The notes below the pieces were generated by a model that had not been told where the DNA came from, ran no database searches, and saw only the letters and a list, made by a program, of their open reading frames with translations. A stretch of 47,028 nucleotides of DNA, from positions 1 through 47,028 of the forward strand of contig NZ_CP079740.1 of assembly GCF_019916025.1 (NCBI RefSeq), in the 5' to 3' direction. The translations under genes were made by a program, and so were the position numbers. Of the stretch, positions 1 through 47,028 are shown piece by piece. This DNA comes from Paraclostridium bifermentans (GTDB taxonomy: Bacteria > Bacillota > Clostridia > Peptostreptococcales > Peptostreptococcaceae). Each line of letters opens with the position of its first letter. Positions within the stretch are counted from its first letter, which is position 1.

Positions 1-151
1 GGGCTTATAAACTCCAAGTATTCTCTATTTTAATATCTGAATTTTTACTCATTAAATATTTTATCTAAAATTTTACTTTCATTTTTATAATTATGGTATT
101 ATGTTTAATATTAATTAGATTTTAAATTAATATTAGGAGGACATTTGATAA

Positions 152-1516
152 TTGAGTAGCTTAAAGTATTTAAAAATAAGTAAACTTGTATCTAAATGTA
201 AAAATGGAGACTCTCAAGCTTTTTCAGATTTGTATTCTTTAACTTATCAAAAGGTTTATTTCCTATCTTTAAATATTTTAAAGGATAAGTCTATGGCAGA
301 AGACGCCGTGCAAGAAGTATTTTTGATTGTTCTAAAATCACTTGATAAGTTAGAATCCCCTGAATTATTTATAGCATGGATAAATAAAATTACATACAAT
401 TATTGCATTAAAGAGCTTTCCAAGGTGAAAAAATTTGGAGAGGTTCATTCGGATTATGTTTTGCCTACGATAAGCGATAATTCAAAGGGTGTTGATCCTA
501 TTGAATCATATATTCTAAAAGAAAGTAATTGCGAATTGATGAATTTAATTAATAAGCTTTCATCTATACATTCAACAATACTTATTTTAAAATATTTCGA
601 TGATCTAAAAATTTCAGAGATTGCATATGTTTTAAACATTTCTGAAGGTACTGTAAAAAGTAGGCTAAGTAATGCAAAGAAAAATTTATATAAATTATAT
701 TCTGAAGAAAGAAAAGCTAATAGAAAAATGTATGGATTTATGCTATTTGCGTTCTTTAAAAAGGCATCTAATGAAAACTTACTAAATTTAAATTCCTCAA
801 AAAATATTTTGGGAAATGTATTATATAAGTCTCATTTTAATCTAGGTAAAAGTTTTAAATTCAAAATTAACCATAAACAAGGTATGTCGAAAACTATGGC
901 AGTTTCACTAACTACCTCAATAGTGGTGTCTACTTCTGTTTTAGGTATTTATGAAATCACCAAATATGATTTTTCAAATGTAGGTAATTTATCTTCTAAA
1001 TCTAATTTATTATATACTATAAATATATCAATAAGTGATACATCTAAAATTACAAATAATCCAGTTTTAGTAGATATTCAAGTAAAGGATAAGTCTCTAG
1101 TAAATGATTTGTATATTAAACTTGGTAATTCTGAAAAACTCTTTGGTAACTATGTAAATCAATCTACTTATAGATTTAAAATCACTAAAAATGGGGATTA
1201 TAAGGTATTTGTAAACTTTAAACAACACTCTCCTCTAATTCAGGAATTTAAAATTAATTGTATAGATACAGAATCTCCAAATATTATAAACTACACATAT
1301 GATAGTGATAAAATTATAATTAGCTTAAAGGACTCTAGTAGTGGAATAGATTTTAATAAGATTTATTTAAAAGATTCTAATGAAAAAATTTTAAATATCC
1401 AATCAATAGACAAAGATAAAGGTATTATTGTTGTAAAAATAAGTAATTTACCTTTATACTTAACTATATATGATATTGTTGGAAATAAAGCTGTGTATAA
1501 TATAAAAAAGGTATAG
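152..1516 (+). CDS. ECF-type sigma factor fused to a transmembrane anchor and surface domain
   Basis: Residues about 1-190 are a sigma-70 family ECF factor: region 2 near 18-85 (AEDAVQEVF) and region 4 near 130-185 (ISEIAYVLNISEGTVKSRL). ECF factors normally end there. This protein continues with a basic linker, one hydrophobic segment at about 249-267 and roughly 185 residues rich in beta strands, Ser and Asn that resemble an Ig-like extracellular domain. The start is TTG at 152; AGGAGG at 135-140 supports it and the alternative TTG at 145 hits a stop. A class B sortase gene follows 40 bases downstream, so the two are probably co-transcribed. Inference: the sigma factor is held at the membrane and responds to the envelope through its own C-terminus, instead of using a separate anti-sigma factor. 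The C-terminal domain's function is unknown. Confidence 0.8.
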   Translation: MSSLKYLKISKLVSKCKNGDSQAFSDLYSLTYQKVYFLSLNILKDKSMAEDAVQEVFLIVLKSLDKLESPELFIAWINKITYNYCIKELSKVKKFGEVHSDYVLPTISDNSKGVDPIESYILKESNCELMNLINKLSSIHSTILILKYFDDLKISEIAYVLNISEGTVKSRLSNAKKNLYKLYSEERKANRKMYGFMLFAFFKKASNENLLNLNSSKNILGNVLYKSHFNLGKSFKFKINHKQGMSKTMAVSLTTSIVVSTSVLGIYEITKYDFSNVGNLSSKSNLLYTINISISDTSKITNNPVLVDIQVKDKSLVNDLYIKLGNSEKLFGNYVNQSTYRFKITKNGDYKVFVNFKQHSPLIQEFKINCIDTESPNIINYTYDSDKIIISLKDSSSGIDFNKIYLKDSNEKILNIQSIDKDKGIIVVKISNLPLYLTIYDIVGNKAVYNIKKV

Positions 1517-1558
1517 GTTTCAAAATATATAAACTTAATGTATAAGGATAATTTAAAA

Positions 1559-2260
1559 ATGAAAAAAATACGATGGATAATAAACTTACTACTTTTAATT
1601 ATACTGTTGTTTAGCTCTTATAAAATAATAAACAAATTTGTACAGTATAATAAAGCTGATAAAGTATATGATAAAATTTACAAAATAAAAGAATCACAAC
1701 AAGATAACAATGATAATTCAGTAGACTTATCTTATATTAATAAAGACTATAGAGGGTGGTTAGATGTAGATGGTACAAATATTCACTATCCAATAGTTCA
1801 ATCAAGTAATAATGAGTTCTATTTAAATAAAGATATGGATAAAAATTATCTAGAGTCAGGATCTATCTTCCTGGATTACCAAAATGATAAATTTAATGAT
1901 TGCAATACAGTACTTTATGGACACAGTATGAGGAATAGAACTATGTTTGGCCAACTGAAAAAATTTAAAAATGAAGATTTTTTTAATAAATATAAAACTA
2001 TATCTATATCTGAGCCTGATGGTACTGTTTTAAACTATACAATATTTTCTGTGTATGTAACTGATTCTAGCAATGTTTACAATAAAACTTCATTTGCTTC
2101 TAAGGAAGATTTTAATAATTTTTTAAGTAAAATAAAAAAAGATTCTTTGTTTACATCTTCAGTAAATGTTGATTCATACGATAAAATTTTAACCTTATCT
2201 ACATGCAGTTATGAGTTTGATAATGCTCGAATGGTTGTTCATGCAAAACTTAATAAATAG
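1559..2260 (+). CDS. srtB: class B sortase
   Basis: This is a membrane-anchored transpeptidase that would attach surface proteins to peptidoglycan. An N-terminal hydrophobic segment is followed by the sortase fold. The catalytic triad is visible: His in LYGHSM (residue 122 from this start), Cys in TLSTCSYE (216) and Arg in NARMVVHAK (224); STCSYEFDNAR is typical of class B enzymes. An in-frame ATG lies at 1538, but AAGGA about ten bases upstream of 1559 makes the second ATG (233 residues) the better start. It sits behind the membrane-anchored sigma factor and ends at a strong terminator. No LPxTG-like sorting signal was seen in any protein of this window, so its substrate is probably encoded elsewhere. 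Confidence 0.92.
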   Translation: MKKIRWIINLLLLIILLFSSYKIINKFVQYNKADKVYDKIYKIKESQQDNNDNSVDLSYINKDYRGWLDVDGTNIHYPIVQSSNNEFYLNKDMDKNYLESGSIFLDYQNDKFNDCNTVLYGHSMRNRTMFGQLKKFKNEDFFNKYKTISISEPDGTVLNYTIFSVYVTDSSNVYNKTSFASKEDFNNFLSKIKKDSLFTSSVNVDSYDKILTLSTCSYEFDNARMVVHAKLNK

Positions 2261-2298
2261 AAAAGCATACTTAAATATTTGAGTATGCTTTTCTATTT
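2255..2298 (+). terminator. intrinsic terminator after srtB
   Basis: Perfect 17-bp arms (2255-2271 and 2282-2298) around a 10-nt loop. The left arm begins in the srtB stop codon, and a T-rich stretch lies inside the right arm. Confidence 0.85.
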
Positions 2299-2473
2299 AT
2301 TAAGTATATATTGTCGTCAATATATACGAAAATTTTATTTTTCGATAAACTTCACTTGAATTAGACACATAAAAAACATTTTTGAATATATTAATATTGT
2401 AGTTAAATAATTTTTTATAAACCTAAGTGATTATTTATACTATAAATTTATCATAAGTATAGGTGAAAAATAT

Positions 2474-2974
2474 ATGTCATATTCAAATTGTTGTGGTCAT
2501 AACGATTGTAGACCTTGTGTAGAATATATACCTTGTTTCGGGCCTGCAGGACCAGTAGGACCAACTGCTACAAATCAATTTTTATCTTTAGGTGCAGGTT
2601 CTGCAGCAATTCTTGCTGTACAAACACCAATAACTTTTAGCTCTACTCTTGCTACTAATGGAACTGATATAGCTGGATTAAACCCTATAATATTAGCACC
2701 TAATCATAGTTACTACGTTTCATATAATATTAATGCAACTTCTACAGCTACACCAGGTACTCTTAGTGGTGTACTTTTACTAAACGGTGCTTCTATAACA
2801 TCAAGTACTGCAAGTATTACTACTACAGGTATTGGATCTGAAAGTATCGCTGGGCAAGCTATAATAAGAACAACAGGTAATACAACGTCAACATTACAAC
2901 TTGCAACAACTGCTTCTGCTATCAATATATTTACATTAGCAAATGCAGGTATTTCAGTAATAGAAATATTATAA
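2474..2974 (+). CDS. BclA-like exosporium/collagen-like surface protein
   Basis: A Cys-rich N-terminus (CCGHNDCRPCVEYIPC) is followed by a minimal collagen-like stretch (GPAGPVGPT, three Gly-X-Y units) and a C-terminal domain of about 130 residues rich in Ala, Thr, Ser, Ile and Gly. The C-terminal domain, with its NHSYYVSYNI and SGVLLLNG segments and its end in VIEIL, looks like the TNF-like C-terminal domain of BclA-type spore glycoproteins. The start ATG has AGGTGA 7-8 bases upstream. Known BclA proteins carry tens of Gly-X-Y repeats; this one has almost none, so the stalk is lost or was never expanded. It is a monocistronic gene between two hairpins. Expression in the mother cell during sporulation is inferred from the family only. 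Confidence 0.75.
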   Translation: MSYSNCCGHNDCRPCVEYIPCFGPAGPVGPTATNQFLSLGAGSAAILAVQTPITFSSTLATNGTDIAGLNPIILAPNHSYYVSYNINATSTATPGTLSGVLLLNGASITSSTASITTTGIGSESIAGQAIIRTTGNTTSTLQLATTASAINIFTLANAGISVIEIL

Positions 2975-3011
2975 AATCTTTTATATTTAATTTATAAACT
3001 TTATGTATTAA

Positions 3012-3050
3012 GGGGTTATAACTTACTTTTTAAAATTAAGTTATAACCCC
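3012..3050 (+). terminator. hairpin after the BclA-like gene
   Basis: Perfect 14-bp arms (GGGGTTATAACTTA and its complement) with an 11-nt loop, 37 bases past the stop codon. No T-run follows, so it may act as a 3-prime stabiliser as well as a terminator. The rest of 2975-3297 is AT-rich and shows no ORF. Confidence 0.55.
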
Positions 3051-3297
3051 CACCTATACTATAAATATATATTTATCCATTTAAATATTATGATTTTTAC
3101 TCTAATTAGTATATTAACTACCAAAATTCATATTTAAATAAGATTTTGAATCATGCTAAAAATATACTTTTTTGTAGTATACTATATATCAAAAACTTTG
3201 TATTAACTATATTTTTAATTATAGTTAATTTTATAATATCCGTATTAGAAATAAAAGCAGTACAAAAACTAAATACTTACTTACATGAGGTTATAAT

Positions 3298-3579
3298 ATG
3301 AACATACATTTACATATTTTTATCACTACAATAAACATTTTAGTTTCAATGTTTATATTTGCTTTATATTTATATTTTAAGAAAAGTAGCAACAATCTCC
3401 TTTCTCACAATTATAATAATTACAGAGCTAATATATTTAGATCTATAATTTTAATTTTTTTAACAACTATTTATATATATAACTTTTATTTGCCCAAACA
3501 TACAATTATGTTTACAATTCTTGAATCAAATCTATTATTAGTTGTTGCATATAGACTCAAAAATTTAATCTCTTTATAG
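3298..3579 (+). CDS. small membrane protein of unknown function
   Basis: This is a 93-residue protein with about three hydrophobic segments (near 5-27, 48-62 and 68-85) joined by short basic loops. GAGG lies about ten bases before the ATG, and a clean terminator follows directly. I do not recognise the family. Neighbours on both sides are transcribed alone, so context gives no hint of function. Confidence 0.5.
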   Translation: MNIHLHIFITTINILVSMFIFALYLYFKKSSNNLLSHNYNNYRANIFRSIILIFLTTIYIYNFYLPKHTIMFTILESNLLLVVAYRLKNLISL

Positions 3580-3587
3580 CATATTAG

Positions 3588-3634
3588 CAAGTTAGCTAAA
3601 GTTCAGTATTTTTACTTTAGCCAACTTGTTTTTT
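3588..3634 (+). terminator. intrinsic terminator
   Basis: CAAGTTAGCTAAAGT at 3588-3602 pairs with 3614-3628 (one mismatch) and is followed by six T residues. Confidence 0.85.
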
Positions 3635-3782
3635 AAATTAGATATTACAATTACTCTAATTTAAATCTCTAAAACCACAATCTATTAATCTTAATTATCA
3701 ATTCTAATACACTTCTTTTTTATTACTTTAACTATATTTTTTATTATTGAAATTAAATAATTAGATTTTTTACAAAAACTTG

Positions 3783-3811
3783 TTGACCTAGTTAAAATTT
3801 TATTATACAAT
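3783..3811 (+). promoter_or_regulatory. sigma-A type promoter for the ferric-reductase-like gene
   Basis: TTGACC at 3783-3788, a 17-bp spacer, and TACAAT at 3806-3811. This is one of the best matches to the vegetative consensus in the window, 47 bases before the start codon. Confidence 0.65.
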
Positions 3812-3817
3812 TTTATT

Positions 3818-3836
3818 GAAATTAATTATCATTATA
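3818..3836 (-). promoter_or_regulatory. Fur-like box
   Basis: Read on the minus strand, the 19 bases match the Fur consensus GATAATGATAATCATTATC at 15 of 19 positions, including an unbroken ATAATGATAAT. The site lies just past the -10 element, where a bound repressor would block transcription. Iron control is inferred. Confidence 0.45.
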
Positions 3837-3857
3837 AAATGAAAAGGAGAATCAAAA

Positions 3858-4556
3858 ATGTTATTGATTTACTCACTGATATTTACAATAGTAGTATCAT
3901 TATTTTGTACGTCTAGTATTAAAAAGCATTCAAGCTTATACTACATAATTGCTTTGACTATAGCTTTGCTAACTAGTTACATAAATCTTTACGGAGAAAC
4001 ATACAATATAGAGCTACAAGGGCCTCTACTAGCATCTTATAAATCATCAATGAAAGGTATTTTATCTGTATCTTTCTTTATTATCGTAATGTTTACAGGG
4101 GCTCTTGATAGAAAGTATGCTATAACTAAAAAACTATTAAGTATAAGAGCTCAATTAGCTATACTAGGATCTATACTTATACTTCCACATGGCTTAATAT
4201 ATACATATTTTATATTTGGAGATTTTGTTAAATCACTTACTCTTCCTGGATTATCTATGATTCATTTGACTATAGGTTTAGTTGCATTTTTAGTTATGAT
4301 TCCATTATTTATTACTTCATTTAAATTTGTTAGAATCAAAATTAAGTATGTTAAATGGAAAAAAATACAAAGATGGTCGTACTTATTTTATGGGTTAACT
4401 TATTTGCATGTAGCTCTTATTCTTTTAAATAAAGATCATATAGATATATTAAAAATTGTTATTTATTCTACAATTTTTATAGTTTATACAATGCTTAGAA
4501 TCATGAAATGCTTTAATGAAAAGAAAGTTAAATCAATGAAAGTATCAAGTATTTAG
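3858..4556 (+). CDS. ferric reductase-like transmembrane protein
   Basis: This 232-residue integral membrane protein has about six hydrophobic helices. It carries paired His positions in LPHGLIYTY (around 133) and in WSYLFYGLTYLHVAL (around 185), in the arrangement used for haem ligands by the ferric-reductase-like transmembrane domain, which also includes MsrQ and YedZ. There is no flavin or NAD-binding domain, so an electron donor must come from another protein. The start has AAGGAG upstream. The Fur-like box over the promoter fits a role in iron reduction or another iron-responsive membrane electron transfer. MsrQ-type partnership is less likely because no msrP neighbour is present. Confidence 0.65.
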   Translation: MLLIYSLIFTIVVSLFCTSSIKKHSSLYYIIALTIALLTSYINLYGETYNIELQGPLLASYKSSMKGILSVSFFIIVMFTGALDRKYAITKKLLSIRAQLAILGSILILPHGLIYTYFIFGDFVKSLTLPGLSMIHLTIGLVAFLVMIPLFITSFKFVRIKIKYVKWKKIQRWSYLFYGLTYLHVALILLNKDHIDILKIVIYSTIFIVYTMLRIMKCFNEKKVKSMKVSSI

Positions 4557-4582
4557 TTGAAGTTTTCAACCCCATTTTGAAT

Positions 4583-4617
4583 AAAAAAAGGATGTCTTTT
4601 TTAGGTATCCTTTTTTT
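4583..4617 (+). terminator. intrinsic terminator
   Basis: AAAAAAAGGAT (4583-4593) pairs with ATCCTTTTTTT (4607-4617); the T-run is part of the right arm. Confidence 0.85.
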
Positions 4618-4671
4618 ATACTTATTACAGGCAAATTGATGCGATTATTGCAGCCTGTGTAACTTATTTGA

Positions 4672-4695
4672 ATTGTAGGACAAATATCCTACAAT
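4672..4695. repeat. degenerate member of the AGGACA/TGTCCT palindrome family
   Basis: ATTGTAGGA and TCCTACAAT form 9-bp arms around CAAATA, giving the inner core AGGACAAATATCCT, one base off the plasmid-wide AGGACA-N2-TGTCCT core. A further half-site, ATCCTACA, follows at about 4700. A second degenerate core, GGACAAGTGTC, lies at 4839-4849. Neither has a T-run, so they look like protein-binding sites. Confidence 0.4.
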
Positions 4696-4906
4696 ATTTA
4701 TCCTACAAATTAAATCTATTTTAGATTTTGTTATCTAACTTAAATAAATATTTAATAATTATTTAATAATTATTAAATATTTTTATGTGTATTATTTTGT
4801 ATTTGCTTTCAATACGTCCCAATAGTTTTAACTTTGTCGGACAAGTGTCATACATCGTTAAATGCGTATCAATTTTGATACATCTGTTTCAATCCTGTAA
4901 CATATA

Positions 4907-4934
4907 TTGATTTTAAAAATCAGCGTGCTATACT
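4907..4934 (+). promoter_or_regulatory. candidate promoter for a noncoding RNA
   Basis: TTGATT at 4907-4912, a 16-bp spacer, and TATACT at 4929-4934. There is no coding sequence downstream until 5289, but a strong terminator lies at 5094-5136. Confidence 0.45.
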
Positions 4935-4940
4935 ATAAAA

Positions 4941-5136
4941 ATTAAGAGGGTTAAAATACAGGTGTTTGTGATATAATCACATTTGATTATTTTTTATGTT
5001 ATTAAGAATACCTTCATAGGTAATAGGTTTTTACATATCATTCTTAAAACAGTTAAATAAAATATATATTAATAATATAGAAAATAAGTTTATATGGTAT
5101 ATGTCTTTATATAATTAGACTTATACCATTTTTTTT
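4941..5136 (+). ncRNA. candidate structured noncoding RNA of about 195 nt
   Basis: The interval runs from a plausible promoter to a textbook terminator and has no ORF with a ribosome binding site. It holds an inverted repeat TGTGAT-ATA-ATCACA (4967-4981), distant arms TTAAGAAT/ATTCTTAA near 5000 and 5046, and a final hairpin ATGGTATA-t-GTCT / AGAC-t-TATACCAT (5094-5129) ending in eight T residues. AGGTGTT near 4960 is complementary to AACACCT at 5161-5167, just downstream. It may control the HTH gene at 5289 or plasmid functions. No known RNA family was recognised. Confidence 0.4.
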
Positions 5137-5202
5137 ATTAAAATACTTCAAATAACCTCTAACACCTAGTATATGAATTGGCTTATAATATATCCGGGGG
5201 AT

Positions 5203-5238
5203 TCAATTAGATACAAACCTTAATAAATATCTAATTGA
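5203..5238. repeat. inverted repeat upstream of the HTH gene
   Basis: TCAATTAGATA (5203-5213) and TATCTAATTGA (5228-5238) are perfect 11-bp arms with a 14-nt spacer, about 50 bases before the start codon. It could be an operator for the HTH protein or an attenuator in its leader. Confidence 0.4.
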
Positions 5239-5288
5239 TTTAAAGTTATACAAATTTTAATACATAGAATAATTTGGAGGAAATTAAA

Positions 5289-5594
5289 ATGGCAAATGGG
5301 AGTTTTAAGGGTCTATATACGTTTCAACAAGTAGCAGATATTTATGGGTTAGATAATTCAACGTTACGAAAACAAGTATCAAATGGAAAGCTAATCGACA
5401 ATGTTGAGGTAAAAAAATTTGGTAAAACTTGGTTAATAACAGAACAATCTATGATAAAACACTTTGGTGTTGATGAATTTAATTTGTATATTGGTAAAAT
5501 TACTTTAGACGATTTAGATGAAGTGAAACAGAAAAAAATTAAAAAGAAAATGGATAAAAAGTCTGAGTTAAATGAACTTAAAATAGGTATTTAA
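5289..5594 (+). CDS. small helix-turn-helix DNA-binding protein
   Basis: The N-terminal half resembles excisionase/MerR-like winged HTH domains: YTFQQVADIYGLDNSTLRKQ is the helix-turn-helix, and FGKTWLITEQSMIKHFG fits the wing and recognition portion. The C-terminus is strongly basic (KKIKKKMDKK). An in-frame TTG lies at 5274 inside the Shine-Dalgarno; GGAGG at 5276-5280 with eight bases of spacing makes ATG 5289 (101 residues) the start. It stands alone between an inverted repeat and a 21-bp-arm terminator. Proteins of this kind on plasmids act as regulators or accessory replication/recombination factors; the target here is unknown. Confidence 0.7.
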   Translation: MANGSFKGLYTFQQVADIYGLDNSTLRKQVSNGKLIDNVEVKKFGKTWLITEQSMIKHFGVDEFNLYIGKITLDDLDEVKQKKIKKKMDKKSELNELKIGI

Positions 5595-5601
5595 AAAGTA
5601 T

Positions 5602-5655
5602 AAATATAATCTTTTTCATTATACAATTTTTTTCATAATGAAAAAGATTATATTT
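5602..5655 (+). terminator. intrinsic terminator with 21-bp perfect arms
   Basis: Arms at 5602-5622 and 5635-5655 surround a 12-nt loop and are followed by a T-rich stretch. The stop codon of the HTH gene is eight bases upstream. Confidence 0.85.
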
Positions 5656-5659
5656 ATTT

Positions 5660-6133
5660 TTTTACTCATTAAACTTTAAGGTATTGTAAAAAGAAATAGT
5701 TATATTTGAATCGACTTGAATTATGATTTATCTGAATCTAGATTAATAGATTTGAAATATAATAAATTTGTGTTAGATTTGTATATATGGTCATATAAAT
5801 TTTATTAAAAAATCTAATTTAAAGTATTAATTTTTCTGTTTGCTAGACGTATATCTAATATACCTAAACAATTATACTTTTTATATAATTTAAATAGAAT
5901 CAATTAAAACCCTATATTTTTATTGATAGAGTTATATAAAACCTAATTATGTTTTGTTTTAATTTTTTATACTTAATACAAGTAGAATTACATTTTACCC
6001 TCATTGTATTAAATTATTAAGATTTGTCCTAATTAGCCTTCTACACACTAACCTATATAAACGGTGGCGTATGAAGGTTAATTTGCTTATATACTATTTT
6101 TTTGTAATATTGAATTATATAATAAGACTTGTT
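5660..6133. other. noncoding region downstream of the mini-peptide operon
   Basis: AT-rich, with no supported ORF on either strand. The one structure is an inverted repeat, AATTAGCCTTC (6031-6041) with GAAGGTTAATT (6073-6083), one G-T type mismatch and a GC-richer loop. It lies 50 bases past the last mini-gene on the minus strand but has no T-run, so it is a weak terminator candidate or part of a structured 3-prime end. Confidence 0.4.
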
Positions 6134-6253
6134 CTAGTCAACTTCTCTATAATTAACATCTATTATTTTATCATTTTCTAAAAAAACATCTTCATTATTT
6201 CTTTTGTTTTTAACAATATATATTATAATTCCTATTATTAATAATAATGTCAT
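6134..6253 (-). CDS. 39-residue single-pass membrane peptide, last gene of the mini-peptide operon
   Basis: The reading frame encodes a hydrophobic N-terminus (MTLLLIIGIIIYIV, about residues 1-14), then a charged tail with KNKRNNED and DVNYREVD. GGAGGAGTT lies just before the ATG. It begins 44 bases after the fourth peptide gene and shares no sequence with the four paralogues. A single-pass membrane peptide with a charged cytoplasmic tail at the end of a toxic-peptide operon would suit an immunity or anchoring role, but that is inference. No family was recognised. Confidence 0.55.
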   Translation of the reverse strand: MTLLLIIGIIIYIVKNKRNNEDVFLENDKIIDVNYREVD

Positions 6254-6297
6254 AGTAACTCCTCCATTTTTATTATGTCTTAAATTTTCAATTTATA

Positions 6298-6393
6298 TTA
6301 TTGGTTTGCTATTTCTAATTCATTTTTTAATAAACCGGCTCCTACTGCTAGTATAAATGGAACTATCATTAAACTCCCTATTATTGTTGTCAT
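6298..6393 (-). CDS. mini-peptide D, 31 residues, paralogous hydrophobic peptide family
   Basis: Fourth of four tandem paralogues. It starts MTTIIGSLMIVPFILAVGAG and ends in LLKNELEIANQ. GGGAGGAAC lies nine bases upstream of the ATG. It shares MIVPFILAVGAGL and the NELE-AN(Q) end with the other copies. Its leader, from about 45 bases upstream, aligns closely with that of peptide B, pointing to segmental duplication. It has no signal-peptide cleavage site, no double-glycine leader and no Cys, so if exported it is probably leaderless. The sequence is helical and hydrophobic with GxG spacing and an acidic end. Function unknown; candidates are a multi-peptide leaderless bacteriocin or a membrane-active signal. 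Confidence 0.7.
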   Translation of the reverse strand: MTTIIGSLMIVPFILAVGAGLLKNELEIANQ

Positions 6394-6454
6394 CTTATTG
6401 TTCCTCCCTCATTTTGTATCCTATAATCTTATATTATCTAACTGCTTTACCATT

Positions 6455-6550
6455 CTATTGTTGGTTAGCTGCATCTAGTTCATTACTTACTAGTCCTGCG
6501 CCTACTGCTAATATAAACGGTGCCATCACTACACTGCATATTACTATCAT
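6455..6550 (-). CDS. mini-peptide C, 31 residues, paralogous hydrophobic peptide family
   Basis: Third paralogue and the most diverged: it starts MIVICSVVMAPFILAVGAG and ends in SNELDAANQQ. It has the only Cys of the family (residue 5), Ala-Pro in place of Val-Pro, and Asp for Glu in the tail. The Shine-Dalgarno AAGGAGAAATTATAT before the ATG nearly equals that of peptide A (AAAGGAGGAATTATAT), which pairs C with A as D pairs with B. It ends in TAG, unlike the others. It starts 59 bases after peptide B stops. Confidence 0.7.
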   Translation of the reverse strand: MIVICSVVMAPFILAVGAGLVSNELDAANQQ

Positions 6551-6609
6551 ATATAATTTCTCCTTCGCCTTTTTATATTTATTCTATACACTCAAATTAA
6601 TTTTAAGTT

Positions 6610-6705
6610 TTATTGATTTGCCATTTCTAGTTCATTGCTTACTATCCCTGCGCCTACTGCTAATATGAATGGAACTATCATTAAACTCCCTATTACTATT
6701 GCCAT
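6610..6705 (-). CDS. mini-peptide B, 31 residues, paralogous hydrophobic peptide family
   Basis: Second paralogue. It starts MAIVIGSLMIVPFILAVGAG and ends in VSNELEMANQ. The core is identical to that of peptide D over SLMIVPFILAVGAG. GGGAGGAAT precedes the ATG with the same spacing as in D. Conservation of the protein core across four copies with synonymous differences at the DNA level (for example GCAGTAGGAGCC versus GCAGTAGGCGCA) indicates selection on the peptide, so this is not a chance ORF. Confidence 0.72.
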   Translation of the reverse strand: MAIVIGSLMIVPFILAVGAGIVSNELEMANQ

Positions 6706-6793
6706 CTTATTATTCCTCCCTTGTTTTTTATCTTATATTCTTATATTACATCTTTAATCTTAAACATTTCTTAAATATTTTAAACGTCTATTG

Positions 6794-6883
6794 TTAGTTA
6801 GCTACTTCTAATTCACTACTTACTAGCCCTGCTCCTACTGCTAGTACGAATGGAACTATCATTAAAACTCCTATTATTGTCAT
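6794..6883 (-). CDS. mini-peptide A, 29 residues, first gene of the paralogous operon
   Basis: First gene of the operon. It starts MTIIGVLMIVPFVLAVGAG and ends in LVSSELEVAN. AGGAGG (6891-6896 on the minus strand) lies seven bases before the ATG. A TATAAT at 6918-6923 is the only good -10 element ahead of the five genes, so one promoter probably drives all. Upstream and on the same strand are an ATP-grasp gene and an agr-like kinase/regulator pair, which suggests density-dependent control. I could not name the family. Confidence 0.72.
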   Translation of the reverse strand: MTIIGVLMIVPFVLAVGAGLVSSELEVAN

Positions 6884-6917
6884 ATATAATTCCTCCTTTG
6901 TTTTATTTGTTAACTCT

Positions 6918-6923
6918 ATTATA
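6918..6923 (-). promoter_or_regulatory. -10 element of the mini-peptide operon
   Basis: TATAAT on the minus strand, 22 bases before the Shine-Dalgarno of peptide A. At 17 bases further upstream there is no TTGACA-like hexamer (AGGCTA instead), the pattern of an activator-dependent promoter. The LytTR regulator encoded at 9651-10361 is a natural candidate activator, but I could not identify a clear pair of LytTR repeats. Confidence 0.45.
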
Positions 6924-7014
6924 CATTTACATACTTAAAATAGCCTTTCACCAACCTTAAAGATTTCTTACATTTTTGATATGTTAAATTTATTATTATA
7001 ATAAGTCTAAAAAC

Positions 7015-7078
7015 AACAAAAATAGATATATAAAAGGAGCATCATTAATGATGCTCCTTTTATATATCTATTTTTGTT
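7015..7078. terminator. 64-bp perfect palindrome after the ATP-grasp gene
   Basis: Perfect self-complementary sequence centred at 7046/7047, with apex GGAGCATCATTAATGATGC and A/T-rich flanks that give T-runs on both strands. It overlaps the ATP-grasp stop codon by two bases and separates that gene from the mini-peptide promoter. Confidence 0.85.
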
Positions 7079-7904
7079 AATTACCGTTTAAAACATTTTC
7101 AATTGATTTTTTTAGTGATTCAATAAATTTATTTTGAAGTTGATTTGATAATTCTAATACAGATAGATACGGGTTTAAATCTTCTAATTCAACAAGTAAA
7201 AGATTGCCTTCTTCATCTCTGCATGCATCAATCCTTTGAATACCATGATCTATATTATTCCATTCAACAAACTTCATCGCAAACTCTAAGTCAGATGTAG
7301 TTGCATCATATTCTTTTAATTCCCATCTCTTTCTTTTATCCGGGGCATAAAGAGCATATTGAAACTCTTTATCTATATAGTAAAAAGACACTTCATATTC
7401 AAAGTTTATCGCTGGCTGAATTAATGTATTAAAATCATCCTTTAGAACTTTTTCATATAATTCTTCTTTTGTTACAAATTCCATTCCTATTGAATCTGCC
7501 CCATCTTTTGGCTTTATAACATATTTATCTACTTTAGGTAGTTTATTAATATTATTAATTGAATCTACAGTGCTGATTACAGGATATCCTAAATTAGTTA
7601 ATTCAATCAAATAATCCTTGCCATTCATATCTCCCTTTCCATCAAATGAGTTATATGTCTTTAAATTATTTCTTTTTATTTTTTCTCTAAAATTATTATA
7701 CTCTTTAGGAAAATTTGCAACAGGACCTGCATTTCTAAATATAGTTAAGTCAAAATCATCATTAAACTTATTCATATCTTTTGGATTGCAAATAACTAGG
7801 TTAAATTTATCTACTAATTTAGATGTTATAAAAAGATCTTCTTGATAGTAGTTTCTTCCGTTCGCTTTATAATATAAATCTGTTACGAATAATATTTTTT
7901 TCAT
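7077..7904 (-). CDS. ATP-grasp family carboxylate-amine ligase-like protein
   Basis: The 275-residue protein has the ATP-grasp layout: an N-terminal Rossmann-like part (MKKILFVTDLYY), the phosphate-binding segment KYVIKPKDGADSIG (around 130), a hinge QPAINFEYEVSFYYI, and the metal-binding end RIDACRDEEGNLLLVELEDLNPYL in which the late Glu and Asn bind Mg-ATP. These enzymes join a carboxylate to an amine through an acyl phosphate. Length and motifs fit the RimK/glutathione synthetase-like group; the substrate is unknown. It starts with GGAG about nine bases before the ATG. It lies between the kinase gene and the mini-peptide operon on the same strand, each separated by a strong terminator, so peptide modification by this enzyme is only a possibility. 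Confidence 0.75.
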   Translation of the reverse strand: MKKILFVTDLYYKANGRNYYQEDLFITSKLVDKFNLVICNPKDMNKFNDDFDLTIFRNAGPVANFPKEYNNFREKIKRNNLKTYNSFDGKGDMNGKDYLIELTNLGYPVISTVDSINNINKLPKVDKYVIKPKDGADSIGMEFVTKEELYEKVLKDDFNTLIQPAINFEYEVSFYYIDKEFQYALYAPDKRKRWELKEYDATTSDLEFAMKFVEWNNIDHGIQRIDACRDEEGNLLLVELEDLNPYLSVLELSNQLQNKFIESLKKSIENVLNGN

Positions 7905-8288
7905 AATAGCGCACTCCTTTTTAATACATTCTATCAGATTGAAAAATATTTACAATAAATTTTTAAAATTCAGAATTATTATTTCATAAATAATTAAATA
8001 CTTCTTCTATTTTCATTTTTGACCAAAATTCTTGTTTATTTTAAGTTTAAAAAGTCAAAATAATTCCAATTTTTTTGACTTTTTTAAATTTAATGATGTA
8101 TATATTATAGTGTTTTCAATATATGCATCATTAAATCCATTTATATTTTTTATATTCCTCTTAATTTTTAACTTTTAATAAATAATCCACTTATAAAATA
8201 ATATATTGTTGCATTTGAAAAATTAATACATTAAGAGTTAAACTATTTTTTTAATGGGTAATATAAACATAAGCACCTTCTAATTTAA
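7905..8288. other. noncoding interval between ATP-grasp and kinase genes
   Basis: No supported ORF. A hairpin with 12-bp arms (AAAAAGTCAAAA at 8049-8060, TTTTGACTTTTT at 8073-8084) has T-runs on both strands and could terminate a short transcript in either direction. The promoter of the ATP-grasp gene must lie here; no strong consensus was seen. Confidence 0.4.
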
Positions 8289-8345
8289 CATAATAAAAAA
8301 GCACATAAAATATAGAGTCTATATTTTATGTGCTTTTTTATTATG
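8289..8345. terminator. terminator with 28-bp perfect arms after the kinase gene
   Basis: Arms 8289-8316 and 8318-8345 flank a single G. The right arm overlaps the last codons of the histidine kinase gene. T-runs occur on both strands. Confidence 0.85.
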
Positions 8346-9657
8346 ACTTTATAGGTATCATTATCTTCAAAATAAATTCAGTCTCAGAAAAGTTCACAGC
8401 AACTTCTCCATCATACTTATCTACAGTTCTTTTTATACTTGCTAATCCTATACCATGTTCATATTTATTATATTTACTTGTTTGTATTCCCTTTTTTGTA
8501 AGGTTAATTTTATTTTGTTTAGTATTTATAATTTTTATTATGCAAAACTGTTTAATATAGGTTACTTTTACCTCTATTTTTCTATCAATACAACAATCTA
8601 TTAATTTACATGCCTCTATTGAGTTATCTAACGCATTTCCAAATATGGAACATACATCTATATTACTTATAAACCCTAGTTTTGAGAAATTTATATTCGA
8701 TTCAAACTTAATGTTGTATTTATTACACTCATGTATCTTTTGGCTTAAAATTATATCTAAAGTCTCATTCCCTGTATGAGAAATACTATCGAACATTCTT
8801 ATTTCGAAACTTAAGTTATCTATGTATTTAATAATATCTTCTTTACTATTATAATTTTTTATACACATCATATGATTCTTTAAATCATGATATACATGCC
8901 TTAAGCTACTATGGACCTCATATATATTTTCATAATTTTTGTAATTCATTTGAGTCCTTTCATTTATAAGCTCTGTTTCAAGCTTAAGTCTATCAGATCT
9001 TCTAATTCTAGCTATAACTACTAGTAATGAAATAGTTGATAACATTAAAAGCATTGTAATTAATATTAAAAATACAATATTTAATTTGCTTAATATACTA
9101 TTTAAAAAATTATATCCAAAAACTAATAATAAACTTAATATATTATAACTTATCGAAAGACCTATAAGAGCCATATCTTTTGGTTTAAACTCTAATGCCA
9201 ATTTAAAGTATCTTAATAATACAAATTCTATTAAAAGTAATACTTTAGATAGTATAATTGCTTGAATTACATACCTTTTTTGATTTATTATGTAATTTAG
9301 ATCTGATATATTGTTAATTGCTGCTATAGCCCCAATTGATGTAGTCTCTACAACCATTACACTTATCCAAAACAATATAGTCACTATTAGACATTTCACT
9401 AAAACTTCATCATATACTAGGTTATAGTATATGATTCCAAATATTATATATAATAAAATTCTAAAATTTCTAAATATATTTGATACACTTACCACTACTA
9501 AAATACAAATTAAAATGCCTATATACTGCAAAATCTTTATATTACTAATCTTTCTAATACTTACTACATCTAGTGTGCAAAAAAATATTATAAAATTCAT
9601 AAATACTATTGAGACTTTAAATATGTCTCTAGTGTCTATACCTACTTTATTTAACAT
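8341..9657 (-). CDS. HPK10-type (AgrC-like) sensor histidine kinase
   Basis: The N-terminal 230 residues form about six hydrophobic helices, the peptide-sensing membrane domain of AgrC-like kinases. The cytoplasmic part has the phospho-acceptor motif SLRHVYHDLKNHMMCIKNY (around 260), the N-box SIFGNALDNSIEAC and the G-box EHGIGLASIKRTVDKYDG of a GHKL ATPase. Family members sense secreted, usually cyclic, peptides. The start ATG overlaps the end of the response regulator gene by seven bases (ATGTTAA), so translation is coupled. No agrB or agrD is nearby; the signal may come from elsewhere or be one of the local peptides. Confidence 0.85.
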   Translation of the reverse strand: MLNKVGIDTRDIFKVSIVFMNFIIFFCTLDVVSIRKISNIKILQYIGILICILVVVSVSNIFRNFRILLYIIFGIIYYNLVYDEVLVKCLIVTILFWISVMVVETTSIGAIAAINNISDLNYIINQKRYVIQAIILSKVLLLIEFVLLRYFKLALEFKPKDMALIGLSISYNILSLLLVFGYNFLNSILSKLNIVFLILITMLLMLSTISLLVVIARIRRSDRLKLETELINERTQMNYKNYENIYEVHSSLRHVYHDLKNHMMCIKNYNSKEDIIKYIDNLSFEIRMFDSISHTGNETLDIILSQKIHECNKYNIKFESNINFSKLGFISNIDVCSIFGNALDNSIEACKLIDCCIDRKIEVKVTYIKQFCIIKIINTKQNKINLTKKGIQTSKYNKYEHGIGLASIKRTVDKYDGEVAVNFSETEFILKIMIPIKS

Positions 9658-10361
9658 ACTATATCCCCTAGAGTATTGGTTATAGCTAGTTTTAATCCTT
9701 TCGTTCTATACCTACTTACTGGTATTTTTATATGATCTATAAATATGTATTCTCCATCCATTGATTCAATTTCTTTTAAATTAACTAAGAAACTATTGTG
9801 ACATCTATAAAAACTGTATTCTTCTAATATTCCTTCAATCTTCCTCATACTCATCCTTACACTATGAATCTTTTTCCTTGTATAAATTAATAAATTCGGT
9901 CTTTGAGTTTCAATATACAATATAGAATCTATGTTTATTCTATCTATATAGTTCTTTGTATTAATTGTTAAATAGTTACTATTGCTTCTTTTTACTTCTT
10001 TTACACAAGGTGTTATATGTTTATTTAATTTATCGAAATCTATAGGTTTTAATAGGTATCTATAAGCTCTTACTTCATATCCTTCTTGCATAAATTCAGA
10101 ATAGGAAGTCATAAATATAATTTCTACTTTACTATCAAATGTTCTAATCCTTCTAGCTGTATTCATACCATCGATGCCATCCATTTGTATATCTAAAATC
10201 AAGATATCTAAATTATTAGGGTAATTCTCTAGTAGTTCTTCTCCAGATGTAAATTCATGTATTTCGTAACTCTGTACATTTGATTGTAATATTTCTTCTA
10301 AATATTTTCTAATAATTGACCTATAATGCTTTTCATCATCGCATATGCCAAGTACAACCAT
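9651..10361 (-). CDS. LytTR-family response regulator (AgrA-like)
   Basis: The receiver domain (residues 1-120) has the acidic pair DD at 8-9, phospho-acceptor Asp57 in LILDIQMDG, and the conserved Lys in YLLKPI. The LytTR DNA-binding domain (about 133-236) has the typical YRCHNSFLVNLKEIESMDG segment and the C-terminal VSRYRTKGLKLAI end. GGGGGAT precedes the ATG. It is first in a two-gene operon with its kinase. LytTR regulators bind paired 9-10-bp repeats upstream of peptide, bacteriocin or virulence genes; the mini-peptide operon 2.8 kb downstream on the same strand is the most likely local target. Confidence 0.88.
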   Translation of the reverse strand: MVVLGICDDEKHYRSIIRKYLEEILQSNVQSYEIHEFTSGEELLENYPNNLDILILDIQMDGIDGMNTARRIRTFDSKVEIIFMTSYSEFMQEGYEVRAYRYLLKPIDFDKLNKHITPCVKEVKRSNSNYLTINTKNYIDRINIDSILYIETQRPNLLIYTRKKIHSVRMSMRKIEGILEEYSFYRCHNSFLVNLKEIESMDGEYIFIDHIKIPVSRYRTKGLKLAITNTLGDIVC

Positions 10362-10468
10362 TTAAAAATCCCCCTAACATATTTTTTGTCATTACATAAT
10401 ATCTTATATCGGTACCTTTTTCTAGTTTTTAAAGATAATTATCTCATTTTAGTTATCTTTTAATTGTT

Positions 10469-10538
10469 AAATTTAATTAACTTAACACAAAAAGAAGTAT
10501 TCAATTTGAATACTTCTTTTGTTAAGTTAATTAAATTT
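10469..10538. terminator. long imperfect hairpin between divergent transcription units
   Basis: AAATTTAATTAACTTAACA...AGAAGTATTC on the left is matched by its complement on the right with a three-base bulge, giving about 33 paired bases. It lies upstream of the response regulator (minus) and of the 10873 gene (plus), so it ends no known gene; it may terminate an unseen transcript or act as an insulator. The rest of 10362-10830 shows no ORF. Confidence 0.5.
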
Positions 10539-10830
10539 ATGTTTATAACCCTAAAACACAACTATTAAAAATCTAAATATACCCTTTTCTATTTAGATTT
10601 TAATTAACTTTTATATACTTTTATCGACACTATGAGTTTGAATTTGAATTGAGATACTTAGTTCATACTTTTATGTATGTACTTATTTACAAACTATATA
10701 AAAAGTATACGTCTTAAAAAAACTTTGTTCAATGCTTTGTTGCATACTAGACCTTAACTTATGCATTTTAGATATTTTTTAATTAAAAGCTAAATTTCAA
10801 CTAAATACGCAATTTTTAAATAGTATAATA

Positions 10831-10856
10831 ATATGGAGGACTAGTGTCCTCCATAT
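10831..10856. promoter_or_regulatory. GGAGGAC/GTCCTCC palindrome in the leader of the HTH/RHH gene
   Basis: ATATGGAGGAC and GTCCTCCATAT are perfect 11-bp arms around TAGT, 16 bases before the TTG start and just upstream of its GGGGGTGG Shine-Dalgarno. A site here would suit autoregulation by the encoded DNA-binding protein, or a translation-controlling hairpin. Confidence 0.5.
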
Positions 10857-10872
10857 TGTTGGGGGTGGTAAC

Positions 10873-11433
10873 TTGGAAAATAAGAAAGATTGGAGCTATG
10901 ATAAAAAAATAAATTATATAATTACTCTACAGGAAAAAGGGCTATCAAGAAAAGAAATTGCTGAAAAAATGAGTTATACAAGAGTTGATACTTTAGATAG
11001 ATTCATGAAAAAATATGGATATCAAAAATTTGATGGTAAATTCATTTTAACCATAGATAATATATATCCTAAACATAACTCAAACTCACTTATTTCAAGC
11101 AATTATGACCCATTTACAGTAAATTCAAATCAGCTATTTAATAATTATGAAATTCAAGAAAAACTATTAAATATAGTTAAAAATTACGATAAGATAATTA
11201 GTCTTATAAATAACTTTGAATCTAAGGAGGACAATTGTCCTATAGATGTAATCGAGGTAAAGACTGGCCTTCAAATAAATTTCAATAAATCCGAAGTTAT
11301 AAAAACTACAATCAGATTAGATAAAGATATATGGAATGATTTTTCTGATTTATGTAAAAATAAATATTCTCATTTAAATAAACATGACATTATAAGTAAA
11401 GCATTTTTAGAGTTTATAGATAAATATAATTAA
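10873..11433 (+). CDS. two-domain HTH plus ribbon-helix-helix-like plasmid protein
   Basis: Residues about 8-48 hold a helix-turn-helix (GLSRKEIAEKMSYTRVDTLDRFMKKYGY). After a linker, residues about 140-186 resemble a ribbon-helix-helix (IKTTIRLDKDIWNDFSDLC then KHDIISKAFLEFI). The start is TTG with GGGGGTGG upstream. Proteins with this pairing occur next to plasmid replication and partition loci; a role in partition or copy control is inferred from the parAB genes 1.1 kb downstream. Three copies of the AGGACA/TGTCCT palindrome lie before (10831), inside (11228) and after (11516) the gene, which makes this protein the leading candidate to bind them. Confidence 0.6.
   Translation: MENKKDWSYDKKINYIITLQEKGLSRKEIAEKMSYTRVDTLDRFMKKYGYQKFDGKFILTIDNIYPKHNSNSLISSNYDPFTVNSNQLFNNYEIQEKLLNIVKNYDKIISLINNFESKEDNCPIDVIEVKTGLQINFNKSEVIKTTIRLDKDIWNDFSDLCKNKYSHLNKHDIISKAFLEFIDKYN
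11228..11241. repeat. intragenic AGGACAATTGTCCT palindrome
   Basis: A perfect 14-bp palindrome inside the HTH/RHH coding sequence (codons for EDNCP). It has no surrounding stem or T-run, so termination does not explain it. Confidence 0.5.
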
Positions 11434-11515
11434 TTTTATTAATATCTAACTTTTAAATGTAACACTAACTCAAACCTAATATAATCAATTGGTGACTGCA
11501 TACATATATTAGTTG

Positions 11516-11551
11516 ATAAAATAAGGAGGACAAACGTCCTCCTTATTTTAT
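11516..11551 (+). terminator. hairpin carrying the GGAGGAC/GTCCTCC core
   Basis: 16-bp perfect arms around AAAC, ending in a T-rich stretch, about 80 bases after the HTH/RHH stop codon. It combines a terminator-like shape with the recurring palindrome core. Confidence 0.6.
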
Positions 11552-11665
11552 TTATAAGTCTATATTTATATATTTCGCTTATCATATCCCTTTATAATTA
11601 TTTTAACATGACGATAATTATATTTAGAATCACTATTTATTTAATATAACAATGAGGTGACCCCT

Positions 11666-12007
11666 ATGAGAATCGAGTACAATGACAATAAATCTATTTT
11701 TAAATTCAACTTTTTAAAAAACAAAGATTTGAAAAAGCAAAGTAACTTTTATTTTATTTTTGGAGTAATAATTTATATAATTTATACCATTAATACTTTA
11801 AAATCTTATACTATAATAGATGGAAGTTTTGAGGTGTTTTTCATTAGCTTATTTTTTAATTTTATATTAATGATTTTAACTTTTATAATTTTTCATTTAG
11901 TCTATTTTACAAAATATAATAGTGAATTTATACCTACAAATACTACTTTAATTATTACAATAATTACTTTTCTGCCATCTGTAGTATTATTGTTTTTATC
12001 TATTTGA
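11666..12007 (+). CDS. small membrane protein of unknown function
   Basis: This is a 113-residue protein with three hydrophobic helices (near 29-47, 54-80 and 92-112) after a basic N-terminus. A GTG at 11657 is in frame, but it lies inside the Shine-Dalgarno GAGGTGA (11654-11660), so ATG 11666 is the start. Not recognised. It sits between the HTH/RHH gene and the partition genes and may be plasmid cargo. Confidence 0.5.
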   Translation: MRIEYNDNKSIFKFNFLKNKDLKKQSNFYFIFGVIIYIIYTINTLKSYTIIDGSFEVFFISLFFNFILMILTFIIFHLVYFTKYNSEFIPTNTTLIITIITFLPSVVLLFLSI

Positions 12008-12048
12008 AAATTCACATTTATAAAATAATCAGCATATATTTAAAAGTA

Positions 12049-12066
12049 ATTAAATATACATTTAAT
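12049..12066. repeat. 18-bp ATTAAAT/ATTTAAT palindrome, par-region copy 1
   Basis: ATTAAATATACATTTAAT, followed by a half-site TATTTAAT at 12071-12078. The same 18-bp pattern stands before parA and before parB. Confidence 0.5.
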
Positions 12067-12095
12067 AGTGTATTTAATAATTATCTCTAATTTTG

Positions 12096-12128
12096 AAAGA
12101 GACTTGTTATCACGAAATAAGTCTCTTT
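12096..12128 (+). terminator. intrinsic terminator
   Basis: AAAGAGACTT (12096-12105) pairs with AAGTCTCTTT (12119-12128) and runs into T residues. It follows the membrane gene ending at 12007. Confidence 0.8.
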
Positions 12129-12199
12129 TTTCTATACTTAAATAACATTTTCAACATTAAATTAATAAATTAAAAAAATAAAAATGAGGTGTTAGTGTA

Positions 12200-12376
12200 A
12201 TGTTTTTACTAAACTTTATAGGCATAAACTATTCAAACTGGCTCTGGATTGATTATGCTTTATTTGTATTTGCTATATTTATAATATTAAGTGTAATTTT
12301 CTATTTTGGTAATGGTTTCTATATTGTTTTCAAACAGAAAAAGGCTTCTAAAAAACAAAATACCAAATCTAATTAA
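12200..12376 (+). CDS. 58-residue single-pass membrane protein
   Basis: GAGGTG lies upstream of the ATG. The peptide has a short hydrophobic start with aromatic residues (YSNWLWIDYA), one strong membrane helix (about 19-37) and a basic tail (KQKKASKKQ). It is bounded by terminators on both sides. No family was recognised; the size and topology suit a small accessory or toxin-like membrane protein. Confidence 0.5.
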   Translation: MFLLNFIGINYSNWLWIDYALFVFAIFIILSVIFYFGNGFYIVFKQKKASKKQNTKSN

Positions 12377-12417
12377 TTTAAAACTGAATTATATAATAGT
12401 ATTAATATTTTATTTTT

Positions 12418-12441
12418 AAAGAGCTATATTTTTAGCTCTTT
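12418..12441 (+). terminator. intrinsic terminator
   Basis: AAAGAGCT (12418-12425) pairs with AGCTCTTT (12434-12441), followed by a T-rich stretch. Confidence 0.8.
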
Positions 12442-12518
12442 ATTTTTAATCTTTATAAATAGATTAAATTAGTATTTAAAAATAATTTAATTAATGATAA
12501 AATATATATTAAACTACT

Positions 12519-12536
12519 ATTAAATGTATATTTAAT
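12519..12536. promoter_or_regulatory. 18-bp palindrome before parA
   Basis: ATTAAATGTATATTTAAT ends 19 bases before the parA GTG start. Its position suits an operator for the par operon or a centromere repeat. Confidence 0.5.
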
Positions 12537-12555
12537 ATAAAAAGGAGTAATAAAA

Positions 12556-13404
12556 GTGGCTAAAAATCAAACAATTTTAACACATATGAGCTTTAAGGGT
12601 GGTAGTTCCAAAACATGTTTAAATCTAAATTTTATACATCAATTTTGTACAAACTATCCCCATAAAAAAGTATTGTTTATAGATGCTGATCCTCAATCAA
12701 ATGCATCAGTATTTTTATTAGGAGAAGAAGTAATTCAATCCAATATATATACTTTGAAAGATGGGTTAGAAAGCAATATTGAAATAGATAAGTTAATTAT
12801 GAAATCTCCGCTAAGTAAATTTCAAAATTTAGATATTATAGCAAGTAATATAGATATGGTTACTCTTGAATTAGTTCTTAATACAAAAGCCGGTAAGGAA
12901 TATACTTTATTGAATTACTTAACTGACGATAAGAATATAGATGTTTTTTCAGAATATGATTTAGTATTATTTGATTTAAATCCTGCTATATCTGTTTTAA
13001 ATACAAATGTATTTATATGTTGTACAGATATTGTGCCTATAATAAACTACGGATGTTATAGCACTCTAACAGGTTATGATTTGTTATTAAAAACCTATGG
13101 AGATATAAAGAAAGCTCTTAGAATAGATAAAGATGATATAAGAAAACCAGTTATCACTAAATTTGAAAAACAAGAAAACAATAAAATAAAAATGTGGTTA
13201 GAGTGTGCTACAGAAAAAGGAATTTTAGGAAATACATTTAAACAAACTATGAGAAAGTCTGTTCACTATGAAAACTCAATATTATATAACGAATCGATTA
13301 GTGAGTATGTGAAAGTTAAAGAAAGAAAAATAAAAACTGATATAGGAAATGAAATTTCCGACTTAATAAATGAATACATAGAAGAAGGTTTAATAGTTAT
13401 TTAA
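12556..13404 (+). CDS. parA: ParA-family plasmid partition ATPase
   Basis: This is a 282-residue ParA/MinD-type ATPase with the deviant Walker A motif KGGSSKT (14-20), Walker A-prime VLFIDADPQSNAS, and Walker B-like YDLVLFDLNPAIS. There is no N-terminal HTH, which matches the small ParA type that leaves operon repression to its ribbon-helix-helix partner. The start is GTG with AAAGGAG upstream. It drives plasmid segregation by ATP-dependent DNA binding. The small partner gene follows 72 bases later, and the 18-bp palindromes before both genes are candidate binding sites. Confidence 0.92.
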   Translation: MAKNQTILTHMSFKGGSSKTCLNLNFIHQFCTNYPHKKVLFIDADPQSNASVFLLGEEVIQSNIYTLKDGLESNIEIDKLIMKSPLSKFQNLDIIASNIDMVTLELVLNTKAGKEYTLLNYLTDDKNIDVFSEYDLVLFDLNPAISVLNTNVFICCTDIVPIINYGCYSTLTGYDLLLKTYGDIKKALRIDKDDIRKPVITKFEKQENNKIKMWLECATEKGILGNTFKQTMRKSVHYENSILYNESISEYVKVKERKIKTDIGNEISDLINEYIEEGLIVI

Positions 13405-13420
13405 TAAAAATTTTATAATT

Positions 13421-13463
13421 ATTAAAAATACATTTAATCAATATTAAATATTTATTAAATATT
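13421..13463. repeat. cluster of ATTAAAT repeats before the ParB-like gene
   Basis: ATTAAAAATACATTTAAT (13421-13438) fits the 18-bp palindrome. It is followed by three ATTAAAT units in direct orientation up to 13460, directly ahead of the Shine-Dalgarno. Direct heptad repeats are typical targets of ribbon-helix-helix partition proteins. Confidence 0.5.
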
Positions 13464-13476
13464 AGGAGAGAAAGCT

Positions 13477-13830
13477 ATGAATATTGAAAATCCAATGTTA
13501 AATAAAAAAAGCAGTTTATTAAACATAAAACAAAAAGTAGATGAAAAATCAACGGGCCAAGAATTTATTGAGAATAAAAATACTGATATTAATGTATTTG
13601 ACTTAATAAATAAACCAAAATTAAAAGAAGAAAAAGTTATGATTGGAATTAAATTAAAAAAGGAAATCGCTGATAAGGTTAAATCTTTTTCTTATGAAAA
13701 TAATATGACTGTTTCTCAAGTCTTAGAAGATATCGTCTGTAAAATGTTTGACTCAGTTGAACTTAATGTAGATGCCTTAACTGCATATGAAGAGAAGTAT
13801 AAAAAAAAATCAAAGAAAAATAAAAAATAA
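13477..13830 (+). CDS. small ParB-type partition protein, ribbon-helix-helix
   Basis: This is a 117-residue basic protein. The N-terminal half is polar and probably unstructured, which in such proteins contacts ParA. The C-terminal half fits a ribbon-helix-helix: a strand in KVMIGIKLKKEIADKVKSF, then MTVSQVLEDIVCKMF, then a Lys-rich tail. AGGAGAG precedes the ATG. The position behind parA and the repeats upstream indicate a centromere-binding and autoregulatory partner of ParA. Confidence 0.75.
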   Translation: MNIENPMLNKKSSLLNIKQKVDEKSTGQEFIENKNTDINVFDLINKPKLKEEKVMIGIKLKKEIADKVKSFSYENNMTVSQVLEDIVCKMFDSVELNVDALTAYEEKYKKKSKKNKK

Positions 13831-13888
13831 TTAATAAATGTATAAAAAAGGGAGGACAATTGTCCTCCCTTTTTTATACATTTATTAA
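13831..13888. terminator. 58-bp perfect palindrome with GGAGGACAATTGTCCTCC apex
   Basis: Self-complementary without a mismatch, centred at 13859/13860. It begins one base after the ParB-like stop codon and covers the stop codon of the convergent gene at 13885, so it serves as a bidirectional terminator. The apex is the recurring GGAGGACA/TGTCCTCC core. Confidence 0.85.
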
Positions 13889-14517
13889 TCTAAATTAGAT
13901 ACTTTACTACTCTTGTAGAAAGTTTTTATTCCATTGTTTTTTATCTTGCTATTTCTTGGAGCTTGAAAAAACAATAGTATAAAAGATAATACATCTACTG
14001 ATGCTCCTGCAGCATTAACAATTTCCAAAATTAAAATAATCATAGGGTTTACCCCTAATAAGGTCATTATAATTGGCATTACAAATGACAATATTATAAA
14101 TGGCATTATAGTTACTATCAAGTATCTATTTCTACTAATTATTTCTTCTGTATAAACAAAACCACCCCATAGTTTTACTGAAATAAATGTTGATTTAGAG
14201 TTTGCAAAGTTTGGAATACATACTAAATGAATAACTTCATGTAAAAATATATACATATATATGTATACTATATATACAGGCTTAATTGTAAAAACAAATT
14301 TTCCATCATAAAAAATAGAGTTTATAATTGTCAATAAGTCTTTATTTATAAGCTTAATAAAAAATATACATAAATAAATATTTATAATTGATATAGGTAA
14401 TGATATTAGAGTTGCTGTCACTAAGTTTCGAGGTTCTTTTAACATTTTCCAACCAGTACTAAGCATGTCCTTATTTAAATTAATATCTGTATCTGGTATT
14501 TTACTTATATACTTCAT
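13885..14517 (-). CDS. HExxH integral membrane protein (DUF3267-like putative zinc peptidase)
   Basis: This is a 210-residue protein with about five membrane helices. HEVIH (93-97) at the end of the second membrane region is the zinc-binding motif of M50/DUF3267-type membrane metalloproteases; a final P-x-P-like or NxxP motif is not obvious. It is last in the peptide-maturation gene run (18862 to 13885), 43 bases after the thioredoxin-like gene. It could trim the peptide or protect the producer; the first is suggested by family, the second by position only. Confidence 0.65.
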   Translation of the reverse strand: MKYISKIPDTDINLNKDMLSTGWKMLKEPRNLVTATLISLPISIINIYLCIFFIKLINKDLLTIINSIFYDGKFVFTIKPVYIVYIYMYIFLHEVIHLVCIPNFANSKSTFISVKLWGGFVYTEEIISRNRYLIVTIMPFIILSFVMPIIMTLLGVNPMIILILEIVNAAGASVDVLSFILLFFQAPRNSKIKNNGIKTFYKSSKVSNLD

Positions 14518-14560
14518 AAAAATTTCCTTTCATTTACATGTATGCGTATTCTATATATAC

Positions 14561-15133
14561 TTATTTTACATCACTTATCATTTTATTGAACTCTTTTTCT
14601 GTAAATGATCCAACATGCTTTTCACCATTTAAATAAAATGTAGGTATAAAATCTATCCCAAGATCATCTCTTTCAGACAGAATATGTTTTTGCATCTCAA
14701 CTCTATCTTTTTTAATAGCACCTAGTTTAAAAAACTCTTCAACATCTTTCACGTTTTTCATTTTACTCCATGTTTTATAATTATCCATTATATAATCTAC
14801 CGTTTCTATTTTATCTAAGTTATCAATTCTGTTGAATATAACATCATCATACTTAAACTTTTCAAAATCAACATGCTTTACTACATAATATATTTCACCA
14901 TTTTTAATTTTATCTCTTAATGTATCTCCTATATTTTCATGTAACTCATAGCAGTCTATACATTGAAAACTCATGTATTCTACCAATTTTATTTTGGCAT
15001 TAGGGTCTCCATATGCTAGTCCATACTTTGTATCTATAGTTTCTTTACCTTTAGAGTATATTGAATATGCTGATATACAGATTGTAATAAAAGCAATAAA
15101 TAAAACTAATTTAACTACTCTTTTCTTATCCAT
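14561..15133 (-). CDS. membrane-anchored thioredoxin-fold oxidoreductase (DsbA/BdbD-like)
   Basis: An N-terminal membrane helix (about 6-24) is followed by a thioredoxin_4-type domain with the active site CIDC (Cys58 and Cys61 from this start) and the cis-proline segment FIPTFYLNGEKHVG. BdbD-like proteins of this type form disulfides outside the membrane. An upstream ATG at 15154 is in frame, but AGGG before the ATG at 15133 and the ATGGATAA overlap with the preceding gene favour the shorter 190-residue form. The precursor peptide of the same cluster has three Cys, two of them after its hydrophobic helix, which makes it the likely substrate. Confidence 0.8.
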   Translation of the reverse strand: MDKKRVVKLVLFIAFITICISAYSIYSKGKETIDTKYGLAYGDPNAKIKLVEYMSFQCIDCYELHENIGDTLRDKIKNGEIYYVVKHVDFEKFKYDDVIFNRIDNLDKIETVDYIMDNYKTWSKMKNVKDVEEFFKLGAIKKDRVEMQKHILSERDDLGIDFIPTFYLNGEKHVGSFTEKEFNKMISDVK

Positions 15134-15410
15134 TTGCCCTCTTTCCTTTTTCATAGAAATTTTTACAAAACTTCGTTCTTGAAACTATGAATACTAATCC
15201 AATAAGTACTATATATAAAACTATGTATATCAAAACTAAGTTTGAACTTATGTTTAATTTGAAACTACTTTGTGCTATATCTAGTACAACTCCACCATTA
15301 AATAAATTTACGCTTTTGTTACTTATCAAGGAATATAACAAGTAAAAAACTATACTAAACGGTATAAGTATAAAATATGCAGCAGATACAATTCCTAATG
15401 TTTTTTTCAT
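15126..15410 (-). CDS. small two-helix membrane protein of the peptide cluster
   Basis: This 94-residue protein has hydrophobic helices near 8-28 and 58-77, separated by about 30 residues predicted outside the cell, and a basic C-terminus. It overlaps its neighbours on both sides: four bases with the RRE-M50 gene (ATGA) and eight with the thioredoxin gene, so translation is coupled through the three. No family was recognised. Immunity protein or a membrane partner of the thioredoxin (BdbC-like, though far too short for that) are possibilities. Confidence 0.6.
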   Translation of the reverse strand: MKKTLGIVSAAYFILIPFSIVFYLLYSLISNKSVNLFNGGVVLDIAQSSFKLNISSNLVLIYIVLYIVLIGLVFIVSRTKFCKNFYEKGKRANG

Positions 15411-16300
15411 TTTATAGCTCCCTTCATTAGTTTCTTCATTAGAATTTTTCTAAGTATTCCTTTCCCATCTTGTGTAAAAGGTAATAGATTTATTACATTA
15501 ATTGCAAATCCTATTCCTAGAGTAAATATCATTACACTTTGTATTTTTATTGAAATTACTATTATTATGATTCCTAAAACGCTTGGAATCAATGGTCCTA
15601 GTAAAATAGATAATAAACTAGATTCTGTATTTACCTTAACTATGCTTACAGTAAATCTTCTTGCTAATATGTATCCACGAAATTCCTGATTTTGAATTTT
15701 ACTAACAGCTATATGAATCCATTCATGCATAACAAATCCACCTATAATTGAAAGTATAAAAACCAAGTAGCAGTCAATGGCATAATTTATCTTCTCATTA
15801 AACTCAGATACTAAATTATGTTTAAATAAGTAAATAGTTATAAAAGTAATCATCCACATTACAAACAACTTTTTTGTTACTACATAAATCAAAAGAGTCA
15901 AAGATCCAAATTTAGATTCAGAAACAGAGTATCTTTTCTTATACACATATTGAAATATACTTATGTTTAAAAATAAAACTACTATTTTATTCCCTATTAC
16001 CTTACTTTCAACTAAGTTTTTATCTTGTAAATTGCTTAATATATTTATTACATCTCTTTCTAATACAGTCTTTTTTACATTATACTTTTTGAGTAGCGCT
16101 ATAACTATGTCATCTATAGTGTTTTTGCCATTAACCAATTTTAAAATTTCATAAGCAACCCCATTTAGTGTAATGCTTTTATTTAAATCCTTATCAAAAA
16201 TTAAATTTTCATTTAAATCTACGCTATTAGGAATAATAAAAACTGTTTTTATTTTTAATAATTCTTTTATCTTTTCAATTAAAAATGTAAATAGGTTCAT
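15407..16300 (-). CDS. RRE (PqqD-like) domain fused to an M50-type membrane metalloprotease
   Basis: Residues about 25-100 look like a PqqD/RiPP recognition element: an N-terminal strand pair (DKDLNKSITLNGVAYEILKL), the helical NGKNTIDDIVIALLKKY and a third helix DVINILSNLQDKNLVE. The remainder is an M50-like peptidase with HEWIH (192-196) and a second metal motif NLLPFTQDGK (271-280, Asp278) in membrane helices. An RRE normally holds a leader peptide for a modifying enzyme; here it would present a precursor directly to an intramembrane protease. GGAGAG precedes the ATG. No radical SAM, YcaO or lanthipeptide synthase is encoded nearby. The layout recalls YydH-YydI-YydJ of Bacillus subtilis without its radical SAM enzyme. 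Confidence 0.78.
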   Translation of the reverse strand: MNLFTFLIEKIKELLKIKTVFIIPNSVDLNENLIFDKDLNKSITLNGVAYEILKLVNGKNTIDDIVIALLKKYNVKKTVLERDVINILSNLQDKNLVESKVIGNKIVVLFLNISIFQYVYKKRYSVSESKFGSLTLLIYVVTKKLFVMWMITFITIYLFKHNLVSEFNEKINYAIDCYLVFILSIIGGFVMHEWIHIAVSKIQNQEFRGYILARRFTVSIVKVNTESSLLSILLGPLIPSVLGIIIIVISIKIQSVMIFTLGIGFAINVINLLPFTQDGKGILRKILMKKLMKGAIK

Positions 16301-16345
16301 CTAATCTCTCCTTTATAAATTAAAATGTATTATTTAAATATAAAT

Positions 16346-17809
16346 TTAATCTAACTTAGAATTTAACTTATAAAGCTTTGGTATCATCAGCGTTATAGCT
16401 ACTACAGATATTAAAATAAGTTGATATATATATGCACCACTAAATGTTAGTGATATTATAGAAATCAAAATACATATTGCCGCAAAAGATAAAAATACAA
16501 TTATATTTGAAAATGGCTCTTTTTCTCTAACTGGAATTACAATACCATATGTGTAAATCACTATAACCCCCATTGCAGTATACATTAATCCACTTTTAAA
16601 TAATTCTATATTTATACCTAAATATGTAAATACGATGAAAAATAGTATCGTATATAGCAATATTCCAATAATAAGATTCCCTATTAGTTTCCCATAAGAA
16701 ATTAACTTACTAGAAATAGGAACTATATTAGAGTAAATAGTGAAATTTCTATCTTCACCAAATGAACTTAGTGCGAATATTGAACAAAAACTTGATAAAA
16801 TTAAATTAGCAATTGTTTTGTCTATAGTGTTTGGATCCAAAAACCCTACAGATATAATTATGCATATTAATACAAAGAAATTTGAAATATTAGTCTCACT
16901 TCGTACAATATGTTTAACTTCTTTTATTACAATCCATAACATTTTACCTTTGTATTTTGGTATATATTTAAAAATCATTAAATTTCTATTATCAAGTTCA
17001 ATTCCAGCAAATATAATCGTTATTAATATTCCTAAAATCAAAATTATTCCACTTAAAGTCAAACCAACTTTTGCATCTTTATAGTTAAAATATCCATATC
17101 CCAAACACATATCTATAACGGGTAATAAAATATTTACTATTGATACCTTATATGAGTTACTTTTAACTAAAAGACTATCTAGGTTAATTTTACTAACTAA
17201 ATAAATAAACGTATTTATACCTAAAATAATTGAGGCTAATTCTCTGATAAATTTTTTATGTGATATAAAGTACAGTAATCTAATTATTAATAGATAAATA
17301 ATATTTAATAAGAAATATATCAATAATGATTGCAAAATTACAGATATTAAATATATAATAATAATTTTTATATTAACCTTGGATCCGATAAATGATGGTA
17401 GGTGAAAAAATGTTACATAGCATAGATTGGTAATAATTATAAAAAATAATTCTTGAATTGTTTGTGCACATATCTTTTCTTTCTTTGTAAGAGGTAACCA
17501 TTTTATTATTTTGCTATAATTACTGCTATCATTGTCTGAGTTAATTAGTATTATGTATATAACAAAAGTAATTAAAGTTACATTTAACATACTTGAGGAA
17601 ATAAATGAAAAAAGCATACTTTTATTTCCGCTAATAATAGCATTAATCATAGGCGAAAATATCTTATACGATATAATAGCTCCTAAAAGAATAAAAAATG
17701 GGACTACAATAGATATAAAAACAAAGTATTTTTTAATTTTATTATATAAACTATTTTTAACTCCCTTAAGCATTGTTGTTAAAATTAGAAATGATTTCTC
17801 CAATCTCAT
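16346..17809 (-). CDS. ABC transporter permease of the peptide cluster
   Basis: This 487-residue protein has about twelve hydrophobic segments in two halves separated by a cytoplasmic stretch around 275-300, consistent with an ABC-2 type exporter permease. The start overlaps the ATPase gene by 44 bases; GAGGACAG nine bases before ATG 17809 supports it, while a second in-frame ATG at the ATPase stop codon lacks a Shine-Dalgarno. With the ATPase it would export the 72-residue peptide or confer resistance to it. Confidence 0.78.
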   Translation of the reverse strand: MRLEKSFLILTTMLKGVKNSLYNKIKKYFVFISIVVPFFILLGAIISYKIFSPMINAIISGNKSMLFSFISSSMLNVTLITFVIYIILINSDNDSSNYSKIIKWLPLTKKEKICAQTIQELFFIIITNLCYVTFFHLPSFIGSKVNIKIIIIYLISVILQSLLIYFLLNIIYLLIIRLLYFISHKKFIRELASIILGINTFIYLVSKINLDSLLVKSNSYKVSIVNILLPVIDMCLGYGYFNYKDAKVGLTLSGIILILGILITIIFAGIELDNRNLMIFKYIPKYKGKMLWIVIKEVKHIVRSETNISNFFVLICIIISVGFLDPNTIDKTIANLILSSFCSIFALSSFGEDRNFTIYSNIVPISSKLISYGKLIGNLIIGILLYTILFFIVFTYLGINIELFKSGLMYTAMGVIVIYTYGIVIPVREKEPFSNIIVFLSFAAICILISIISLTFSGAYIYQLILISVVAITLMIPKLYKLNSKLD

Positions 17810-18521
17810 TTTTTCTGTCCTCCCCTATAGCAACTTTCATAAAAACTTCTTCTAAGTCTTCACATTCAAATTCTTCTTTTAAACGATGACTTGTGCCCTT
17901 TGCTACAGTATTACCTTTATAAAGCATTATTACCTCATCCGATAATTCCTCAATTAAATTTAAATCATGTGAGCATAATAATATACTTCCTGAGCTTATA
18001 AAGCTCTTAAAAAGCTGTTTTGTTATTATAATTGACTCTATATCTAACCCCCTGAAAGGTTCATCAATAATTATTACCTCGCTTTCTAATGAGAAAGCAA
18101 CTATTATCTGAATTTTTTTCTTCATTCCATGTGAATATTCTTTTATCAAAATATCTAAAAAGTCTTGCATATTATACAGTTGAATTAATTTTTTTAATTT
18201 ATCACTTTTCTTTATAGAGTATACTGATAAAATAAAATCTATATATTCTCTCCCAGTCAAAGATTCCGGTAGTATCAAGTCATCTGGGATGTATCCAACT
18301 TTCTGTTTAAATTCTAGACTATCATTTTTATAATTTTCATATAATATCTTACCTGTATCTCTTTTGATAGTCCCTAAGATTAAATTAATTGTTGTAGTCT
18401 TTCCAGATCCATTAGGGCCTACAAGCCCTAAAACTTTATTTTTATTTAAAGAAAAACTGAGATTTTTTATAGCAACAATTTTATTGTTATAAGTTTTTGT
18501 CAAGTTATCTACATAAAGCAT
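17766..18521 (-). CDS. ABC transporter ATP-binding protein of the peptide cluster
   Basis: This is a complete nucleotide-binding domain: Walker A GPNGSGKTT (35-43), Q-loop near KQKVGYIPDD, signature YSHGMKKK (129-136; YSHGM in place of LSGGQ), Walker B VIIIDEP (149-155), and the switch His in LLCSHDLNL. A C-terminal tail of about 40 residues overlaps the permease gene. The signature variant is common in the bacitracin/lantibiotic-type export and immunity family. GGGAGGA precedes the ATG. Confidence 0.9.
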   Translation of the reverse strand: MLYVDNLTKTYNNKIVAIKNLSFSLNKNKVLGLVGPNGSGKTTTINLILGTIKRDTGKILYENYKNDSLEFKQKVGYIPDDLILPESLTGREYIDFILSVYSIKKSDKLKKLIQLYNMQDFLDILIKEYSHGMKKKIQIIVAFSLESEVIIIDEPFRGLDIESIIITKQLFKSFISSGSILLCSHDLNLIEELSDEVIMLYKGNTVAKGTSHRLKEEFECEDLEEVFMKVAIGEDRKNEIGEIISNFNNNA

Positions 18522-18559
18522 AGTTTACACATTCCTCCCAGTACTTAAATCAATTTATA

Positions 18560-18583
18560 GACTTAGGTGTCCTAAATTTAAAT
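18560..18583. repeat. inverted-repeat arm downstream of the precursor gene
   Basis: GACTTAGGTGTCCTAAATTTA followed by AAT; the inverted copy is at 18882-18903 on the other side of the precursor gene, differing by one base and a two-base gap. The arms flank exactly the 72-residue peptide gene and its Shine-Dalgarno. Confidence 0.6.
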
Positions 18584-18643
18584 CTTTATCTTTTGTTATA
18601 GTTTTAAATTTTTTAGTATAATTTTAATAAATTAAAGTCCTAT

Positions 18644-18862
18644 CTATTTACACTCTATGTTAACGTTAAGTCCATTTTCCCACTTAACTCCACCAGTAAA
18701 ACTTCCTTTACCTTGAACTAAACACCAAATTGCAGCTCCTAAAACAACAGTAGCTCCTAATGCTAAAAGTACTGCTACGAAAACTAAAAACCATGCTTGT
18801 TCCTCAGTTATTTCAAAATTATCACACTCTATTACAGGTGCATTGTATTGTATTAATTCCAT
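18644..18862 (-). CDS. 72-residue precursor peptide of the RRE-M50 cluster
   Basis: The hydrophilic, acidic N-terminus (about 1-23, with ECDNFEITEEQAW) looks like a leader recognised by the RRE domain. A continuous hydrophobic helix (about 24-50) holds Cys47, and a C-terminal segment rich in Gly, Asn and Lys (GKGSFTGGVKWENG) ends in Cys71. Cys13 lies in the leader. AGGAGG precedes the ATG. The small size, strong Shine-Dalgarno, first position and separate flanking repeats fit a bacteriocin- or pheromone-like precursor made in excess over its processing genes. A mature product with a Cys47-Cys71 disulfide, cut within or beside the helix by the M50 protease, is inference. It matches no bacteriocin family I know. 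Confidence 0.72.
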   Translation of the reverse strand: MELIQYNAPVIECDNFEITEEQAWFLVFVAVLLALGATVVLGAAIWCLVQGKGSFTGGVKWENGLNVNIECK

Positions 18863-18881
18863 TTCCCAATCTCCTCCTCTA

Positions 18882-18903
18882 ATTTAAATAGAACACCTAA
18901 GTC
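18882..18903. repeat. inverted-repeat arm upstream of the precursor gene
   Basis: ATTTAAAT-AGAACACCTAAGTC, partner of 18560-18583. In the precursor mRNA it would directly precede the AGGAGG Shine-Dalgarno, so pairing with the distal arm could protect the message or affect translation; alternatively both are operator sites. Confidence 0.55.
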
Positions 18904-19484
18904 AAAAGACATTGTTAGATATTTGACAACCTTGCCTTTGTATAAATTGTTGCATATCAAAAAATCGTTTGCAATATTCAGTTCGAATAATGTCAAAATT
19001 TTTATATAATTTAATAAATTGAAATAAGTAAACGTGTTTAGTTAATCTACTATATATACTGTGTACGAATATTGGAATTACATAATATTCACTTTCATGA
19101 TGTAAGGATATTTTGGAAATAAATTTTTATATTTTGTATATTAAAAATCAAATAAGTCTATTTTTGTTGAAATTTGCTTAATTTTATATTTTTTTGTCAT
19201 TTTCTTCCCTATTAGCTAACTTTTTCTCTTTTCTAAAACTTAAAGTTCGGATGAAATTTAATAATATTTATCCTAAGTATTAAAATAAATATTGTTGTAA
19301 GTAGTTAATTCTAACCTATATGTTAAAACTTTTAAAAATACTTTATATTTAAATCTTAATCTAAATATATGCTCATTTTAATCCAATTTTATTTTAATTC
19401 ACTCTATTTAAATTGATTTATTTTACTTAATCTGTATAATAATTATCAATCTGAGTTAACTACAAATATGTAAAGGAGTTCATA
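18904..19484. other. noncoding region between divergent genes
   Basis: About 580 bases without a supported ORF. It must hold the promoter of the peptide cluster (minus) and that of the small gene at 19485 (plus). A TTGACA on the minus strand lies near 19010, but no matching -10 at normal spacing was found, so I cannot define the promoter. Confidence 0.35.
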
Positions 19485-19628
19485 ATGGTTTTAATATCCT
19501 TATTCCAAATCTTAAGCATTCTGTTATTAATTAATGTATTTGTAATTATATTTATATCAATTTTTAAGTTTTTAAAATCTAATAATCAGATTGATATTGA
19601 AATCAATAAATTAAAAGATAAGGAATAA
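19485..19628 (+). CDS. 47-residue single-pass membrane peptide
   Basis: AAAGGAG lies nine bases before the ATG. The peptide has one N-terminal hydrophobic helix (about 2-27) and a charged tail (QIDIEINKLKDKE). A short hairpin with nine T residues follows. Unrecognised; the shape resembles small membrane toxins and regulatory peptides, with no further evidence. Confidence 0.5.
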   Translation: MVLISLFQILSILLLINVFVIIFISIFKFLKSNNQIDIEINKLKDKE

Positions 19629-19646
19629 TATAAAGTTTTATATTGT

Positions 19647-19671
19647 AACTAATTTTAATTAGTTTTTTTTT
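19647..19671 (+). terminator. intrinsic terminator
   Basis: AACTAATT (19647-19654) pairs with AATTAGTT (19657-19664), followed by T residues to 19671. Confidence 0.75.
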
Positions 19672-19721
19672 ATTTATTATAGTAAAATTTTACTCAAATC
19701 AATATTAGGAGGATTTAAGTT

Positions 19722-19931
19722 ATGGAGAAAAAACAATATGTTTGCCCTAAATGTTCAAATACATCTTATGAAAGTGATCAATTTCAAGCTACAGGTGGAA
19801 ACTTTGCAAAAATATTTGATATCCAAAATAAAAAATTTATAACTATAAGCTGTACTAAATGTGGATACACTGAACTTTATAAAAGTAATACATCAGATGG
19901 ATGGAATATTTTAGATTTTCTTATAGGTTAA
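19722..19931 (+). CDS. DUF2082-type zinc-ribbon protein
   Basis: This 69-residue protein has CPKC (9-12) and CTKCGY (44-49) as the two halves of a zinc ribbon, separated by ATGGNFAKIFDIQNKKF, and ends in WNILDFLIG. This is the full pattern of the small nucleic-acid-binding zinc ribbon family DUF2082. AGGAGG precedes the ATG. Function in the family is not established. It stands alone before a 29-bp-arm terminator, just outside the replication origin. Confidence 0.8.
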   Translation: MEKKQYVCPKCSNTSYESDQFQATGGNFAKIFDIQNKKFITISCTKCGYTELYKSNTSDGWNILDFLIG

Positions 19932-19932
19932 T

Positions 19933-19997
19933 ATATCAAATTCAAATAAAAAAAGGATATTATTTACTAATATCCTTTTTTTATTTGAATTTGATAT
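19933..19997 (+). terminator. terminator with 29-bp perfect arms
   Basis: Arms 19933-19961 and 19969-19997 surround a 7-nt loop; an internal run of seven T residues lies in the right arm. Confidence 0.85.
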
Positions 19998-20102
19998 TAA
20001 ATTTCTCATTTTATTTTATAAAAATTACAGTTTTTTCGATCTTTATCTTCCGTTTTTAGCTAAATTTTCTAAATTCCCATATATTTACCCATTTTGATGT
20101 GC

Positions 20103-20134
20103 AAAAACTTTCTCATAGGCGCTGAGAGGTTTTT
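20103..20134 (+). terminator. terminator-like hairpin in the origin region
   Basis: AAAAACTTTCTCA with TGAGAGGTTTTT (two G-U type pairs) around TAGGCGC, ending in five T residues. No gene ends here. It may end a short regulatory RNA of the replicon; a promoter was not identified. The rest of 19998-20400 has no ORF. Confidence 0.4.
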
Positions 20135-20253
20135 ATCTATATGTAAACTTTATTCTTTGATAGTTAATATTTCTTGAAAAAGATTTTTACGTAAAGTTAA
20201 AAAATATATTACTAATATTTATAATTAAATTAATCATCTAAATAGCAAAATAA

Positions 20254-20270
20254 ATATGTCATATTGATAA
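20254..20270 (+). repeat. degenerate outlying iteron
   Basis: ATATGTCATATTGATAA matches the iteron core (TGTCAACTTGATA) except for two bases. Similar outliers lie at 21793-21809 and 21892-21907, on the far side of the initiator gene. Confidence 0.5.
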
Positions 20271-20408
20271 TATATTTTGATTTAAATAGATTAGATTAGA
20301 ACAGAAAAGTACCTTTACTAGTCTTTACTATTATTTAAAATAGTATTTAATAGTATTTATAGTATTTAAGTAGCAGTGAAAACCTTGAAATCACTTATAC
20401 TGAAGCGA

Positions 20409-20558
20409 TTAAAAGTGTCAACTTGATAGTTAAAAGTGTCAACTTGATAGTTAAAAGTGTCACTTTGATAGTTTTTATATGTCAACTTGATAGTTAAAAG
20501 TGTCAACTTGATAGTTAAAAGTGTCACTTTGATAGCATTAAAAGTGTCACTTTGATAG
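20409..20558 (+). other. replication origin iteron array, seven direct 21-bp repeats
   Basis: Copies start at 20409, 20430, 20451, 20472 (22 bases, degenerate front), 20494, 20515 and 20538, with core AAAAGTGTCAACTTGATAG or the variant AAAAGTGTCACTTTGATAG. The 21-bp period (two helical turns) puts Rep molecules on one face of the DNA. An AT-rich stretch follows at 20559-20600. This is the initiator-binding part of the origin. Confidence 0.92.
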
Positions 20559-20594
20559 CATATTAATATAACAAAAAGTTAATACTGTTAAAAT

Positions 20595-20627
20595 ACAGTG
20601 TCAAAATTGAAAAAGTGACACTTTTAA
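20595..20627. promoter_or_regulatory. inverted half-iterons before rep (probable autoregulatory operator)
   Basis: CAGTGTCA and AAGTGACACTTTTAA face each other, the second being the iteron core in reverse orientation, about 50 bases before the rep start. In Rep_3 plasmids inverted half-iterons at this place bind Rep dimers that repress rep. Confidence 0.65.
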
Positions 20628-20678
20628 ATTATACATATGATATACTAGTTTTAGTAGTTAATAGAATTGGGGGGTATT

Positions 20679-21785
20679 ATGAGTAATTTAACTGATATAG
20701 AAAATCCAAAAATACTTATGAAGAACAATGTGCTAATACAATCTAAATATAGCTTAACATTGAATGAAAATAGAATATTTTTGTTAATACTTTATAAACT
20801 TCAAAAAAACTATAATGGATCAATGCATTGTGATATTCATTATGATGAATTTAAAGAAATAATAAAAAGAACGAATGATAGAACTGTGAAAAAAATAAGT
20901 AGCTATTTAGAAGGTCTTATGAACAAAAGTATATTTTTCATTGAAAAAAAGAGAAATGATAAATTGATTTGGGGACAATACAATTTTATATCAGGATACC
21001 AGTTTGATGAAGAAACTCAGATTTTTAGAATCGAAAGCCCCAAAAAAATTTATACTCTATTAGACCAATACTTAAAGACAGGATATACTCCTGCAAACTT
21101 AGCTATACTATTTAGTTTGAAGAATTATAATGCTCAAAGATTATATGATTTAATAAGAGTTTGGTCAGGAACTAAACAAACTATAAATTATAAAATTGAG
21201 GATATAAAGATGTATTTAATGCTAGAAGATAGTTATCCTCAATATTCAAATTTTAAAAGACGTGTAATTTTACCAGCAATAAAAGAACTAAATGAAAGTG
21301 GGTTTTTTGAAATAGATATAAAAGAAAACAAATCAGGAAGAAAAGTTGAATCAATAGATTTTATAGTAAAAGACTTAGACAAGAGAAAGTACTTCTCTAA
21401 AGATGATGTAATTGATCAAATTGGGGAGTCTAATATTTATGAACAATCAAGTGTACCTGAACCATTTGAAGAAAGTAAAATAAATTTAAAATTAGAAAAA
21501 TCTATTTTAAATAGAGAATTTTTTGTTCCAGATGAAACAGTTTTTACAAAAGGAACCTTAAGAAGTTTTAAAATGGATTTCGAAAATATAGACTTTAAAA
21601 ATGATTATATGAAAAAAGCATTTGATGATGCTGTTATGATAACTCTAGATAAAGACGATGTTGAAACTATAAAAGCCGTATCATATAAATTCTTTAAGGG
21701 AACCTTAGATAATAAAATTTTGGAGTACAAGAAAGAGTATGAAGAAGATTTAAAGCATAAAGAAGAAATGGATTTATTTTGGTAG
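20679..21785 (+). CDS. Rep_3 family plasmid replication initiator
   Basis: This 368-residue protein has two winged-helix domains of the RepB/RepE type. The first opens with VLIQSKYSLTLNENRIFLLILYKLQ and includes IHYDEFKEIIKRTNDRTVKKI; the second includes AQRLYDLIRVW and the RRVILPAIKELNESGFFEIDIK recognition region. The acidic C-terminal 90 residues are less conserved. A TTG at 20667 is in frame but falls in the GGGGGG Shine-Dalgarno, so ATG 20679 is the start. It would bind the iterons directly upstream to open the origin, and probably the inverted half-iterons to limit its own synthesis. Confidence 0.93.
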   Translation: MSNLTDIENPKILMKNNVLIQSKYSLTLNENRIFLLILYKLQKNYNGSMHCDIHYDEFKEIIKRTNDRTVKKISSYLEGLMNKSIFFIEKKRNDKLIWGQYNFISGYQFDEETQIFRIESPKKIYTLLDQYLKTGYTPANLAILFSLKNYNAQRLYDLIRVWSGTKQTINYKIEDIKMYLMLEDSYPQYSNFKRRVILPAIKELNESGFFEIDIKENKSGRKVESIDFIVKDLDKRKYFSKDDVIDQIGESNIYEQSSVPEPFEESKINLKLEKSILNREFFVPDETVFTKGTLRSFKMDFENIDFKNDYMKKAFDDAVMITLDKDDVETIKAVSYKFFKGTLDNKILEYKKEYEEDLKHKEEMDLFW

Positions 21786-21792
21786 TCTTAAA

Positions 21793-21907
21793 ATATGTCA
21801 ACTTGATAATCACACTAAAAGTTTAAATAATAAAAAATATATATATTAAACATTTCAAGTATAGTAGAAATAGTAGACAAATAAATCAAAATGTGTCATA
21901 TTGATAA
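21793..21907 (+). repeat. two degenerate iterons downstream of rep
   Basis: ATATGTCAACTTGATAA at 21793-21809 and TGTGTCATATTGATAA at 21892-21907, the same orientation as the main array. They may titrate Rep or assist handcuffing. The rest of 21786-22040 is noncoding. Confidence 0.55.
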
Positions 21908-22040
21908 TTTAAAAAAATTATTATGTATCAAAACTTCAAGTGAAATGCTAAGTGATTGAAAATGCTAATGTTTAACTGTTTTAAATTATAATGATTTAAA
22001 AAAATTTTTATATAAAAGCAACACATTGATAATTAGAATT

Positions 22041-22079
22041 AAAAAGCTACTGTTTTTTTATTAAAAACAGTAGCTTTTT
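22041..22079. terminator. bidirectional intrinsic terminator
   Basis: 17-bp perfect arms (22041-22057, 22063-22079) around five bases, between the rep unit and the convergent XRE gene. Confidence 0.85.
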
Positions 22080-22091
22080 GATTAACTATAG

Positions 22092-22313
22092 CTATTTAAC
22101 ATCTTCAGTATCATCAACATATTCCAAAATATCTCCAGGTTGACATTCCAATATGTTACAAATACTATTTAAAGTTGTGAATCTAACAGCTTTAGCTTTA
22201 TTATTTTTCAAAATGGAAAGATTAGCCATAGTGATTCCGAGCTTTTCTGAAAGCTCAGTAGAACTCATTTTTCTCTTTGCCATCATTACATCTAAATTAA
22301 CTATAATCGCCAT
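22092..22313 (-). CDS. XRE-family regulator of the DUF2975 module (YozG-like)
   Basis: This 73-residue Cro/CI-type HTH has KMSSTELSEKLGITMANLSILKN as the helix-turn-helix and the conserved end TLNSICNILECQPGDILEY. Very short XRE proteins of this type pair with DUF2975 membrane proteins, as YozG with YoaS in Bacillus subtilis. AGGAGA precedes the ATG, and it follows the 162-residue DUF2975 gene by nine bases. Confidence 0.85.
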   Translation of the reverse strand: MAIIVNLDVMMAKRKMSSTELSEKLGITMANLSILKNNKAKAVRFTTLNSICNILECQPGDILEYVDDTEDVK

Positions 22314-22322
22314 AATATCTCC

Positions 22323-22811
22323 TTATATAGTCTTATCATTTTCTTCTTTTATTTCAATTGCCATAGTGTATAACCTACCTAGCACTAAACTTAAAAATCC
22401 TATAGCTAAAGAAATAAATGAAACTAAAATAGCTGGAATTATGTTAAGTGCATAAAAGTAAACATTAAAGAAGTAGCATAAAAATAATTGTACCACATTA
22501 AATATCAAAATTTCACTAAAAGCACATATTGATATGGTTTTTAGATGATAAGGAATTTGCCTTGAAAAAGGATCTTTGTTAGCAATTAAACTGCATAATT
22601 TTTTCAATGATATCAATGCTATTAAATAAGGTACAGCACACACATAAACTCCTACAGATAAAATAATAGGAATATTCGAGCCAACTATTCCAAAGTTACT
22701 TTTAAAAAAGGCTGTAAACCCAAGGGGCAAGAATAAAAGCAAACATATTGTTAATGTTATTCCTAGTAAAACAATATTATTTAAAATTTTTGAACTAATG
22801 TTTTTTTCCAT
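22323..22811 (-). CDS. DUF2975 membrane protein, copy 2
   Basis: This 162-residue protein has four membrane helices. It aligns over its full length with the upstream gene (22829-23305): both share the N-terminal SS-ILNNIV, PYLIALI-LKKLCSLI, NPFSR or DPFSR, LKTIS-CAFSE and VQL-LC segments. DUF2975 proteins sit with a short XRE regulator; the function is unknown, and a membrane sensor that holds the regulator is often suggested. It lies last before the XRE gene. Confidence 0.8.
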   Translation of the reverse strand: MEKNISSKILNNIVLLGITLTICLLLFLPLGFTAFFKSNFGIVGSNIPIILSVGVYVCAVPYLIALISLKKLCSLIANKDPFSRQIPYHLKTISICAFSEILIFNVVQLFLCYFFNVYFYALNIIPAILVSFISLAIGFLSLVLGRLYTMAIEIKEENDKTI

Positions 22812-22828
22812 AATTATTACCTCGTTTT

Positions 22829-23305
22829 TTATTTTATGTTTTTTATTTTTAGTATTTTTGAATTAATATTGCATAAAACTAAACTAAAAAGTCCTACAAA
22901 TAAAGAAATAAATGAAATTAAAACTGTTGGAATTACATTTATTGAATATAAATAAATATCAAATAAATTACACAAATATAATTGTACTATATTAAATACA
23001 AAAAATTCACTAAAAGCACATAATGATATTGTTTTTAATAAATAAGTAGTTTCCCTTGAAAATGGATTTTTATTATATATTAAACTACATAATTTTTTAA
23101 GTGTAATTAATGCTATTAAATAAGGAATTATGCATATATAAACTCCGGTTGAAACAAATAAAGATATATTCCCACCCACTAATCCCAAAGTATTTTTAAA
23201 AAAATAGTTGAACGATAAAGGTATAAGTAAAAATAATATTAGAGTTATAAATATACCTATTGAGACAATATTGTTTAAAATTGTTGAGCTAAAATTTTTA
23301 TTCAT
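22829..23305 (-). CDS. DUF2975 membrane protein, copy 1
   Basis: This is the 158-residue paralogue of the next gene, with four helices and the same PYLIALITLKKLCSLIYNKN core. The start has no strong Shine-Dalgarno (AGGATATGAAATAATG). The tandem pair with one XRE gene suggests duplication, perhaps giving a heteromeric sensor. Confidence 0.78.
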   Translation of the reverse strand: MNKNFSSTILNNIVSIGIFITLILFLLIPLSFNYFFKNTLGLVGGNISLFVSTGVYICIIPYLIALITLKKLCSLIYNKNPFSRETTYLLKTISLCAFSEFFVFNIVQLYLCNLFDIYLYSINVIPTVLISFISLFVGLFSLVLCNINSKILKIKNIK

Positions 23306-23332
23306 TATTTCATATCCTATTTTAAAATATAT

Positions 23333-23548
23333 CTATTGGCTAATATGTTTTTTCTTAAATAGAAATAGCATAAATTTAAAAATTAAGGCTAAAATTCCTA
23401 TGAAAGAAAATAACCAGAATGTAGGTATTAAGAAAAATGGTTCTATAAGAGTTCCATCTGTAGCAACTTCAGATCCTATAATATTGAAAATTACTAAGCA
23501 TCCTATTGCTATTAAAAATGGTATTGAATATAATAAATTTTTTTTCAT
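23333..23548 (-). CDS. small two-helix membrane protein
   Basis: This 71-residue protein has helices near 5-24 and 41-63, separated by a short acidic loop (GSEVATDGTLIEP). AAAGGAGAG precedes the ATG. It is the first gene of the DUF2975/XRE operon, 27 bases before copy 1. No family was recognised. Confidence 0.6.
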   Translation of the reverse strand: MKKNLLYSIPFLIAIGCLVIFNIIGSEVATDGTLIEPFFLIPTFWLFSFIGILALIFKFMLFLFKKKHISQ

Positions 23549-23753
23549 TGTAGACTCTCCTTTAAATTTGCTTTAATTAAATTATAACATATAATTATAA
23601 TAAATCAATATAAAATTATTGTTTTTCGATAAAAAAGTATTCTTTCGGAATATTTAGATGAAAATTTAATAATGAAATTGTATAAAATATTTTATAGATT
23701 TTAATTAGATGCTTATGGTAATTAAGGTTAAATATTTACAATCATAAATAAAA

Positions 23754-23795
23754 AAGGATCTAAAAGATTATATAGTAAAAATCTTTTAGATCCTT
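23754..23795. terminator. intrinsic terminator-like hairpin
   Basis: 16-bp arms (AAGGATCTAAAAGATT and its complement) with a 10-nt loop, between the HTH gene (minus, ending 23858) and the start of the DUF2975 operon. It would end the HTH transcript, though the T-run on the minus strand is short. Confidence 0.65.
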
Positions 23796-23857
23796 GGTAA
23801 AATGTATAAAAATAATATTGATTAATTGATAGATTTAACTTATATATTCTAAAGTAA

Positions 23858-24226
23858 TTAATCATAATAACCATTAATTACTTTAGAAATAGTACATATA
23901 CTCCAATTAGAAATATTACTTATTTCTCGATAGGTATATTTTTTCATATTAAATAATTCTTTTATTTTGTCTATATCATTTTGAGATATTTTTTTGCTTC
24001 TAGGTTTTAAATTTGGATTAAATTCCTTAAGTTGATTTTTTAACTTGGATATTTCTTGTACGGATTCTTTATAATATCTTCGCCATTCATTGATAAGATC
24101 TTCTTGCTTTTTGACTTCAGATTTTAACTTAAGAACTTCATCTTCTAATTTTACAACTTTAATTTCAAGCCTAGTTTTTTCAAATTGAAGTTTTTCAACT
24201 TGCTTTTTATTTGATAAACTTATCAT
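23858..24226 (-). CDS. coiled-coil protein with C-terminal HTH
   Basis: Residues about 8-66 form a continuous heptad-rich coiled coil (LEIKVVKLEDEVLKLKSEV, then ESVQEISKLKNQLKEF). Residues 77-118 hold an HTH of the kind found at the end of resolvases and transposases (KIKELFNMKKYTYREISNI, then WSICTISKVINGYYD). GGAGG precedes the ATG. A dimeric or oligomeric DNA-binding protein is expected. Its place near the origin suggests plasmid replication or maintenance, but no direct evidence ties it to a process. Confidence 0.65.
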   Translation of the reverse strand: MISLSNKKQVEKLQFEKTRLEIKVVKLEDEVLKLKSEVKKQEDLINEWRRYYKESVQEISKLKNQLKEFNPNLKPRSKKISQNDIDKIKELFNMKKYTYREISNISNWSICTISKVINGYYD

Positions 24227-24491
24227 AAAAAAACCTCCGTTAATGACCTACTTAACATTAACTGTAGTATATTATACAAAAAAATCAACTATTTTTTGAG
24301 AAAACTAAAATTATCTAAGTTAACTAGCTAAATAACGAATAATTCCTAGTTGAAACAAGTATTTAAAAATATTAAAGGTTTAAATAACTAAGTGTAAACT
24401 AAAAAGTTCAATTGAATACATTATTAATATAATTTTTAAGATGTTAACTTTATTAATATAACAAAATTATGCAGAAAGGATAGATTGACAC

Positions 24492-24854
24492 ATGAAAGAG
24501 AAACAGAAAGAAGAATGTTCTAAGATAATAAAGGAAATTTTATTTACAGAGTCTAATATAAGCAAATCTTTTGACGAGTTATTAAATAAGGTTATAGTAA
24601 ATGAATTTGATTCTATATCACACTACAATAATAAACTAAATTTAATAAAAGATATTTTAGGTTATTATAATGAAAGAACTTATCTAGTTCAAAAAATTTT
24701 GAGTGACTATTTAAACTTAATTGAACCTTCTCAGGAGTTTAAAGATTTTAAATTTAAAAGTGAAAATACGCATAAAAACTATATAAATACTGATTTAGAA
24801 AAGTTAAAAGTTGATGATGATTATGAAATAATAGATAGATGCAAATCAGATTAA
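24492..24854 (+). CDS. hypothetical soluble protein
   Basis: This 120-residue, mostly helical and acidic/basic mixed protein has no membrane segment, no Cys motif and no recognisable domain. Its only two Cys lie near the ends. GAAAGGA precedes the ATG at moderate spacing. It is monocistronic between a leader of about 60 bases and a very long hairpin. Function unknown. Confidence 0.5.
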   Translation: MKEKQKEECSKIIKEILFTESNISKSFDELLNKVIVNEFDSISHYNNKLNLIKDILGYYNERTYLVQKILSDYLNLIEPSQEFKDFKFKSENTHKNYINTDLEKLKVDDDYEIIDRCKSD

Positions 24855-24867
24855 TGATTGCTAAATT

Positions 24868-24951
24868 AATTATCTCAGCAAAAATCAAGAATAAAAAAAG
24901 ATTAAATATACATTTAATCTTTTTTTATTCTTGATTTTTGCTGAGATAATT
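24868..24951. terminator. 84-nt hairpin with 40-bp perfect arms, shared by convergent genes
   Basis: Arms 24868-24907 and 24912-24951 flank ATAC. The apex, 24901-24918, is identical to the 18-bp par-region palindrome ATTAAATATACATTTAAT. The right arm covers the last codons of the membrane gene ending at 24914. T-runs are present on both strands. Confidence 0.85.
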
Positions 24952-25180
24952 TGTTATTTTTAAATGAGATTTTTATAAATGCAAATATACACAAAATAGA
25001 AAGCAAAGCAATTATTATATAAGAAATTAAATTTCTTACACCAAATAATAAAACTATATTGATAATTAGAAATGTTCCATAAAAAACATACTTGTTTGCA
25101 TCTTTATCTTCGGTGTGATTTAAGCTTAATGCCGTTATAGACAATAAGATTAAAACTAAATTTGTTAGCATAGTTATCAC
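24914..25180 (-). CDS. small membrane protein of unknown function
   Basis: This 88-residue protein has three hydrophobic helices and a Lys-rich end (SQQKSRIKKD). The last dozen codons are formed by the arm of the hairpin at 24868-24951, so the basic tail may be a by-product of that palindrome. The Shine-Dalgarno AGGTGA precedes the ATG. Not recognised. Confidence 0.5.
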   Translation of the reverse strand: MITMLTNLVLILLSITALSLNHTEDKDANKYVFYGTFLIINIVLLFGVRNLISYIIIALLSILCIFAFIKISFKNNKLSQQKSRIKKD

Positions 25181-25378
25181 CTACGAATTTATTTTTTGTT
25201 TAATAAACCGTTTTAATATGTATTAATAATAATTTATACCCGAATATATTTTTTTATATCATAAAACTTATAATCGGGTATGATACTTAACATTTAATTA
25301 TATTAAAAAAGTTATACCAGTAAAGATAGTGTAAAGCAAATTCCGCAAATCACCTTTAACCTTTAAATAATGATATAA

Positions 25379-25840
25379 CTATTTTAAAGCCTTTATATTT
25401 TCAATTATATGGTCATGTACTGTAAGTAATAAATCTATATCTTTAGAATCTATTCCATTAAGAGCTAATAACATTGCTTTATAGGCATAGGCGTTACTTT
25501 GTGATTGTTGGTAAAGCTGAATACCTTTTTCAGTAAGATTTAGTATAATTTGTCTTCGATCTAATGTTGATGATTTTCGTTCAACTATATCTTGCTCAAC
25601 TAATTTATCAACTATTAAGCTTACAGAACTTTTCGAAAGAGACATTGACATTACCTCAGTAAGATTTTTTAGCGTTAAGTTTGAATTTGTAGCTAGTGCA
25701 TTTAAAATAGATAATTGCTGAATAGTCATCCCTAACTCATGAGCATTTTTCTTTGTAAAATCACTAGTTTCTTTTATAACCGAATAAAATGATTGCAATA
25801 CTTCAATTGCTTTTTTTAATTTAATGTCATTATTATCCAT
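25379..25840 (-). CDS. MarR-family transcriptional regulator
   Basis: This is a 153-residue winged-helix protein with LTLKNLTEVMSMSLSKSSVS (HTH), LVDKLVEQ as the recognition helix exit, and the wing RKSSTLDRRQIILNLTEKG, the DxRx motif of the family. GGAGG precedes the ATG. A palindrome, ACAATTAAATTGT, directly upstream is a likely autoregulatory operator. The gene lies 175 bases past the end of the amidase gene on the same strand, with a terminator between. Confidence 0.88.
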   Translation of the reverse strand: MDNNDIKLKKAIEVLQSFYSVIKETSDFTKKNAHELGMTIQQLSILNALATNSNLTLKNLTEVMSMSLSKSSVSLIVDKLVEQDIVERKSSTLDRRQIILNLTEKGIQLYQQSQSNAYAYKAMLLALNGIDSKDIDLLLTVHDHIIENIKALK

Positions 25841-25862
25841 TATTATCCTCCAAAAATATTTT

Positions 25863-25875
25863 ACAATTAAATTGT
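25863..25875. promoter_or_regulatory. palindromic operator candidate for the MarR gene
   Basis: ACAATTAAATTGT, extended by TT and TTAA on the sides, 22 bases before the start codon and overlapping the expected promoter. MarR-family regulators bind 16-20-bp palindromes of this shape. Confidence 0.5.
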
Positions 25876-25946
25876 TTAATAATAAAATAATTTAACCATA
25901 AAAATTTATTGATGTCAATTTTATATACTACAATTATAGTATATAA

Positions 25947-25986
25947 AAATCCATCAGAGTATAGAAATAAAGACTCTGATGGATTT
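25947..25986 (-). terminator. intrinsic terminator after the amidase
   Basis: AAATCCATCAGAGT and its complement, 14-bp arms with a 12-nt loop; on the minus strand five T residues follow. Confidence 0.8.
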
Positions 25987-26014
25987 AAAAGATGATATAC
26001 ACATAAAATAAATT

Positions 26015-27643
26015 TTATTTTAAGCTTGGATTTTTTCTATACTGAGTATCACCTTCATATATATTAGCTATATTAAATAGTTTACCTTCTTCAAACATTG
26101 AGCCTACAAAAGTAATGCCGACTGGCTCTCCGTTACTTTTATAGCCAGCAGGAACTGTAAGAGCTGGATAACCAGCAGGTGCATATGCTATGGCAGCTTG
26201 ATTACTTAATGAAACTATTACATCTGAGCTTTTTAATATAGTATCTATTTCCTTGCTTGCTATTTTTTTATTGGATTCAATTAGTTTATTATATTCTTCT
26301 GGCGTAGTCTTATTCTCTAAAGATTTCTCTAATAAATCCTGTCCATAAGGAGCTCTATTTTCAAGGTCTTGTTTGTTAATATCAATTATATCTTGTAAGC
26401 TATTTACCCCATCTACTTTAGCGATTTTTAGATATTTATCTATGTCGAATTTAAATCCAGCCTCTAACGCTTCATTCATCTTTACCTTATTTATATTATC
26501 ACTAAATGAAACAATTTTAACTTGAGCCCCCATATCTTTTAGTTCTTTTTCTGTTCTTTCAAAGATTTTAAGTTCTTCATTTCTAGCTGAAATAGGTTTA
26601 AGCATAGCAACTTTTATACCTTTTAAAGAATTATTGTTTAGATAGTGTGTGTAATCTTCATTTAAATTTTTAGATTTAATAGTAACAGGATCATTTAAAT
26701 CATATCCATATATAGAATTTAGGATTAAAGCAGAATCCTCAACATGTTTAGATATTACACCAGCTGTATCTTGTGATTCTGCTATAGGTATTATTCTATT
26801 TCTACTAACTAGTCCAATAGATGGTTTTATTCCTACAACTGAATTTTGACTAGATGGGTAAACTATAGACCCTGCTGTTTCAGTTCCTATGGATGCTACT
26901 GAGAATCCACTTGCAACAGATGATGCTGATCCAGAACTAGACCCACCAACATCAAACTTTCCATAAGGATTTTGCGTTTGACCCCCTAAAGCTGAATACC
27001 CATTAGAAGATTTTGTAGTCATATAGTTTGCAAATTCACTAAGATTAGTTTTTCCTAGGATAATTGCACCTTCCTCTCTTAACTTTTTAACAACAAAAGA
27101 ATCTTCGTCTAAAACAGAATCTCTTAAAGCGTAAGAACCTGCAGTTGTATGCATTTTATCCGAAGTTCCTATGTTTGCTTTTAACGTTATTGGAATACCG
27201 TATAGTTTTCCTGATTTAATTCCTTGATCTTTTTCTTTTGCAATTTTAATTGCATCAGGATTTAACTCTATTATTGAATTAAGCTTGTTTATATCGTATT
27301 TTTCAATTCTTTTTAAATAATATACAACTAAATCTTCACAAGTAAGTTTTTTCGAATCATATAAAGATTGTATGTCTTTTATAGTAGCATTTGACACTAA
27401 TTTATCAATATTTCTAAATTTTAAATCACTCATTTGAGATAATTCTGCTTGAAATTGATTTATATTAATATCATTTTTTGATTTAGTGACTTTTTTATCA
27501 TCATACTGCATTTTAATTTGATTGTTTATGTTACTTTCAATTATAAAAGAATTAAACTTTGCAACTATATTTTTGAAATTAAAACCTACAATAACAATAA
27601 TAATAATAATTGCAATTAATGAATATTTTAAAAATTTTTTCAC
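26015..27643 (-). CDS. membrane-anchored amidase-signature hydrolase
   Basis: An N-terminal membrane helix (about 7-22) anchors an amidase-signature domain facing outward. The catalytic Lys is K155 in YGIPITLKANIGT, the cis-Ser is S235 in VGGSSSGSA, and the nucleophile is S259 in GTETAGSIVYPSS. These enzymes hydrolyse amide bonds; GatA is a cytosolic member, but the anchor and the lack of gatB and gatC rule that role out. Secreted relatives act on peptide amides or small amides. The start is GTG with GGAGAG upstream. The upstream MarR gene may regulate it. Confidence 0.85.
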   Translation of the reverse strand: MKKFLKYSLIAIIIIIVIVGFNFKNIVAKFNSFIIESNINNQIKMQYDDKKVTKSKNDININQFQAELSQMSDLKFRNIDKLVSNATIKDIQSLYDSKKLTCEDLVVYYLKRIEKYDINKLNSIIELNPDAIKIAKEKDQGIKSGKLYGIPITLKANIGTSDKMHTTAGSYALRDSVLDEDSFVVKKLREEGAIILGKTNLSEFANYMTTKSSNGYSALGGQTQNPYGKFDVGGSSSGSASSVASGFSVASIGTETAGSIVYPSSQNSVVGIKPSIGLVSRNRIIPIAESQDTAGVISKHVEDSALILNSIYGYDLNDPVTIKSKNLNEDYTHYLNNNSLKGIKVAMLKPISARNEELKIFERTEKELKDMGAQVKIVSFSDNINKVKMNEALEAGFKFDIDKYLKIAKVDGVNSLQDIIDINKQDLENRAPYGQDLLEKSLENKTTPEEYNKLIESNKKIASKEIDTILKSSDVIVSLSNQAAIAYAPAGYPALTVPAGYKSNGEPVGITFVGSMFEEGKLFNIANIYEGDTQYRKNPSLK

Positions 27644-27884
27644 GATTTCTCTCCTTATATTTACAAATTAAGATTAAAACATTATAAATTATTATTCTCT
27701 TATTTTTTATATAAATTCATAATTATTAATTTAAACTGTACCTCCTTTAGAAAAAGTGTATCATATATAAAAGTAATTAAATCTTAATGTTTTCTTTCCT
27801 TAAGTATCTTTTTCGTAACATATGACAAATGATTGTTTAAGATTAATGTATAAAATTTAGTATTGAAATTTAAATGAAATAATA

Positions 27885-27917
27885 AAAAAGGTGACTTAAA
27901 GTTAAGTTCACCTTTTT
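27885..27917 (-). terminator. intrinsic terminator
   Basis: AAAAAGGTGA with TCACCTTTTT, extended by ACTT/AAGT with one bulged base, about 40 bases past the stop of the membrane gene at 27959. Confidence 0.75.
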
Positions 27918-27958
27918 GTTAATTATATTTATTGTTTATAAATATAAAAACTGTAGAG

Positions 27959-28291
27959 CTAAAAAGTAAATAGTGCTATTGTTGATATCGTAGATAAAAT
28001 CCCTAGGATCAATCTCCTAGAGTTAAAACTTTTTTTACATCTAACTAAATATAAAAATAAGTTGAAAAATAATAAAATCATTAAAAATTCAAGTGTAACT
28101 TTTTTTACAATAAAATTAGTAGGTAAAGCTGAAATTGTGATATAGAATTCAACTAAAGTAACTAAACTTAAAGATATAAATATTAATTTTTTTCTTAAAA
28201 ATTTTCCTTTTTTAAATAAAGTAAAAAACAAAGTTAAAAAAGCTTTAAATATGAAAAATATACCGATGATTGTCATTAATAGAAATACCAT
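27959..28291 (-). CDS. small membrane protein of unknown function
   Basis: This 110-residue protein has three to four hydrophobic helices separated by basic loops (KKGKFLRKK, RCKKSFNSRR). GGGAG precedes the ATG. Not recognised. Confidence 0.5.
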   Translation of the reverse strand: MVFLLMTIIGIFFIFKAFLTLFFTLFKKGKFLRKKLIFISLSLVTLVEFYITISALPTNFIVKKVTLEFLMILLFFNLFLYLVRCKKSFNSRRLILGILSTISTIALFTF

Positions 28292-28710
28292 AATTTCTCC
28301 CTTTTTAAAATTTAGATATATATAATTAAGTAATATTATTTAATAATTTATATCACTTAGTTATATAATGAAAAACTTAATAGTTCTATAATATTTTTTC
28401 ATTATATAGAGACCGATAAAATTATAATACGGCGATAATATCAATTATTATATAGTAAAATTAATAAATAATTATGTTTATAAATAATAGCTATATTAAA
28501 CTGAATTATATATTTTAATGTTTTTATGCATTAACACTTAGAATTGAATACAACTGTAGTAATAATATACAAAATAATATCTGTATAATGATATTATTTA
28601 AAATTAAAATTATTTCAAATGATTTAGAGAATTTATATTAGAAAAATGTTATTAATGATAAATAGGCGAGGTCATTGCGTCTACACTGTAATGCAGACAT
28701 ATTAGCTCAA
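28292..28710. other. noncoding region with a GGCGAGGTCATT element
   Basis: No ORF is supported. AATAGGCGAGGTCATT at 28661-28676 recurs, with two differences, at 34512-34527 (AATGGGCGAAGTCATT), again downstream of a minus-strand histidine kinase gene. GTCTAC and a later GCAGAC form a short GC-richer hairpin next to it. Confidence 0.35.
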
Positions 28711-28770
28711 AATAAAAAAGATATAGCATTTTATTTAAATTAATAAATAAAATACTATATCTTTTTTATT
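28711..28770. terminator. intrinsic terminator after the VanS-like kinase
   Basis: About 26-bp arms with one mismatch (AATAAAAAAGATATAG and complement) and T-runs on both strands. Confidence 0.85.
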
Positions 28771-28820
28771 AATAATGAATTTATGGTAACTACATTAGAA
28801 TATACATATAAAGTGTTAAT

Positions 28821-29939
28821 TTAGCTTAAATTTAGGTGAACTTCAAATTTTGTACAATTATAGTCACTTGATACATATATATTTCCATTATGCATATCTA
28901 TGATATTTTTAGTAATTGCTAACCCTAACCCAGATCCACCATCATTTCTATTTCTCGATTTTTCTACTCTATAAAATCTATCAAAAATATAGGGTAAATC
29001 AATCGCTGGTATAGGTTCTCCATAATTTATAATTTGTACTATTGCAAAAGTACCTACCTTTTTAGTTGTTATATCAATGAATTTACCATCCTTACCATAT
29101 TTCATAGCATTAGTAATTAAATTTTCAAAAGCTCTTACTAGTTTAACAGGATCTGCTTGAATTGTAAGTTTATCCTCCGAAAAATTTAGTCTACACTTTA
29201 TATTTTCACTCTTTAGCATATATTCAAATTGAGATATAATTTGTCCTAATAGCTCTACTAGATTTATATTCATTGTATTTAAAGGCATGGAATTATTCTG
29301 CATTTTAGTAAGATAAAATAAATCATTTATAAGTACATTTAAAGTTTTTGATTTTTCATAAGCAATACTTGTGTAGTATCTAAGTTGAACTTCATCTTTA
29401 TATTTATCCTCCTCTATAAGGCTTAAATACCCAATTATAGAAGTTAACGGAGTCCTTAGATCATGAGAAACATTAGTTATTAAGTCTGTTTTGGTTTGCT
29501 GTGCTTTTCTTTCTTCAACAGTTATATTCCTCAACTGATCAATAATATTATTAATATTGGTAGCCAATTTTTTTATATTACCATTTGTATTTAATTTAAT
29601 TTCACTATCTAAATTACCATTAGCCATTTTATCTACACTATCGATAAGTTCAATTATATTACTACTTCTTTTATAAGATAGTGCAGCGTATATAATTAAT
29701 GAAAGTATTGAGAATAAGATAATATAAATTAAATCACCAGTTAAAAGTCTTTTAATGTACATAAAATAGTCAACAGAGTTATTGATTAATTCATACTTTG
29801 ATTTTCTGTACAATGAGTCTGATATTATGTAAGCTGAATATAAAATGGCTCCGGATAACATACAACTAACAATCAGATTGAGAATTGGATGAAACATATA
29901 TTTCATTACAGGTAAACTTAATTTTATTTTATTTTTCAA
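28821..29939 (-). CDS. VanS-like sensor histidine kinase
   Basis: Two membrane helices (about 18-38 and 70-88) enclose a short outer loop of about 30 residues, followed by a HAMP-like linker, HisKA with TNVSHDLRTPLTSIIGYLSL, N-box NLITNAMKYGKDG, G1 YIFDRFYRV and G2 GGSGLGLAITKNIIDMH. A short sensor loop with the SHDLRTPLTS box is typical of VanS-type and other envelope-stress kinases. Its start overlaps the regulator gene by eleven bases. It completes an operon with a D,D-carboxypeptidase and an OmpR-type regulator. Confidence 0.85.
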   Translation of the reverse strand: MKNKIKLSLPVMKYMFHPILNLIVSCMLSGAILYSAYIISDSLYRKSKYELINNSVDYFMYIKRLLTGDLIYIILFSILSLIIYAALSYKRSSNIIELIDSVDKMANGNLDSEIKLNTNGNIKKLATNINNIIDQLRNITVEERKAQQTKTDLITNVSHDLRTPLTSIIGYLSLIEEDKYKDEVQLRYYTSIAYEKSKTLNVLINDLFYLTKMQNNSMPLNTMNINLVELLGQIISQFEYMLKSENIKCRLNFSEDKLTIQADPVKLVRAFENLITNAMKYGKDGKFIDITTKKVGTFAIVQIINYGEPIPAIDLPYIFDRFYRVEKSRNRNDGGSGLGLAITKNIIDMHNGNIYVSSDYNCTKFEVHLNLS

Positions 29940-30618
29940 TTTTATAACCTACTCCCCACACAGTATGAATTATTTTTTGTCCATTAGTATATTTCTCAAT
30001 TTTATCTCTTATTCTGCTCATATGAACCATAACTGTGTTATTAGATTGAAAATAATCTTCTTTCCATACCTTTCTAAATATATCTTCAGAGCTCAGAACA
30101 GAGCCTCTATTAACTGCTAAAAGATACAATATATCAAATTCCCTAGATGTAAGAGGAATCTCCTCTTCATTTATAGCAACTCTATGTTGATTTTTATCTA
30201 TTGTTAATGTATCTATATTAATAATATTATTCGAGCTTGAAGCACTGTTAAAATAATAAGATCTTCTTAAGAGGGCTTTAACTCTAACAATTAACTCCAA
30301 AGAATTAAATGGTTTTGTAAGGTAATCATCAGCACCTGTCATTATTCCTTGTATCTTATCCATATCTTCTGATTTTGCACTAAGCATAAGTATTGGAATA
30401 TTTAAATTTCTTCTTATTATACTGCAAACTTCCATTCCATTTAGTTTAGGCATCATTACATCTAATATTATTAACTGTATACTTTCTTTATCTAGTATAT
30501 TAAGAGCATCTTCTCCATCGAATGCCTTAACAACACTAAAACCTTCGTTAGAAAGACAAATTTCCAATAAATTTCTTATTTCATCATCATCATCTACAAC
30601 AAGTATTTTACTTCTCAA
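29929..30618 (-). CDS. OmpR/PhoB-family response regulator (VanR-like)
   Basis: The receiver domain has DDDD at 9-12, phospho-acceptor Asp in LIILDVMMPKLNG (about 54) and Lys in DDYLTKPFNSLEL. The winged-helix output domain ends in TVWGVGYKIEK with the recognition helix region NTVMVHMSRIRDKIEKY. The start is TTG with GGAGG upstream at long spacing. It lies 24 bases after the carboxypeptidase gene in the same operon. Confidence 0.9.
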   Translation of the reverse strand: MRSKILVVDDDDEIRNLLEICLSNEGFSVVKAFDGEDALNILDKESIQLIILDVMMPKLNGMEVCSIIRRNLNIPILMLSAKSEDMDKIQGIMTGADDYLTKPFNSLELIVRVKALLRRSYYFNSASSSNNIINIDTLTIDKNQHRVAINEEEIPLTSREFDILYLLAVNRGSVLSSEDIFRKVWKEDYFQSNNTVMVHMSRIRDKIEKYTNGQKIIHTVWGVGYKIEK

Positions 30619-30642
30619 TTTAGATTAAACCTCCCTATTAGA

Positions 30643-31314
30643 TTATTTTTTTTCTGAAAATTCCTCAAATGTTATTTGTTCATCATATATTTTCTGAGCT
30701 ACTTTTTTGCCGATATACCTGATATGCCATGGTTCATATGATACCCCAGTTATATTTTCTTTACCTTCAGGATATCTAAGTATAAAACCATATTCATGAG
30801 CATTTGCAGCTAGCCATTGGGCTTCTGCAGTTGACTTAACAAACCACCTATCTTTATTAGTCACATCTATTGCTAGTCCTGTTTGATGTTCACTTTTACC
30901 AGGTTTTGCAACATATTTATCAGCCTCTTTTTTACCAACTGATCTTATTCTATTATAATACGTATGTTTCTGTAAATCATAAGATCTATAGGCTGACATT
31001 CCTAAAAAATTTATACCATCTTTTCTGGCATCCTTAAACAATTTTTCTATTGCTTTTGCACTGTTTGGGGTCATAAGCCTTTCTTCTTTTGTAGCACTTG
31101 TATCAAAACTTATATTAGGAATAACTAATTCCTTAGGTTTGTAGCTTGATTTTAATGAATTATTTTTATTAACCAGCATTAAATTAGATTCTATAATTTC
31201 TGGGCGATTTTCTGATTCAAGTGAATTTTCAAAAGCTACAGAATAAGAACTTATAAAAAATGTTGATAATGCTAGTGCTCCTGATATTATTATTGCTTTT
31301 ATTTTAGATTTCAT
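30643..31314 (-). CDS. VanY-type D-alanyl-D-alanine carboxypeptidase (M15B)
   Basis: An N-terminal signal or anchor segment (about 5-26) precedes the M15 domain. The zinc and catalytic residues are visible: SEHQTGLAIDV (His143 and Asp150) and YEPWHIRYIG (Glu194 and His197), plus the substrate-binding SAYRSYDLQ. It trims the terminal D-Ala of peptidoglycan stem peptides, which can lower glycopeptide binding. AAGGAG precedes the ATG. It is first in an operon with VanR/VanS-like genes; no vanH, ligase or vanX is present, so full resistance is not expected from this locus alone. Confidence 0.9.
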   Translation of the reverse strand: MKSKIKAIIISGALALSTFFISSYSVAFENSLESENRPEIIESNLMLVNKNNSLKSSYKPKELVIPNISFDTSATKEERLMTPNSAKAIEKLFKDARKDGINFLGMSAYRSYDLQKHTYYNRIRSVGKKEADKYVAKPGKSEHQTGLAIDVTNKDRWFVKSTAEAQWLAANAHEYGFILRYPEGKENITGVSYEPWHIRYIGKKVAQKIYDEQITFEEFSEKK

Positions 31315-31510
31315 ATATACACACTCCTTAAAAATTTTTATAAGTTAATTTTAAAGGAAAGATATTAAACAATTTATAAGTAAACCTTAAGTTTTATTAA
31401 GATTTAAAGTTAGACTATAACAAAAAAAAAATATAGAACCTGTTGAAATGTATATTAATTTCATATTTAATTGAATAATTATCTAATTAGAATAAGATAT
31501 ATTCAAATAT

Positions 31511-31558
31511 AAAGAACAAGAAAACACCTAGATAAATCCAGGTGTTTTCTTGTTCTTT
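31511..31558 (-). terminator. terminator with 19-bp perfect arms
   Basis: Arms 31511-31529 and 31540-31558 with a 10-nt loop. The left arm reaches the stop codon of the small membrane gene. Confidence 0.8.
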
Positions 31559-31701
31559 TCTAATCCTTTGAACTTTTTAATTAAAAATAGATTAAAAATT
31601 ATAGTTGAGGATACTAAAATGTCCATAAGAATAGTAGAATTATCTACATGAAAAAAATACAATAAAACTAAAAGCAATTTTTTACAAAATAATATATTCA
31701 T
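31528..31701 (-). CDS. 57-residue membrane peptide
   Basis: GGAGG seven bases before ATG 31701 marks this start; an ATG eight codons upstream is in frame but lacks support. The peptide has one or two hydrophobic stretches (LLLVLLYFF and TIIFNLFLI) and a basic tail. The last codons fall in the terminator arm. Unrecognised and may be spurious. Confidence 0.35.
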   Translation of the reverse strand: MNILFCKKLLLVLLYFFHVDNSTILMDILVSSTIIFNLFLIKKFKGLEKNKKTPGFI

Positions 31702-31897
31702 TTTACCTCCACACTTAATACCCATAGAAATTAATTATTATTATAATAATATAGTAGCAATTAATTTATTAAATGCGTGTTAAAAAATTTGAAATTTTCA
31801 ATCTAATTACTAGGTATCTATAGTAGTTTTTAAAACTATTTATATATATGATTAAGTAATTCTAAAATTGGGTTGTAGATTCAAAATCATTAAAAAT

Positions 31898-31937
31898 ATT
31901 AAATATATATTAAATTTATATTAAATATATATTTAAT
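31898..31937. repeat. ATTAAAT/ATTTAAT repeats upstream of the UspA gene
   Basis: ATTAAATATATATTAAAT (31898-31915) and the full palindrome ATTAAATATATATTTAAT (31920-31937), matching the par-region 18-bp pattern. The remaining intergenic DNA (31702-32077) shows no ORF. Confidence 0.45.
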
Positions 31938-32077
31938 ATTATAAAACTATTAGAATTACAACTTTTATTTATAAATTAAATTAGTAAATATATATTTTTA
32001 ATAATAAAAATTAATGGGATAATTTGTTTAATTCAACATTTATATATGATAAAATTAAAATAAAAGGATGTGATTAT

Positions 32078-32491
32078 ATGCGAAGCATTTTAGTTCCTAT
32101 TGATGGTAGTGATAGAAGTCAAAAATCCTTAGATTTTATATTAAATGAATTTTCAAAAGAAAAGGTTAAGATAACCTTAATGTGTGTAAATGATGTTGTT
32201 TTAACTAACTTAACAAATCCAATGATTATAGATATGAAAGTAAAAGAATCTGAAAAAGAAATAAAAGGTATGCTAGATCGTTTAAAAAGTAAGCTACAAG
32301 GCTATGAAGTAAAAACTTATTATACAATAGGGGATGCAGGTCAAGAGATTATAGAAAAGTCAATAGATGGAAAGTTTGATTTAATTGTTATGACTAAATC
32401 AACTAAGAAAAACTTTATAGATTCAATAGGATCTGTAACTTTATATGTAGTTAAAAAATCTAAGTGTACTGTAGTTATAGTTCCAGAATAA
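32078..32491 (+). CDS. universal stress protein (UspA family)
   Basis: This 137-residue protein opens with MRSILVPIDGSDRSQKSLDF, the Usp nucleotide-binding start, and has the GDAGQEIIEKSIDGKFDLIVM core and a C-terminal SIGSVTLYVVKKSKCTVVIVP strand pair. The G-x2-G-x9-GS ATP-binding motif is only partly kept (STKKNFIDSIGSV), so nucleotide binding is uncertain. An earlier ATG at 32024 is in frame, but AAGGATG lies eight bases before ATG 32078. It is monocistronic. Confidence 0.85.
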   Translation: MRSILVPIDGSDRSQKSLDFILNEFSKEKVKITLMCVNDVVLTNLTNPMIIDMKVKESEKEIKGMLDRLKSKLQGYEVKTYYTIGDAGQEIIEKSIDGKFDLIVMTKSTKKNFIDSIGSVTLYVVKKSKCTVVIVPE

Positions 32492-32493
32492 AT

Positions 32494-32561
32494 TATTTTC
32501 ATTACAGATATAAAAAAAGGAGCATTTAAATGCTCCTTTTTTTATATCTGTAATGAAAATA
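32494..32561. terminator. 68-bp perfect palindrome between convergent genes
   Basis: Self-complementary without a mismatch, centred at 32527/32528, with apex GGAGCATTTAAATGCTCC and T-runs on both strands. It begins three bases after the UspA stop. Confidence 0.9.
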
Positions 32562-32562
32562 G

Positions 32563-33948
32563 CTATGCATTTGCATTAAATTTATCTAAAGCCATTAACT
32601 CTGTTAATTTCTTTCTCATTAGGATTAATAAAACTCCAAAAATGCTTACTACAATAGTAATTAACACGAATATCTTAGTATATCCCATAGTTTCTGTGAA
32701 ACCAGCAACTTTTCCTGAAATTAAGTTTGAGAAAAAGAAACTCATATACCATGCACCCATTGCAAGTGAGCTATATTTTTGTGGAGCTAATTTATTAAAC
32801 ATTGCCATTCCAATAGGAGATATACATAACTCCCCAACAGTTAATAAGAAGTAAGCTAAAAGAATAAATAGTATATTCATTTGTTTGCTTCCATCAAATA
32901 CTCCACCTAAAGTTTTTATCCCTAATATTACTGTAATAAATGCTGCAGCTGTAAGAAGCATACCTAGACCCATTTTAGAAGGAATAGATAGGTCTCCGTG
33001 CTTTGATTTAGATAGTTTAATCCATATACTACCTAGTACAGGAGATAATACAACACATAATATTCCATTGAAAGATGTTAACCATGGAACCGGAATTACG
33101 AAACTTCCTAAATTTCTATTTACTAACTCATTTGATAATAATGTAAATGATGTTGATGTTTGATACCATGCAGTCCAAAATAAAACAACAAATATAAATA
33201 AAACACCCATTGCTTTTAATCTGTTTTTTTCAACTTGAGTAAGAGCATTATCTGCACTTTTTTTATTAGACTTGTTTTCTTTATCATAAACTGGATATTT
33301 ACCTTTTTCACCTAACCATTTTGGAGATAGAACTATAAGTAAAAAGCAAACAATAAACATTGCGATAGCAGCCATTAAAAAAATATATTTATATCCATAC
33401 GCTGCTATTTCTCCATCAGATGTTAATTTGGCAAACCATTTATCTGATATAAAACCAGCTATAATAGGGCCAAAGAAAGAACCTATATTTATAAACATAT
33501 AAAAAATACTGTAAGCAGCATCTTTTTTTGATAACTCATCTTGATCATATAAAGTACCTACAAGAGAACTTATCTGCCCCTTAAAGAATGCTCCTGCTAT
33601 TACGAGTACTATTAACCCAGACCATACACTTGCTATATTTGGCTTTGCAAAAAATAAAAGTATATATCCACATGCAGTAATAAAAGATCCTAGTATAAGT
33701 GACTTTTGTATTCCAAGCCACTTGTCTGATATATATCCCCCTATTAAAGAACCCATATAGTTTATTCCTTGATATAAACCTATAATTGCAGTTGCTTTTG
33801 CTACGCTTAAACCTAATCCATTTTGACTAATATCTGCTGTAAAAAATAATATTAGAATAGATGACACTGCATAGCCTGCATAACTTTGAAGAGCAATAGA
33901 TATATTTGCTAGCCAAAGTCCCATTGGATGTTTTACCTTTTGATCCAT
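32563..33948 (-). CDS. POT-family proton-dependent oligopeptide transporter
   Basis: This is a 461-residue MFS-fold protein with about 13-14 helices. The POT signature is visible in the first half: GLYQGINYMGSLIGGYISDKWLG and the later IFYMFINIGSFFGPIIAGFI (PTR2 FYxxINxG motif). These import di- and tripeptides with protons. GGGAGGGG precedes the ATG. The gene stands alone between a palindromic terminator and a 600-bp spacer. Confidence 0.92.
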   Translation of the reverse strand: MDQKVKHPMGLWLANISIALQSYAGYAVSSILILFFTADISQNGLGLSVAKATAIIGLYQGINYMGSLIGGYISDKWLGIQKSLILGSFITACGYILLFFAKPNIASVWSGLIVLVIAGAFFKGQISSLVGTLYDQDELSKKDAAYSIFYMFINIGSFFGPIIAGFISDKWFAKLTSDGEIAAYGYKYIFLMAAIAMFIVCFLLIVLSPKWLGEKGKYPVYDKENKSNKKSADNALTQVEKNRLKAMGVLFIFVVLFWTAWYQTSTSFTLLSNELVNRNLGSFVIPVPWLTSFNGILCVVLSPVLGSIWIKLSKSKHGDLSIPSKMGLGMLLTAAAFITVILGIKTLGGVFDGSKQMNILFILLAYFLLTVGELCISPIGMAMFNKLAPQKYSSLAMGAWYMSFFFSNLISGKVAGFTETMGYTKIFVLITIVVSIFGVLLILMRKKLTELMALDKFNANA

Positions 33949-34371
33949 AATTAAAAACCCCTCCCCATATTAATTAGTCTCTAATTATATAATATCACTA
34001 TAGATAACAATATTTAATTATTTTTTTACATAATTTTACAATAAAATATATTAAAATATTTTTATATTTAATATTTTTCTTAATAAACTTTTATTTTTAC
34101 AAATTTAAAAGTCTCTATAGATTTAGTGGTAATTTTGCAGTTAATTTCAGCTGATTGAATTAAGTTTATTTAAAGTAGTTTTATATAATATAAAGGTTGA
34201 AGTATCAACTAAGCACTAAAGGATTTAATTAAGTTATCTAACTATTAAAAATAAATGAAAAAGTATTTACATACTTAATTTAGAGTAGTACTTATTTTTA
34301 AATAGATACTACTATAATTACGTTTCTATAAAAGTATCTTATTTAAGAATGATATAAGTATTAAGTGGGGG
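33949..34371. other. noncoding spacer upstream of the POT gene
   Basis: AT-rich, no supported ORF, no strong hairpin. It holds the POT promoter on the minus strand, which I could not place. Confidence 0.35.
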
Positions 34372-34419
34372 TTAAGCATAAAAAATGGAAGACAATTGTC
34401 CTCCATTTTTTTATGCTTA
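34372..34419. terminator. hairpin with a near-perfect GGAGGACA-type apex
   Basis: 24-bp arms with one mismatch and one extra T (apex GGAAGACAATTGTCCTCC). It lies 150 bases downstream of the MASE3-like kinase on the minus strand; T-runs occur on both strands. Between it and the kinase stop is the second GGCGAAGTCATT element (34512-34527). Confidence 0.7.
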
Positions 34420-34566
34420 AGAAAACTATACTTAAATAATGCTTGTATATAATCTGTGAAGTATATTAATATCAATATTTTTTAGAAAGTAAAAATATTG
34501 GTATTATAAGTAATGGGCGAAGTCATTAGAGAGATGAGTGAAGCGAATTTTTTACTTAAATATATG

Positions 34567-36534
34567 TTAAGTTACAACTTCATATATATCGGAAAGCTCT
34601 AACTCAGCGTTATATGAATTTATATTATATATAGAAGGACAACAGTTTTCAATTATTACATTTGGTAAAAATATTGTAAATGAACTCCCTTTATTTAAAT
34701 CACTTTCAACAGTAATAACTCCATCATGAAGATTTATTAAAGATTTAACAATACTTAATCCTATTCCGCTTCCTTCATTTGACCTAGTAAATGACTTATC
34801 TATTTGGACAAACTTATCAAAAATAACCTCTTGGTTTTCTTTAGATATACCAATTCCCTCATCTCTTACTACAATCTTAGTCCATTGATCATCTATGTTT
34901 AAATTTACTAAAATAGAAGACCCTTTATTAGAAAATTTAATTGAGTTTGATAGCAAATTTAATATAGAGCGTTCAATCATATAAGCATCGCACTTTATAA
35001 TATGCTCTTCTTCTTCAGTATCAAACTGTATAGTTATACCTTTCGATAAAGCATATTCAATTACAGATAAGGTTACGTCTTCTACAATAGACACTATATT
35101 ATAATTTTTAAACTTTACAGTAAGTGTACCTAGGTCTATTTCAGATAAATCCATGATATTATTTACTAGTCTTGTCATCCTCTGACAGTTTGTACGTAAT
35201 ATTTTGCTATATTTGTTGTATATAGCATTAAAGTCTATTGCACTTTTTACACTAAAACTATCTAACAATTGAATGGATGAATAAAGTAAATTAATTGGAG
35301 TCTTTAATTCATGCGAAATATTAGCTATAAATTCAGTTTTTTCTTTATCATAAGTTTTAAGTTTTTTTACTTCGAGTTCTTTCTTAACGACATTTGATAT
35401 ATCTATATATGTAACTGCAATCTCTTTTTTATTACTTTTTGAATTTATTGTTTGAACACAGCAATCTAAAGTAATATTTCTATCTTCAATTTTTATTACC
35501 CCTCTCCAACAATTATTTAAATTTAAGGATTTTATAATTTCATCATATTCCTTTGATTTGTAAATTTTATCTTTTAAAAGTATATTTAATTTATCAAGGT
35601 CATCAACACATGAATAATAATCTCTAACTTTTTTATTAGCATATAATAAGTTTGCGTTTTCATCGAAAATTAACATAAAACTATGTTTGTCATTTTCTGA
35701 TAAGTTATAAAATAAGTTTAAATTATTATTTAATACTTTGGTTTTAGACATATAAATAAACAATTCAATTAACGCTCCTATAATTACTATAAAAAAACAA
35801 ATATACGTTAATGATATGGATACCAATTTATTATAAAATGTTAATCGAGTTGATATATGTATAGCATAAATTGCTTTTATCGCAAGTATGAAGATACTAG
35901 AGCTTAGAACTACAAATATAGACTCTTTATCATTTATTGACTTAAAAAACAAAGCACCTGAACAAATAATATATGCTAAAGTTAAAAAAGTATTATAAAT
36001 TAAAAATGTATTTGAATTAAATTCATTATTATAAATAAATAACTTTCTTTCAAAAGTACCTAAAATTGTGGTTAAACATATAACAATAAATATTGAAAGA
36101 TATTTGTTATTAATTATCACTGAACTTATTCTATTAATTGGAAGTACTGCAAGCATAAGTAGAAAAACTCTAAGTATAGATGAAGATATAACTACATATA
36201 GGGATGAAGATAGCTCCTTTGAGTAATAAGGTAGATAATCTATATGCCCAAATAAAATTCCGACTGACAAACCAACAAACATTAATAAAACTAAAAAAAT
36301 ACTTTCATTTTTTGTTCTATTGTAAGAAACTAAACAACTACCTATGGCTAGTAAGGAAATAAGAAAATTAAAAAATTTTATGAAATGCAACGTTGATTGT
36401 AGATAACTTGATTCAATATTTTCTTTTAAAAATACATTTAAAATAATGATAATAGATAATGTTAGCATGCTTAAAACAACATATACCAATAAATTATTTT
36501 TGTTGATTGTGTATTCTTTATCTATTATTTCCAT
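34567..36534 (-). CDS. sensor histidine kinase with MASE3-like membrane domain and PAS
   Basis: This 655-residue protein has residues 18-265 forming seven to eight membrane helices that resemble the MASE3 sensory domain. A PAS-like domain follows at about 280-385 (MLIFDENANLLYANKKVRDYY), then HisKA with FIANISHELKTPINLLYSS, N-box LLSNSIKFSNKG, G1 DEGIGISKENQ, F-box and G2 EGSGIGLSIVKSLINLH. GGAGG precedes the ATG. No response regulator is adjacent, so it is an orphan kinase. Confidence 0.88.
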   Translation of the reverse strand: MEIIDKEYTINKNNLLVYVVLSMLTLSIIIILNVFLKENIESSYLQSTLHFIKFFNFLISLLAIGSCLVSYNRTKNESIFLVLLMFVGLSVGILFGHIDYLPYYSKELSSSLYVVISSSILRVFLLMLAVLPINRISSVIINNKYLSIFIVICLTTILGTFERKLFIYNNEFNSNTFLIYNTFLTLAYIICSGALFFKSINDKESIFVVLSSSIFILAIKAIYAIHISTRLTFYNKLVSISLTYICFFIVIIGALIELFIYMSKTKVLNNNLNLFYNLSENDKHSFMLIFDENANLLYANKKVRDYYSCVDDLDKLNILLKDKIYKSKEYDEIIKSLNLNNCWRGVIKIEDRNITLDCCVQTINSKSNKKEIAVTYIDISNVVKKELEVKKLKTYDKEKTEFIANISHELKTPINLLYSSIQLLDSFSVKSAIDFNAIYNKYSKILRTNCQRMTRLVNNIMDLSEIDLGTLTVKFKNYNIVSIVEDVTLSVIEYALSKGITIQFDTEEEEHIIKCDAYMIERSILNLLSNSIKFSNKGSSILVNLNIDDQWTKIVVRDEGIGISKENQEVIFDKFVQIDKSFTRSNEGSGIGLSIVKSLINLHDGVITVESDLNKGSSFTIFLPNVIIENCCPSIYNINSYNAELELSDIYEVVT

Positions 36535-36872
36535 TATAATACCTCCAACTTTTTATATAAATCCTAACATAAAAATATATTTTATTTTGTCGTTTTTTGT
36601 TTACATTTACGAAATATTTTTTATAATGTCAAAGTTGAAAAATATCAAATAAAGTTTGATATAGACAGTTGTTATTGTTTATATCTTAAATCCGTATAGT
36701 TTCTAAATATATTAAAGACAATTAGTATTTGAAGTTAAAATACAAAAACATAATATTAATTTCAAATTACCTTTTATAAAAAATATAGATTTAAAAATCA
36801 TTTAAAACATTTTAAAAAAAGATTAAATATATTTTAAAAGATTAGGAACTTAAACATCTCCATTCATTAAGG
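36535..36872. other. noncoding spacer upstream of the MASE3-like kinase
   Basis: AT-rich with no supported ORF. It contains the kinase promoter (minus strand), not clearly identifiable. Confidence 0.35.
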
Positions 36873-36954
36873 ATAATCCAAGAAATTTAATAAAAAAGCT
36901 AGCTGGAGGACAAATGTCCTCCAGCTAGCTTTTTTATTAAATTTCTTGGATTAT
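36873..36954. terminator. 82-bp inverted repeat with 40-bp perfect arms, GGAGGACA apex
   Basis: Arms 36873-36912 and 36915-36954 with two central bases. The apex is GGAGGACAAATGTCCTCC. The right arm covers the last six codons of the lipoprotein gene, and T-runs exist on both strands. Confidence 0.88.
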
Positions 36955-37500
36955 TTCATTATTATTTTTGTCAAAATACTTACAATTTACGTAAGAAGAT
37001 TTTTTGCTTAATAAATCATTACTGACAACAATCATAGATGGACGATCTAGTTTAAATGATTCCTTACACTTATATGTATCATTTATTGTAATTTCTACAT
37101 GAGAAACTTTAGAACCATCAGATATTAAGACAAAAGCATTACTACTTTTAGAAGCACCGTTGTATGTATTATAATTAACTAAAAAATTTTCAACTCCAAG
37201 TGTTTCTTTTTTTTTCGTAGAGTATCTAACATCGCTCAATATATAGTTACCTTTTTTATTTTTTTCACATATAACAACCCCATTATTATATTTACTTGAA
37301 AATCCTACAATCTTAGAGTTTTGAATATAAGTATTATCTACAATGGATATATCTTCTTTACTTGGCGAATTTATTAATTTAGAGCCTATTAAGTATTGCT
37401 TAATAGATTCATCAGTATTGCCAGGTATTTTAGTATAAGTACATCCTGTAATAGTAAAACTTGAGATTATTAATATTATAAAAATTATTTGTTTTTTCAA
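36937..37500 (-). CDS. lipoprotein of unknown function
   Basis: This 187-residue protein has a lipoprotein signal: basic start, hydrophobic IIFIILIISSF and lipobox TITGC (Cys20). The mature part is beta-rich with no known domain. The start is TTG with GGGGG eight bases upstream. The C-terminus (NNEIIQEI) is encoded within the arm of the palindrome at 36873-36954. It is monocistronic. Confidence 0.7.
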   Translation of the reverse strand: MKKQIIFIILIISSFTITGCTYTKIPGNTDESIKQYLIGSKLINSPSKEDISIVDNTYIQNSKIVGFSSKYNNGVVICEKNKKGNYILSDVRYSTKKKETLGVENFLVNYNTYNGASKSSNAFVLISDGSKVSHVEITINDTYKCKESFKLDRPSMIVVSNDLLSKKSSYVNCKYFDKNNNEIIQEI

Positions 37501-37634
37501 TTACATCCCCCGTAAATTCAAATTTATCTATTTATCCACTCACTCCAACTAACATTTAATATCGGCATTATGAGTTAAAATTTAAGAAGTTGATTGATTT
37601 AATTTGTTAATTAAGTTAACAGATAATTTTTATA

Positions 37635-37682
37635 ATGAAATATAATAATACTTGATTTTAAGTCTATGTTATTATATTTCAT
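37635..37682 (-). terminator. hairpin at the end of the YbjQ-like gene
   Basis: 14-bp perfect arms ATGAAATATAATAA and complement with a 20-nt loop; the right arm covers the stop region. A weak T-tract follows on the minus strand. Confidence 0.55.
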
Positions 37683-38202
37683 AGTTGATTAAATCAGCTT
37701 TTACAATAGTTCCTTCAATAAAAACACCAAACATATTATCTCCAATATCCATATAACTTGACTTTACGCCAACAATTGCATTTCCACCTAGTAAGGCTCC
37801 TTTAAATCTTAATATATCAAAGGCTTCTTGTTTTGCTTTAGCAAGGCTATTTTCATACCCACTAGCTCTACCACCTACTAAGTCAGTAATACTTGATATA
37901 AAGTCAGTAACAACCCCTGTTCCGATTATTACCTCAGAACTTTCTATTCCTAAGTACTCACTTATCTTATAGCCTTCTAATGAAGGTGTTGTTGATAGTA
38001 TAATGTTTTTGCAAATTGATTTTGCTTTTTTACATTCTTCTTCATACTTATCTAGTTCTTCAGTTTTTCTTTGATTTTCAATTGCTAAAATTGCTTCATT
38101 TTTACTCTCCTTACATTTGGGGCATATATCATCACCCCAAAATCTACCAAGGACCTCACCGCATTCATTACATTTTCTAGTTGATTTTTCTAAAAAAGCC
38201 AT
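37672..38202 (-). CDS. zinc-ribbon plus YbjQ/UPF0145-domain protein
   Basis: Residues 11-35 hold a zinc ribbon, CNECGEVLGRFWGDDICPKC. Residues about 70-176 form a YbjQ (UPF0145, DUF74) domain with ISEYLGIESSEVIIGTGVVTD, a helix AKAKQEAFDILRFKGALLGGNAIVGV, and the final FVIEG-like GVFIEGTIVKA. YbjQ proteins form pentameric barrels and were once proposed to bind metals; the role is not established. GAGGGGG precedes the ATG. Confidence 0.82.
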   Translation of the reverse strand: MAFLEKSTRKCNECGEVLGRFWGDDICPKCKESKNEAILAIENQRKTEELDKYEEECKKAKSICKNIILSTTPSLEGYKISEYLGIESSEVIIGTGVVTDFISSITDLVGGRASGYENSLAKAKQEAFDILRFKGALLGGNAIVGVKSSYMDIGDNMFGVFIEGTIVKADLINYEI

Positions 38203-38301
38203 AATAATATCCCCCTCAAAACTTTGTATATAATCCTAATTTTACAACAATTTTAAATATATTTATGTATCAAAAAAAGTACACCTTTATAAATTTTAAT
38301 A

Positions 38302-38967
38302 TTAAAACGTTTTGTCTTTCCATAATAAATGCTTTTCACCTGAAATACCGTCCGTATAATATATCTCAACATGCTTATAAATTTTCTTTGTATCTGGATG
38401 TTCTACATCAACACAATCCACATAATCATTTAAAGTAAAAACAGAATAATTTTTAAGATTTGGTTTAGTAAATGTTGTGTAAGGAGTCTTTGTTAGCCAT
38501 AAGTTAATTGATTGATATATTGTATCATCAGTTTCTTTTATAGTCTTTTCAGTAGATTTAACTAAATTATTAGCAGGACCAGTGTAGATTATATTTTTTT
38601 CAGGACCAAACTCATCGATTTTAATAGATACATCTTTATATAAAATAACATCTTCATGTTTAAATATATAAAGTCCAAGTAATACAAAAACTATAGTTAT
38701 AAAAATACAGCTAATAGATACTAGTTTTATATTTCTTTTTAATAAAGAACTCTTAATTTTTTTTAATATATCTATTTCTGAATTATTATCTGAATTAGTA
38801 TGAGGCTCAATTAAGAACATAGACTCTCTCATTATATTTAAATCGCGTAGACATTCATCACAAGAGTGTATATGTATATTTATTAATTCCTTGCTTTTCT
38901 CACTACATATGTTATCTATATACAAAGGAAGCAAGTCTTGAATTATTTCACAATCAACTTTTTTCAT
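38302..38967 (-). CDS. zf-HC2 anti-sigma factor
   Basis: The N-terminal zinc-binding anti-sigma motif H-x3-C-x2-C is at His32, Cys36 and Cys39, followed by a membrane helix (about 78-98) and an outer domain of about 120 residues. The start overlaps the ECF sigma gene by 14 bases, the classic sigma/anti-sigma arrangement. The domain outside the cell would sense an envelope signal; its fold is not recognised. Confidence 0.88.
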   Translation of the reverse strand: MKKVDCEIIQDLLPLYIDNICSEKSKELINIHIHSCDECLRDLNIMRESMFLIEPHTNSDNNSEIDILKKIKSSLLKRNIKLVSISCIFITIVFVLLGLYIFKHEDVILYKDVSIKIDEFGPEKNIIYTGPANNLVKSTEKTIKETDDTIYQSINLWLTKTPYTTFTKPNLKNYSVFTLNDYVDCVDVEHPDTKKIYKHVEIYYTDGISGEKHLLWKDKTF

Positions 38968-39448
38968 AAATGTTCACCTCCATGTTTTTTCTGATTTTTA
39001 ATTTTGCTCTATGATATGTAACTCTTGCCCAACTTTCACTTTTTGAATGAATTTTGGCTATTTCTAAAAAAGAAAGTTCTCCAAATGTTCTTAGACAAAA
39101 AACTTCTTTATATACATTTTCAAGTTTATCTATTTCCTTATGAACTTCGGATACATTTTCTTGTAAAATTAAATTATCTTCTAAGTAACTAATGCTATTT
39201 GTTTCACATATATCTATTTCACATTGTTTTTTAAGCTTTTTTAAATATGAAAAATAAGTATTTTTGCCTATTTGGCATAACCATGATCTTACATTGCATT
39301 GACCTTTGAAATTTTTTAGGTTTTTTAATGCTTTAAAAAATGTTTCTTGTGTTATATCTTCAGCTATTTCAGTATTTTTACAAATAGATAATATATACCT
39401 ATAAACATACTTGAAATGTTGGTTGTATAAATTTTCAAAATCATTCAA
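38954..39448 (-). CDS. ECF sigma factor
   Basis: This is a 164-residue sigma-70 factor with region 2 (IAEDITQETFFKALKNL and the GQCNVRSWLCQIGKNTYFSYLKK segment) and region 4 (FCLRTFGELSFLEIAKIHSKSESWARVTYHRAKLKIRK). The normal ECF length and the overlapping zf-HC2 gene contrast with the membrane-fused sigma at 152-1516. GGAGG precedes the ATG. It lies back to back with a flavodoxin gene, 138 bases away. Confidence 0.9.
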   Translation of the reverse strand: MNDFENLYNQHFKYVYRYILSICKNTEIAEDITQETFFKALKNLKNFKGQCNVRSWLCQIGKNTYFSYLKKLKKQCEIDICETNSISYLEDNLILQENVSEVHKEIDKLENVYKEVFCLRTFGELSFLEIAKIHSKSESWARVTYHRAKLKIRKNMEVNIYEKS

Positions 39449-39586
39449 AGTAGAATCCTCCTTACATAAATGAGACTTCTAAAAGCTACTTTCGTTACAA
39501 AAAATTTAAAATAACTTAAATTTATATAGATAATAATTATAACTTATATATCTGATATAATTATCCATATATAAGGAGGAGAGCAC

Positions 39587-40069
39587 ATGAAAAATTTAGT
39601 AGTTTACTATTCATTAGAGGGTAATACGAAGTTAATAGCAGAATTTATAGCTAAAGAAATTGGCGCAGACATAATAGAATTAAAACCTAAAAAAGAATTT
39701 CCATCTTCAGGATTTAGAAAGTATGTATGGGGAGGTAAGAGTGTAATATTTAAGCAAAAACCAGAACTTATGAATAAGGAAATTGATATAAGTAAATATG
39801 ATAATATATTTTTAGGTACTCCTGTATGGGCTGGAACTTATGCAGCTCCATTTAATACTTTTTTAGATATTAGTACTATAAATAATAAGAATATAGCTTT
39901 ATTTGCTTGCCATGGAGGTGGTGGAAGTGAGAAGTGTTTCGCTAACTTCAAAAAAGAACTTTCAGAAAATATGTTTATAGGGAATATCGAATTAGTAGAT
40001 CCATTAAAAAAAGAAACGGATAGTTCATTAGACAAGGTTAAGGAATGGCTTCAAACATTAAACATATAA
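39587..40069 (+). CDS. flavodoxin-family protein
   Basis: This 160-residue flavodoxin fold has the FMN phosphate loop YYSLEGNTKLIAEFI (8-22), the isoalloxazine-contact segment LGTPVWAGTYAAPFNTFL and a third loop FACHGGGGSEKC. AGGAGG precedes the ATG. An electron carrier or quinone/flavin reductase; the partner is unknown. Confidence 0.85.
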   Translation: MKNLVVYYSLEGNTKLIAEFIAKEIGADIIELKPKKEFPSSGFRKYVWGGKSVIFKQKPELMNKEIDISKYDNIFLGTPVWAGTYAAPFNTFLDISTINNKNIALFACHGGGGSEKCFANFKKELSENMFIGNIELVDPLKKETDSSLDKVKEWLQTLNI

Positions 40070-40269
40070 AATATGCATTTAAAACTTTGATATATATTTA
40101 GTTATAGCCTGAGTAAAACTCTTAAAAGAATATACTTTATAAAATAATGGTAATTTGTTTAATTTTAGTGCGAAAAATACAAATTTTACTACAATTTAAA
40201 ACTTGTGTGACAATTTTGTGATACCATATATATTGAGGGGTTATAGAATTTTAGGGGGAGATGATATAA

Positions 40270-40533
40270 TTGCTTTTTGAAGATTCAAGTGAAAATAAAG
40301 AGCTTATTAAATATGTGGTGAATTTTTTCAAAAAACCTTTATATGTTAATATGGCTATTTCATCTATTTTATGTTTTGAAAGTTCATGTTTTTTAATACT
40401 AAAGTTAGTGCATAAAGAAACTGATGATATATTATTTTCTGCATTTTACACAACTTTATTTTTAATTTATACAACATGGACATGGAGTTCGTTTGCATAT
40501 GAAATAAAGGAAAAAAGACATAGACTATATTAA
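40270..40533 (+). CDS. small two-helix membrane protein
   Basis: This 87-residue protein has a soluble start (LFEDSSENKELIKYVVNFF), two membrane helices (about 28-46 and 56-74) and a basic end. The start is TTG at 40270 with GGGGGAG about ten bases before; the ATG at 40261 hits a stop at once. Unrecognised. The gene ends just before a 58-bp perfect palindrome. Confidence 0.5.
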   Translation: MLFEDSSENKELIKYVVNFFKKPLYVNMAISSILCFESSCFLILKLVHKETDDILFSAFYTTLFLIYTTWTWSSFAYEIKEKRHRLY

Positions 40534-40546
40534 AAACTAAAATATA

Positions 40547-40604
40547 AAAATAAAAGGTATGTAAATTGAATATTATAATATTCAATTTACATACCTTTTA
40601 TTTT
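40547..40604. terminator. 58-bp perfect palindrome between convergent genes
   Basis: Self-complementary without a mismatch, centred at 40575/40576 (apex AATATTATAATATT), with T-runs on both strands. It separates the gene at 40270 from the acetyltransferase gene. Confidence 0.88.
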
Positions 40605-40662
40605 AACAAACATAAGGAAATTTAAATTGTATTTAATAGTAATATATATCTGAGCTATTAAA

Positions 40663-41181
40663 TCAATTAAAGTGTTCATATTCGATTTCAGGAGAATCAT
40701 TAAGATATGAGGCACTATTAAGTAGCCTCATACATATAAAAACAACAGGTTTTCCAAATGAAATATTTGCTTCTCTAGAAAATTCAATAAAACCTATTTT
40801 TTTATATAACTTTATAGCTCTCTTATTAAAATCAGCAACTCTTAAACAAATATCTCCTCTATATAAAAAGGTAGTCCTTCCGAAATGAATACATTCTTTT
40901 ATGAAGTCTAACCCCAGTCCTTTACCAGTATCTTCAGGTCTTATACCAAGTCCAATTTCCATAAAGTTTGCTCTAAAGGTATACTCATATATACCAAATA
41001 ATTTATCATTAGAATCGAATACAGAAAAGTAAAAGCTATTATTATCTTCAAATATTTCATCAATAGTTTCTTTTATACCTTCTTCTGGGATATTATAAAA
41101 ATCATAAGGATATTCATATTTCCAGTTTATATATGTGTAAACCTGAAGTTCATCCATTTCTAATATTTTTCTTTTATACAT
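40663..41181 (-). CDS. GNAT-family N-acetyltransferase
   Basis: This 172-residue GNAT fold has motif A in LGIRPEDTGKGLGLDFIKECI (acetyl-CoA pyrophosphate loop R/Q-x-x-G-x-G/A as TGKGLG) and the C-terminal LRVADFNKRAIKLYKKIGFIE typical of the family. GGAGG six bases before ATG 41181 sets the start; an ATG twelve codons upstream is in frame but unsupported. The substrate is unknown. Confidence 0.85.
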   Translation of the reverse strand: MYKRKILEMDELQVYTYINWKYEYPYDFYNIPEEGIKETIDEIFEDNNSFYFSVFDSNDKLFGIYEYTFRANFMEIGLGIRPEDTGKGLGLDFIKECIHFGRTTFLYRGDICLRVADFNKRAIKLYKKIGFIEFSREANISFGKPVVFICMRLLNSASYLNDSPEIEYEHFN

Positions 41182-41334
41182 AATAACCTCCATTTTAAGC
41201 GCTCTATGAATGCTCATTTAAAATATATTAGACGTTAAATGTAATAATCCTAGAAAAACATATAAATTAATTTATATATTTTAACTATTAAGAATTAATA
41301 TAAATATATTTTTATATAAAAATATATTTATATT

Positions 41335-41537
41335 ATAGACATGTATATTTTATTATAGTATATTGTATACATAGACATCAAGAAACGACATATATTAACA
41401 ATCAGTAGGAACGGACATATATAGAGGGGCTTTAAATGCCCCTCATTAATCAAGTTAATAATACTATCCCCCCAATAATAGTATTAATATTAAAATACCC
41501 CTTTTAAAGACTGTATCGGAAACAGTCTTTTTTTATT
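41335..41537 (+). ncRNA. candidate small RNA with a C-rich loop
   Basis: A possible promoter (TAGACA, 17 bases, TATATT, about 41335-41363) leads into three hairpins: GAGGGGC/GCCCCTC (41424-41444), AATACTAT/ATAGTATT with loop CCCCCCAATA (41460-41485), and AAAGACTGT/ACAGTCTTT (41506-41530) followed by seven T residues. There is no ORF. The T-run is on the plus strand, so this terminator does not serve the CLC gene, which runs on the minus strand. C-rich loops of this kind in Gram-positive small RNAs often bind G-rich Shine-Dalgarno sequences. Confidence 0.4.
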
Positions 41538-41546
41538 TGTAAAAAA

Positions 41547-42773
41547 TTATCTATCTAGAAGACTACTGTCTTGTGATGTATATATACCGCTTTTACCTGC
41601 AAATACATAACTTATTACACAAGCAATGAATATAAATCCAATATTAGCAGATCCAAATAATTCAATTCCCATTATAAAAGATGCTATAGGTGTTTTTGTA
41701 GCTCCTGCAAATACTCCTATCATTCCAAGCCCTGCTAAAAATTCAATAGGAAGTCCGATAATACTTGCAAGTAAGTTTCCTAAAGTTGCTCCTATTACAA
41801 ATAATGGAGTAACCTCTCCACCTTGGAATCCTACAGCAAGCGTAATTGATGTTAAAACAAGCTTTATTATAAATGACCCTTTAGGAACAGGCTGGTTAAA
41901 TGCATTACTTAATAAATCTAGACTTAATCCAAGATAAATTCTAGTTCCAAGAATTAAAACTATAATAATAATGATAATACCTCCTATAAAGCTTTTTAAA
42001 GATGTATTGGGTATTTTAGTTGCAAAAAACTTCTTTAGAGCATGTGTAAGCTCTGCAAAAAGTTTGCTAGTAAGCCCAAATAAAACAGCACATACTATAA
42101 CTTTGAAAAATACATCAACACCAGTTAAAGATAATCCCATATTATAATGACTGTGCTGAACCTTAAAAATTTCTGCTATAAAGTTTCCTATATAGCTTGA
42201 TATAAAACAAGGTATTATTGCTTCATATCGCATTTTACCAAGAGTTGAAACTTCAAGTCCAAATACAGTTCCTGCGATAGGTGTTCCAAATACAACTCCA
42301 AAACCACTACTTACACCACTGATTATAAGTATTGTATAATCCATACCTTTTAATTTTAGAAGTTCCCCTATTTTAGAAGATACGCTAGCTCCTATTTGAA
42401 CTCCAGTACCCTCTCTACCAGCAGATCCTCCAAATAAATGGGTTATAAACGTTCCTAAAAACACAAGTGGTGCCATTCTAAAAGGAATTCTACCTTCACC
42501 CTCATTAATTCGTTCAATAATTAAATTATTTCCTTTTGATGAATCTTTACCGTATTTAGAATATAAATAACTTACAAAAGCTCCTCCTATAGGTAACATG
42601 TATAATAACCATGGATTTGATTCTCTCGTACTTGTTGCCCATTGTAAGCTTTTTAAGAAAAATGATATTACAATTCCAACAGCAATCCCAGATATGGATG
42701 CTAGCAAAAACCATCTTAAAAATACAATAGATACTACTTCACTTTCTTTTATATGTTTTTTTAATTCATTCAC
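41547..42773 (-). CDS. CLC-type fluoride/proton antiporter
   Basis: This 408-residue CLC protein has about ten to twelve membrane helices, with the CLC motif GGSAGREGTGVQIGASV (about 115-131), GFGVVFGTPIAGTVFGLE and the late AGATKTPIASFIMGIELF. It lacks C-terminal CBS domains. The fluoride riboswitch in its leader identifies it as a fluoride exporter (CLC-F group). The start is GTG; GGAGG lies seven bases upstream and the nearby ATG is out of frame. Confidence 0.92.
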   Translation of the reverse strand: MNELKKHIKESEVVSIVFLRWFLLASISGIAVGIVISFFLKSLQWATSTRESNPWLLYMLPIGGAFVSYLYSKYGKDSSKGNNLIIERINEGEGRIPFRMAPLVFLGTFITHLFGGSAGREGTGVQIGASVSSKIGELLKLKGMDYTILIISGVSSGFGVVFGTPIAGTVFGLEVSTLGKMRYEAIIPCFISSYIGNFIAEIFKVQHSHYNMGLSLTGVDVFFKVIVCAVLFGLTSKLFAELTHALKKFFATKIPNTSLKSFIGGIIIIIIVLILGTRIYLGLSLDLLSNAFNQPVPKGSFIIKLVLTSITLAVGFQGGEVTPLFVIGATLGNLLASIIGLPIEFLAGLGMIGVFAGATKTPIASFIMGIELFGSANIGFIFIACVISYVFAGKSGIYTSQDSSLLDR

Positions 42774-42800
42774 AATTAATCCTCCTAGTCTATTTTCTGC

Positions 42801-42890
42801 AAAAAAACAGACTCCTACCCTTAAATATTTATAAGAGTAGGAGTCATTAGCATCTTATGCATTTAATGGCGAACTCCATCGCCGATTTAA
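42801..42890 (-). promoter_or_regulatory. fluoride riboswitch (crcB motif) with intrinsic terminator
   Basis: On the minus strand the order is GGCGATGGAGTTCGCC (42883-42868), the AT-rich linker with ATGC, and TGCTAATGACTCCTAC, the conserved fluoride aptamer. Its 3-prime strand ACTCCTACTC (42843 down to 42834) pairs with GGGTAGGAGT (42820-42811), ahead of seven T residues (42807-42801). Fluoride binding would block that terminator and allow transcription of the CLC gene 28 bases downstream. Confidence 0.93.
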
Positions 42891-43025
42891 TTTACCAATT
42901 TATTATATTATAAAAGAGCTAAAATTTCAATTAAGTTACAAAAATATACACATTGTTGATTTTATATTTTTAAAATAGTATGCTTTAGTAAACTAGGGGA
43001 TTAAATTAAGGGAGGGATTAAAATT

Positions 43026-43319
43026 ATGAGAGAAGTTATGATTATAAAAATGATTATAGGTATATTTTTTATTGTATATGGACTGATAGTATCAGCAATA
43101 GAACAGTATAAAAGAGTTCCGTTATTTTATAATTCTAAGGATCAAGTGAATGGAGTAATAAATGGTTTTGTATGCATAGTTGTAGGAGTTGTTGTTTCTT
43201 CATATAATCTAAATCAAGGTATTATTATTGGAATTATAGCTTTTTCAATGTGGGGAATAGAAAAGCTTATAATATCCAAAATACTTAAAAACAAAGATGA
43301 AAAACTTTCTAATATATAA
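43026..43319 (+). CDS. small membrane protein of unknown function
   Basis: This 97-residue protein has three hydrophobic helices (near 7-25, 48-65 and 68-86) and a charged tail. GGGAGGG lies nine bases before the ATG. Layout resembles DUF3784-like small membrane proteins, but I cannot confirm the family. It ends at a shared terminator. Confidence 0.5.
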   Translation: MREVMIIKMIIGIFFIVYGLIVSAIEQYKRVPLFYNSKDQVNGVINGFVCIVVGVVVSSYNLNQGIIIGIIAFSMWGIEKLIISKILKNKDEKLSNI

Positions 43320-43351
43320 AAAAGCACTTCGTATTTTCGAAGTGCTTTTTT
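43318..43351. terminator. bidirectional intrinsic terminator
   Basis: AAAAAAGCACTTCG and complement, 14-bp arms with a 6-nt loop, overlapping the stop codon at 43317-43319 and ending 11 bases before the convergent flavoprotein gene. Confidence 0.9.
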
Positions 43352-43361
43352 ATTATAATTT

Positions 43362-43982
43362 TTATCTTATAAAATTTGTATGTAATCTATCTTCTAAATC
43401 TGGTTTTTCTATATTATTATTTTTACCAATATCTATACATTTTATTATCCAGGCCATATTTTTGCCTAAAACTCGCATTGTTTGTAATCCTTCTACATCT
43501 TTTTTTACTTCGTCTGAAGTGTTTCCATGGACCATATTCCAATATTGAGAACTAACAATTGGCATATTAGAGATAGTAAAGTACTTATTCAATTGATCGA
43601 ATGTAGCAGTAGTTCCTGCTCTTCTCGCACTAACTACTGAAGCACCTGGCTTAAATGCCATGTGTTTTCCTCCGCTATAAAATACTCTATCTAAAAAAGA
43701 TACTAATGATCCTGCTGCAGATGCATAATAAACAGGTGATCCAAATACAAATCCATCTGAATACTTTGCCTTTTCTACAAAATCATTAACTCCATCATTC
43801 ATGAAGCATTTCCCTGTATTTTTACATGAACGGCATCCTATACATCCTCCTACAGGCTTATTACCTATGTGAAAAATTTCTGTATCTATTCCACTTGCTT
43901 CTAGTGCTTTTGAAACTTCCTCTAATGCTGTGTATGTACATCCATTTTTATTTGGACTTCCATTGACTAACAATACTTTCAT
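43362..43982 (-). CDS. NADPH-dependent FMN reductase/iron-sulfur flavoprotein-like
   Basis: This 206-residue flavodoxin-like protein has the FMN loop VNGSPNKNGCTYTAL (6-20), Cys-rich segment GGCIGCRSCKNTGKCFMNDG (four Cys, as in iron-sulfur flavoproteins), and GSPVYYASAAGSLVSFLDRVFY. Such proteins transfer electrons or reduce quinones, azo or nitro compounds. AGGATGG lies before the ATG. Confidence 0.88.
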   Translation of the reverse strand: MKVLLVNGSPNKNGCTYTALEEVSKALEASGIDTEIFHIGNKPVGGCIGCRSCKNTGKCFMNDGVNDFVEKAKYSDGFVFGSPVYYASAAGSLVSFLDRVFYSGGKHMAFKPGASVVSARRAGTTATFDQLNKYFTISNMPIVSSQYWNMVHGNTSDEVKKDVEGLQTMRVLGKNMAWIIKCIDIGKNNNIEKPDLEDRLHTNFIR

Positions 43983-44090
43983 ACTTACACCATCCTAATC
44001 TAATTTAATTTTAAATATATTTACATCCTTAATAAAATTATATAGCGCATATTGACCATAAAATCAATTAAATTTTAACTTTTTAACAAA

Positions 44091-44139
44091 AACTAAAGAT
44101 AGTCTACCTAATCACTAGATAGACTATCTTCAGTTTTTT
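44091..44139. terminator. hairpin with T-run, no gene upstream on the plus strand
   Basis: AACT-AAGATAGTCTA (44091-44106) pairs with TAGACTATCTT-AGTT (44120-44135) around a 13-nt loop, followed by T residues. It lies downstream of the small minus-strand ORF at 44292 and probably ends that transcript, although the longer T-run is on the plus strand. The rest of 43983-44291 has no ORF. Confidence 0.55.
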
Positions 44140-44291
44140 CAATTCATTTATATATTTAACTAAGCTAATCTGTAAGATAGTTTTAAATTTATAAAACTAT
44201 AACGATTAAAACTTAATAGAATACCCCATATTAATTTTAAATTAAAACTTTATTTACCTTCTAAAAACTTAAACATTATTAATATCTGTAT

Positions 44292-44447
44292 TTATTTTCT
44301 TCTTTTATCACCCTTACAATTAATTTCAAATAACTTTACAGCCTTTGATTGAGTCATTCTTGGATTTATAATGCATGTCATTAATGCTAAATAATTTCTG
44401 ATTGTTAAATCATCATTGAATGAATAATGAGATAAACTTTTAGGCAT
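44292..44447 (-). CDS. 51-residue hypothetical protein
   Basis: GGAGAGG lies eight bases before the ATG. The peptide is basic and soluble (starts MPKSLSHYSFNDDLTIRN, ends CKGDKRRK) with two Cys. No family was recognised. It could be a short regulatory protein or a remnant. Confidence 0.4.
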   Translation of the reverse strand: MPKSLSHYSFNDDLTIRNYLALMTCIINPRMTQSKAVKLFEINCKGDKRRK

Positions 44448-45033
44448 CTAATCATCCTCTCCTTACAATTTTATAAATTTATACTACAATATACATCTAT
44501 ACACTTATTTAATGAAAGTTTAACATGTTTTTTATTAAACTTTCATGTCAATATTGTAAGAAAACTTCAATATTTTAATTTAAAACAAATTATATCTATG
44601 AAAAATCTACTCTAAAAATAGTTAAACATAGTAACTCCATTGAATTTAGAGTGTATAAGTATAAATATCTTCAGTTTTATAATTTCCTATATATGTAAAA
44701 CATGAGATTAATTTCAAGTTAATTTATATTTTTAATTTAATAAGTATTTACTTTAATTTTTCAAGTTTAATACCTTTACTTGTACATACACTATATTCTA
44801 TTTAGATAAATTTAATATGCTTTTTATATGAAATATGTATTAATTTTTTCTAATTAAAAATATTTCATATAAAAATATAAAAACTTTTTAAAAAAATTGA
44901 ACCTTTTTGTTTTGATTTACCTCTTATATTGTAAATGCATAAAATCGAATTGTATTTTATAAAATAAAAAACATTAATTTAAAAAATAAATTTATCACTA
45001 TATAAGATTTTTAATGACAAAAGGAGAATATAC
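44448..45033. other. noncoding region with two long inverted repeats
   Basis: ATGAAAGTTTAA/TTAAACTTTCAT (44512-44523, 44535-44546) and TTTTTATATGAAATA/TATTTCATATAAAAA (44821-44835, 44861-44875, loop of 25). The second lies 160 bases before the LRR gene and may be part of its leader or a terminator from upstream. No ORF is supported. Confidence 0.4.
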
Positions 45034-46026
45034 ATGGAACAAGCAATTGTAAAGTTAACTACTGATTTTAAGAAAAAAGAAAATACACTAATGAATAGAC
45101 ATGAAGTTATTAATATACCTGATTTTAACTTAAAGAAAGCTCTTAACACAAAATTTAACTCACCCGATGATGCCCCTATAACTAGAGTTCAATTAGAGAG
45201 TCTTCTAGCATTGAATTTAACTGGAGTGGGAATAAACAATCTTGAGGGCATTCAGTATTGCAAAAACTTGAGTTATCTGGGGTTATCAAAAAATGAGATT
45301 AGTGATTTAAGCCCTATATGCAACCTAAAAGAGCTCGTTACTCTAAATATAGATGAAAATAAAATCAATAACATAACTTATTTACAAAATTTAACTAACT
45401 TAACTTATTTGACTTTAAGTGAAAATTATATAACCAACTTAGAACCTTTAAAGAACTTAACTAACTTAAACTACTTAGATTTGAGTTCAAACCAAATAGA
45501 AAATTTAAGCCCTCTATCAAAATTGACCAATTTAGTTTGTCTTAGTTTAAATAATAATAGAATAAGAAACTTAAATACTTTAAATGGTCTAAATAACATT
45601 GGTCTTTTAGACCTACAAAACCAAGAAGTTGTTTTAAATAATTATGAATTTAATTTAGATTCATCACCTATTGAAATTAACAATGTTATAAGAAACATAG
45701 ATGGATCATTTATACATATACTGGATAAGGCTATTTCTAGTAATGGAATATATAATATCGATTCAAATACGATTCTATGGAATGATATATATGAAAATTT
45801 AGAATATCACTTTTCTATAAAAAAAATCATGAATTCTGAAAAAAGTGAGTTTAGTGGTAAAGTGGTTCTTCCGTATAAATATATATCTACACCAATAGAT
45901 AAAATACATGATAAATGTAAAGACAACAACTCTGTAACTAAGAGAGATTCCTTCAAAAAAGATTTCTCTTTAATCAAGATATTTAAAAAAATCTTTACTT
46001 TTACAGGTGTAGCTATAAACGATTAA
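45034..46026 (+). CDS. leucine-rich repeat protein, internalin-type repeats
   Basis: This 330-residue protein has residues about 55-205 consisting of six to seven 22-residue repeats of the form LTNLTYLTLSENYITNLEPLKN, the internalin/SDS22 type, preceded by an internalin-like cap (IPDFNLKKALNTKF and the ITRVQLESLLALNL). The C-terminal 120 residues include an Ig-like stretch seen after repeats in internalins. There is no signal peptide, LPxTG or anchor, so secretion is not supported by the sequence. GGAG precedes the ATG. A protein-protein interaction role is likely; the partner is unknown. Confidence 0.82.
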   Translation: MEQAIVKLTTDFKKKENTLMNRHEVINIPDFNLKKALNTKFNSPDDAPITRVQLESLLALNLTGVGINNLEGIQYCKNLSYLGLSKNEISDLSPICNLKELVTLNIDENKINNITYLQNLTNLTYLTLSENYITNLEPLKNLTNLNYLDLSSNQIENLSPLSKLTNLVCLSLNNNRIRNLNTLNGLNNIGLLDLQNQEVVLNNYEFNLDSSPIEINNVIRNIDGSFIHILDKAISSNGIYNIDSNTILWNDIYENLEYHFSIKKIMNSEKSEFSGKVVLPYKYISTPIDKIHDKCKDNNSVTKRDSFKKDFSLIKIFKKIFTFTGVAIND

Positions 46027-46205
46027 AGATAATACTATCTAGTTTTTACTTTAACACTATTTAACTCAATTAACCTGTATACGTGTTGGTACATATAAAA
46101 GCGATTAGGGTTTATTCCTTTTTGCTTATTTTAACTATTAAAACTTTTTAATTTTTAGTTATTATTCAATTTTATTTAGTTAGTTTTATAGGAGGATTTA
46201 AAAAT

Positions 46206-46760
46206 ATGAAAATTATCGATGCATACATAACCCTAGCTTTAGAATGTAGCGATTTAGAAAACTTAACATTTTTAGAAAATGGAGAAAGCCGATTAATTGA
46301 AAAAATACCTGCAATAGATGGTTCTTATCCATCTATTGCAGTAATAAATTTTAGCAGAAGGCATACTACTCATTTAACAAACAGCAAGTTAAATCAGCAA
46401 GTTTTATTTGTGGAAGGAACTTATCAGGTTTTAAAGAATAAAAGTGGTACTCCATTTTTAAATATTAAAGCTGTAAAAACTGTTTTGAAAAATAAAAAAC
46501 AAGTTGTTGATATAACAAATATTAGACACAAAATATATAATGATTTTGAAGAAAATGACCTAACTTCATTGAAAGAAAAATATTTACATAGTTGTGCTGA
46601 AGAAGAAATTAAAAATTTAAAAGAAGTTATAGAAAAAAGAGATTTACTTAAACTACAATATCAGTTGAAATTTCAAGAAACTCAAAAGTTAAAGCATGAA
46701 AAGAAAATATTAATGTTGAAACAAAATGTAAGTCAAACACCTTTAAGTAATGGAAGTTAA
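46206..46760 (+). CDS. hypothetical protein with C-terminal coiled coil
   Basis: This 184-residue protein has an N-terminal half that is beta-rich (DAYITLALECSD, VLFVEGTYQVLKNKSGTPFL) and could be an OB-like or small barrel domain. The C-terminal third is a charged helix (about 130-175, KNLKEVIEKRDLLKLQYQLK). AGGAGG precedes the ATG. The VEGTYQ and LNIKAVKTV strands recall OB-fold proteins only loosely, so I assign no function. Confidence 0.5.
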   Translation: MKIIDAYITLALECSDLENLTFLENGESRLIEKIPAIDGSYPSIAVINFSRRHTTHLTNSKLNQQVLFVEGTYQVLKNKSGTPFLNIKAVKTVLKNKKQVVDITNIRHKIYNDFEENDLTSLKEKYLHSCAEEEIKNLKEVIEKRDLLKLQYQLKFQETQKLKHEKKILMLKQNVSQTPLSNGS

Positions 46761-46793
46761 ATAAAAGAGTTAATGATTAACTCTTTTATTTAA
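46757..46793 (+). terminator. intrinsic terminator with 18-bp perfect arms
   Basis: Arms 46757-46774 and 46776-46793 flank one base. The left arm contains the stop codon of the preceding gene. Confidence 0.85.
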
Positions 46794-46858
46794 TTTGAAA
46801 ACTATTTTAAATAGCAATCATAAAGTAAATCATATCATCATAAGGAGACTATTATAAA

Positions 46859-46960
46859 ATGAAATTTTTTAAGTTTGTATTATTATTATTTTTAATATTT
46901 ACGGTATACTTAAATACCTCTTTGCTCAAACATTGTTTTAAAAAAATTTTTAAATATTAA
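46859..46960 (+). CDS. 33-residue membrane peptide
   Basis: AAGGAG lies twelve bases before the ATG. The peptide is one hydrophobic helix (about 5-22) and a basic end with one Cys (LLKHCFKKIFKY). A hairpin follows nine bases later. It could be a small membrane toxin or regulatory peptide; unrecognised. Confidence 0.45.
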   Translation: MKFFKFVLLLFLIFTVYLNTSLLKHCFKKIFKY

Positions 46961-46968
46961 AACTAACT

Positions 46969-47000
46969 AGGTTGTGAACTTTTTAAACTTTTCATAACCT
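46969..47000 (+). terminator. intrinsic terminator
   Basis: AGGTTGTGAA (46969-46978) pairs with TTCATAACCT (46991-47000) with one mismatch and is followed by a T-rich stretch. Confidence 0.75.
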
Positions 47001-47028
47001 TTTATTATTTTTTGTTAAAACCTTGATA

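Follow-up and report, generated by a model that had tools for sequence, protein, structure and literature searches.

The window, the stretch of DNA analysed here, is a whole 47,028-base contig of Paraclostridium bifermentans; its positions 11497-28275 are 96.4% identical to the P. bifermentans plasmid pHD0315_2-3, and the operon described below is carried on a plasmid. Seven co-directional minus-strand genes, running from 18862 to 13885, form this operon in the order tmcA-B-C-P-E-D followed by a DUF3267 gene (Table 1), with overlaps at three junctions (ATPase/permease, 297-aa/94-aa and 94-aa/thioredoxin). An earlier note, made from the letters alone, had named overlaps between several genes, the motifs HEWIH, NLLPFTQDGK, CIDC and HEVIH, and the cysteines C47 and C71 of the 72-aa ORF, all of which are found in the sequence; its count of six genes becomes seven, since the ABC exporter consists of two.

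The seven-gene order, whose conservation the earlier note had proposed to look for, is kept in the window and in all six fully covered relatives (L002, L003, L012, L013, L014 and L015), where the 72-aa ORF also lies beside the other cluster genes. The permease and the thioredoxin of L003 are each split into separate reading frames and were left so. A further relative, L011, has the same order from the protease onward, its contig beginning at that gene. The six fully covered relatives belong to Paraclostridium, Romboutsia and a third genus of the Peptostreptococcaceae. The precursor gene is flanked by a 15-bp covarying stem, with covariation tested in six family loci only. Among the loci listed in a duplex scan, family loci gave z values of -2.0 to -4.5 and most others lay near 0, while L077, L090 (one copy) and L111 reached -2.4 to -3.2 with the stem unaligned. 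Four of the six terminator-like sites listed for 13700-19400 correspond to the hairpin at the operon end (mean in shuffles, 0.8).

Table 1. Coordinates of the operon and its associated features within the window
Feature	Position	Strand	Description
Hairpin	13838..13881		Strong, bidirectional, terminator-like; operon end; 20 pairs
DUF3267 gene	13885..14517	minus	210-aa zincin-like membrane protein (PF11667), HEVIH; extra gene
tmcD-like	14561..15154	minus	Membrane thioredoxin/DsbA protein, CIDC; start may be ATG at 15133
tmcE homologue	15126..15410	minus	94 aa; two hydrophobic segments by eye
tmcP	15407..16300	minus	297 aa; RRE (PqqD) at the N-terminus joined to a site-2-type metalloprotease
TmcP distal Asp-Gly	15464..15469	minus	NLLPFTQDG
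TmcP zinc motif	15713..15727	minus	HEWIH
RRE/PqqD domain	16010..16201	minus	Residues 34-97; Asp83 invariant
tmcC	16346..17809	minus	487-aa polytopic permease; position and length as TmcC elsewhere, tree
tmcB	17766..18521	minus	ABC ATPase; PF00005, 96.7 bits
Stem, 3' arm	18560..18574	minus	Between tmcA and tmcB
tmcA homologue	18644..18862	minus	72-aa TMcin precursor; leader 1-22, core 23-72
Core peptide	18647..18796	minus	AWF...IECK; TM helix, then Cys47-Cys71 loop
Leader motif	18830..18847	minus	Y6-N-A-P9-V-I11; -17/-14/-12 before core
Stem, 5' arm	18889..18903	minus	27-41 nt upstream of tmcA start

The precursor and its export and folding genes

Judged by its sequence, the 72-aa ORF encodes a homologue of TmcA that would belong to the TMcins, a class of transmembrane-helix bacteriocins published in 2025 (Nat Commun, PMC12328743; bioRxiv 2026, PMC13252029). 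Residues 23-72 are identical to mature TMcin-G1905, as printed in PMC12328743, at 20 of 51 positions (39%; BLASTP, E 1e-13 for the pair). Both cores start with AWF, and their cysteines stand at core positions 25 and 49 in the window peptide and 25 and 50 in TMcin-G1905; 49 of 50 precursor rows have them at 25 and 49-51. The window precursor has the TMcin pattern of one TM helix flanked by Trp (W24 and W46) and two Cys about 25 residues apart. AlphaFold2 placed a helix at residues 20-49, with pLDDT in the 70s only for residues 21-40 and low elsewhere. A third cysteine, C13, lies in the leader and is invariant in 7 aligned precursors.

A tblastn search of 7.3 Gb of plasmids with TMcin-G1905 recovered close relatives of the window precursor at 5e-5 and 9e-5, and two of the 5 records matched are Paraclostridium loci. 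The same plasmids yielded no further record with Bacillus-type TmcA or with TmcA from loci whose protease has no RRE, only two Paraclostridium plasmids with the permease, and only two Paraclostridium plasmids plus two weak matches with the DUF3267 protein. As the permease and DUF3267 searches led no further, the link to staphylococcal TMcins came through the literature and the peptide. No relative was found in viral contigs with the TmcA profile or the protease, or in a phage collection. Seven weak matches of the phylum search (E 0.002-0.009) were left out of the loci examined.

The operon contains an ABC transporter, its ATPase recognised by PF00005 and its permease, which matched no family above cut-off, by position and length only. 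The TmcE homologue, whose TM segments were counted by eye, is connected to TmcE of the RRE-less loci through two hhalign links, window-type to Bacillus-type (95.2%, E 2.7e-8) and Bacillus-type to RRE-less (81.5%, E 1.1e-5), the latter similarity being modest. The TmcD-like protein matches Thioredoxin_4 (PF13462; 68.1 bits, cut-off 23.2), and its homologues sit directly after tmcE in L092, L108 and L109; homology here supports the thioredoxin that the earlier note had invoked for disulfide formation. No VKOR to act as its oxidant was found in the host genome.

That note had expected an exported peptide, either toxin or pheromone. Homology to TMcin-G1905 supports an exported antibacterial peptide, and most likely the product would act by forming pores, as a bacteriocin, and not as a pheromone. 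A signalling role could be read from the LytTR regulator and GHKL kinase encoded on the same plasmid (8341-10361), and from a precursor more conserved among aligned family loci (86-100% identity) than the protease (61-95%). However, the peptide is homologous to a proven pore-former, and in the listed ORFs of L013-L015 we noticed no such regulator/kinase pair next to the operon (L012 stops short of this region); we regard the pheromone as improbable.

The RRE-protease and the leader motif

In the 297-aa protein, PqqD (PF05402) matches residues 34-97 with 49.3 bits (cut-off 23.4), as anticipated by the earlier note, which saw an RRE-M50 protease fusion; M50 itself (PF02163) reaches 16.9 bits only, under its cut-off of 27.2. 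The alignment profile of the RRE-containing TmcP proteins matches PqqD (5sxy), S2P (3b4r) and the lasso RREs 5v1u and 6jx3, and aligns with RRE-less TmcP by hhalign at 99.1% (E 6.9e-19); a search with the RRE-M50 profile also matches RRE-less TmcP (E 9.6e-7 and 5.8e-8). Both HExxH and the Pro...Asp-Gly pattern are present in all 48 protease rows, and the RRE-M50 gene adjoins tmcE. The window encodes an S2P-clan metalloprotease and a PqqD/RRE domain in one protein, which these profile comparisons identify as the TmcP orthologue. The AlphaFold2 model of RRE-TmcP, from a 5-sequence alignment, had a mean pLDDT of 45.

TMcin loci fall into two types, with and without a protease RRE, a distinction that is new here. 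PqqD is found in 15/15 sampled proteases of the first type, in all of which Asp83 is invariant, vs 0/6 of the other. The leader follows this division: Y-x-x-P-x-hydrophobic occurs in all 40 precursor rows with an RRE-bearing protease (24 of them from one genus), and [YW]xxP in none of the 8 rows with an RRE-less one. All of 15 representative leaders have this Tyr and Pro, and their position Y+5 is hydrophobic. Most rows behind the TmcA profiles have YxxP leaders (11 of 14 in one profile), and RRE clusters whose leaders differ could be missed. Moreover, the two types part at only one branch of the TmcC tree, so that the correlation of RRE with YxxP goes back to one event, and Fisher values for this association presuppose an independence that is not given. 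The register -17/-14/-12 is what lasso RREs need, according to the available part of PMC10368454, and LppB D70 holds the leader Tyr in the available part of PMC13381572; in our reading, this residue and TmcP Asp83 correspond in position. The fused RRE probably recognises the precursor leader, and leader removal may be RRE-guided; what the comparisons show is homology, a conserved order of genes and the tie between RRE and YxxP, while RRE-leader binding and the activity of this peptide are inferred.

Overall, the operon very likely directs the production of a TMcin, a bacteriocin whose single transmembrane helix is followed by a C-terminal loop closed by a disulfide. TmcA would insert in the membrane; the TmcP-fused RRE would grip the leader through Tyr(-17)xxPro(-14)xIle(-12), as in lasso RREs, and bring the Gln22/Ala23 bond up to the HEWIH...DG active site of the S2P protease, the TmcE protein taking the place of gating helices. 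The TmcD-like thioredoxin would form Cys47-Cys71, and TmcBC would pull the peptide out of the membrane and export it to make pores in neighbouring Gram-positive cells. The putative roles of TmcB, C, D, E and P, and the pore, are taken from work on S. aureus, where the accessible part of PMC13252029 has TmcP removing the leader, TmcD forming the disulfide, TmcE as escort and TmcBC as exporter. As far as the accessible parts of PMC12328743 and PMC13252029 describe it, a TMcin matures by losing its leader, gaining one disulfide and being secreted, which gives no reason to expect a radical SAM, YcaO or Lan enzyme. The RiPP-like nature proposed by the earlier note is upheld; its puzzle of a cluster lacking a known modifying enzyme is answered by this known counterpart, the TMcins.

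The DUF3267 gene

The DUF3267 protein (PF11667; 66.7 bits, cut-off 27.1) is an extra to the TMcin gene set. Its gene is the last of the operon in the window, in all six fully covered family loci and in the partial L011, and its HExxH is invariant in 8/8; outside the Peptostreptococcaceae, a homologue occurs in one tabulated locus only, L108, about 5 kb off on the other strand. One might argue that this protein is the leader protease, leaving a second cut or another task to RRE-M50. PF11667 is the family given for S. aureus TmcP in the accessible part of PMC13252029, five of six RRE-less TmcP match it at E 0.01, and no protein of the window other than the 210-aa one scores above its cut-off. 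Yet the RRE-M50 profile matches RRE-less TmcP as reported above, whereas the DUF3267 profile resembles it over 63 columns around HExxH only (75%), hardly resembles RRE-TmcP at all, and matches no ORF of L024 or L025; nor is a homologue found beyond L108 outside the Peptostreptococcaceae, though most tabulated loci have RRE-M50. We consider this assignment unlikely, RRE-M50 being the preferred leader protease.

Self-immunity, for instance by degrading or trapping re-entering peptide, is a possibility that we put forward tentatively, at somewhat less than even chances. The constant last position of the gene in Peptostreptococcaceae loci and its invariant HExxH would fit, and no other immunity candidate was noticed, but outside that family DUF3267 lies near tmcA in a single locus. 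Self-immunity was outside the scope of the 2026 TMcin study, going by its accessible part (PMC13252029).

Comparison with known systems

The earlier note had cited YydH, from the B. subtilis epipeptide operon YydFGHIJ, with a small precursor, an M50-type protein, an ABC pair and a radical SAM epimerase. Here, none of the seven genes matched a radical SAM domain, and the likeness is less informative than those to TmcP and to the daptide RRE-S2P fusion.

With the lasso B1 RREs and LppB of LPP, the window shares the YxxPx-hydrophobic leader motif and, with the lasso systems, the register and a sequence match to TbiB1 and TfuB1 (accessible parts of PMC13381572 and PMC10368454). Those RREs are separate proteins working with B2 or a SipW-like peptidase, whereas in the window RRE and S2P-type protease form one protein, and the window peptide, unlike theirs, has a TM helix; no lasso B2 peptidase or C cyclase was matched by the seven genes. 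Whether TMcin and lasso pathways might interfere with each other within one cell is a question that follows, as L015 apparently carries a pathway of each kind.

TMcin-G1905 (S. aureus pCT545) resembles the window in its core (AWF, Trp-Cys, FTG, the Cys pair), ABC pair, S2P-clan protease, two-TM escort-like protein and DsbA-like protein. Its leader is reported as 45 aa, vs 22 aa here, and the order A-B-C-P-E-D differs from B-C-E-P-A of S. epidermidis pHOB2; A-B-C-P-E may well be one of three arrangements already published for TMcin loci. In contrast to the accessible part of PMC13252029, where tmcD is said to be absent outside staphylococci, a DsbA-like gene is present in the window, L092, L108 and L109, which suggests that some producers among anaerobes bring their own disulfide enzyme. 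Bacillus-type loci (L041, L042, L069-L091) share the RRE protease and short YxxP leader, with the order A-B-C-RRE.P-E in full in L041, L042, L069, L074, L077, L090 and L091; in five compared, precursors are 55-65% and proteases 24-28% identical to the window's, and a profile search found no thioredoxin or DUF3267 homologue there. The published descriptions set TMcins apart from other RiPP clusters, a difference that kept them hidden from genome mining; if a protease RRE and a YxxP leader are common among them, they become part of RRE biology, can be mined by that signature and offer a simple system for a soluble recognition domain feeding substrate to an intramembrane protease. The main text of neither TMcin paper (PMC12328743, PMC13252029) names an RRE, and literature searches on PqqD in an intramembrane RiPP context, and for transmembrane daptide-type bacteriocins with an RRE, returned nothing.

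Daptides were the sole match in a literature search pairing RRE with site-2 protease. They too have an N-terminal RRE-S2P fusion, with the leader motif ELExMEAP (accessible part of PMC10036551), and precursors rich in branched aliphatic residues, but differ in those precursors, in C-terminal Dmp chemistry and in enzymes. That the window encodes a daptide-like RiPP, with RRE and site-2 protease acting on a helical peptide, is highly improbable: the NCBIfam model daptide_HExxH (NF041824) matches 6 of 15 RRE-TmcP proteins (best 5.2e-8), but not window TmcP at E 0.1, and the last residue of the core is Lys, where a daptide has Thr. Among the families matched by the seven genes there is no aminotransferase, dehydrogenase or methyltransferase (for the ATPase, among its best 25 of 193 families). 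A daptide as product is ruled out by the Lys end and the lack of daptide enzymes among these genes. We see an even chance that TMcins comprise RRE-guided and RRE-less pathways, the former reading a lasso-type Y(-17)xxP(-14)x-hydrophobic(-12) leader, with the RRE-S2P module common to daptides. In the RRE-less pathway (staphylococci and others), a longer leader with a hydrophobic stretch, noted by eye, would then take the place of RRE recognition, and a single ancestral machinery for intramembrane cleavage guided by an RRE may lie behind membrane-helix RiPPs of differing chemistry.

The TMcin operon, its precursor and its leader protease

The window, a complete contig of 47,028 bases, is plasmid-like: its ParA family gene and its replication initiation gene are both paralleled by annotated genes of the P. 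bifermentans plasmid pHD0315_2-3, and the seven minus-strand genes of the operon sit between the two (Table). Positions 11497-28275 share 96.4% identity with that plasmid. Pfam confirmed three features that an earlier note had read by eye: a PqqD-like domain on the 297-residue protein (PF05402, 49.3 bits against a cut-off of 23.4), Thioredoxin_4 on the 197-residue protein and DUF3267 on the 210-residue protein. The Pfam M50 match on the 297-residue protein falls below its cut-off. A profile of 15 such proteins (RRE-TmcP) matched the site-2 protease (S2P) of M. jannaschii (3b4r, 6e-6) as well as PqqD (5sxy, 7e-12) and the lasso RREs TbiB1 (8e-5) and TfuB1 (1e-3).

For the 72-residue ORF neither Pfam nor NCBIfam gave a match at E 1. 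Mature TMcin-G1905, as printed in the available part of PMC12328743, is identical to residues 23-72 of this precursor at 20 of 51 positions. Used as a query against a plasmid collection, it matched five records: two Paraclostridium plasmids (5e-5 and 9e-5) and plasmids of Peribacillus, Roseburia and S. epidermidis. Both the S. epidermidis and the Roseburia locus have an E-like gene and a P-like gene, the latter without PqqD. The Peribacillus locus (L023) has A, B and C, then a short frame that looks like the beginning of the PqqD domain (E 0.003); a search of that locus for the protease found none. With a YxxP leader accompanied only by this short frame, it appears degenerate (10421-10657). 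The operon is a member of the TMcin class, a variant with an RRE on its leader protease.

Two genes of the operon could be tmcP. The C-terminal domain of the RRE-M50 profile matches TmcP of S. epidermidis (9.6e-7) and of Roseburia (5.8e-8); with the DUF3267 profile neither TMcin locus gives a match. In profile-profile comparison with six RRE-less TmcP, RRE-M50 reached 99.1% (E 6.9e-19) and DUF3267 75%, over 63 columns around HExxH, with 10% between DUF3267 and RRE-M50 themselves. Counting against RRE-M50, PF11667 at E 0.01 matches 5 of the 6 RRE-less TmcP, in agreement with the available text of preprint PMC13252029, and 1 of 15 RRE-TmcP. We conclude from these comparisons that the RRE-M50 protein is TmcP, and the DUF3267 protein an extra relative in the same clan. 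In an unrelated family, locus L108 has a close homologue of the DUF3267 protein (E 1.7e-46; 2626-3270), on the opposite strand and some 5 kb away from tmcA, a hint that this protein belongs with TMcins.

Features in the window
Feature	Position	Remark
GHKL kinase and LytTR regulator	8341-10361	Pfam; 3.5 kb past operon
ParA family gene	12556	
Operon	13885-18862	minus strand
15-bp stem, 3' arm	18560-18574	tmcA-tmcB gap
Leader C13 codon	18824-18826	third Cys
15-bp stem, 5' arm	18889-18903	27-41 nt upstream of tmcA
Replication initiation gene	20667	
HTH_26 regulator, two DUF2975 proteins, one DUF3955 protein	22092-23548	also annotated in loci L002 and L003

An HTH regulatory pair is present in staphylococcal TMcin loci (PMC12328743, available part). 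In locus L109, ORFs resembling, by eye, a sensor kinase, an AgrB-type protein and a LytTR regulator stand just ahead of tmcA (5042-7811).

Conservation of the operon and of a possible stem around tmcA

At E <= 0.001 the 297-residue protein was matched in 7 of 71 Peptostreptococcaceae genomes, one of them (G070) only weakly; the six good matches (G000, G026, G027, G053, G055, G057) are exactly the genomes that match the precursor profile, for which 70 were searched. The complete gene order is found in the window and in all six other fully covered loci (L002, L003, L012, L013, L014, L015), the 72-residue ORF in its place in each, although two operon genes are broken in L003; L011, whose contig starts at the protease, keeps the order from there onward. 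Flanking genes, taken from ORF lists, differ among Paraclostridium plasmids, Romboutsia-type loci and G057; the precursor and the DUF3267 gene therefore mark the limits of what is conserved. Within the family the precursor (86-100% identity) is better conserved than the protease (61-95%) or the 94-residue protein (53-98%), and 30 of the 46 varying sites of tmcA in six loci are at third codon positions. Leader C13 is invariant in the seven aligned family precursors.

Two arms flanking tmcA could pair into a 15-bp stem (Table), which Paraclostridium and Romboutsia-type loci share and in which they show compensatory changes. In an alignment of six loci 95.6% of cells are paired, and both sides have changed in 7 of the 15 pairs (reached by 5 of 500 shuffles). 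The covariation score is 0.471 (0 of 500 shuffles; slid partners <= 0.138), and the 11 further pair types do not exceed the number expected from shuffling (457 of 500). As the rows share ancestry and one of them supplied the structure, these counts are not probabilities. Because of its wobble pairs we favour an RNA stem over a pair of DNA operators, and it may define a stable tmcA transcript of its own.

Two TMcin types and the coupling of RRE and leader

TmcA profiles matched 26 of the 80 genomes searched in one Bacillus-like family, 9 of 328 from the order to which it belongs and 8 of 329 from the class; in the window's class 1 of 321 matched, its own genome. A phylum sample gave 10 of 398 at E <= 0.01, three strong (own, G435, G609) and seven weak. 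These genome sets overlap. Loci were taken for all matches from the Bacillus-like family, its order and its class, and the resulting tabulation of 47 loci has 50 precursor rows. Of these, 40 have an RRE protease (24 from one genus), 8 have a protease lacking it, and in 2 no protease could be read (L023, truncated; L043, contig end). An RRE was called where the match to the RRE-M50 profile starts before position 60. Clusters L090, L112 and L115 have tmcA in two tandem copies, identical in protein in L112.

In type I loci A comes first, with the RRE protease 2.4-3.2 kb from it; the full order A-B-C-RRE.P-E, sometimes with D, was read in part of them, and for the remaining Bacillus-type loci the tabulation covered just A, C and P. 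Type II loci have the order B-C-E-P-A, or A-E-P in Roseburia, and a protease of 171-212 residues without PqqD. On predicted starts, the type II leader has 28-51 residues and that of type I, counted from the nearest Met, 18-22 in 39 of 40 rows. Y-x-x-P-x-[LVIAFYM] occurs in every type I leader (40 of 40 rows), and [YW]xxP is absent from all 8 type II leaders (12 against 6 genera, 7 against 6 families), and PF05402 matches 15 of 15 sampled type I proteases and 0 of 6 of type II. The Tyr lies 17 or 18 residues ahead of the core; neither it nor the Pro varies among 15 representative leaders, and two positions after the Pro there is a hydrophobic residue.

A TmcC tree of 25 rows (20 RRE, 4 RRE-less, 1 unlabelled; L024 and L115, with permease cut or broken, and many near-copies omitted) separates the two types by a single branch with full support, with warnings for long branches and uneven composition. 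Since one branch separates the types, we read the coupling of RRE and YxxP as a single event, retained afterwards; the Fisher values, nominally 5e-5 by genus and 6e-4 by family, therefore do not count as independent evidence.

Leader recognition and comparison with known systems

In crystal structures the RREs of LPP and lasso pathways read a YxxPx-hydrophobic leader motif, whose Tyr is held by D70 of LppB (PMC13381572, available part, as for what follows); LppB tolerates Ala at the third position, and weight is therefore placed on Tyr and Pro. The window's leader has Y(-17), P(-14) and I(-12), and D83 of its RRE, which in our reading corresponds to LppB D70, is invariant in 15 of 15 RRE-TmcP. 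From these residues we infer that the RRE would hold the leader and place the Gln22/Ala23 bond at the S2P site. The other Tmc proteins would act as in S. aureus, where, according to the available text of PMC13252029, full-length TmcA accumulates in a tmcP catalytic mutant and a tmcE stop, a tmcD mutant is impaired in the disulfide on which antimicrobial activity depends, and a tmcB mutant loses secretion.

The same text reports tmcD to be missing outside staphylococci. A DsbA-like gene lies 3' of tmcE in the window, in the six other fully covered loci of the family (in L003 it is broken), and in L092, L108 and L109. In L092 tmcE, the DsbA-like gene and a 153-residue putative VKOR (by eye) follow one another (10769-11831), giving this TMcin locus a putative pair for disulfide formation. 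A search of the window's genome returned no VKOR. A 510-residue protein next to the Roseburia P gene carries thioredoxin domains and weakly resembles DsbD (L024, 9056-10588). About 2.5 kb ahead of tmcA in L015, a PqqD-type ORF (a match to the RRE-M50 profile) adjoins an ORF resembling, by eye, a lasso B2 peptidase (1590-2295), perhaps two RRE pathways side by side.

Fusions of RRE and S2P are already known from daptides (PMC10036551, available part); the NCBIfam daptide protease model matches 6 of 15 RRE-TmcP, but not that of the window. The operon is not a categorically new system. The available main texts of PMC12328743 and PMC13252029 make no mention of PqqD, RRE or a recognition element, and the coupling of RRE and YxxP is a direct, testable addition to the TMcin class.
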